From positions 1 to 35,683 of the IMG/VR virus record IMGVR_UViG_3300017786_000048: 35,683 bases of DNA; one strand, 5' to 3'. Position 1 is the first letter of the stretch; every line of letters starts with the position of its first letter. Below are positions 1 through 35,683 of the stretch, piece after piece. Source of the stretch: a virus. The position numbers were made by a program, and so were the translations under genes. Under the pieces are notes generated by a model. It did not search any database. It was not told the DNA's origin and saw only the letters and a list, made by a program, of their open reading frames with translations.

Positions 1-1
1 A

Positions 2-484
2 GGTTGGAAATTCAATACTGAAACACAATACCCCATCACTTTAAACACCAATGATGAGGTTGTTATACCCGCTAATGTTTTACAAATAGATCTCAACAGA
101 TTCCGTCACCCAGATGCTTTTGATACTATTAGAAAAACTCATAACGGTATTCCAAAATTATATGATTTACACGATCACACTTATAAATTTACAAACACAT
201 CTGGTGGTAAAATCTATGTTGATATAATATGGATGATAGAATTTGGTGATATACCACAGGTGTTCAGAGATTACATCACCGTGAGAGCCGCTAGGATCGC
301 TTCTAACCGCATGGTAAACAACCCCGAGGCAGCTGAACTCATCGCACAAGATGAGGCTCAAGCAAGGGCTACAGCATTAGAGTATGACACCAACCAAGGT
401 GACTACAATATCTTCAACAACCAAGAAGGTAGGACAAATGCTAGTACTGTTTATCGACCATATAAAGTTCTACAAAGAAGGTAA
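2..484 (+). CDS. Tail tubular protein A (gp11-like), C-terminal part
   Basis: The frame is open from the first bases of the window to a TAA at 482-484, so this is the last 160 residues of a gene that begins upstream. The text (GWKFNTETQYPITLN, then VIPANVL, then IEFGDIPQVFRDYITVRAARI) matches the pattern of T7 gp11-type tail tubular protein A, the gatekeeper ring between portal and nozzle. An internal ATG at 233 lies in the middle of the conserved text and is not the real start. The next gene starts on the A of the stop codon (TAATG), the order A then B being that of T7 tails. Identity is from recognised family pattern, not from a search. Confidence 0.85.
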   Translation, partial: GWKFNTETQYPITLNTNDEVVIPANVLQIDLNRFRHPDAFDTIRKTHNGIPKLYDLHDHTYKFTNTSGGKIYVDIIWMIEFGDIPQVFRDYITVRAARIASNRMVNNPEAAELIAQDEAQARATALEYDTNQGDYNIFNNQEGRTNASTVYRPYKVLQRR

Positions 485-3400
485 TGGCAGCAATTAATCA
501 ACGTATTCCTAACTTTCTAGGGGGAGTATCACAACAGCCCGACACAATTAAATTTCCTGGACAGGTGAGAGTATGTGATAATGCTGTACCTGACGTGACT
601 TTTGGATTAGTCAAACGTCCAGCTGGGGAGTTTGTTAAACGACTCACTAATGCTAATGACAATGGTTATTGGTATGAAATACTTAGAGATGGAGATGAGA
701 AATATCTAGCACAAATGACAGCATTATCTAGTTATAGCGGTACCAAACCTATAAGAATTTGGAACCTTTTAACTGGTGTTGAGCAGAGTTTAACTAACGG
801 TAACGGTGATGCTTTGTTCGATTACATGCAACAAACAGGAACAACTAAGCCTTATGCTATTCAAACCATACAAGATACTACGGTCATTACCAACCCAAAA
901 CAAACAGTTGGTACGACTGGTGTTACTCACAGCCCTCTCAACAGTGGGAACTACGCTTTTGCTAGGTTAGATACTATAGCTTATAATACTGAGTATATAT
1001 TATATGCAGGTACTACACCAACACCCAATACTTACTACAGAGTTACAGCATTAAGTGTAACTAAGCAAAGTGGATCACCTTCTGGTAATACACAAACTGG
1101 TAATACATGGGATGATTCAGAAGACGATAGTAGATACGCTGGTTTAGGTCAGTTTTCATTTAGTGATTCAGCTTGTGAAAACATTGAAGGACATGTAACT
1201 GTTAACGCTGCTAGTTATGTAGAGAAACAAAGGTATAACTGGGAAGACGGTAGTACAGGTACTGTTGATAACGATGGTAATACAACTGGTACAACTTCAG
1301 GAGCTGGTGAAGATTTTATAGGATACACACAGATTTATAAGGTACGTTACACAGCACAAGTCACGCTAAAAGATGGAGGTCTTATTAAAACCACATCTGA
1401 ATCAACAGCTTTAGCAAAGTCACATACTGTAACTATTGAAGGTGTTAATTACACAGTTAATGTGGATGCAGTTGAAGAAGTTGAAACTTATGAAGGTGTG
1501 GCTGGAATCTCTTTCTATAAGAGTCCCCGTAACCCAGATGAAGGTAGCCTAAGTATGGCTAAGATAGTTAAAAACCTTCACGATGGAGTATCAAATGTAA
1601 GTAACGTAACATCTGAGATTGTTGGTAGTGGTTTATATTTACATGGTACTGCAGCTCCTACGGTTAGTTTCCTTGGAGGTGCTATTAATGAAAACATGAA
1701 TGTTATTGGTAATACAGCACAAGATGTTAGTAGATTACCATCTCAATGTAAACAAGGTTACATAGCTCAAATAGCTAATGATGATAACACAGACTCTGAT
1801 AATTATTATGTAAAATTTATAGCAGATAATGGTTCATCAGGTAGCGGTAAATGGGAGGAATGTGTAAGACCAGACAACTTCTCGTCAGGTAGTGATCCTA
1901 TGGTTAAGGGTTTGGACCCTGATACTATGCCTCATGCTTTAGTTAATAATCGTAATGGTACATTTACATTTAAAAGGTTAGATGAAACTACAGCTACTGC
2001 TGATAGTAATGATCTTTATTGGAAGTATAGAGAAGTAGGTGACGGAGAAACTAACCCTTTCCCTAGTATTAATGGTAAAGAAATACAGAAAATATTTTTC
2101 CATAGAAACAGATTAGGACTTGTTGCAGATGAACAGATTGTACTTAGTAGACCAGGCGACTATTTTAATTTATTTATTGTCTCTGCAATTACAGCAAGTG
2201 ACGATAATCCTGTTGATATTACAGTATCAGATATCAAACCTGCCTTTGTTAATCATGTACTTGAGATACAGAAAGGTATGATGATGTTCAGTGATAACGG
2301 GCAATTCCTGTTATTTACTGAGTCTGATATATTTAGCCCTAAAACGGCTCGCTTAAAAAAAATAGCTAGTTATGAATGTGATGCCTCTTTACAACCTAGA
2401 GACATGGGTACATCAGTTATGTTTACTTCTAATGTATCCGCATATACTAGAGCATTTGAAGCAACTATACTTGATGATGATATCCCACCAAAAATACTAG
2501 AACAAACCAGAGTTGTACCAGAGTTTGTACCTAAAGAAGTAACACTGTCAGCTAATTCAGCTGCATTAGGTATTGTGACTTTTGGTGAAAAAAATTCATC
2601 AGAAATTTTCCATTACAAATACTTTGATGCTGGAGAACGTAGAGATCAGTCAGCTTGGTACACTTGGACTTTAACAGGTACTATGCAGTACATGTTATAT
2701 AGTGCTGGTAGTTTCTATGTAGTAACCAAACAAGGTAGTGATTTTGTGTTATCCAGACATGAGTATGTAACAGATACAAATGCTACTAGCAGTTATACTG
2801 TAGGTGGTGTTGAAGCTAATGTAGGCTCACCTAAGTACACAGCTAGATGGTTTGATGTTTGTTTAGATAACATGCTTATACCAAGTACTATTACTTATAC
2901 AGCTCAAACTACAACAGCTCCTGAAAAAACTGTTCTAACTTTCACTGCAAGTGCAGCTGATGGTTACACTCCTACAGGTGCTACTAATTTCTATGCAGTA
3001 GGATTGAATGGTAATCAAGCAGGATTAGTTGTTAAAGCAGATTCTGTAGGTACCAATAGTGCTACATTTAACGGGATTAATATGACTGGATGGGAGATAG
3101 CTGTAGGTTATTCTTATACAAGTATATTAGAATTACCAGATTACCATTTAGCACTTGAAGCTAATAAGTATGATGTTAATGGTTCTTTAAGGATATCTGG
3201 ACTTAACTTTCAGTTAGGTGTTTCAGGTCCAATGCAGTTTCATTTAACAGCTAAAAATACTTATACTGATTCTAGTGGTACAGTCACTAAAGAATTTGAT
3301 GATTATATTCAATATGAATCTGGAATGACAGCAGGTTTAGCTAATGTTGGTAAACCCCCTTCAGAATTAAATAAGTCTGTTAGAGTACCCATACAAAAAA

Positions 3401-3510
3401 AGAATGATAAATATAATTTACAAGTAAAAATACCCGACCCTTTTTCCACCGCTTTAATCTCAGGTAGCTGGGATGGCAATTATAACCCAAGAAGACATGT
3501 ACGAAGGTAA
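484..3510 (+). CDS. Tail tubular protein B (gp12-like nozzle)
   Basis: This 1008-residue protein starts with MAAINQRIPNFLGGVSQQPD, the highly characteristic N-terminus of T7 gp12-type tail tubular protein B (usually about 800-1000 residues), which forms the tail nozzle. Typical family text is seen in the middle (FHRNRLGLVADEQIVLSR, about residues 539-556) and near the C-terminus (SVRVPIQKKNDKYNLQ). It is longer than T7 gp12 (794 residues), as is common in marine relatives, with Thr/Ser/Asn-rich insertions around residues 200-290. The start is coupled to the preceding stop (TAATG). Its last 38 nt overlap the gp13-like gene. It should be a late, phage-RNAP-transcribed structural gene. Confidence 0.93.
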   Translation: MAAINQRIPNFLGGVSQQPDTIKFPGQVRVCDNAVPDVTFGLVKRPAGEFVKRLTNANDNGYWYEILRDGDEKYLAQMTALSSYSGTKPIRIWNLLTGVEQSLTNGNGDALFDYMQQTGTTKPYAIQTIQDTTVITNPKQTVGTTGVTHSPLNSGNYAFARLDTIAYNTEYILYAGTTPTPNTYYRVTALSVTKQSGSPSGNTQTGNTWDDSEDDSRYAGLGQFSFSDSACENIEGHVTVNAASYVEKQRYNWEDGSTGTVDNDGNTTGTTSGAGEDFIGYTQIYKVRYTAQVTLKDGGLIKTTSESTALAKSHTVTIEGVNYTVNVDAVEEVETYEGVAGISFYKSPRNPDEGSLSMAKIVKNLHDGVSNVSNVTSEIVGSGLYLHGTAAPTVSFLGGAINENMNVIGNTAQDVSRLPSQCKQGYIAQIANDDNTDSDNYYVKFIADNGSSGSGKWEECVRPDNFSSGSDPMVKGLDPDTMPHALVNNRNGTFTFKRLDETTATADSNDLYWKYREVGDGETNPFPSINGKEIQKIFFHRNRLGLVADEQIVLSRPGDYFNLFIVSAITASDDNPVDITVSDIKPAFVNHVLEIQKGMMMFSDNGQFLLFTESDIFSPKTARLKKIASYECDASLQPRDMGTSVMFTSNVSAYTRAFEATILDDDIPPKILEQTRVVPEFVPKEVTLSANSAALGIVTFGEKNSSEIFHYKYFDAGERRDQSAWYTWTLTGTMQYMLYSAGSFYVVTKQGSDFVLSRHEYVTDTNATSSYTVGGVEANVGSPKYTARWFDVCLDNMLIPSTITYTAQTTTAPEKTVLTFTASAADGYTPTGATNFYAVGLNGNQAGLVVKADSVGTNSATFNGINMTGWEIAVGYSYTSILELPDYHLALEANKYDVNGSLRISGLNFQLGVSGPMQFHLTAKNTYTDSSGTVTKEFDDYIQYESGMTAGLANVGKPPSELNKSVRVPIQKKNDKYNLQVKIPDPFSTALISGSWDGNYNPRRHVRR

Positions 3511-3952
3511 GTATATACAACCCTGCACTCCAGAGTTAGCTCTAAGTGTGGGGTTGAACTTACGCTATGAAGATAGACGTGAGGTAGAAGAGACAACTGG
3601 ATGGGCTGCAGAAGCAGTTTGTGTCCAGTCATATTATAATTCCATAAATGGAAGTTGTGTTTATTTTAAGGTTCCCAACGGCAAGGCTGCTGGAGTGGCA
3701 GGTGTCACCCCACAAAACATTATATGGATGCTTTGTACTGAGGCCAGTACAGAATACCCCCATACATTTGTGCGGGAAGCGAAACGCTGGGTAAATAGTT
3801 TACCTAATCCTTATATGTATAACATGGCTGACATGCGGAATGAGTCTCATATTAAATTACTAAAATTACTAGGCTTCACATTTATTAACTACCATGTTCA
3901 TAATGGTGTACCTCTAATCGAGTTTATAAAACTATGTGTCACCCAGTCGTAG
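3473..3952 (+). CDS. Internal virion protein A, gp13-like (GNAT-like)
   Basis: The 159-residue protein occupies the T7 gene 13 position, between the tail tubular proteins and the gp14-like protein. The N-terminus (MAIITQEDMYEGKYIQPCTPELALSVG) and the segment NGKAAGVAGVTPQNIIWMLC followed by FINYHVHNGVPLIEF resemble the phage gp13/acetyltransferase-like family, where a GNAT-type fold without proven acetyl transfer is common. It overlaps the previous gene by 38 nt and the next by 19 nt, so translation is probably coupled. A structural or assembly role is inferred from position; enzyme activity is not implied. Confidence 0.75.
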   Translation: MAIITQEDMYEGKYIQPCTPELALSVGLNLRYEDRREVEETTGWAAEAVCVQSYYNSINGSCVYFKVPNGKAAGVAGVTPQNIIWMLCTEASTEYPHTFVREAKRWVNSLPNPYMYNMADMRNESHIKLLKLLGFTFINYHVHNGVPLIEFIKLCVTQS

Positions 3953-4638
3953 CCGCAATAGCAGTAGGAGCTGGAACAACAATAGCCACAAGACAGGAGC
4001 AGATGCGTCAGCATCGTGCCGCTGTTGATGCGGTTAATCGTTCCAATGCGATGGCTAAACAAAAGTATCTAAATGATATACAAATTTCCGCTTATAATGA
4101 CCAACGTAAATTAGATGTTTTTGAACAGCAACTTGCAACAGATTCTGCTTCTAAGGCTAACTTCTACAAACAGCAGGATATTAATGCTATCGAAGCATCA
4201 CGAGCAATCACAGCTGCACAACAAGAATTACAAGAAAAAATAACAGAAGCTATGTTTGAAAGCCAAACAAACTTAGCTAAATCTATTGAAGCACAAGGTA
4301 CAGTTTTAGCCAGTGGTATGCCACAAGGGCAGTCTCTAATGCTTCAGCTACAACAAGCTGAGAGAGCATTTGGAATGGAACAAGCACAGATAGATGCTTC
4401 TGTATTTGATGCTACTAAATCTTATGGTATTAACAAGTTTGGTATTGATTTAGATCAGTTCACAGCTGATAATACTGCGATGAACTCTGTATCTAACTCA
4501 GCTATGTTTGCACCTACCGCTTCTTTCGGAACAATTAAACCAATTAAACAAAAAGCTCCTGAGAAACCATCAATGTTTGGTGCTATCATGTCTGGCGTAA
4601 GTGCTGGCTTTGGTTCTTATGGAGCAATTACAAAGTAA
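3934..4638 (+). CDS. Internal virion protein B (gp14-like)
   Basis: A 234-residue, Gln/Ala-rich, mainly helical protein with a hydrophobic N-terminal stretch (HPVVAAIAVGAGTTIA) and a Gly/Ala-rich C-terminus (FGAIMSGVSAGFGSYGA). This layout is typical of T7 gp14, the smallest ejected core protein, which is thought to form the pore in the outer membrane during DNA ejection. Residues 80-160 are a long amphipathic helical region (QQELQEKITEAMFESQTNLA). It starts inside the gp13-like gene and is followed after 9 nt by the gp15-like gene. The call rests on composition, hydrophobic ends and position. Confidence 0.85.
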   Translation: MCHPVVAAIAVGAGTTIATRQEQMRQHRAAVDAVNRSNAMAKQKYLNDIQISAYNDQRKLDVFEQQLATDSASKANFYKQQDINAIEASRAITAAQQELQEKITEAMFESQTNLAKSIEAQGTVLASGMPQGQSLMLQLQQAERAFGMEQAQIDASVFDATKSYGINKFGIDLDQFTADNTAMNSVSNSAMFAPTASFGTIKPIKQKAPEKPSMFGAIMSGVSAGFGSYGAITK

Positions 4639-4647
4639 TTAATTACA

Positions 4648-7600
4648 ATGCCTTATAAAAGAAGTACACAAACCCAAGGGTTTCGTGGAAGAAAAACTTA
4701 CGACCCTAGTAAAGATCTAGAAAAAAAAGCTAAGGCTTTAGATAACAAACGTATCGAAGAAGTTAAAGGCTATGAGAAAGCTGCTAATCAGCAACTCACT
4801 GAAATGCAGCGTATTGATAGTGTGTTAAAAGGTAATGATGCCTTTGAGATAAAAATGCTAGCTGAAAATAGTCAGCATTTTAAAAACGCATTAAAAGTTT
4901 CTACCGAATTTATCACTAATAAAGCGATTGAGGACGGTAGACAGAAAGGTATAGACCTACATAGAGCAGCTGAAGCTGGTGACGAGGAAGCAAAAGCAAA
5001 AGTAGATTTATCTGAAAAACAAGTTAAAGACATCGAACTTAAGATGGCTAACTTGGATGATGAGGTGACTAAGGCTTTAAACTTTGATCCTGCAAAACAT
5101 AAGCTAAGTCTGGAAGAACAGATGAGAGCTGAGAACATCAGGAAACTAGGTCGTAATGTAGCTTATGGGTACCAGACAGCTGCAATGAAAGAGTCTGCTG
5201 AAGGTTATCTAGCTTGGTTTATTGATCAACCAACTAATGCTGATTCAGAACATTATAATGATGAATTTACCATACAGATAAGAGGTGAGGAAGTAGCTTT
5301 AAAAGTTAGTGAGTATAATTCATACACTAATCCTATTAAACAAAAAGCTGTTGAAGATCACTTAGAGTTTAAATATGTAATAGCTCATACTCCTGATGGG
5401 ATGAAATCCCAAGTAGTTAATAAATATTTAACAAGTGATGTTGTAAAGCAAACTAATAAATATAGAGAAAATAAATTTAAAGAAAATGTCCAGACTACTG
5501 CTCAACAAGAGATACGTGATAGGTCAGTTAAATTCTACAATCTTGTAGAAGATCTTGATGTCCTAGATCGGGACGATAACCCTGAAACATTTTCAGCAAA
5601 TGAACAGTTGCTGGTGAAAAGTTTTGAGAACATGTTTTCAGTAGGCTCTAATGCACATTTCAGGGCTGGAACTGGTAACGAAGGTCCAAACATAGCTAAT
5701 AAAAAACAGATAATTGAAGATATAAAAGTAGCTTATGCACTTTTAGATGATGAAGGTCGGTTACTTTTTGATGATTTCCTAACGAATACTAAACTAACTA
5801 TTCCTGGATTAGGTCAACAATCAATAACAGAATGGGGCAAAGGTGTTTTTGATTTAGATACTCTTCGAGCAGAAGCTTTAGAGAAATCTATTTCAACCGC
5901 TATGAAGCTTGATAAAGCAGAAAGTGATATGTTAAAAATTGAAGGTACTGATCTTAAATCAAAGTTGAATAACTCTGAAGAGGGTTATGATCAAACTCAA
6001 TTTGATGCGGATGTAGCTGTATTATTTGATAAATATGGTCATACTACAGGTTGGTATTCATGGGCTGCAACAAACCTCAAAGGTTATAAACCAGAATATA
6101 CTAGCTTAGGAAAGGCTAGGAAAGAAGCTGTAAACTACCAAGAGGAGTATGGTTTTATACCTCGACATTTGATTGAGCATTGGCCAGCTAATGCAAGGGA
6201 AGAGTTTAAGGATCAAATTGACGATAAGTCTTGGTTATTTACAGACCAAGCAAATGCCCAGATAAAGGATTTTAAACAAGCATATTCTGACGAGCTATCG
6301 TCTATTGCCCAGACTCTCACTATATTTAAAGGTGCTACTAACTCCTCTCTACAAAATAGAATTAAATTTGCTCAGGCAAAATTACTTCCTTTAGCTAGTA
6401 ACTTAGAAACAATAGGTCACAAAGATGCAGATGGTAATGGACCTCCCCCTGGTGCTGGTAAGCTTTGGTATTTACAAGAAGCTCATAAAATTATATTAAC
6501 AGAAATAAATACTTATGACATTAAAACCTCTGAGTTTTACTGGGACACTAGCAAGAACCAATTTTCAAAAGGTGTAGTCAAAAGTACCACTAAAGCATCA
6601 GAGGTAGATGAGAAATTAGTTAATCTCGCACTTTCTAAAACCGAGGCTAAGAAACTTATTACTTCAAAAAATGGGGATGTCTTAGGTACAACACTAATCA
6701 ATTCACATGACACAAGTGTTTATGAACCTCTTAAAACTGGTATTACTAAACTAAACCCAAACGGTGAGATTACTGGATACCATCCATTTGTAATTGAGCT
6801 AGCTAATATGGATCCATATGATCGTACTCCATTTGAGATTATGAATCTACAGAGAAGTTTGGCAGGTATGGAACCTGTCCCTCTAGAACAATTACCTATT
6901 GGAGAACAGAAGTTACAACAACTATTAGAGCAAACATACCCTGAAGTGAGGAAACTTTTCAAAGCAGGTGATGTAAGAAGTTTTACTAGAGGTATGGATC
7001 AACTAGGTTTAGTTGAAGTTAGAGGTATGACAGATGCAATGATACAAATGACTGATGGCGAGATTGTTAGTCAAGGTGAATTACCTTTACTTTTATCAGA
7101 AATGAGTATCTCTAACGATGAGTATGAAAATAGTCCAGATGTACAGTTAAAAGTGCAAAGGTATAAAGTTAATAAAATTTTAAAACTAGCTTCTACTCAA
7201 ACTAATAACAGAGCTGAAATGATTAGACGTGCAGCTGTTGGGATAAAGTTTGGTGAAGATCAAATGGATAACTGGGGTGAAGGTAGTATAGACGAGTTAG
7301 GTGATACTAATATGAATAACTTTAGTTTAAGAACCTACAATGCATATTTAACTGGTAGCAAAGATACTATTAAAGGTGACTCTTTAGGTGCTACAGTTGA
7401 GGTTGTGACTCCTACTATTGAAAACCAAATAATCAATAGACCGTTAAACACAAGAGATGTTCTAAGTATTAAACTAGAAACTCTTAAAGCTGACGAACCA
7501 GAGCAGATGATCGACAAGCCAATATCTAGGACTATACCGTGGCCTTTAGAAAACGCTGGCGAGCAGCAAGAACTTGCTAACCGAGTTTATAACCCTGCAC

Positions 7601-7938
7601 ACGCTAAGTGGAAAAAGGATATACAAATAGCAGAAAATCATTTAGAACTATTAGATTTATTTGAGGACAAAGAAGCTTTATCATCTATTTGGTGGGGAAC
7701 TCGTATGAACCCACAGAGTACAGAGGCTCAGTATATGTTACGTTCTGTCTTAGGTAAGGATGTTATGAATGAAATTTATGAGCAAGCTGCAAACAATGTT
7801 GGTCGAACAAACTTCTTAGAGATTCTAACAACTTACAAATCTGATAGCAAGCTACACGGTCCGTTTGCTAAAGAAGTGGAAAGATTATTAATGGAACGAC
7901 CTGAACTACAATCTGACTTCGTGGGGGTCAATAACTAA
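4648..7938 (+). CDS. Internal virion protein C (gp15-like)
   Basis: A 1096-residue, mostly helical, charged protein directly after the gp14-like gene and before a very large gp16-like gene. The N-terminus (MPYKRSTQTQGFRGRKTYDPS) followed by long coiled segments (residues 20-190 rich in E, K, A) is the usual appearance of marine gp15-type proteins, which are longer than T7 gp15 (747 residues). In T7 gp15 and gp16 form the trans-periplasmic ejection channel. There are no obvious enzymatic motifs. The stop overlaps the next start (TAATG at 7936-7940), so gp15- and gp16-like proteins are probably made in a fixed ratio. Confidence 0.85.
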   Translation: MPYKRSTQTQGFRGRKTYDPSKDLEKKAKALDNKRIEEVKGYEKAANQQLTEMQRIDSVLKGNDAFEIKMLAENSQHFKNALKVSTEFITNKAIEDGRQKGIDLHRAAEAGDEEAKAKVDLSEKQVKDIELKMANLDDEVTKALNFDPAKHKLSLEEQMRAENIRKLGRNVAYGYQTAAMKESAEGYLAWFIDQPTNADSEHYNDEFTIQIRGEEVALKVSEYNSYTNPIKQKAVEDHLEFKYVIAHTPDGMKSQVVNKYLTSDVVKQTNKYRENKFKENVQTTAQQEIRDRSVKFYNLVEDLDVLDRDDNPETFSANEQLLVKSFENMFSVGSNAHFRAGTGNEGPNIANKKQIIEDIKVAYALLDDEGRLLFDDFLTNTKLTIPGLGQQSITEWGKGVFDLDTLRAEALEKSISTAMKLDKAESDMLKIEGTDLKSKLNNSEEGYDQTQFDADVAVLFDKYGHTTGWYSWAATNLKGYKPEYTSLGKARKEAVNYQEEYGFIPRHLIEHWPANAREEFKDQIDDKSWLFTDQANAQIKDFKQAYSDELSSIAQTLTIFKGATNSSLQNRIKFAQAKLLPLASNLETIGHKDADGNGPPPGAGKLWYLQEAHKIILTEINTYDIKTSEFYWDTSKNQFSKGVVKSTTKASEVDEKLVNLALSKTEAKKLITSKNGDVLGTTLINSHDTSVYEPLKTGITKLNPNGEITGYHPFVIELANMDPYDRTPFEIMNLQRSLAGMEPVPLEQLPIGEQKLQQLLEQTYPEVRKLFKAGDVRSFTRGMDQLGLVEVRGMTDAMIQMTDGEIVSQGELPLLLSEMSISNDEYENSPDVQLKVQRYKVNKILKLASTQTNNRAEMIRRAAVGIKFGEDQMDNWGEGSIDELGDTNMNNFSLRTYNAYLTGSKDTIKGDSLGATVEVVTPTIENQIINRPLNTRDVLSIKLETLKADEPEQMIDKPISRTIPWPLENAGEQQELANRVYNPAHAKWKKDIQIAENHLELLDLFEDKEALSSIWWGTRMNPQSTEAQYMLRSVLGKDVMNEIYEQAANNVGRTNFLEILTTYKSDSKLHGPFAKEVERLLMERPELQSDFVGVNN

Positions 7939-10900
7939 TGGATGAAATTTTAACTTGGGATGACCCTGATGTACAGTCAGTGGTACAGGAAGATCCCAAC
8001 TTTGATACAAATACAACAGATGCAATGGAAAGGCTTTCTACAAAAAATGTAGTAGCCTTAGAAGAAGAAGAGATGAAAAAGGCAGCTGTAGCCACTGAAG
8101 GTGGTAACGCTAATAAAGACATGGGCTTTATAGCTGACAATCCTTTACAAGCAGTCCAAGAAGTTGGTACTGCTATTGTAGGTGGTGGTGCAGATGCTGT
8201 TGACAGTGCTGGTAGTTTCCTTGATCTAGTAGGTGATACAGCTCAGACTGCGGTAAATAAGCTTTCAGGTGTACAAGATGATGTGAACAATCCATTCCAC
8301 AAAGATTACCAAAAAGGTGCTTGGTGGGATATACCAGATGAGTATGTACCAGAAAACAAATCTGGTCTAGGTCAAATCACAAGAGGTCTTGTTGAGTTTG
8401 GTCTTCTAGCTTATGTCACAGGTGGGGTTGGTTCTACTGCTGGTGTTGGTAGAGGTGCGTTAGCTGCTAAATCTTTATATAAAGCACAGAGAGTAGCTGG
8501 TATGGGGAAGAGAGGTTCTAGATTAATTTCCTTTTTCCCTAAACTACCTTACGTTGCAGCTGAAGGTGCTATTGCAGATTTGATTTCTCAGAGTTCTGAG
8601 TATGGTAACATTGCTAATTTAGTAGATGAGTATGCCCCTTGGGTGCCTTTCTCATCAGCTTTAGCAGCTAAACCAGAGGATAACCCTTGGTTAGCTAGAA
8701 TCAAAGCTGTTACTACAGGTGCTGGTGTTAATATACTAGGTCACTTTATTGCAGGATATGCTAAAGGTGCTTGGAAAGCTCACAGATTAAGATCTAAAGG
8801 TGTACCTGAAGTTGAAGCTAACGCTGCAGGTAACGCAGTAATTGATGAAGAAGTAGCAAAAGGGTTAGCTAGGGATGAGATAGCTCATAATGAAATGGCA
8901 GCTGTAGAAAGCAGCCAAGGTAAAGGTGTTTCTAACCGTAATTATAGATTAGAATATAATGAAAAATGGTTAGATTACTATGATTTAGATGAGTACTATC
9001 GTCTATTAGATGGTGAAGATGCTTCTAAACCTTACGTTGATAGGATTTTAAGAAACAGAGTTGGTATTGATCCTAAGCTTTATGATGCTCAATTAATGAA
9101 TGATCTGGTCCTAAAAGATTTAGATGACCAAGCTAATAGATTCGGTACTAGAGAAGAAGACCCTTGGTTTGATAACTTTGGTAAAAGTTTCCGTCAGTTA
9201 GGTGAAGATGAGGTAGATGGTTTAAGGAAACCAGCACCTTTTAATGATCCTGAAAAGTTCAACTCTTCTGAGAAATCTACTTATACTCCTGATGTTGAAG
9301 ACCCTATAAAACCTGATGAAAAACCTGTCAACCCACGAAGGAGGACAGCTAAACCTAAACGTAATGATGCAGCTTTATCTCAAAATATTAGAGAAGCTGA
9401 TGTTAGTTTGAAAGCAGGTGATACTCCTAGTAGTCCTAGTGCTTTAGTCACTGAAGCGTCTCTAAAGAATATGAGTTTAGGTGATAAAGGTATTAGAGAA
9501 TATATAGTAGAAGCTGCAGAAGCTATTGCTGATTGGGGTGTTAGACTCCAAGCAGGTATGGATTGGAAAATCCTGAAACGTGTGGCTATTGCACAGGTAG
9601 AAGAGATTTATAAAGCTATAGATGGATCTGAGGATGCAGCAAAAGCCTTGAAGGACTGGTTGAATGACCCTAAAATGAAACGGAAACGTAGCATTGATTG
9701 GGGAGAAGTTGAAGGTCCAAATGGTGAAGTGATAGATCTTGGTGTTCACGCTAAGGCTGAAGGTAAGTTAGCAATTCAAATCGTTATACATACTCTAGCA
9801 AAACAAGTATCGTCTATTGCTGCAGGTGCTGTGGATTTACCACCAGGAATTTCCAGAGCAAGACAGGTAGAGCAGATATATGATGCTATGGAAGTCTTAC
9901 TTGTTGAGCATAAAAAGATAAGCTACCTATCTGGATCTAATTTATCTGCTCACAAGATCAAAATAATGGACCCTCAAGGTGTTAAGAAAGTTAATATAGA
10001 GTTAAGGAATATAGAGCAGGAAACTAAACGGTATATAGATGAGGTAAGAAAGCTAGCAATAGATGGGAAGAGTGATATGGCACATGATCTTATGGAAATG
10101 CATAGGTTATCAGGTGGTATAGTCACAACTTATTCTCATATACATGAATACTTAAATGCTTTAGTTAGAAAACGTGGGTTTTTATACGATAAAAATGTAG
10201 GAGGTTCCAAGGTAAACTCTAGGATCACTACAGAATTACGTTCTGCATATTACAATTCTATCTTAAGTAACATAAAAACACCTGTTAAAGCTAACTTTAG
10301 TACTTTAATAATAGGTATGCTTAGACCATATCAAGCATGGCTTGGTGCTAAATTAGGTGGTAATGTTGATCAAGTTGCTATTGCGGCTGCTCAAATAGAT
10401 GCTATGTCTCAAGCATATGCTGAAGGTATTAAGATGTGGAAACACAACTGGGACCAAGGTATAAAGAGAGAAGCACAAAGTTATATTGGACGTTTTGATC
10501 ACGAAAAAGATATAGCTAATTTTAAAGCTTTAGAACCTTATTATAAATCTCAAGCCACAGAAGGTGAGCAGTTTATGTATGGGTTCTTGAATAATGTTGT
10601 AGATTTCAACGCTTCACCTTGGATGCGATTCAGTCAAAACGCTATGGGTGCTGGTGATGCTATGGCTAGGACTATAATTGGACGTATGCAAATGCGTATG
10701 ATGGCAGCTAAGGCTGGTATTGATAAAGGTATAGATGCAAATAAGCTTTCTAAATGGGCTTTAGAGAATGAGGATGGTTTCCGTAGAAATGTATTTTCAA
10801 AGAACAAACATGATATGTGGATTGTTTCTGATGATGCAGCTAGACTAGCAGGTGATGAGGCTACAATGACTAAAGCCTTACCTGAAGGTTGGAAATGGTT

Positions 10901-12173
10901 GGAACAGATGCAGCAGTGGCCTTTAGGTAGATTGTTCTTCCCATTTGTACGAACTGGTTATAATGCTATTAGACTTAGTTGGGCACATACAGATATGGAA
11001 CGTGTGACTGGTAGATACATGGATATTATGAATTGGAAACCAGATGCGGGTGATACTATTCCTACAAAATATGGTATCAGACCTGAAGATATGGCATCTG
11101 AACAAGCTTTGATTAAAGGTCGTATAGCTACAGGTCAGATGGCAGGGCTTATGGCTGCTACTTTAGCGGCTACAGGTATGATGACTGGTGATTACCCTAG
11201 AGATAGGGAGAACCGTAAGCTTTGGGATTTGAATGGTATCAAACCAAACTCATTTAAAGTTGGTAATCTTTACATTAGTTATCAAAATATGGAGCCATTT
11301 AATACGATACTCTCGTTTGTGGCTAACGTATTTAACTCAGCTGATGTATTAGGTGAAGATCAGATGACTGAAGCTGGTGAAAAAGCTATGTGGATGTTCA
11401 CTTCAATATTTGTAGAAAAATCTATGATGGCTGGAGTTGTTGATTTAGCTGATATGATTCAAGTACAAGAAGGTGGTGGTCAAAAAATAGGTAAGTTTTT
11501 TGCTCAACAAACTAGAAACCATTTCCCTTGGGCTGGAGCACTTGGTGGCTTAGGTTCTATAATGGATGCTCATAAACGTGAGACTGTTGCTTGGCATCAG
11601 AAATTCCTTGAGCGTGACCTTTTAGTTAAAAATGCTATACCACCTAAATATGATGTACTATCTAAAGACCGTTCAGGTGTACCTTATCAAGTACCTATTG
11701 GTTTATTCCCTCCTTTGTTAAGGATATTTAATGGTATAAGTCCTATTGCTGTGACTATGCCAGAAGGAGATCCTATTAAAGAAGGTTTGTTATCTATTAA
11801 TTATAACCTTCCACATGAATTAACTACATATAAAGGAGTTCCTTTAAACTCTCAAGAACGCTCTAGGTTCCAATACTATATGTCTATTGGTCCTTTGAGA
11901 AAAAATCTAGAGAGAGTTATGGATAGCAGATGGCATGACAATGTAGAAGGGTTTAAGAAATCAGGTTTATTAAAGTCTGACAATATTGATGTTAAGAAAA
12001 ACCGCTTCTATAGAGATGTCCATAAAGAGTTTACTTTAGCTAAAAAGATAGCTTGGGCACAGATGCAAGAAGAGTTCCCTGATCTTAACCAGAAAGTGAA
12101 AGATAGAAAGACAAAGAATAGATTATTAGAGTTAGGTAAGGTTGATTATTTATTACAAGAGTTTCCAAAATAG
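7938..12173 (+). CDS. Internal virion protein D (gp16-like ejection motor)
   Basis: A 1411-residue protein in the T7 gene 16 position; T7 gp16 is 1318 residues. It forms part of the inner core and is ejected to build the DNA translocation channel. The N-terminus is acidic (MDEILTWDDPDVQSVVQEDP). It does not show the lytic transglycosylase signature (ES-x-GNPxAxS-type motif) that opens T7 gp16, so the muralytic domain appears to be missing, as in several marine relatives. Gly/Ala-rich hydrophobic segments occur near residues 70-110 and 150-180. The C-terminal half has long helical, Met-rich stretches (for example around residues 910-1000). The next gene follows after 27 nt. Confidence 0.85.
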   Translation: MDEILTWDDPDVQSVVQEDPNFDTNTTDAMERLSTKNVVALEEEEMKKAAVATEGGNANKDMGFIADNPLQAVQEVGTAIVGGGADAVDSAGSFLDLVGDTAQTAVNKLSGVQDDVNNPFHKDYQKGAWWDIPDEYVPENKSGLGQITRGLVEFGLLAYVTGGVGSTAGVGRGALAAKSLYKAQRVAGMGKRGSRLISFFPKLPYVAAEGAIADLISQSSEYGNIANLVDEYAPWVPFSSALAAKPEDNPWLARIKAVTTGAGVNILGHFIAGYAKGAWKAHRLRSKGVPEVEANAAGNAVIDEEVAKGLARDEIAHNEMAAVESSQGKGVSNRNYRLEYNEKWLDYYDLDEYYRLLDGEDASKPYVDRILRNRVGIDPKLYDAQLMNDLVLKDLDDQANRFGTREEDPWFDNFGKSFRQLGEDEVDGLRKPAPFNDPEKFNSSEKSTYTPDVEDPIKPDEKPVNPRRRTAKPKRNDAALSQNIREADVSLKAGDTPSSPSALVTEASLKNMSLGDKGIREYIVEAAEAIADWGVRLQAGMDWKILKRVAIAQVEEIYKAIDGSEDAAKALKDWLNDPKMKRKRSIDWGEVEGPNGEVIDLGVHAKAEGKLAIQIVIHTLAKQVSSIAAGAVDLPPGISRARQVEQIYDAMEVLLVEHKKISYLSGSNLSAHKIKIMDPQGVKKVNIELRNIEQETKRYIDEVRKLAIDGKSDMAHDLMEMHRLSGGIVTTYSHIHEYLNALVRKRGFLYDKNVGGSKVNSRITTELRSAYYNSILSNIKTPVKANFSTLIIGMLRPYQAWLGAKLGGNVDQVAIAAAQIDAMSQAYAEGIKMWKHNWDQGIKREAQSYIGRFDHEKDIANFKALEPYYKSQATEGEQFMYGFLNNVVDFNASPWMRFSQNAMGAGDAMARTIIGRMQMRMMAAKAGIDKGIDANKLSKWALENEDGFRRNVFSKNKHDMWIVSDDAARLAGDEATMTKALPEGWKWLEQMQQWPLGRLFFPFVRTGYNAIRLSWAHTDMERVTGRYMDIMNWKPDAGDTIPTKYGIRPEDMASEQALIKGRIATGQMAGLMAATLAATGMMTGDYPRDRENRKLWDLNGIKPNSFKVGNLYISYQNMEPFNTILSFVANVFNSADVLGEDQMTEAGEKAMWMFTSIFVEKSMMAGVVDLADMIQVQEGGGQKIGKFFAQQTRNHFPWAGALGGLGSIMDAHKRETVAWHQKFLERDLLVKNAIPPKYDVLSKDRSGVPYQVPIGLFPPLLRIFNGISPIAVTMPEGDPIKEGLLSINYNLPHELTTYKGVPLNSQERSRFQYYMSIGPLRKNLERVMDSRWHDNVEGFKKSGLLKSDNIDVKKNRFYRDVHKEFTLAKKIAWAQMQEEFPDLNQKVKDRKTKNRLLELGKVDYLLQEFPK

Positions 12174-12200
12174 GCACCATTCCTATTACATTGATTATCA

Positions 12201-15200
12201 ATGGCAGTTAAAACTAAACATACATTCCCAGCAGCTAATGGCAGTACAAATGCCTTTAGTTCGCATGGGATCGAACTGAATAACTTAGATGATCTTGATG
12301 TATATGTAACATTGTCAGGTGGGACTAGAGTATTAATGTCACGCTCAGCGTCAGACACTACTTCAACTAGCTCTCACCCACAATATAACGATACAACTGG
12401 ATTATATTTCCCTCCCGTAGCGGTGGGGACACAACTTTATAACTATCAATTATCCACAGCCAATGACACCATTACGTTTAACCAGAATATACCTAATTTA
12501 GGGGTAGTTTCTGTTGAACGTAGGACCAGAGATGGCTCTGGGGAATACACTACCTTTGCTGGAGGTAGTACTCTTAGGCATACTGATTTAAACTCAGCAA
12601 ATAAGGAGTCAAATTTTACAGCACAAGAGGCTAGAAACAAAGCTTTTGATCTAGAGAATAAAATATTTGGAGGTCCAGCTACTTCTACATCATTTATATC
12701 AAGTGATGAGATTGTAGATGGAACGATTGTCAATGCAGACATAAACGCAAGTGCAGCGATTGAAGGTAGCAAGCTACAAGCTTCGACTGGAAGTAATGCA
12801 GGTAGCATGTCGGCTGCTGACAAGAGTAAACTAGATGCTATTGAAGCTAACGCTACAGGAGATCAGACAAACGCAGAGATCAGGGCAGCTGTAGAAGCTG
12901 CTACAGATTCCAATGTCTTTACTGATGCTGACCATAGTAAACTAAATGCTATGGATGCTGGGGCAACTGATGATCAAACAGCTGCAGAGATAAGGGTATT
13001 AGTAGAATCTGCTACTGATTCTAATGTATTTACTGATGCTGATCATAGCAAACTAAACGCTATAGAAGCTAATGCTACTGCTGATCAAACTGCTGCTGAG
13101 ATTAGAACATTAGTAGAAAGTGCTGGTGATAGCAATGTCTTTACAGATGCTGATCATTCTAAGCTTAATGCTATTGAAGCTTCAGCTACTGCAGACCAGA
13201 CAGCAAGTGAAATTAAAACACTATTACAGTCTGACAAGTTAACCGCTAGTGAGATAACAACTGGTGCATTAGATGGTAGATACTATACAGAAACAGAAGT
13301 AGATGCAAACTTCTACAAATTAGGAAGTGTTGCTGAAATACAATCAGGTGAATCCTGGTCTGCAGCAGATAATAAAATTGCCACTACAGCAGCTATAGAT
13401 GCTCGTATAACAGATCTAGTAGATGATGTAGGTGGTTTCGTGCCCATAGCTAATGAAACATCTTTTCCTAACGCTAACCCTGACGTTAATAACGGGGCTG
13501 GAACTCTTGTATCTATTAAGGCTCTCGCTAGTAACCTCACCTCAAATGGATCAGGAGTGGCTACGATTGCTAACGGTACTGTCGGTAACTCAACCGTCAC
13601 CATTACTGGTTTAGCTAATAGCACAACATATGCTGCTACCTTTGGAATGATCGTAGAAACAACTACGACATTAAATACTTATACATTCCATAGACAAGTT
13701 CCAAAAGCTACTGAAGTAACTACGGTTGCTGGAAATGTTTCTAATGTTAATGCCGTAGCTGGAAATGTTTCTAACATTAATGCTGTAGCTAATAATTCGA
13801 CAAATATCAATGCTGTAGCTGGAAATGCTTCTAATATTAATGCTGTAGCTGGAAATGCTTCTAATATTAACAATGTTGTTGCTGCTACTGCTAGTATTAA
13901 CACAGCGGTAAGTAATGCGACAAATATAAATACCGTTGCAGGATCTATTTCAAATGTAAATAATGTCGGCGGTTCTATTTCAAATGTAAATAATGTTAGT
14001 TCAAATATCTCTGATGTTAATAACTTTGCTGATCTATATCAGATATCAACATCAGCACCGACTACAGATGGAGGAGGTAACTCTTTAGCAGCAGGTGATC
14101 TTTGGTTTGATTCGTCTTCTAACAAGGAGATGAGAGTACATGATGGGACTACCTTTAAAGTTGTTACTCCTAGTCAATCAGTCTTAACTGATATTTCGAC
14201 TGTCTCAGGAAATATCACCTATTCAGAAGATCTTGGGTTAATTACTGGAGCACTTACAACAGGAACAGGGAATAGTCTTGAAGTTTGTGCAGATAATATA
14301 GCAAAGATACAAGCATTAGGTACTACAGCTGCAGTGGCAGATATGGCTTTACTAGCCACGACAGACTGTATAGCAGACATCAACACTTTAGGTACAGCAG
14401 ATGTTGTTGCTGACTTGAATACTTTGGGTACAGCTGACGTTGTTAGTGACATGAACACGCTTGCAACGACAAGTAATGTCAATAATATGAATACTGTAGC
14501 TGGTATGACCAGTAATGTAAATACAGTAGCTGGTGTTTCATCTAATGTGACTACTGTTGCAGGTATTTCTGGTAATGTCACAAGTGTTGCGGGTATTTCA
14601 TCTGAAGTTACTGCTGTAGCTGGTAAAGTGGCAGAGGTTGGGAGATTAGGTACAGCTGATGCTGTGGCTGATTTGAACACTCTAGGTACAACAGATGTTG
14701 TAAATGACATGAATACGCTGGCTACAACCAGTAATGTCAATAATATGAACACTGTTGCTGGTATTTCCAGTAATGTGTCAACGGTGGCGGGAGTCTCAAG
14801 TAATGTAACTACAGTTGCAGGTGTAGCTTCAAATGTAACTTCAGTATCTAATATAGCTTCTAATGTGACTACAGTTGCAGGAATAGCTTCTAATGTTACT
14901 ACTGTAGCAAACGATGCAGCAGATATAGGTGCAGTGGCTGGTAAAGCAACAGAAATAGGTAGACTTGGTACTGCTGATGCTGTAGCTGATATGAATACTT
15001 TAGGTACTACAGCGATAGTATCTGACATGGATACACTAGCTGACATATCAGGCAACATTACAACTGTAGCTGGTATAGCATCTAACGTCACTTCTGTAGC
15101 TGGTAATGCAAGTAATATAAATAGTGCTGTATCTAATGCCTCAAACATTAACGCAGCAGCTTCAAATGCATCAAATATCAATTCAGCTGTATCTAATGCA

Positions 15201-17288
15201 TCAAATATAAACACAGTAGCTACTAATAATGCTAACGTAACTGCAGTTGCAGGTAAAGCCACTGAAATAGGAAGGCTTGGTACAGCTGCTGCTGTAGCAG
15301 ACTTAGCAATACTTGGAACTACTGATGTAGTATCTGATCTTAACACTCTTGCTACTACAGCAATAGTATCTGATATGGATACGTTGGCTGATATATCGGC
15401 TAACATTACAACTGTTGCGGATATATCAAGTAATGTAACTACAGTAGCTGGAAATAACGCAAATGTAACTACAGTTGCGGGTAATAATGCTAATATCACT
15501 GCTGTGGCTGGTAATAATTCTAATATTACTGCTGTGGCTGGTAACGCTACTAATATTAATGCTGTAGTTAGTAATGCTACAAACATCAACGCTGTAGCTG
15601 CTGACGCAACAGATATAGGTGCTGTAGCAGCTAAGGCAACAGAGATAGGACGGTTAGGAACAGCTGCTGCTGTAGCTGATTTAGCTATTCTAGGTACCGC
15701 TGACGTTGTAGCTGATCTCAACACTCTTGGGACAGCGGCTATTGTAGAGGATCTAAACATATTAGGTACAGCAGATGCTGTAGCTGACATGAACACACTG
15801 GCTACGTCCAGTAATGTTACTAATATGAATACGGTTGCTGGTAATATAACGAATGTTAATAATGTTGGTGGGAGTATAGCAAATGTTAATACAGTAGCTG
15901 GATCTATTGCAGATGTAAATCGTTATGCAAATGAATATAAGATAGCCACTAGCCCTCCTAGTAGTCCTTCAGAAGGTGATCTTTGGTATGACGATACTAA
16001 TAATCTATTAAAATACTATAATGGTAGTGCTTGGGAAAGTATATCTTCTGGTGGTATAACAAGTGTATCTGCTGATACCTCACCTGTATTAGGTGGGCAT
16101 CTAAATGCTAACAGTAAGAACATCACAGGTGGTGGTACATTTACCGCAACAACCTTCTCAGGTGATCTGAACGGTACAATTAATACCGCAACTACAGCAA
16201 CAACTCAAGCAGCTTCAAATAATAGTACTAAAGTTGCTACTACTGCTTATGTTGATACGGCTGTGTCTAATGTAGTGGACTCAGCACCAAGTGCTTTGAA
16301 TACACTCAATGAATTAGCTGCTGCTTTAGGAGATGATGCTAATTATGCTGCTACTACAGCTACTACTATAGGTACTAAGTTACCTAAAGCTGGTGGTGAG
16401 ATGACTGGTAATATAACATTCTCAGGATCTCAAACAGTTGACGGTAGAGATTTATCAGTTGATGGTTCAAAATTAGATGGAATAGCTAGTTCTGCTAATA
16501 ACTATACACACCCTAATCATAGCGGAGAAGTGACATCTTCTTCTGATGGGGCTACAACTATTACAGATAACGTAGTTGATGAAGCTAATTTAAAGATCAG
16601 TAATACTGGATCTAATGGACAATATCTACAGAAACAGTCTGGTAATACAGGTGGTCTTACATGGGCTAGTGTTACAACCTACTCAGTAGGAGACGGTGGT
16701 TTAACACAGAATAACTTTACTAATACTTTAAAAAGCAAGTTAGATGCTATAGAGGCTTCAGCAACTGCTGACCAAACCGATGCAGAAATAAGAGCAGCGG
16801 TAGAGGCAGCTACTGATTCAAATGTGTTCACTGATGCAGACCATAGTAAATTAAATGGTGTTGCAGCTAGTGCGAATAATTACTCTTTACCTACTGCATC
16901 GTCTAGCACTTTAGGTGGAATTAAAGTTGGTACAAACCTTAGTATCAGTAATGGAGTTTTAAGTTCAACCGATACAAACACGACTTATTCAGTTGGAGAT
17001 GGCGGTTTAAGCCAAAATAACTTTACTAATACTTTAAAGAGTAAGTTAGATGGTATTGAAGCTTCAGCTACAGGTGATCAGACTGCTGCAGAAATCAGAT
17101 CGCTTGTTAATTCAGCTTCTGATAGTAATGTTTTCACTGACACTCTTCTCTCAAAGCTAAACGCTATTGAGGCGAGTGCTACTGCTGATCAAACAGCTAG
17201 TGAAATTATAGCTCTAATAGCTGGACAAACTATTGCTCCTAACGTAATTACAACAACTAACTTAACCTTAGACTTCGGAACAATTTAA
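12201..17288 (+). CDS. Tail fibre, gp17-like N-terminus with long repeat shaft
   Basis: A 1695-residue fibre. Residues 1-155 match the T7 gp17 tail-attachment domain (HTFPAANGSTNAF, later VERRTRDGSGEYTTFAGGSTLR and HTDLNSANKESNFTAQEARN). Next come ADHSKLNAIEA-type repeats (about residues 205-340), which recur near residues 1513-1667. Residues 505-610 and 707-1243 are short degenerate repeats of the type VAGNxSNIN. Two connector modules with GDLWFD/GDLWYD occur near residues 632 and 1259. A higher-order unit containing GRLGTA[DA]AVAD starts near 14640, 14958, 15270 and 15648, so the shaft has grown by duplication. No C-terminal receptor-binding or chaperone domain is obvious; the next gene may supply the tip. 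The start follows a 27-nt gap and the stop overlaps the next ATG. Confidence 0.9.
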   Translation: MAVKTKHTFPAANGSTNAFSSHGIELNNLDDLDVYVTLSGGTRVLMSRSASDTTSTSSHPQYNDTTGLYFPPVAVGTQLYNYQLSTANDTITFNQNIPNLGVVSVERRTRDGSGEYTTFAGGSTLRHTDLNSANKESNFTAQEARNKAFDLENKIFGGPATSTSFISSDEIVDGTIVNADINASAAIEGSKLQASTGSNAGSMSAADKSKLDAIEANATGDQTNAEIRAAVEAATDSNVFTDADHSKLNAMDAGATDDQTAAEIRVLVESATDSNVFTDADHSKLNAIEANATADQTAAEIRTLVESAGDSNVFTDADHSKLNAIEASATADQTASEIKTLLQSDKLTASEITTGALDGRYYTETEVDANFYKLGSVAEIQSGESWSAADNKIATTAAIDARITDLVDDVGGFVPIANETSFPNANPDVNNGAGTLVSIKALASNLTSNGSGVATIANGTVGNSTVTITGLANSTTYAATFGMIVETTTTLNTYTFHRQVPKATEVTTVAGNVSNVNAVAGNVSNINAVANNSTNINAVAGNASNINAVAGNASNINNVVAATASINTAVSNATNINTVAGSISNVNNVGGSISNVNNVSSNISDVNNFADLYQISTSAPTTDGGGNSLAAGDLWFDSSSNKEMRVHDGTTFKVVTPSQSVLTDISTVSGNITYSEDLGLITGALTTGTGNSLEVCADNIAKIQALGTTAAVADMALLATTDCIADINTLGTADVVADLNTLGTADVVSDMNTLATTSNVNNMNTVAGMTSNVNTVAGVSSNVTTVAGISGNVTSVAGISSEVTAVAGKVAEVGRLGTADAVADLNTLGTTDVVNDMNTLATTSNVNNMNTVAGISSNVSTVAGVSSNVTTVAGVASNVTSVSNIASNVTTVAGIASNVTTVANDAADIGAVAGKATEIGRLGTADAVADMNTLGTTAIVSDMDTLADISGNITTVAGIASNVTSVAGNASNINSAVSNASNINAAASNASNINSAVSNASNINTVATNNANVTAVAGKATEIGRLGTAAAVADLAILGTTDVVSDLNTLATTAIVSDMDTLADISANITTVADISSNVTTVAGNNANVTTVAGNNANITAVAGNNSNITAVAGNATNINAVVSNATNINAVAADATDIGAVAAKATEIGRLGTAAAVADLAILGTADVVADLNTLGTAAIVEDLNILGTADAVADMNTLATSSNVTNMNTVAGNITNVNNVGGSIANVNTVAGSIADVNRYANEYKIATSPPSSPSEGDLWYDDTNNLLKYYNGSAWESISSGGITSVSADTSPVLGGHLNANSKNITGGGTFTATTFSGDLNGTINTATTATTQAASNNSTKVATTAYVDTAVSNVVDSAPSALNTLNELAAALGDDANYAATTATTIGTKLPKAGGEMTGNITFSGSQTVDGRDLSVDGSKLDGIASSANNYTHPNHSGEVTSSSDGATTITDNVVDEANLKISNTGSNGQYLQKQSGNTGGLTWASVTTYSVGDGGLTQNNFTNTLKSKLDAIEASATADQTDAEIRAAVEAATDSNVFTDADHSKLNGVAASANNYSLPTASSSTLGGIKVGTNLSISNGVLSSTDTNTTYSVGDGGLSQNNFTNTLKSKLDGIEASATGDQTAAEIRSLVNSASDSNVFTDTLLSKLNAIEASATADQTASEIIALIAGQTIAPNVITTTNLTLDFGTI
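14620..15670 (+). repeat. Higher-order repeats inside the fibre shaft
   Basis: Four copies of a block coding roughly for GK[AV][TA]E[IV]GRLGTA[DA]AVAD begin close to 14640, 14958, 15270 and 15648 (spacing about 318, 312 and 378 nt, all multiples of three). Between them are arrays of VAGxxSNVTT-like units. The DNA copies differ at many third positions, so the protein repeat is kept by selection rather than by recent duplication only. Confidence 0.8.
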
Positions 17289-19018
17289 TGGCAAAATTAT
17301 TAAAACTAAGACGTGGAACTACGTCACAACACAGTAGCTTCACTGGAGCCGAAGGAGAAGTTACTGTAGATACCGATAAGGAAACCCTTGTCGTACATGA
17401 CGGCTCGACAGCAGGAGGTCATCCTGTAGCAGCTGAAGATATGGCTAATGTTTCTAGTGCTTCTATTGTAGGAAGACTAGGAACAGGATCAATTGTAAAA
17501 GCTAAATTAGAAGCAGATATTATTGATGGAACTAAGTTAGCTGATGACGCTTGTAACTCAGAACATTATACAAATGGAAGTATAGATCATGCTCACCTAT
17601 CTAGTGATTGCATACAAAGTGATAATATAGCTGATGATCAAGTCAACTCAGAGCATATAGCCGCTGGAGCAGTCGATTTAGAGCATATGTCTTCTCAATC
17701 CGTTGATGAAGATAACTTAAAAATATCTAACGCTGGTAGTAATGGTCAATACCTACAGAAACAATCTGGTAATACAGGTGGTTTAACATGGGCTACTGTT
17801 GATCTAACAACTTTAAGTGCATCTAACCTGACTTCAGGAACAGTTGCAGCAGCTAGATTAGATACAGCTACAACTCAAAGTGCTGGTAATAACTCTACAA
17901 AGATTGCTACTACAGCTTATGCAGATACAGCAGTATCAAACTTAGTAGATAGTTCACCTGCAGCTCTGAATACTCTTAACGAGTTAGCAGCAGCTATTGG
18001 TGATGATGCAAACTTCTCAACAACAATTACAAACTCTCTTGCTGGTAAGTTAGCTACTAATGGCAATGGTTCGTCTGTAACAAACTTAAACGCAAGTGCT
18101 CTTTCTTCTGGTACTATACCAGACGCTAGATTTCCTTCTACACTCCCAGCAGTAAGTGGAGCAAACTTAACTGGTATTGAATCGTTTGTAACAGGTATGA
18201 TTCTGCTTTGGTCTGGTTCTTCGGGATCAATCCCTTCAGGATTTGTACTATGTAATGGTTCAAACAGCACTCCTGACTTAAGAGGTAGATTTGTTGTTGG
18301 TCATCATAATACTGACGGAGATTATGATGTAGATGATACAGGTGGATCTAAAACACGAACTTTGAGTACAAGTAACTTATCAGCTCATACTCACGGTGGA
18401 GGTAGTCATACCCACTCAGGTGGAAGCCATACTCACAGTGCAAGTTCCCATACTCACTCTATTGGAGCACATGATCATAACGTAGGTAATCATAGTCATA
18501 GTGTTGGTAATCACTCGCATAACGTAAATAACCATACACATAGTACGCCGAATCATAACCACAATATGAATTCGCATACCCACAGTACTAATAATACTGG
18601 CAACCATAGTCATGGTATTACTGTTGCAGGTGGTTATGATGGATCTAACTATCCAAATGCTCATAGTTATAGAAATAGAAACTATAGTAACTGGGATAAT
18701 AACTCGTACAACACTGCCAGTGCTGGTGGGCATAGCCATAACACAAACTCTGGTACATCTAATACTAACGCTAGTGGATCTGGTAACACAGGAAACTCAG
18801 CACCTACAACTAATAATACTGGCCCTGGAAACACAGGTAACGCAACTGCTACTACAAGTGAGCAAGGTGCTTACAACACAGGTAGTGCTGGTGGTAATAC
18901 AGGAGCTGGTTCTGCAACTACAGGGAGTGGTTCTGCAACTACAGGTTCTACAGGTTCTGGTGCTTCGTTTGATATTAGGCCACCTTACTATGCATTATGC
19001 TACATAATGAAGACTTGA
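17288..19018 (+). CDS. Second tail fibre with collar domain and HxH metal-binding tip
   Basis: A 576-residue protein. Residues 1-50 (MAKLLKLRRGTTSQHSSFTG, then VTVDTDKETLVVHDG) are an attachment module common at the start of marine phage fibre proteins. Residues 150-300 share blocks with the preceding fibre (NGQYLQKQSGNTGGLTWA; NTLNELAAA[IL]GDDAN). Residues 303-345 are a phage tail-collar domain (GMILLWSGSSGSIPSGFVLC then PDLRGRFVVG). From residue 367 to 432 there are ten perfect HxHxxxx heptads, with two more HxH at 440/442 and 482/484. A Gly/Thr/Asn-rich tail and the FDIRPPYYALCYIMKT ending follow. T4 gp37 uses HxH motifs to hold a row of iron ions in its trimeric tip, so a similar metal-threaded needle is likely. 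It is probably the receptor-binding tip partner of the upstream fibre. Confidence 0.85.
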   Translation: MAKLLKLRRGTTSQHSSFTGAEGEVTVDTDKETLVVHDGSTAGGHPVAAEDMANVSSASIVGRLGTGSIVKAKLEADIIDGTKLADDACNSEHYTNGSIDHAHLSSDCIQSDNIADDQVNSEHIAAGAVDLEHMSSQSVDEDNLKISNAGSNGQYLQKQSGNTGGLTWATVDLTTLSASNLTSGTVAAARLDTATTQSAGNNSTKIATTAYADTAVSNLVDSSPAALNTLNELAAAIGDDANFSTTITNSLAGKLATNGNGSSVTNLNASALSSGTIPDARFPSTLPAVSGANLTGIESFVTGMILLWSGSSGSIPSGFVLCNGSNSTPDLRGRFVVGHHNTDGDYDVDDTGGSKTRTLSTSNLSAHTHGGGSHTHSGGSHTHSASSHTHSIGAHDHNVGNHSHSVGNHSHNVNNHTHSTPNHNHNMNSHTHSTNNTGNHSHGITVAGGYDGSNYPNAHSYRNRNYSNWDNNSYNTASAGGHSHNTNSGTSNTNASGSGNTGNSAPTTNNTGPGNTGNATATTSEQGAYNTGSAGGNTGAGSATTGSGSATTGSTGSGASFDIRPPYYALCYIMKT

Positions 19019-19461
19019 TTAAGTGGTCAAGTCAGTTAGGACAAGACAGTGGACAGATACATACAACTTTTAAACTTATTAAGACTATATACTGTACTAA
19101 TCTAGAAATGGTTAGTACAGTTGTAGATAACTTGGAAAGACTGAAGCAGGATTCTTTTAATCGTATTAAAGTACCTAAATTTAGTTATACAAGAGAAGGA
19201 ATGATCGTAATACAAGAAATTGAGTTTATCAAGGGATGTAATATTGCATGTTATCCTAAGAAATATTGGGATATCATTCACGAAGACATTGTTCTAAGGG
19301 ATGATGACTGGACATTTGCAGACTTTAACCATTCAAATTTTATAGTTCCATACAAAGAAAATACAATCTATGCTGTTGACTTATCTAGTTATGGTTTTCA
19401 TCCAGACAGATACCAGCGTAATAGCCAATGGATTCATCACCAAAAATTTAACCACTTATGA
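18997..19461 (+). CDS. Small kinase-like protein (protein kinase/APH fold)
   Basis: I do not know a named family for this 154-residue protein, but its second half looks like a kinase catalytic core. WTFADFNHSNFIV has D109 and N114 with the canonical D-x4-N spacing (as in DLKPEN or DLHPGN), and YAVDLSSY places D128 fourteen residues after N114, where the DFG aspartate is expected (13 in typical kinases). Before it, VPKFSYTREGMIVIQEIEFIKG (about residues 59-80) resembles the last N-lobe strands and hinge of aminoglycoside-phosphotransferase-like kinases. The N-lobe is very short, with K26 or K30 as possible ATP-lysine. It overlaps the fibre gene by 22 nt and the 2OG oxygenase gene by 4 nt, suggesting co-expression late in infection. 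The substrate is unknown; it could also be an inactive kinase-fold protein. Confidence 0.5.
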   Translation: MLHNEDLIKWSSQLGQDSGQIHTTFKLIKTIYCTNLEMVSTVVDNLERLKQDSFNRIKVPKFSYTREGMIVIQEIEFIKGCNIACYPKKYWDIIHEDIVLRDDDWTFADFNHSNFIVPYKENTIYAVDLSSYGFHPDRYQRNSQWIHHQKFNHL

Positions 19462-20183
19462 AAAATTTATTTAAAAAAACCTATCCAACATTTAAAGATC
19501 AGATTTGGATTATCGATAATCAGCTGACACCTGAGCTGTGTAGGCATATGATCGGTAAGTTTGAACACGATATTGAAAATCAAAATGAAGGTACAACAGG
19601 TATGGGTAGAGCACCTTTAGTAAAGCAGTCTGAAGATTTAATGGTTAGTCGTCTTGAACACTGGCGACCTGAAGATAAGCAGTTACAAGAATCTTTAGGC
19701 CGAGCTTTGGTTAATTACCAGAATCGGATGATTAAGCTATGTAAACATTATCCTATACAAAAATTAGAAGATACTGGGTATCAGATACAACGTACTGTTC
19801 CTGGTGGTTTCTATACGTGGCATACAGATGCTGCTGATACTCGTGAGCTTACCTTTATTTGGTATTTTAATGATATTAAACACGGTGGTTATACTGAATT
19901 TGTCGATGGTACTAGAGTACAGCCTAAAGCTGGTAGAATGGTTATATTCCCTGCAACATCAGCTTTTGTTCATAGAGGTGTTGCACCCGAGTCCGAAATA
20001 AAATATTTATGTACTGGTTGGCTTTATAGAGGTTTTACTGGGGATCCTAAAATCCCTGGAGAATGGAAAGAACATTGGCGACCTATAGAGGAAGAGATTG
20101 ATCACAATAGAGATGGAGCATGTGCTGATCCACTACCACTACAAGAAAGTGAAGACTTTGAAGAAAACTTAACTCTACAATAA
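19458..20183 (+). CDS. 2OG-Fe(II) dioxygenase, prolyl-4-hydroxylase-like
   Basis: The 241-residue protein has the double-stranded beta-helix signature of 2-oxoglutarate/Fe(II) dioxygenases: WHTDAAD gives the H122-x-D124 iron ligands, FVHRG gives the distal H172, and K182 in SEIKYLCTGWLYR lies where prolyl hydroxylases place the 2OG-binding Lys or Arg. Family text RTVPGGFYTWHTD and RMVIFPA is clear. Such genes are frequent in marine phages; targets may be protein side chains or nucleic acids, and none can be chosen here. An acidic tail of about 20 residues (ESEDFEENLTLQ) ends the protein. The ATG overlaps the stop of the kinase-like gene, so both are likely translated together. Confidence 0.85.
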   Translation: MKNLFKKTYPTFKDQIWIIDNQLTPELCRHMIGKFEHDIENQNEGTTGMGRAPLVKQSEDLMVSRLEHWRPEDKQLQESLGRALVNYQNRMIKLCKHYPIQKLEDTGYQIQRTVPGGFYTWHTDAADTRELTFIWYFNDIKHGGYTEFVDGTRVQPKAGRMVIFPATSAFVHRGVAPESEIKYLCTGWLYRGFTGDPKIPGEWKEHWRPIEEEIDHNRDGACADPLPLQESEDFEENLTLQ

Positions 20184-20186
20184 AAC

Positions 20187-20471
20187 ATGGCAATTACAAA
20201 CACATGGAGTATTGATGATTTAGTGAGGGGATCAGGCGATAAAGTCGCCAAAGTCCATTATAAACTTACTGTTTCAGACGGTACGAATATAGAAACATCA
20301 TTAGGTATTCTTGATACAGACGGAGATCTAACTATACCATTTGCTGACCTTACAAAAGCTAATGTGCTTAAATGGGTTGCAGATGGTTTAGGTTCAGATA
20401 ACATAGCTGCTTTAGAATCCAAACTTGCTGGTGATCTATCCATTAAAACTGGTGTCCCTTGGACATCGTAA
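20187..20471 (+). CDS. Conserved marine-phage protein of unknown function
   Basis: A 94-residue protein starting MAITNTWSIDDLVRG. This opening followed by DLTKANVLKWVADGLG and an Ala/Leu-rich helical end (IAALESKLAGDLS) is a pattern I know from many cyanophages and other marine phages, usually called hypothetical (I believe DUF7936). It has no catalytic motifs, signal peptide or membrane segment. It starts 3 nt after the oxygenase stop and is followed by a 22-nt gap before the exported His-rich peptide. A small virion or tail-associated role is possible but unproven. Confidence 0.7.
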   Translation: MAITNTWSIDDLVRGSGDKVAKVHYKLTVSDGTNIETSLGILDTDGDLTIPFADLTKANVLKWVADGLGSDNIAALESKLAGDLSIKTGVPWTS

Positions 20472-20493
20472 AACTTATTCTTTTTAAAAATCA

Positions 20494-20619
20494 ATGAAAC
20501 TTTTACTACTTGCATTAACACTATTTTCTGTTACCTCTGTTTATGCCCATCCTCAAATGGAATTACATCAGCATGATGCTGAAGAGGAAATAGTTCTGGA
20601 AGTTGATCACCACGAATAA
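20494..20619 (+). CDS. Exported His/Glu-rich micropeptide
   Basis: A 41-codon gene. The protein has a clean signal peptide (MKLLLLALTLFSVTSVYA, cleavage after YA) and a mature part of only 23 residues that is rich in His and acidic residues (HPQMELHQHDAEEEIVLEV then DHHE, 5 His and 7 Asp/Glu). This composition suggests a periplasmic metal-binding peptide, but no family is recognised. The stop TAA is followed immediately by the start of the next gene. The signal sequence and compact context support it being real despite its length. Confidence 0.6.
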   Translation: MKLLLLALTLFSVTSVYAHPQMELHQHDAEEEIVLEVDHHE

Positions 20620-21063
20620 TTGAAACTACCTTCAGTTAATTTGCCCGAAGGTTTTGGTTTACCTAAAGGTTTACTTATACCACAGGCAGAACTGAAGCCT
20701 CCTAACGCACATATACCTGCTTTTCCAGCTATAGTTGTACCTCCTACAGATTTACGACCACCACAGGGGGTTGAACCTGAGTCTACAGGACAAGTCCAAC
20801 CACCTAAACTGAATATTCCTGTATTGGACATACAGATGCCAATACCTGAGACAGCTGTGGTTGTTACAGCAGTTACTACAGCAGTAGTGGCAGTTGCTAC
20901 AACTAGCGTTACTCAGTCTTTATTTGAACCAATCAAAAAGAAGGTACAGAAATTCCTACAAGGTAAAATTAATAAATGGAAGGAAAACAGGAAGAAAAAA
21001 AAGGACTCCTCGGAAAGCTCAAAGACGCAGCAGAGGATCAAGAACACCAAATCCAAATCTTAG
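20620..21063 (+). CDS. Pro-rich protein with one membrane segment and basic tail
   Basis: A 147-codon ORF with a probable TTG start directly after the preceding TAA. Residues 1-85 are Pro-rich (LKLPSVNLPEGFGLPKG; AFPAIVVPPTDLRPP). Residues about 85-107 are a hydrophobic segment (TAVVVTAVTTAVVAVATTSV). The C-terminus is very basic (Lys-rich with KENRKKKKD). A similar Pro-rich 'LPSVxLP' protein is found in many marine cyanophages next to the next two genes; its role is unknown. There is no ATG near the start, so TTG plus coupling to the upstream stop is the reason for this start. Its end overlaps the next gene by 88 nt. Confidence 0.65.
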   Translation: MKLPSVNLPEGFGLPKGLLIPQAELKPPNAHIPAFPAIVVPPTDLRPPQGVEPESTGQVQPPKLNIPVLDIQMPIPETAVVVTAVTTAVVAVATTSVTQSLFEPIKKKVQKFLQGKINKWKENRKKKKDSSESSKTQQRIKNTKSKS

Positions 21064-21281
21064 GTACATTTGTCCGTCTGGGAGTTGTGGTTTGGAGTGG
21101 TTTTATTATTACGATGAACTACGTAGAATTACCTATGATAAAGAAAGCTGGCAATAGCGATATCACGTTCGTTGCTTCGGTATTTACTGGAGCACTTGCA
21201 ACTTTTGGTTTATCTACTGGTAACAATAACAAGGACAAAGGAACAGTAAATTGCCCTATGGTTAAGAAAAAAGACGAATGA
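20976..21281 (+). CDS. Two-TM membrane protein, candidate holin
   Basis: The 101-residue protein has a charged N-terminus (MEGKQEEKKGLLGKLKDAAE) and two hydrophobic segments: about residues 28-49 (ILGTFVRLGVVVWSGFIITM) and 62-80 (TFVASVFTGALATFGLST), joined by a short loop. Size and topology fit a class II holin, and the position between fibres and small terminase is that of holin gene 17.5 in T7. A near-identical N-terminal motif is common in marine cyanophages, where the protein is usually hypothetical. It overlaps the preceding gene by 88 nt and the next start by 4 nt. The endolysin lies about 2 kb downstream. Holin function is inferred. Confidence 0.6.
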   Translation: MEGKQEEKKGLLGKLKDAAEDQEHQIQILGTFVRLGVVVWSGFIITMNYVELPMIKKAGNSDITFVASVFTGALATFGLSTGNNNKDKGTVNCPMVKKKDE

Positions 21282-21637
21282 AAAAATTATGTTTATTTCT
21301 CATACTGATGGCACCTACGGTAGCGAGAGCAGAATTAGTAACCCCAAATTTCACACAGGGTTCTATGCAATCGACCACGACCACCACACAAACAATTACC
21401 GAGACTATCGACCACGAACTGTTTGGAGGAGCTTACTCTAAATGGACTGGCGAAAATATAACCCCTTCAGCAGATGTTTCTGGAAGTGGGACCACATTCT
21501 CGGTGACAGCAGCTGGAGATCCTTTCACTCTGGAGATAACAACCAGAGCAGCAGGAGCTGTAGTAGAGACAATAGACATAGACAGAAGTATCACAACAAA
21601 CGCTACTACTACGTCCTTATCAGTCTTCTCACAGTAG
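21278..21637 (+). CDS. Exported beta-rich protein, conserved in marine phages
   Basis: A 119-residue protein with a signal peptide (MKKLCLFLILMAPTVARA) and a mature part opening ELVTPNFTQGSMQSTTTTTQ, then WTGENITP, and ending TTTSLSVFSQ. This pattern is recurrent in marine cyanophages and is unassigned. The mature protein is Thr/Ser-rich and probably all beta. It starts within the stop codon of the holin-like gene (ATGA). The last 196 nt of the gene overlap the next ORF in the -1 frame, which is unusual for this genome. The function is unknown; export suggests a periplasmic or cell-surface task late in infection. Confidence 0.75.
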   Translation: MKKLCLFLILMAPTVARAELVTPNFTQGSMQSTTTTTQTITETIDHELFGGAYSKWTGENITPSADVSGSGTTFSVTAAGDPFTLEITTRAAGAVVETIDIDRSITTNATTTSLSVFSQ

Positions 21638-22137
21638 GAAGCCCCTCACTAGCTAGCGAGCCAGAGGTACAAAACACATCAAATCCAGTTGCAGCTGCGA
21701 CAGGTAATGTAACCAATCAGGCGGTGCAATTCCAGAATAATGGAGCACCGTCTAGGCAGCATTACGGTCCTAATATAAGTTGTAACGGTTCTACTATGAC
21801 GTTTAGCCCATTTTATATGGGTAATAATACACAGCCACATGACCCTGAAGCTTATGTAGAGAATGAGAACTATGGTTTTCAAATTAACTTTATGGTACCT
21901 TTAGATAAGAGTGGGTTAAAACAGTGTAGACGCATAGCAGCAAGACAAGAAGAAAAGATGCGATTAGATTATGAGTTAGTACGAGCACTTAAATGTGCTG
22001 AGTTACAGCAGAAAGGTTTTATGATTCATCCTAAATCCCCTTTCTATACTATGTGTTCTGACATTGTATCTATCGCTTCTTATATTAAACAAAACACTCC
22101 ACCCAAGGAAACGAAACCTTGGTATAAACCTTTTTAA
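21442..22137 (+). CDS. Exported or anchored protein of unknown function, overlapping start
   Basis: The frame is open for 231 codons from ATG 21442. Its conserved-looking part begins after the end of the previous gene: a Lys/Arg-Tyr-rich stretch, a short hydrophobic segment (YYYVLISLLTVGSPSLAS) like a signal peptide, then VTNQAVQFQNNG and a Cys-containing domain (C at ISCNGS, QCRRIA, LKCAEL, TMCSDI). In relatives this gene normally opens with its own signal peptide. Here no ATG, GTG or TTG occurs in frame close to the hydrophobic segment, so the first 65 residues (Arg/Ser/Trp-rich) would be encoded on top of the previous gene, or translation enters by a -1 shift from it. The domain itself is unassigned. 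Confidence 0.6.
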   Translation: MDWRKYNPFSRCFWKWDHILGDSSWRSFHSGDNNQSSRSCSRDNRHRQKYHNKRYYYVLISLLTVGSPSLASEPEVQNTSNPVAAATGNVTNQAVQFQNNGAPSRQHYGPNISCNGSTMTFSPFYMGNNTQPHDPEAYVENENYGFQINFMVPLDKSGLKQCRRIAARQEEKMRLDYELVRALKCAELQQKGFMIHPKSPFYTMCSDIVSIASYIKQNTPPKETKPWYKPF

Positions 22138-22139
22138 AT

Positions 22140-22226
22140 ATGACCTACGGAAGTAAAAGTGCTAGAGAACTTCTAGCCGAAAAAGCTAAAGCTAAAAAAT
22201 CCACTAAGAAAACTACTAAAAAATGA
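22140..22226 (+). CDS. Lys-rich 28-residue peptide
   Basis: A 28-codon ORF starting 2 nt after the preceding stop and ending in an ATGA overlap with the next gene. The peptide (MTYGSKSARELLAEKAKAKK plus STKKTTKK) is strongly basic, a possible nucleic-acid binder. Only its tight fit between two genes and its composition support it; no family is recognised. Confidence 0.45.
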   Translation: MTYGSKSARELLAEKAKAKKSTKKTTKK

Positions 22227-22381
22227 TCGTACTAATTAAGCCTATCCTTTTCGCCTTTTTGAAGTCCAAAGCAGTTAAACAACTTGTTGTTGATTTGCTA
22301 GAAGGCTTGGCAAAATCCACAGACAACACACTTGATGATCAAGCTGTGGCACTTGTAAAGAAGAATTTATTACCTAAATAA
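22223..22381 (+). CDS. Small amphipathic/hydrophobic protein
   Basis: A 52-residue protein fills the gap before the small terminase: it starts in an ATGA overlap and ends in TAATG. The first 12 residues are hydrophobic (MIVLIKPILFAF), followed by an amphipathic helix and a charged end (DNTLDDQAVALVKKNLLPK). Similar short proteins occur at this place in marine cyanophages. It may be membrane-associated and could act with the holin, but that is a guess. Confidence 0.55.
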   Translation: MIVLIKPILFAFLKSKAVKQLVVDLLEGLAKSTDNTLDDQAVALVKKNLLPK

Positions 22382-22620
22382 TGACTAAAGCTAGAGCAAC
22401 TGAGGCTCAATTCAATGAGCTGCACAGTTTAATTACTAAAGAGTTTTTAGAGAGAATTAAAGCTGGTGAAGCCACTACTGCAGACCTTAAAGCGGCAGCT
22501 GATTGGCTGTATAAGAATGATATCACAGGTATAGCGTTGGATGGATCTCCTCTTGGTGCCCTAGCTGACCTCATGCCAAAGGTTGATTTTGATGCAGTAC
22601 AACGAGCAGTAACACGCTAA
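22381..22620 (+). CDS. Terminase small subunit (gp18-like)
   Basis: A 79-residue helical protein close to T7 gp18 (89 residues) in size. The text ATEAQFNELHSLITKEFLERIKAGEATTADLKAAADWLYKND (shown here only for its ELH...L..IKAGE.T.ADL pattern) resembles small terminases of T7-like and related marine phages, and the gene lies just before the packaging genes. It recognises concatemeric DNA and passes it to the large subunit. It starts and ends in TAATG overlaps. The large subunit is separated from it by three genes, as in T7, where lysis genes lie between 18 and 19. Confidence 0.7.
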   Translation: MTKARATEAQFNELHSLITKEFLERIKAGEATTADLKAAADWLYKNDITGIALDGSPLGALADLMPKVDFDAVQRAVTR

Positions 22621-22889
22621 TGGCCCCTAAGAAACTCCCGCTTTCTAAACTCAAGAAGAGTGCCCGTAACTACCGTAAGAATCCTTTGTCTCGGAAGAAA
22701 AAGAACGCAGCACAAAGGCAACGAAATAAGCTCAAGATCAATAAAAAATACCGTGCTGAACTGAATAGAGCTAGGCGTAAAGCTAAAGCTTACGGGAAAG
22801 GCGGTAAAGATTTCTCACATACTAAATCAGGAAAATTAGTTAGAGAAAACGCATCTAAAAACCGAGCAAGAAATCGTGGTAAAAAATGA
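22620..22889 (+). CDS. Very basic small protein
   Basis: An 89-residue protein with about 40% Lys+Arg (KKLPLSKLKKSARNYRKN; RKKKNAAQRQRNKLKINKK) and a C-terminal motif KDFSHTKSGKLVRENASKNR followed by ARN. Comparable proteins with a [DV]SH...G...N[RK]AR end are found next to terminase genes of marine phages; the end looks like a degenerate HNH-type region, but a full HNH motif is not visible. It likely binds DNA and may help in packaging or condensation. It is coupled on both sides (TAATG and ATGA). Confidence 0.65.
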   Translation: MAPKKLPLSKLKKSARNYRKNPLSRKKKNAAQRQRNKLKINKKYRAELNRARRKAKAYGKGGKDFSHTKSGKLVRENASKNRARNRGKK

Positions 22890-23215
22890 CACCAGTTCTT
22901 CCTAACGCAAACCATTACACATACAATTTACTAGCTATGACTTCATCTGAGGCAAATCGACTCTGGAGAAAAGCTATCAAAGAGGCAAACAATTATGAAT
23001 GTATTTATTGTGGAAAATTCCATAACGAGAATGATCTTACCATTGATCATGTACAGCCCAGATGTATGGGAGGTTGTTCCCATACTAGGAACTGTGTTCC
23101 CGCTTGTGTATCGTGTAATCAAAGCAAAGGAAGTCAAAACTGGCTAACATGGTTCAGGGATAACTTCCCACCAAACCAACTTAGAGAGTCACTGATCCTT
23201 AATTGGATACAATGA
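22886..23215 (+). CDS. HNH endonuclease
   Basis: A 109-residue protein with a complete HNH/McrA-type core: zinc knuckles C39-x2-C42 and C74-x2-C77, the catalytic DH at 54-55 (TIDHVQPRCMGG), N69 (HTRNCVPAC) and the final CNQSKGS. Free-standing HNH proteins near terminase genes can either support packaging cleavage or be homing nucleases; no intron or inserted gene is seen here, so a packaging or recombination role fits the context better. The gene begins in an ATGA overlap with the basic protein. A second in-frame ATG (residue 18) is possible, but the coupled start is preferred. Confidence 0.85.
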   Translation: MTPVLPNANHYTYNLLAMTSSEANRLWRKAIKEANNYECIYCGKFHNENDLTIDHVQPRCMGGCSHTRNCVPACVSCNQSKGSQNWLTWFRDNFPPNQLRESLILNWIQ

Positions 23216-23235
23216 CCCTGTAAGGTACCTACAAG

Positions 23236-23252
23236 CCCCTGCAAGGGGGTTT
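23236..23252 (+). terminator. Weak hairpin, possible terminator
   Basis: The 59-nt gap between the HNH gene and the endolysin holds a small GC-rich hairpin: CCCCT (23236-23240), loop GCA, AGGGG (23244-23248), then GTTTAAA. The T-run is only three bases, so termination would be partial at best; it could also be an RNA-processing or pausing site. Confidence 0.35.
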
Positions 23253-23274
23253 AAACCTATTTTATATACAAACT

Positions 23275-23847
23275 ATGGGATGGAAAAAAGAAAAGCCTGT
23301 ACCCCCTCTTCCACCAGTACCCACAAACATGGGTTACAATGTAGACTATGAGGAGTTAGACAAGTTTCTAATAGATAAAGAAAAGTTCAGTCCAGATGCT
23401 TATCAAGTAAAGTCAACAAAAAAAGACGGTACTACTCATTTAGGTCAATGGACTATTGGGTATGGTAATGAGTTTTATGAAGATGGCTCAAGGGTTAGAA
23501 AAGGAGACACAATTAATGAAGCTAAGGCACATAAATTAATGAGGTTTGCTGTTAATCAAGGAATAGAGCAGTTAGAAAAAGAACCTACTTACCAGAAGAT
23601 GAATATAAACCAGAAAACTGGAATGGCATCTTTTGCTTATAACCTTGGTCCTTATTTTATGGAATCCGTTGATTATCCTAATCTACAGAAAGCTGTGAGG
23701 AGTGGTGATGTAAATGATATACATAGAATGATGCGTAAATTCGTTTACTCAGATGGTCAGTACATGGAAGGTCTTAGGATCAGACGTGAGGATGAAATAA
23801 ATCTAATGAATACGCCACTTAGTTCTGACGATAGTAGGTATGATTAA
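23275..23847 (+). CDS. Endolysin, GH24 lysozyme (T4/P22 type)
   Basis: The 190-residue protein carries the lysozyme core DKEKFSPDAY ... QWTIGYGNEFYEDG (about residues 34-72), where E36 and T60 match the catalytic Glu and Thr of T4-type lysozymes, followed by the downstream helical text NINQKTGMASFAYNLG. It cleaves peptidoglycan glycan strands. T7 uses an amidase instead (gp3.5), so this differs from the type phage. There is no signal peptide; release would need a holin, likely the gene at 20976. The N-terminus is Pro-rich (PVPPLPPVPTN). The gap before the start has a hairpin, and the stop overlaps the large terminase start. Confidence 0.88.
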   Translation: MGWKKEKPVPPLPPVPTNMGYNVDYEELDKFLIDKEKFSPDAYQVKSTKKDGTTHLGQWTIGYGNEFYEDGSRVRKGDTINEAKAHKLMRFAVNQGIEQLEKEPTYQKMNINQKTGMASFAYNLGPYFMESVDYPNLQKAVRSGDVNDIHRMMRKFVYSDGQYMEGLRIRREDEINLMNTPLSSDDSRYD

Positions 23848-25598
23848 TGCCTAGAAAGAAAAAAGAAGAGCCTTTAGCGGTGCAGCTGCAAAAAGATTTC
23901 CGTCTATTCCTAACGGGTATATGGACACACTTAGCTCTACCTGCACCTACTAGAGCACAGCTCTGTATAGCAGAATATTTACAACATGGACCCAAGAGAC
24001 TCCAAATTCAAGCTTTTCGAGGTGTTGGTAAATCTTGGATTACTGCAGCTTTTGTTCTTTGGACGTTATATAACGATACAAATAAGAAGATCATGGTTGT
24101 ATCGGCTTCTAAGGATAGAGCAGATTCATTCTCAATCTTCTGCCAAAGATTAATTTTGGAAGTCCCCTGGATGTCACACCTCAAACCTAAGAATGATGAC
24201 CAGAGATGGTCCAGAGTTAGCTTTGATGTGGGTCCAGCTGCACCTCACCAAGCACCTAGCGTTAAATCAGTTGGTATTACAGGACAATTAACTGGATCTC
24301 GTGCCGATTTAATGGTATTAGACGATGTAGAGGTGCCTAATAACAGTATGACCGAACTACAACGTGAAAAACTTCTTCAACTTGTTACTGAGTGCGAGTC
24401 TATTCTTACTCCTAAACCTGATTCTCGTATCATGTTCCTTGGAACTCCTCAGACTACTTTCACCGTCTATAACAAACTCAGGGAACGAGCTTATAAACCT
24501 TTTGTATGGCCAGCTAGATACCCTCGAAAGGTGGCTATGTATGATGGTTTACTCGCACCACAACTAGAACAAGACTTAGAAAATGAAAAAGATCTCACTT
24601 GGAATCCAACGGATACAAGATTTAAGGAGGACGATCTGCTGGAACGTGAATCTGCTATGGGTCGTAGCAACTTTATGTTACAGTTTATGTTGGACACTTC
24701 TCTCTCTGATGCAGAAAAGTTTCCTCTTAAATTTGCCGATCTCATCATTAATCCAGTCAACCCCGAAACAGCCCCAGAAAACATTATCTGGTGCTCAAGT
24801 AAAGACAACATAGTTAAAGACTTACCTTGTGTAGGGCTTCCTGGTGATTATTATTACAGCCCTATGCAGGTTCAAGGAGAATGGCAACCATATAGTGAAA
24901 CTATCTGCAGCGTAGACCCCTCTGGAAGGGGGTCAGATGAGACTGTAGCGTGTTATATCTCCCAGTTGAATGGGATAATGTATTTACATGAAATCTACGC
25001 CTCTACAGACGGTTATTCAGACAGTACTTTATTAGCCATACTTGCTAGATGTAATAAATATAAAGCATCAACCTTATTAATAGAATCTAACTTTGGTGAT
25101 GGCATGATATCCGAGTTATTTAGAAAACATGCCATTAACAAACACGTACCAATTAACATAGAGGAAACAAGAGCTAATGTCAGGAAAGAAGATCGTATTA
25201 TTGACAGCCTCGAGCCTGTTTTTAATCAGCACAGGTTGGTTATTGATCCCAGAGTTATTAAATGGGATTATGATTCGGGGTCTGAAAGACCAACTGAAAC
25301 TAGATTCCAATATATGCTTGGATACCAAATCTCAAGAATGTGTAGGGAAAAAGGGGCCGTTAAACACGACGACAGGATCGATGCCCTTGCCCAAGGTGTC
25401 AAATGGTTTACTGATGCCCTCTCCATCTCAGCTGATTCCGTAAAACTAGATAGACAAAAACAAGAGTGGCAAGACCACCTTCAAGCTTGGATGGATGACC
25501 CTCAATCTGAAGCTAATTACCTAGCAATGGGGATGGATTTTAAACAAAGACAACAAGCTAGAGGCACAGCTAAAAACGGTGTCCCTACCTGGGTTTAG
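23847..25598 (+). CDS. Terminase large subunit (gp19-like)
   Basis: A 583-residue packaging motor. The ATPase shows Walker A FRGVGKSW (57-64), Walker B LMVLDDVE with D159-D160, and the coupling region LGTPQT. The RNase H-like nuclease shows CSVDPSGRGSDET, IESNFGDGM and the late HDDRIDALAQG acidic motif. The size equals T7 gp19 (586). It drives ATP-dependent DNA packaging and cuts the concatemer at genome ends. It starts in a TAATG overlap with the endolysin. The last two bases of its stop codon are the first bases of a 26-nt exact repeat of RNA polymerase gene sequence. Confidence 0.95.
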   Translation: MPRKKKEEPLAVQLQKDFRLFLTGIWTHLALPAPTRAQLCIAEYLQHGPKRLQIQAFRGVGKSWITAAFVLWTLYNDTNKKIMVVSASKDRADSFSIFCQRLILEVPWMSHLKPKNDDQRWSRVSFDVGPAAPHQAPSVKSVGITGQLTGSRADLMVLDDVEVPNNSMTELQREKLLQLVTECESILTPKPDSRIMFLGTPQTTFTVYNKLRERAYKPFVWPARYPRKVAMYDGLLAPQLEQDLENEKDLTWNPTDTRFKEDDLLERESAMGRSNFMLQFMLDTSLSDAEKFPLKFADLIINPVNPETAPENIIWCSSKDNIVKDLPCVGLPGDYYYSPMQVQGEWQPYSETICSVDPSGRGSDETVACYISQLNGIMYLHEIYASTDGYSDSTLLAILARCNKYKASTLLIESNFGDGMISELFRKHAINKHVPINIEETRANVRKEDRIIDSLEPVFNQHRLVIDPRVIKWDYDSGSERPTETRFQYMLGYQISRMCREKGAVKHDDRIDALAQGVKWFTDALSISADSVKLDRQKQEWQDHLQAWMDDPQSEANYLAMGMDFKQRQQARGTAKNGVPTWV

Positions 25599-25622
25599 TC
25601 TAACCACCCCCTAATACACGGA
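25597..25622 (+). repeat. 26-nt exact direct repeat, copy 1 (terminase end)
   Basis: Positions 25597-25622 are identical to 31580-31605 inside the RNA polymerase gene (core TCTAACCACCCCCTAATACA; flanks differ on both sides). A match of this length is not expected by chance in 35 kb. Copy 1 is non-coding apart from the AG of the terminase stop. Confidence 0.95.
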
Positions 25623-25643
25623 GAAGTGGTGCTCTTCGTGTGT
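25614..25643 (+). other. Strong hairpin downstream of terminase
   Basis: ACACGGAGA (25616-25624) pairs with TCTTCGTGT (25633-25641) with one G-U pair and an 8-nt loop AGTGGTGC; A25614-T25643 and T25615-G25642 can extend it to 11 pairs. No T-run follows, so it is more likely a processing, pausing or stability element than an intrinsic terminator. Its left arm lies in the 26-nt repeat. Confidence 0.6.
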
Positions 25644-25720
25644 GGAAACAGCGGTCAAAGGGAAGGAGAATAAGACACAATCTTTACTTCTTCCCCCCTA
25701 ACTATCATGTTTGCGAAGCC

Positions 25721-25879
25721 ATGATCCGTAAATTATTATTACTCTTACTACTATTAAGGATAATAGGTCCAGTAGGAGGTATTACATACCTATACATAAA
25801 GAACAATGTTAATGAGAGAGAAAATCCTCAAAGCCTTATTAGCCCACGCTCAAGGGGATTTACAGAAGCATCTAGCTAA
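25721..25879 (+). CDS. Small membrane protein with poly-Leu segment
   Basis: A 52-codon ORF: MIRKLLLLLLLLRIIGPVGG, then ITYLYIKNNVNEREN and a basic, Ser-rich tail. One N-terminal membrane segment is evident. It lies after the large terminase, where small lysis or membrane genes can occur in T7-like phages. The last 74 nt overlap the next gene in another frame. The frame extends upstream to a GTG at 25640, but that extension covers the hairpin and is not credible. The function is unknown; a lysis accessory role is one option. Confidence 0.5.
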   Translation: MIRKLLLLLLLLRIIGPVGGITYLYIKNNVNERENPQSLISPRSRGFTEASS

Positions 25880-26018
25880 TATAGAAGTTATTATGAATAA
25901 CCCCGTAGGAGTAGCTGATCACCCCAGTATTATTGATTCTATTGAAGCTGAACTGCATATGGCAGCTAAGTATGAAGAGCAGCTTAACCTGATTAATAAG
26001 TATCTCAAGGGGTCTTAA
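25806..26018 (+). CDS. Conserved small helical protein
   Basis: A 70-residue protein (68 if the second ATG at 25812 is used): MREKILKALLAHAQGDLQKH, then IIDSIEAELHMAAKYEEQLN and a short end. I recognise the pattern [MR]EKILKALLAHAQGD...IEVI..NP.G..[ED]HP from marine cyanophages, where it is hypothetical. It is helical with alternating charges and probably forms a helical hairpin. The consensus host promoter begins 3 nt after its stop, so it is the last gene before the late/early junction. Confidence 0.7.
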   Translation: MLMREKILKALLAHAQGDLQKHLANIEVIMNNPVGVADHPSIIDSIEAELHMAAKYEEQLNLINKYLKGS

Positions 26019-26021
26019 ATT

Positions 26022-26049
26022 TTGACATAATTTTCCGTAACCATATAAT
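26022..26049 (+). promoter_or_regulatory. Perfect-consensus sigma70 promoter
   Basis: TTGACA (26022-26027) and TATAAT (26044-26049) are separated by 16 bp. Both hexamers are exact consensus. It points rightward into the early region and is probably a host-RNAP early promoter comparable to A1-A3 of T7. The start site would fall near 26056. Confidence 0.75.
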
Positions 26050-26095
26050 CGGTCCCTCATTTTTCCAATCCCCCCAGCCCCCCTTTCGATTTTAT

Positions 26096-26404
26096 AGGTA
26101 TTTTTACTTATATTGACAAGCTCAGTATTATACCTTTTTTATGATTTGGTGTCAATAAGTATTTTTACTCATTTTTACAGGGCAGTTAAAACATCATCTC
26201 CCGAGTTTGCTGAGTATTTATACCTAACGACAACCCGTGAGGTGCCGATAGGTATTTATACGGAGCATTGCGGGGTAGACGTAGGTATTTATACGGAGCG
26301 ATACGGGGTAGACGTAAGTATAATTACCCAGGGAGAGGCCATCTGTAATTGGTATATCTATATATAACCAAAACCCCTTTTTACGTTGAGTATTTTTACT
26401 CATT
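26096..26404 (+). repeat. Cluster of GTATTTWTAC elements
   Basis: The 10-mer GTATTT[TA]TAC occurs six times on the + strand at 26098, 26159, 26214, 26252, 26285 and 26390, and once inverted (GTATAAATAC) at 26826-26835. Two copies share the longer AGTATTTTTACTCATT (26158-26173 and 26389-26404). The A-centred version has GTAT/ATAC arms, like an operator half-site pair. I saw no such cluster elsewhere in the window. Confidence 0.7.
26249..26314 (+). repeat. 33-nt tandem repeat, two copies
   Basis: Copy 1 is 26249-26281 and copy 2 is 26282-26314, 30 of 33 positions identical. Each holds TAGGTATTTATACGGAGC followed, after 4 variable bases, by CGGGGTAGACG. It could be a phage RNAP promoter pair, an operator or a packaging-site repeat. 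The 33-nt period keeps a frame open, but there is no credible start codon for a protein. Confidence 0.85.
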
Positions 26405-26494
26405 CACAGATGGTCCGATTCAATGTAGGTTTAAAAAGTACAAATGAAATTTAATTTATGGTTCAAATGAAATGTTTTGGTTTACTGACAATTA

Positions 26495-26524
26495 TTGACA
26501 CTCGATTTGATTTGAGGCAATAAT
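26495..26524 (+). promoter_or_regulatory. Second possible host promoter
   Basis: TTGACA (26495-26500) is followed after 18 bp by AATAAT (26519-26524), five of six to the -10 consensus. Its position just before the structured RNA would make it the promoter of that RNA and of the early genes. Weaker than the one at 26022. Confidence 0.45.
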
Positions 26525-26569
26525 AAAAACAGTTAAGCGAGGCTTTCAACCAACAACTAAAAACAAGTA

Positions 26570-26765
26570 CTCAGGACCTACCCTTAGAAGGTAGGAGCAG
26601 CACCAACTAGCAGTGTGCGTTACCATAAAAGCGACCCAAGGGCCACTCGAAAGGTGGAACTGCGACAGCTTCAATGGGATGAGTATGAATACCCAGGTCG
26701 GTGGGTAGTGAACATGGGTGGTGTGCAAAGACCTCAGCACTAAGTACGCATACAAAGGCGTACAA
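26570..26765 (+). ncRNA. Candidate structured RNA with kissing loops
   Basis: No known family is recognised. Visible pairings: hairpin CCTACC/GGTAGG (26577-26582/26590-26595); long helix GTGTGCGT/ACGCATAC (26613-26620/26746-26753), extendable by AC/GT around a bulged T; hairpin CCAC[T]C-GAAA-GGTGG (26643-26657) with a GNRA tetraloop; hairpin TACCCA/TGGGTA (26690-26695/26702-26707); hairpin GTGC/GCAC (26723-26726/26737-26740). The loop of the TACCCA hairpin (GGTC, 26696-26699) is complementary to the loop of the GTGC hairpin (GACC, 26730-26733), giving a kissing interaction inside the closing helix. GTACGC/GCGTAC (26744-26749/26758-26763) would compete with that helix. It may be an early-transcript leader, a regulatory RNA or a part of a larger ornate RNA. 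Confidence 0.5.
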
Positions 26766-26772
26766 TTAATTA

Positions 26773-26973
26773 ATGAGTAAATATACTTATCAATCAAATC
26801 ATCAACCGACCTTGACGATGTGTAAGTATAAATACTCAAGTGAACTATCAATAACCATAGTTCATGTGTACTATGAGGGCCAACTCTCCTCTGACTTGGG
26901 AACAAGTGAAGATGTGTACACGTGGACTATTTCATGGAGAGCAAAGCATGAAAGCCTAGCACCTATCAGGTAA
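26773..26973 (+). CDS. Possible small early protein (doubtful)
   Basis: A 66-codon ORF from ATG 26773 (MSKYTYQSNHQPTLTMCKYK, later YYEGQLSSDLGTSEDVYTW and WRAKHES). The protein could be beta-rich. Against it, no family is recognised, there is no ribosome-binding site, and the same bases form several good hairpins. It is listed because the frame is intact and sits where a first early gene would be. Confidence 0.3.
   Translation: MSKYTYQSNHQPTLTMCKYKYSSELSITIVHVYYEGQLSSDLGTSEDVYTWTISWRAKHESLAPIR
26841..26907 (+). ncRNA. Alternative hairpins and GNRA hairpin
   Basis: TGAACTAT (26841-26848) pairs perfectly with ATAGTTCA (26857-26864), 8-nt loop. The second arm can instead pair downstream as CATAGT/ACTATG (26856-26861/26870-26875), so the two hairpins exclude each other. 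A separate perfect hairpin ACTTG-GGAA-CAAGT (26894-26907) has a GNRA loop. This looks like a switch or part of the upstream structured RNA. Confidence 0.45.
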
Positions 26974-27013
26974 CTAAGATTAGGTAATGTGGGTGCAACT
27001 CCTACTCTCTCCA
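26935..27013 (+). ncRNA. Further helices before the first early gene
   Basis: TGGAGAG (26935-26941) is complementary to CTCTCCA (27007-27013). Nested inside, GCACCT (26959-26964) pairs with GGGTGC (26991-26996) with one G-U pair, and CCTA (26962-26965) can alternatively pair with TAGG (26981-26984). The stacked arrangement suggests that the structured region continues almost to the start of the next gene. Confidence 0.35.
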
Positions 27014-27023
27014 AACACACAAC

Positions 27024-27041
27024 ATATAGGTGACACTTTCC
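27024..27041 (+). promoter_or_regulatory. SP6-like phage promoter match
   Basis: ATATAGGTGACACTTTCC closely matches the SP6 RNAP promoter ATTTAGGTGACACTATAG: 14 of 18 positions, including an unbroken TAGGTGACACT. The initiation part (TTTCC in place of TATAG) does not match well. It is placed 8 nt before the ATG of the first clear early gene. Confidence 0.4.
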
Positions 27042-27049
27042 ACTAACTC

Positions 27050-27667
27050 ATGAGCTACTCTCAATTAAGTGAGAACGCTCGGCACATTGTCGCTAAGTTC
27101 GCTCTTGCTACATCATTGGAGGTAGCTCAAGGGTGTGCTTGGTACTCAGTGGCCTACGATACAGCTATCAACATGGCTGAGAAGTATGGCCTGAGTGCTG
27201 ATACATGTGCGGGTGTTATCGCTGCCCTCTCACCTAATAACAGGTGGGAGCGTAACATCATAGACGCTGAGAACATCATCAAGGCATGGAGACATGGCGA
27301 TGACGATGACGTGCTAGCTGTCAAATGCTGCACGTACCATAAGATGAAAGAGAAAGCACTCAAGATTCTTAACTCAGCGAAACCTATTGATGAAATACTG
27401 AACGGTCCCAAGATCGTTGAGTTCTACCATTGCATCACATCACATGACAATGATGTGTGTATTGATGGCCATGCCTACAGTGTATGGTTTGGAGTACGCT
27501 TAACCATGAAACAGGTGCCAAACATAGGCATCAAGCTCAGGGCTAAGATCAAGCAGGACTATCGGGATGCTACCTTGTTTATCAATGAGGAACTGAACGA
27601 GAAGTACAAAGCGAGTGACATCCAAGCTATCACATGGGTTACACACAAGAGGATCTACAATGTATAA
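27050..27667 (+). CDS. Conserved phage protein, HhH-GPD-like (DUF7178-type)
   Basis: A 205-residue protein. The pattern A-x2-I-V-x-K-F...GVIAALSPNNRWERNI...KALKIL...GPKIVEFYHCI...VCIDGHAYSVWFG matches a widespread phage family of unknown function (I believe DUF7178). The second half resembles HhH-GPD base-excision glycosylases: GPKI...F is like the hairpin region, and the D139-x-H in VCIDGHA is where endonuclease III has its catalytic VDTH Asp. Glycosylase activity is only an inference. It is the first clear gene of the early region, behind the structured RNA and an SP6-like element; its end overlaps the next start by 8 nt. The DNA here is about 50% G+C in the line I counted, against 35% in the structural genes. 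Confidence 0.75.
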   Translation: MSYSQLSENARHIVAKFALATSLEVAQGCAWYSVAYDTAINMAEKYGLSADTCAGVIAALSPNNRWERNIIDAENIIKAWRHGDDDDVLAVKCCTYHKMKEKALKILNSAKPIDEILNGPKIVEFYHCITSHDNDVCIDGHAYSVWFGVRLTMKQVPNIGIKLRAKIKQDYRDATLFINEELNEKYKASDIQAITWVTHKRIYNV

Positions 27668-27827
27668 GCAACTGACCTTCATGCCTACCTTAAATGGTAG
27701 TGTTATGACCAACAAGGCTGCTCTCCATGATCCAGCCGTACTAGCCTTTCTCACTGATCTACATGACAGAAACTACAAGGACATCAGACACCCATCAGGA
27801 CACTGGAACATCACCGACTATGACTAA
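27660..27827 (+). CDS. Small early protein, unknown
   Basis: A 55-residue protein (MYKQLTFMPTLNGSVMTNKA, ending NITDYD). The ATG overlaps the end of the previous gene by 8 nt, and its own end overlaps the next start by 8 nt, which supports it. No motif or membrane segment is seen. Small early proteins of T7-like phages often inhibit host enzymes, but nothing here shows a target. Confidence 0.5.
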   Translation: MYKQLTFMPTLNGSVMTNKAALHDPAVLAFLTDLHDRNYKDIRHPSGHWNITDYD

Positions 27828-28017
27828 CTCACAACCTATGCCTGAAGATGTATGGCAAGCCATTCTAAGACTAGAGGCTAAGCGTTTACGTCAGGGAATC
27901 ATTGAAAAGCCTGGGGTACCAGTGGATCTCATTGATGACGATGATGATTACGATGATGAACCATCTGATCAGGATATGATGAGTGCCTTCGGTACTAAAT
28001 GGCACGATGCCTTATGA
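27820..28017 (+). CDS. Small acidic early protein
   Basis: A 65-residue protein with a helical N-terminus (PEDVWQAILRLEAKRLRQGI) and a very acidic centre (DLIDDDDDYDDEPSDQD). The start at 27820 (ATGACTAAC) was chosen because it overlaps the previous stop region like its neighbours; an in-frame ATG at 27763 would overlap the previous gene by 65 nt. The acidic patch suggests a DNA-mimic or protein-binding role, without proof. It ends in an ATGA overlap with the methyltransferase-like gene. Confidence 0.55.
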   Translation: MTNSQPMPEDVWQAILRLEAKRLRQGIIEKPGVPVDLIDDDDDYDDEPSDQDMMSAFGTKWHDAL

Positions 28018-28628
28018 GTACTATGAAGGTACTGGTAGCATGTGAGAGCAGCGGCACAGTGCGTGATGCTTTCATTAAGCATGGCATTGATGCTGTTAGC
28101 TGTGACATACTACCTAGTATGACAGCGGGGCCACACATTCAAGGTGATGTGCTTGGCCTGTTAGATATGGGATGGACTCATCTCATTGCTCATCCACCTT
28201 GCACCCACATAGCAGTCAGCGGGGCTAGACACTTCGCAGCTAAGATTGCAGATGGTAGACAACAGAAGGCACTGGAATTTGTCGAGACATTATGGGACTC
28301 ACCAATCCCACACATATGTATTGAGAATCCTGTCTCTGTTATCTCAACTAAGACAAAGCTAGGTAAATGTACTCAGGTTATCCAACCTTACCAATTCGGG
28401 CATCCTGAGAGTAAGCGAACATGCTTATGGCTCAAGAATCTCCCTAAGCTGGTACCAACAGACATCTTACCTAAGCCTGAGTGTGGGTACTGGGATAATC
28501 AAACACCCAGTGGGCAGAATAAGCTCGGCCCATCTAAGGATAGATGGCAGCTACGTAGCAAAACATACCAAGGCATAGCGGAGGCTATGGTCACACGTTG
28601 GGGACTTGGTATGATTCCACCATCATAA
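28014..28628 (+). CDS. Compact C5-cytosine-methyltransferase-like protein
   Basis: A 204-residue protein with the core motifs of C5-cytosine methyltransferases: motif I-like VLVACESSGTVRDAF (SAM site), an acidic strand end at CDI, motif IV HPPCTHIAVSG with catalytic-type C63, motif VI ENP (104-106) and a motif VIII-like GHPESKRTCLWLK (129-141). Full enzymes are usually over 300 residues; here there is almost no room for a target-recognition domain, so it may need a partner, have low specificity or be a modified-nucleotide enzyme. Such small forms are common in phages. The start at 28014 (ATGA overlap) is preferred over 27999. A role in protecting phage DNA from restriction is inferred. Confidence 0.7.
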   Translation: MSTMKVLVACESSGTVRDAFIKHGIDAVSCDILPSMTAGPHIQGDVLGLLDMGWTHLIAHPPCTHIAVSGARHFAAKIADGRQQKALEFVETLWDSPIPHICIENPVSVISTKTKLGKCTQVIQPYQFGHPESKRTCLWLKNLPKLVPTDILPKPECGYWDNQTPSGQNKLGPSKDRWQLRSKTYQGIAEAMVTRWGLGMIPPS

Positions 28629-28655
28629 GCCACTATCATTCGGCTTTCACTACCT

Positions 28656-28733
28656 ATGACCAGCTTCATTGTATGGATATGTATAGTAGTATTACTGTAC
28701 ATCTTCCTTAAAAACATTCACCAAAACTATTGA
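28656..28733 (+). CDS. 25-residue membrane peptide
   Basis: The 25-codon ORF codes for MTSFIVWICIVVLLYIFLKN plus IHQNY, a single membrane helix with a short basic end. It fits the gap between the methyltransferase-like gene and the next gene (2 nt after its TGA). It is supported only by position and its clear hydrophobic character. Confidence 0.4.
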   Translation: MTSFIVWICIVVLLYIFLKNIHQNY

Positions 28734-28735
28734 TT

Positions 28736-28978
28736 ATGCAACCAGCAAGACGCACCTCTCAGTGGGTTAAGACAGTTGATGTCCTTAGCCTCATTGACGG
28801 GGTAGTACACGTTACTACTAAGACAGGCATGGAGTACATCTACCGAGGTGTATCAAGACGTGCCATCATCAACCTATGCTTAAATGACCGCATGAGCTTA
28901 GGCTTCTGGGTTAATACTAATTGTATTGCCCCTGAGCGTACATCAACTGTAAAACTAGGGAGGTTTAGCTATGTCTGA
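28736..28978 (+). CDS. Small early protein, unknown
   Basis: An 80-residue protein (MQPARRTSQWVKTVDVLSLI, ending KLGRFSYV), probably a small beta-barrel-like fold by its alternating hydrophobic pattern (GVVHVTTKTGMEYIYRGVSR). ATG 28736 was preferred over the in-frame TTG at 28730. The stop overlaps the next start by 8 nt. No motif gives a function. Confidence 0.55.
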   Translation: MQPARRTSQWVKTVDVLSLIDGVVHVTTKTGMEYIYRGVSRRAIINLCLNDRMSLGFWVNTNCIAPERTSTVKLGRFSYV

Positions 28979-29228
28979 GCCATACACAGGGTCATACACA
29001 GAGGACACACGTGTTCTCTTCTTTGACAAATCAGTTGAGCCTACCTTAATGGAGAAGTGTATCAACTATGACAAGGAGGGGGCTGAGTTATCAGTCACTA
29101 TCCCTGACAACGGTGAAACAATAGATCAAGCCTTAGCTGATCTAGGTATCACTGACCTTCGAGATAACTATCTCTACTCACACTACAACGTGGATTCTAA
29201 TGTCCCAGAAAACTTGCAGGAAGTGTGA
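28971..29228 (+). CDS. Small acidic early protein, unknown
   Basis: An 85-residue acidic protein (MSEPYTGSYTEDTRVLFFDK ... TIDQALADLGITDLRDNYLY). A good ribosome-binding sequence (AGGGAGG, about 10 nt upstream) precedes the ATG, which is rare in this genome and suggests strong, independent translation. Its end overlaps the endonuclease VII-like gene by 29 nt. The function is unknown. Confidence 0.55.
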   Translation: MSEPYTGSYTEDTRVLFFDKSVEPTLMEKCINYDKEGAELSVTIPDNGETIDQALADLGITDLRDNYLYSHYNVDSNVPENLQEV

Positions 29229-29559
29229 TACACTTAAAAACCTGGAGGATTTCCCTCTATTCTCAACAGTAGGGGCTGGTAGGAAAAACACTTGTAAGAC
29301 CTGCTCTAATCAACTCGCAACTGTTAGGGCTAGGCTACGCAAGGACAACCCACCTCCTCCTCCAGGAAATTGTCCAGCCTGTAATAGGCTGACCTCTCGG
29401 TGGGTGTTAGACCACTGCCACCACACCGACCAATTCAGGGGCTACATCTGCAACAGTTGTAACCTTGGGTTTGGTAAATTCAATGACGATCCTGATTTGA
29501 TGCACCAAGCCCTAAACTATCTGACCAAAACACCATCATCACGCACCCATCATGCTTAA
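29200..29559 (+). CDS. Recombination endonuclease VII-like protein
   Basis: A 119-residue protein with the T4 endonuclease VII (His-Me finger) signature: CPAC (58/61) and CNSC (84/87) zinc cysteines around the catalytic DHCH (71-74), then RGYICNSCNLGFGKFNDDP with N88. T4 endo VII has the same C-x2-C/DHxH/RGxxCxxCN order. An additional N-terminal pair of CxxC motifs (C6/C9 and C32/C35) gives a second zinc knuckle, common in short phage homologues. It may cut branched DNA or nick DNA. The phage also has a gp3-type endonuclease I, so resolvase capacity may be doubled. Confidence 0.85.
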   Translation: MSQKTCRKCDTLKNLEDFPLFSTVGAGRKNTCKTCSNQLATVRARLRKDNPPPPPGNCPACNRLTSRWVLDHCHHTDQFRGYICNSCNLGFGKFNDDPDLMHQALNYLTKTPSSRTHHA

Positions 29560-29830
29560 ATTCGAGACAACCCACGAGTACTACATCAAAGACCCTAGCA
29601 TGTACTACTGTGCTGAACACGATGTTCTCTGTCTATCAGAGGACTATGAGGACAGCATCCGACTCACTGGGGTCACTGAGCAAACCATTATCAAATTCGT
29701 AAGTGGACTCTTCAAACATAACGCCGAACTGGCAGCATCACTCAAGAAGGAAATTGGGTTGCAGGACATTACGCCCACAAGCCTTGCGTCAAAGCAAAGC
29801 AAGACTAAAAGCTCTACTAAGGCAGCTTAA
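29552..29830 (+). CDS. Early protein, unknown
   Basis: A 92-residue protein with an acidic, aromatic N-terminal half (THEYYIKDPSMYYCAEHDVL) and a Ser/Lys-rich tail (SKQSKTKSSTKAA). The ATG follows CCCATC and overlaps the previous gene by 8 nt; the stop overlaps the next start (TAATG). There is no recognised domain. Confidence 0.55.
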   Translation: MLKFETTHEYYIKDPSMYYCAEHDVLCLSEDYEDSIRLTGVTEQTIIKFVSGLFKHNAELAASLKKEIGLQDITPTSLASKQSKTKSSTKAA

Positions 29831-30012
29831 TGCTAGAGACAGACCTATTCACCATGCCTCAAAAGAGGATACTTAGTGCTATCAAGTATGAGTTCCTTAA
29901 GATGAACGCTGCTGAAGAGGGGATGGCACCACTCAGTGAGGAAGTTTACTCTTCCTTACCTGAGTATGAGGATCACCCTTCTGAGTACTATGACAAGCTG
30001 CTAAACGAATGA
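29830..30012 (+). CDS. Small acidic early protein
   Basis: A 60-residue protein (MLETDLFTMPQKRILSAIKY, then acidic SEEVYSSLPEYEDHPSEYYD). It begins on the A of the previous TAA and ends in an ATGA overlap, fully integrated in the coupled gene string. The function is unknown. Confidence 0.5.
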   Translation: MLETDLFTMPQKRILSAIKYEFLKMNAAEEGMAPLSEEVYSSLPEYEDHPSEYYDKLLNE

Positions 30013-30194
30013 ACACACCGCTAATAGCTTTAGCTATTGTTTACGGTTTCCTAACCCCTATAGCCATACTTAGCTATGGCTTAAGGAACAAACCTGCACC
30101 ACACAATCGTAACTGGAGGATTCTATCAGATGGCAAGACAAGACCCCTTCCCAAACAGGTGGAGGGAAGTGTACGCATGGGACGCTACGGATGA
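30009..30194 (+). CDS. Small protein with N-terminal membrane segment
   Basis: A 61-residue protein: MNTPLIALAIVYGFLTPIAI followed by LSYGLRNKPAP and a basic tail. There is one membrane helix at the N-terminus. The start is an ATGA overlap. Its last 65 nt overlap the next gene in another frame, so its C-terminus is less certain than its N-terminus. Confidence 0.45.
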   Translation: MNTPLIALAIVYGFLTPIAILSYGLRNKPAPHNRNWRILSDGKTRPLPKQVEGSVRMGRYG

Positions 30195-30432
30195 GATAAC
30201 ACAATTCAATAGCGAGATGTGTTTAGGTGCCGCTGATAACTGGAATCTACCAGAATCACACGTAGCTATTGTCCGAGCGTACCTAAAAAATGGTACGATT
30301 AAGGAACGTGCTTACAAACTTCCTGGACATGCCCATAGATGGATGAGAGCCTTGCTTAGAAACAAGGAAGACTTCACCATTATGACCTATGACCAACTAC
30401 AAGACACATTACCACAAGATGCCTTTGATTAA
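30130..30432 (+). CDS. Early protein, unknown
   Basis: A 100-residue protein (MARQDPFPNRWREVYAWDAT ... GHAHRWMRALLRNKEDFTIM). A clear ribosome-binding site (TGGAGG, about 12 nt upstream) explains a start far inside the previous gene. It contains several Trp and Arg residues and may bind nucleic acid; no family is recognised. Its end overlaps the next gene by 14 nt. Confidence 0.55.
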   Translation: MARQDPFPNRWREVYAWDATDEITQFNSEMCLGAADNWNLPESHVAIVRAYLKNGTIKERAYKLPGHAHRWMRALLRNKEDFTIMTYDQLQDTLPQDAFD

Positions 30433-30700
30433 TGTACACGACCTAGCACAATTACTTGACCGCCAAGGTTATTATATAGATGATGAGGACGGTGAGGTAG
30501 TACTCAACTATGATCCAGATGAATCTAATGTTGATAACCTACTCATTGTACTCGCAGCTGTTGGAGCCTTGCAAGTAAAGAATAAGACACTTGAGAATGA
30601 ACTTGGTTTCTATCTCCCACACTGGAAATGCTACAACAATATGGAATCATATTGTGAAGACTTTCCTAACTACCCCGCATGTAAAACCTATGACCTATGA
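30419..30700 (+). CDS. Early protein, unknown
   Basis: A 93-residue acidic protein (MPLINVHDLAQLLDRQGYYI ... ENELGFYLPHWKCYNNMESY). ATG 30419 is preferred to 30389 because it gives the short overlap normal here. Three Cys near the C-terminus do not form a clear metal site. Its stop overlaps an ATG at 30690 that begins the possible N-terminus of RNA polymerase. Confidence 0.5.
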   Translation: MPLINVHDLAQLLDRQGYYIDDEDGEVVLNYDPDESNVDNLLIVLAAVGALQVKNKTLENELGFYLPHWKCYNNMESYCEDFPNYPACKTYDL

Positions 30701-30783
30701 CCTAACACAACAACAGATTGAAGCTCTAGATGAGCACGATTACACAATGCTTTTGGCTTATGGCGACACCCTCACAGATCAAC
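30690..30783 (+). other. Probable original N-terminus of RNA polymerase, other frame
   Basis: The ATG at 30690 opens a frame running to 30962. Its first 30 residues (MTYDLTQQQIEALDEHDYTM, LLAYGDTLTD) resemble the beginning of T7 RNAP (IELAAIPFNTLADHYGERLAREQ). At GATCAAC (30777-30783) a +1 shift that skips C30783 joins this text to QQFLLEQEAISCG of the polymerase frame, matching T7 EQLALEHESYEMG. The ATG also makes the usual 11-nt overlap with the previous gene. This may be a real frameshift, a programmed one, or an assembly error. Confidence 0.55.
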
Positions 30784-33114
30784 CAACAATTTCTATTGGA
30801 ACAGGAGGCGATCTCTTGTGGGAAACAGAGGCTGAAAGATTCGATAGAGAAGTTGGAGAGCAAGTCGTACAGTTCGGCAAGCGTGTACGGAGTACCATCA
30901 ATAACGGCAGCCTTACCGATTCTTATCTCTTATGTGGAGGAGCACTTCTGGAAGCTGACTAAAGGACAGGCTGGTAAATACTACAAGCCTATAGCTGATA
31001 ACATCATTGACCTAGAACCATTAGCAATCGCCACCATCATCCTGAAGATTACGTTTGATAATGTGTTCTCTACCCGTCAAGATACAGACCGTGCATTAGC
31101 TGTCATGCTTAGCATAGGTGGTGCTTTAGAGAGTGAGTGTAAGTTTAGATGGTACAAGGCTGAGAACCCAGGATTAATGAGATACATATCCGATACCTAT
31201 TTCCATGATGCCTGTGGTACCAAACAGAAAGAAGCTATAGCTAGCAAGAAGATGGGTGAGAAAGGTATCAGATGGATTCATTGGCCTGTTAAGTCAAGGT
31301 TATGTATAGGTAGATGGGGGTTGGAAGCTGTCATCAAGACAACTGAGTGGTTTACTATTGAAAGGAAAAGGTTAAGTCGGAGTAAGACTGAAAGTAAAGT
31401 AGCTCCATCTGATAAGTTCATGGCACAGAAAGAGGAACTCATTAAGAACGCTGAGTTATTTAGTGGTATCCCTTGGCCTATGTTGGTTGAACCTAATGAT
31501 TGGGTGTATAAAGATGGGGAGGTTATACACGGTGGGTACGTTACTAACCGCTTAATGAAGGGTCATGATTTAACTAGAAAGTCTAACCACCCCCTAATAC
31601 ACGGAACTGTACCGATGGCTTTTTTAAATAAGCTTCAAAAGGTAGCATACCGTGTAAACACTCATGTATTGGGTGTAGCCGAGGAGTTGAAAGAAAGAGG
31701 AATAGTACTAGGGAAATTTATTCCTATATCTTCAGCCTTTCATCCACCTAGACCTCCAGATGCTGATGAGGATAAAGAGAAAAATCACGCATGGAAGAGG
31801 GCTAAGGCCGAGGCACATAACTCTGATCGTATTAACTTTAAGAGATCAGTTAGAACTAGGACACAGTTAGAAGCTGCTCAGAAATTTAGAGATGATAAGT
31901 TTTGGATTCCGTGGAGCTTCGATTATAGGGGCCGAGCATATCCTATACCTGCATTTCTAACACCTCAAGATACTGACTTCGGTAAATCACTTTTGATTTT
32001 CGCTGATGAACAGCCTGTAGGTAAAGATGGAGGAACAGTTTCAACGTGGTTAGCCTTTCAAGTAGCTACTACCTTTGGGTTAGATAAAGCTACTATAATT
32101 GAGAGGATTCAATGGGTAGATAATAATAGAGAATTAATAACGAGGGTCGCTACAGATCCACTATCTAATCTACCCGATTGGGAGAATGTAGATGAACCGT
32201 GGCAGTTTATGGCTTCATGTCATGAATACTACCATTGTTGTATAGAGTGTGATAAGAATACCACTGGTCTAATGGTAGCCGTTGACGCCACCTGTTCAGG
32301 GCTACAGATTCTCGCTGGGCTGGCTAAAGATGCTAGTACAGCTAGTCTTGTTAATGTATGTCCTGCTGAACGACCTAGTGATGCATATAAAGCTGTTGCC
32401 ATAGAAGCTAAGAAGTATCTGCCTAAGCGGATGCACTCTTGGATGGACAGGAGAACCTGTAAGAGAACCGTCATGACTATACCCTATAATGCAACTAAAG
32501 ATTCCTCAAGGAAATACATTAGAGAAGCATTAAAGGAGAAGGGTATTACCCCTGAACCTGATGAGTTAACTCAAGTTGTCAATGCTGTCTATCAAAGTAT
32601 GGATGCTATAGTTCCTGGACCAATGCGTGTTATGCGTTGGATCAAGCAACATGTAGGAGAATACATTAAGAACGGTGCTGAAGTTGTAGAATGGGTGACA
32701 CCTAGTGGTTTTGTGGTCATTCAACAACGTGATAAGCATAAAGTTCAACGTATTGAGCTACAGTTATTAGGGAGAACTAGGGTGAATCTATCTACGGGTG
32801 AGCATCAACCTTGTCCTAAAAAACATAGGTCTAGTACTGCCCCTAATTTTATTCATTCACTGGATGCGTCCTTGCTGCACTGTTCTTTTCAACAGTTCAA
32901 TGAACCATTCACAGTCATCCATGATTCAGTTCTTACTAGAGCAGGAGACATGGGAACACTCAATAGACTTGTGCGAGAAACCTACACGGACATCTTCACG
33001 CAAGCATGTTGGCTCACAAGATTTGGTGAAACAATCCAAGCCTCCGAGCCACCGCCAATAGTAGGCACGTTAGATACTAATGTTGTCACTAATTCCACTT
33101 ACTTTTTTTGTTAA
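30730..33114 (+). CDS. Single-subunit DNA-directed RNA polymerase (T7 gp1-like)
   Basis: From ATG 30730 the frame codes for 794 residues (T7 RNAP: 883). Catalytic motifs are all present: motif A VAVDATCSGLQ with D519, motif B CKRTVMTIPYNA with K578 and Y586 (same spacing as K631/Y639 of T7), motif C VIHDS with D732, plus the promoter-recognition region after WVTPSGF and the APNFIHSLDAS motif. It transcribes middle and late phage genes. The N-terminal frame is uncertain: an upstream segment in another frame (from 30690) seems to carry the first 30 residues. ATG 30760 is another start. The first ~230 nt are richer in G+C than the rest of the gene. It contains copy 2 of the 26-nt repeat. Confidence 0.93.
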   Translation: MSTITQCFWLMATPSQINQQFLLEQEAISCGKQRLKDSIEKLESKSYSSASVYGVPSITAALPILISYVEEHFWKLTKGQAGKYYKPIADNIIDLEPLAIATIILKITFDNVFSTRQDTDRALAVMLSIGGALESECKFRWYKAENPGLMRYISDTYFHDACGTKQKEAIASKKMGEKGIRWIHWPVKSRLCIGRWGLEAVIKTTEWFTIERKRLSRSKTESKVAPSDKFMAQKEELIKNAELFSGIPWPMLVEPNDWVYKDGEVIHGGYVTNRLMKGHDLTRKSNHPLIHGTVPMAFLNKLQKVAYRVNTHVLGVAEELKERGIVLGKFIPISSAFHPPRPPDADEDKEKNHAWKRAKAEAHNSDRINFKRSVRTRTQLEAAQKFRDDKFWIPWSFDYRGRAYPIPAFLTPQDTDFGKSLLIFADEQPVGKDGGTVSTWLAFQVATTFGLDKATIIERIQWVDNNRELITRVATDPLSNLPDWENVDEPWQFMASCHEYYHCCIECDKNTTGLMVAVDATCSGLQILAGLAKDASTASLVNVCPAERPSDAYKAVAIEAKKYLPKRMHSWMDRRTCKRTVMTIPYNATKDSSRKYIREALKEKGITPEPDELTQVVNAVYQSMDAIVPGPMRVMRWIKQHVGEYIKNGAEVVEWVTPSGFVVIQQRDKHKVQRIELQLLGRTRVNLSTGEHQPCPKKHRSSTAPNFIHSLDASLLHCSFQQFNEPFTVIHDSVLTRAGDMGTLNRLVRETYTDIFTQACWLTRFGETIQASEPPPIVGTLDTNVVTNSTYFFC
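31580..31605 (+). repeat. 26-nt exact direct repeat, copy 2 (inside RNA polymerase)
   Basis: This copy encodes KSNHPLIHG in the polymerase frame and is thus the likely source; the copy at 25597-25622 is non-coding and in the same orientation. Confidence 0.95.
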
Positions 33115-33122
33115 ACACCATC

Positions 33123-33698
33123 ATGACTACACATGTCACTAAAGAACCTGTACTACTCGATGGGTTCCAAGCTGTCCTAAAACCTGGAGAGTGGGGCTAT
33201 AAGTTAGCCGCTGTCCTATCAAAGGATGTTGTCAAAGACCTAGAGGAAGAGCGTGAAAGCTGCCTCGAATGGGCTAGAGGCAAAGCAAAGAACCCTAAGA
33301 GAGTTACAGTAAAGCCTGAGCCTTGGGAAGAATTAGATAACAAGCCAGGATTTTATCAAGTACGATTCAGTTGGAAAGATGGAGATAAGTATGTACCTGT
33401 TGTCGTTGACACAGAAGGTACTGCAATAACTGACGAGAGTACCCCTATATATAGCGGTACGATGGTTAAGTTAGCTTTCTTCCAAAAGCCATACGTTCTA
33501 CCAGCAGGTGATATTGGTACATCATTGAAGTTAAAGGCAGTACAAGTTGTCAGTTTAAATACTGGGGCTGGTGTTGTTGATGACGGAGATATGACACCAG
33601 ACGAAGCTACAGCATTGTTCGGAGCCACGAAAGGATTCAAGGTATCCGCACCTAACCCTGTAGCTGCTGAAAGTACTGAAGAAGATGAAGACTTCTAA
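33123..33698 (+). CDS. ssDNA-binding protein (gp2.5-like)
   Basis: A 191-residue protein in the place of T7 gene 2.5, between RNA polymerase and endonuclease I. The central part (KPGFYQVRFSWKDGDKYVPV; DESTPIYSGTMVKLAFFQKP) is beta-rich like the OB fold of gp2.5, and the C-terminus is strongly acidic and ends with an aromatic residue (STEEDEDF), the tail that in T7 docks on polymerase and helicase and binds the DNA-binding groove. ATG 33123 is preferred over an in-frame TTG at 33108. The stop overlaps the next start (TAATG). Confidence 0.88.
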   Translation: MTTHVTKEPVLLDGFQAVLKPGEWGYKLAAVLSKDVVKDLEEERESCLEWARGKAKNPKRVTVKPEPWEELDNKPGFYQVRFSWKDGDKYVPVVVDTEGTAITDESTPIYSGTMVKLAFFQKPYVLPAGDIGTSLKLKAVQVVSLNTGAGVVDDGDMTPDEATALFGATKGFKVSAPNPVAAESTEEDEDF

Positions 33699-34048
33699 TG
33701 AGAAGCGGTCTTGAAAGAGAGGTAGCTGCTATACTAAATAGGTTAAAATTAGATTATACTTATGAAGAAGATAAGCTACCTTACGTGATTGAGCATAAAT
33801 ACATCCCTGACTTTAGGGTTGGGGATGTCTACCTAGAATGTAAGGGTTGGTTTAAGTCAACAGATAGACGTAAGATGCTAGCTGTTAAACAGTCTCATCC
33901 TGACCTTGACATTAGGTTTATCTTTCAATCACCTTATAATAAATTATCCAAACGCTCTAAAACCACTTATGCCATGTGGGCCGACAAACACGGTTTCCCT
34001 TGGTGTGCCTCCTATGCAATCCCAATTAGTTGGCTCAAATGTAAATGA
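33698..34048 (+). CDS. Endonuclease I, Holliday junction resolvase (gp3-like)
   Basis: A 116-residue protein aligning well to T7 gp3: RSGLE, Y-E-E-D-K-L-PYVI, YIPDF, YLECKG, HPDLDIRFIF, and KHGFPW...IPISWLK. The four catalytic residues correspond to E6 (T7 E20), D38 (D55), E47 (E65) and K49 (K67). It is shorter than T7 gp3 (149) because the extended N-terminus and basic C-tail are reduced. It resolves branched DNA and degrades host DNA. Its end overlaps the primase/helicase gene by 35 nt. Confidence 0.93.
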   Translation: MRSGLEREVAAILNRLKLDYTYEEDKLPYVIEHKYIPDFRVGDVYLECKGWFKSTDRRKMLAVKQSHPDLDIRFIFQSPYNKLSKRSKTTYAMWADKHGFPWCASYAIPISWLKCK

Positions 34049-35624
34049 AGAATCCGAGTTCTGCTACCACACTGCATGTTCTAACTGTGGCTCGTCCGAT
34101 GCTAATAGCGTCTACTCTGACGGTCATACTTATTGCTTCAGCTGTAATGCTAGAACGTCTGGAGAAGAAGAGCCACCATCATCACCGCAAACTACCCATA
34201 AGGCTATGATACAAGGCCAACCTGTTTCCTTAAAGAAACGGAAACTCACCGAAGAACAATGCCGTAAATATCGTGTCCACAAAGATGGAGATGTCTTACG
34301 TTTCCATTACTTCGATAAGAAGGGGCATGTAGTTGCGGCTAAAGTAAAAACAAAGGGCAAAGATTTCTATTGGGACGGTAAGAATACCGATAACCAATTC
34401 TTTGGTCAAAACTTATTCCCTAATAAGGGGTCAAGACTGACTCTATACGAAGGAGAATTAGATGCAGTATCAGGTTATGCTGCAATGCCTACGTGGCCTC
34501 ACATGTCTGTACCTAATGGTGCAGCTGGAGCTAAGAAAGACCTACAAAAAGTACTAGATTTAACACAAGGTTATGACGAGATTGTTCTTTTCTTCGATAA
34601 TGACCAAGCTGGGATTGAGGCCGCTGAAGAATGTGCGGCTCTCTTACCACCAGGCAAGGCGAAGATTGCACGACTTGAAAAGTACAAAGATGCGTCTGAA
34701 GCACTCCAAGCGGGTGATTCGGAGGCAATTAGAAGGGCTGTCTGGGACGCAAAGACGTACCGTCCTGATGGCATTGTTGATGCAAAATCGCTACTTGAAT
34801 TAGTAACACAACCAGAACCACCATGTGCTTATGACTATCCATTCAAAGGTCTTAATGAGAAACTTCACGGGATCAGGTACGGCACACTTACAACAATTAC
34901 TGCTGGCACTGGTACAGGAAAAACCTCATTCTGTCGTCAACTTGCAGCTGACCTCCTCCAAAAGGGGGAACGGGTTGGGGTCGTGGAGCTTGAAGCAAGT
35001 AATAGAAACACCGCACTTGGATTAATGTCCACAGCGGTTGGTAAACCTTTACACCTCGGAGGACAAAATGAGTCAGAACTTAAAGAAGATTTTCGTTCTA
35101 CCATTGATAATTGGCACCTTTACCTTTTTGATGGCTTCGGCTCTTTTGATCCTAGCGTGGTCTACAATAGGATTGAGTACCTTGCCAGTGGATTGGAGTG
35201 TCGTACTATATTCCTAGACCATCTTAGTATATTACTGAGTGGTCTGGAAGGTGACGAACGCAGAACCATTGATATCACTATGACCAAGCTACGATCATTA
35301 GTTGAACGTACTGGTATAGCATTGTATTTAGTATCTCACTTACGAAGAGCATCAAATGAATCAAAGTCACATGAAGAAGGTGGAAGAGTTTCCCTCTCAA
35401 GTCTCAGGGGATCTCACAGTATTGCTCAAATCAGCGATAACGTCATTGGCCTTGAGTCCGACCAACAGGGCGACACTAAACGAAGGTTTACGACTGTGCG
35501 AGTCCTTAAAAATCGCTATTCTGGCGAAGTTGGTGTAGCTACAAGACTTCTATACGATTTATCTACCTGTCAGTTTACTGAACATGAAATTGAACCCCAA
35601 TTCAACCCGACCACGGATTTTTGA
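34014..35624 (+). CDS. Primase/helicase (gp4-like)
   Basis: A 536-residue bifunctional replication protein (T7 gp4A: 566). The zinc-binding domain has C22, C25, C41, C44 (CSNCGSSDANSVYSDGH...CFSC), which in T7 reads the primase site. TOPRIM: YEGELDAVSG and FFDNDQAG. RecA-like helicase: Walker A GTGTGKTSF (298-306), then IFLDHLSILLSG as Walker B, and SLSSLRGSHSIAQISDNVIG near the end. The C-terminus ends in TTDF, as in T7 (NDTDF), the tail that binds DNA polymerase. ATG 34014 directly precedes the zinc domain; upstream in-frame codons overlap endonuclease I. Unwinds DNA and makes primers at the fork. Confidence 0.95.
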   Translation: MQSQLVGSNVNEESEFCYHTACSNCGSSDANSVYSDGHTYCFSCNARTSGEEEPPSSPQTTHKAMIQGQPVSLKKRKLTEEQCRKYRVHKDGDVLRFHYFDKKGHVVAAKVKTKGKDFYWDGKNTDNQFFGQNLFPNKGSRLTLYEGELDAVSGYAAMPTWPHMSVPNGAAGAKKDLQKVLDLTQGYDEIVLFFDNDQAGIEAAEECAALLPPGKAKIARLEKYKDASEALQAGDSEAIRRAVWDAKTYRPDGIVDAKSLLELVTQPEPPCAYDYPFKGLNEKLHGIRYGTLTTITAGTGTGKTSFCRQLAADLLQKGERVGVVELEASNRNTALGLMSTAVGKPLHLGGQNESELKEDFRSTIDNWHLYLFDGFGSFDPSVVYNRIEYLASGLECRTIFLDHLSILLSGLEGDERRTIDITMTKLRSLVERTGIALYLVSHLRRASNESKSHEEGGRVSLSSLRGSHSIAQISDNVIGLESDQQGDTKRRFTTVRVLKNRYSGEVGVATRLLYDLSTCQFTEHEIEPQFNPTTDF

Positions 35625-35683
35625 AGGAAGTGAGTATGAACACCCTTGGTACACATACTTAAAGAAACCGCAACCACCATCAT
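35584..35683 (+). CDS. Start of a further ORF (partial)
   Basis: An ATG at 35584, inside the last codons of primase/helicase, opens a frame to the end of the window: MKLNPNSTRPRIFEGSEYEH, then PWYTYLKKPQPPS. Only 33 residues are seen. Nothing identifies the product; in T7 a small gene and then DNA polymerase follow gene 4. The overlap style matches other starts here. Confidence 0.4.
   Translation, partial: MKLNPNSTRPRIFEGSEYEHPWYTYLKKPQPPS

Follow-up and report, generated by a model that had tools for sequence, protein, structure and literature searches.

In a T7-like phage infecting marine cyanobacteria, the first early gene is preceded by a structured RNA, two core helices of which, P0 and P1, covary among relatives far beyond chance. 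In addition, tRNA-like elements recur at gene boundaries in Prochlorococcus and Synechococcus podoviruses. We lean towards the explanation that this RNA is a structured leader of the early message, that host RNase P and RNase Z split it from the mRNA by cutting at tRNA-like sites, and that these sites play the role of the RNase III sites of T7.

A covarying RNA between the terminase region and the first early gene

The window, that is, the whole stretch of DNA analysed here, is the IMG/VR virus record IMGVR_UViG_3300017786_000048 of 35,683 bases. The RNA polymerase it encodes shares 66% identity with the counterpart in the Prochlorococcus podoviruses P-SSP6 and 9515-10a. Between the terminase region and the first early gene there is about 1 kb in which no convincing gene is present (Table 1). 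No frame is open across relatives over this leader region, and a protein-coding reading was rejected for this reason. Domains A and B do not match any Rfam 15 family at the gathering score, and a permissive search returned weak chance matches only; intron and riboswitch ideas also found no Rfam support. With strong covariation, no Rfam match and no conserved frame, the original prediction of a compact structured RNA of no known family at the late/early junction stands, while the layout proposed for it proved mostly wrong when relatives were compared.

Because a sigma-70-like promoter is located just upstream, domain A is probably the 5' leader of an early transcript that would start shortly after this promoter. 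In 11 of 13 loci, a promoter-like pair at a similar distance (43–48 nt from the -10 element to P0) ranks first or second, the exceptions being L171 and L174. GAGG recurs in relatives at the place matching the GCGAGG of the window, with no start codon nearby. Such a Shine-Dalgarno-like sequence near a presumed transcript start is reminiscent of ribosome-binding mRNA stabilisers.

Table 1. Positions of the leader, its helices and the neighbouring genes in the window
Feature	Position	Strand	Remarks
PHROG 38 (terminase region)	23847-25598		
PHROG 1811 (terminase region)	25806-26018		
Sigma-70-like promoter, TTGACA-18-AATAAT	26495..26524	+	11/12 consensus matches
Presumed unstructured transcript start	26531..26567	+	follows promoter, start presumed; SD-like GCGAGG at 26537-26542
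Domain A core	26568..26685	+	P0/P1 100% paired in 14 sequences; P2-P4 weaker
P0 closing helix	26568-26573/26680-26685	+	covariation
P1 hairpin, loop CUUNNAA	26577-26582/26590-26595	+	covariation
P2	26600-26603/26615-26618	+	support weaker than P0/P1
P3	26629-26632/26668-26671	+	support weaker than P0/P1
P4 (predicted GNRA hairpin)	26643-26646/26654-26657	+	support weaker than P0/P1
P5 hairpin, TACCCA/TGGGTA	26690..26707	+	kept in close relatives; none in type B relatives
P6 hairpin, loop AAAGACCTCA	26723..26740	+	4/4 pairs in L004 and L034, 3/4 in L033
P7 hairpin, GTACGC/GCGTAC (predicted competing hairpin)	26744..26763	+	6/6 pairs in L004 (T-A to C-G compensation), 6/6 in L034, 4/6 in L033
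Domain B three-way junction	26857..26930	+	every helix fully paired (9 distinct sequences); 8/27 pairs with double changes
Domain B closing helix	26857-26870/26917-26930	+	
Domain B hairpins	26875-26888 and 26894-26907	+	
tRNA-like element	26935..27013	+	one descriptor match in window, 0 in shuffled sequence; acceptor and T-stem covary
tRNA-like element, acceptor	26935-26941/27007-27013	+	
tRNA-like element, T-arm, loop TGCAACT	26989-27005	+	
First early gene, PHROG 3842, function unknown	27050..27667	+	PHROG match 2.2e-63

When annotated phages were searched with the window DNA, only chance pieces resulted, so that homologues were collected via protein neighbours and motif scans. The motif ACGGACAA..ACGTCACTG has scattered chance matches in bacterial genomes and many in viral contigs, and matches were kept only in the context of a P1 hairpin. 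In P0, the six bases after GGGA are paired with the six bases located three positions upstream of P1, about 110 to 180 nt earlier. This pairing rule holds in every relative with a P1 hairpin, and the variants include TACTCA/TGAGTA, ACTACA/TGTAGT, ACTATA/TATAGT and ACATCA/TGATGT. P0 and P1 are fully paired in 14 distinct cores with double changes in 11 of their 12 pairs, and the covariation score is 1.022, compared with at most 0.167 for slid versions (an 11-sequence version was also run). For this alignment, the strands of P0 and P1 were cut out and joined, so that the score tests only those two helices. Consistently, three homologues found through another motif after the P0 rule had been fixed each show 6/6 pairs in the same register (TCACTG/CAGTGA, ACACTG/CAGTGT and ATACTG/CAGTAT). 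The P1 stem varies freely around its constant loop.

P0 was recognised only upon comparison of diverged relatives, and it is absent from the layout originally proposed. The single-sequence fold has an energy of -58.5 kcal/mol with a z score of -0.79, and 38 of 200 shuffles fold equally well, so that its stability is not unusual. The closing helices obtained by single-sequence folding and by RNAalifold on five close relatives differ from P0 and are partly wrong. The complementary stretches named in the original prediction are present in the sequence. However, its closing helix (26613-26623/26744-26753), with 10 pairs in the window, retains 7/10 in L004, 8/10 in L034 and 6/10 in L033 without compensation, and it occupies the 3' strand of P2, a helix that is conserved and re-paired in relatives. 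A kissing loop between GGTC and GACC had also been predicted; it keeps 3/4 pairs in L004 and 4/4 in L033, its partner is absent in L034, and the carrier hairpin is missing from several relatives. The supposed GNRA hairpin is conserved as P4, but its GAAA loop is not, other loops being found in L004 and L033. The hairpin that had been proposed to compete with the closing helix is borne out in close relatives as P7.

The middle of domain A differs among relatives, which comprise type A, type B and mosaics. P5 is re-paired as TACCTA/TAGGTA in L033 (aligned by hand), and, as regards P6, type B relatives carry a covarying stem around TCTCTGCCGT. Support for P2 to P7 is moderate and partly by eye. 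Downstream of domain A, the helices of domain B together with the acceptor and T-stem of the tRNA-like element are paired in 351 of 351 cells in nine distinct sequences, with double changes in 11 pairs; slid versions of domain B and the acceptor/T-arm reach at most 49%. These helices tolerate one-sided changes to G-U.

A related leader is found at the equivalent position in the isolates 9515-10a, R27W, P-SSP10 and NATL2A-133. The 9515-10a leader contains the ACGGACAA..CGTCACTG core common to type B relatives, and a promoter-like pair, TTGCAC-17-TATTGT, lies upstream. In 9515-10a and its relatives the leader adjoins the first gene without an intervening tRNA-like element.

tRNA-like elements at gene boundaries

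The descriptor for tRNA-like elements comprised a T-stem of at least 5 bp, a T-loop-like 7-mer and an adjacent acceptor of at least 5 bp. It gave 36 distinct matches in cyanopodovirus sequences versus one in simulated sequence. Four of the 36 lie antisense to genes or inside one and were judged false positives (45624 on the + strand in 9515-10a, its homologue 27505 on the + strand in P-SSP10, 45675 in S-CBP2 and 44010 on the - strand in P-SSP7). With a stricter score applied to ten annotated isolates, 15 sense-strand matches were obtained in eight of them, and 14 of these 15 are located in gaps between annotated genes, overlapping the end of the upstream gene by at most 17 nt; the expected number is 0 to 0.1 per strand. 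The descriptor finds no such elements in T7, SP6 and SIO1, and a match in HTVC019P was set aside as it looks like an ordinary tRNA.

In a tRNA-like RNase P/Z substrate, the acceptor stem stacks on a T-arm whose 7-nt loop resembles a T-loop; descriptor counts and covariation agree with this shape. Acceptor and T-arm are separated by a middle of about 10 to 80 nt, and many elements do not have an anticodon arm. Many isolate elements are about 40–50 nt long and consist of an acceptor, then a small hairpin (loop, for example, UUAAGG), then a T-arm; AUUG often comes next. The element of the window falls below the stricter score because of its long middle (47 nt); its T-loop is non-canonical and it matches no Rfam family. 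ARAGORN calls no tRNA gene in the window and 19 related sequences. Over its full length, the mascRNA-menRNA model (RF01684) aligns with the Syn5 and L171 elements at 23.4 and 24.1 bits, below the gathering score of 42.5 bits. When coupling between D-loop and T-loop was tested, GG was present in the D-like segment of 18 of 19 TT-class versus 10 of 15 TG-class elements, a suggestive difference that is not significant (p 0.066).

In P-SSP7, Syn5, S-CBP42 and P-GSP1, elements also precede the major capsid gene. Two stand in tandem ahead of the first early gene in L174 (798-1002). A glutamine-II riboswitch (Rfam RF01704) is present near psbA/capsid genes in P-SSP7 (L178, 20522-20678) and 9515-10a (L176, 35862-35917); in P-SSP7 a tRNA-like element directly follows it, ahead of the major capsid gene.

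Proposed processing of the early message and alternative explanations

In the favoured explanation, the feature would be the 5' leader of the first, host-transcribed message of the phage. The leader would fold into the multi-helix domain A closed by P0, the three-way junction of domain B and, immediately ahead of the first gene, a tRNA-like element. Host tRNA-processing enzymes may recognise the acceptor stem and T-arm, RNase P cutting on the 5' side and RNase Z on the 3' side. Such a cut would give the coding message a defined 5' end and release the structured leader, whose 3' end the long helix of domain B would then protect; elements between later genes would direct further cuts. Putative tRNA-like cutting in cyanopodoviruses would thereby be the counterpart of RNase III sites in the T7 early transcript. 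Covariation in P0/P1, domain B and the acceptor/T-stem, the upstream promoter, the lack of a common frame and the elements in gene gaps argue for this explanation, as do the mascRNA-menRNA-like matches, the related leader that cultured phages carry in the equivalent position and the phage RNase P substrates already known. The failure of ARAGORN to call the elements, the isolates' leader without a tRNA-like element, the atypical middle and T-loop of the window element and the merely suggestive D-loop/T-loop coupling argue against it. Domain A itself most likely serves as a stable leader governing what happens to early RNA. The location immediately behind a sigma-70-like promoter agrees with the original suggestion that the RNA acts in early gene control or RNA stability, but a pRNA-like packaging role is not supported, as no Rfam family, pRNA included, matches the window.

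A bolder version, which we regard as doubtful, is that marine cyanopodoviruses punctuate their transcripts with small tRNA mimics, many of them devoid of an anticodon arm, that are cut by host RNase P/Z and replace the RNase III sites of T7, the first cut freeing a large new noncoding RNA (domains A and B) that would act independently in host takeover. Somewhat less probable still is a trans-acting noncoding RNA in which domains A and B, once freed as a stable molecule of about 400 nt, would bind a host factor early in infection (RNase E, ribosomes or host RNAs, for instance) through the conserved loops as contact points. The processing step would be common to this alternative and the favoured explanation, but the leader would have its own target. 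The constancy of the CUUNNAA loops while the stems vary freely suggests such contacts, cleavage alone would call for a much simpler structure, and P-SSP7 is known to manipulate host RNase E (PMC9692554). However, the leader of the isolates is joined directly to the first gene.

Two further alternatives appear quite improbable to us. The position directly behind the promoter of a long early operon would suit a processive antitermination RNA like HK022 put or EAR, in which domain A would bind host RNA polymerase so that terminators in the early operon are ignored. However, no Rfam match points to such an RNA, and no terminator-like site was found on the + strand from 27000 to 35683 or in 25990-27100; therefore, there is nothing obvious for it to overcome. 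To a similar degree, we doubt that the leader is a cis-acting regulator of the first gene, either a riboswitch or a translation control element. It is a 5' untranslated region and stands directly before the first gene in the isolates, but the first gene differs between 9515-10a and the window although the leader is common to both, in the window the gene follows only after 65 to 300 nt, with a tRNA-like element in this interval, and no aptamer family matches. A DNA-level element, namely a replication, terminal-repeat or pRNA-like packaging signal, would suit the location in a terminase/early-gene junction rich in palindromic repeats, but it is highly improbable because the one-sided G-U changes in domain B and the tRNA-like helices suit RNA over cruciform DNA, the orientation behind the promoter is fixed, and a phi29-type pRNA has no Rfam match in the window.

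Relation to known systems and further features of the window

The early transcript of T7 contains RNase III processing sites, for example before gene 0.3, and these sites are hairpins cut by RNase III. As in T7, structured elements lie between the promoter and the first early gene and among the early genes, in the same gene order, and their proposed role is likewise to cut the early transcript. However, the cyanophage elements have the look of partial tRNAs and are absent from T7. In mitochondria, tRNAs between the genes of a polycistronic transcript mark the cuts, which is known as tRNA punctuation (PMC8601606). The tRNA-shaped elements between phage genes would mark predicted cut points in the same manner, but mitochondria use mainly functional tRNAs, whereas the phage elements are not called as tRNAs and often do not have an anticodon arm.

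The mascRNA-menRNA family consists of RNase P/Z products. The Syn5 and L171 elements share with it an acceptor stem, a small D-like hairpin and a T-arm with a canonical loop; however, it is a mammalian nuclear RNA family, the phage elements stay at 23–24 bits, below its gathering score, and the window element is unmatched. Phage RNAs cut by RNase P are already known, namely M3 RNA and C4 antisense RNA (PMC11143913). Like these non-tRNA RNAs, the cyanophage elements are putative RNase P substrates, but M3 and C4 are single coliphage RNAs rather than a repeated set at gene boundaries, and C4 (RF01695) has no match in the window. Structured RNAs of marine cyanophages include manA, wcaG and PhotoRC-II; manA and wcaG were reported from T4-like phages, and manA occurs in potential 5' UTRs of metabolic genes (PMC2864571). 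None of the three matches the leader.

In the part of the literature covered, where absence is weak evidence, there was no description of the leader RNA or of tRNA-like elements repeated within phage operons, nor was a paper found on early-message processing in T7-like phages of Prochlorococcus or Synechococcus. Such phages are widespread in the ocean. The covarying leader and the gene-boundary elements offer a concrete answer on how their early message may be processed, testable in cultured phage-host pairs such as 9515-10a/MIT9515, P-SSP7/MED4 and Syn5/WH 8109. If confirmed, tRNA punctuation would be extended from mitochondria to phages.

Just past the terminase region, two perfect (12/12) sigma-70-like promoters converge at 26022-26049 (+) and 26127-26155 (-). 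The former sits in a stretch, TTTTRACATAATTTTCYG, that is conserved in relatives, and it may instead be a promoter for the phage polymerase. The terminase/early junction is filled with arrays of short palindromic repeats of the TAGGTATTTATACCTA and GTACAAATGTAC types (26090-26410 and 26822-26838 in the window), which are also present in the leaders of L029, L030, L033 and L036 and are possibly terminal-repeat or protein-binding sites. Elsewhere in the window, an antisense open frame of 525 codons (14219-15796, - strand) lies inside the large gene at 12201-17288.
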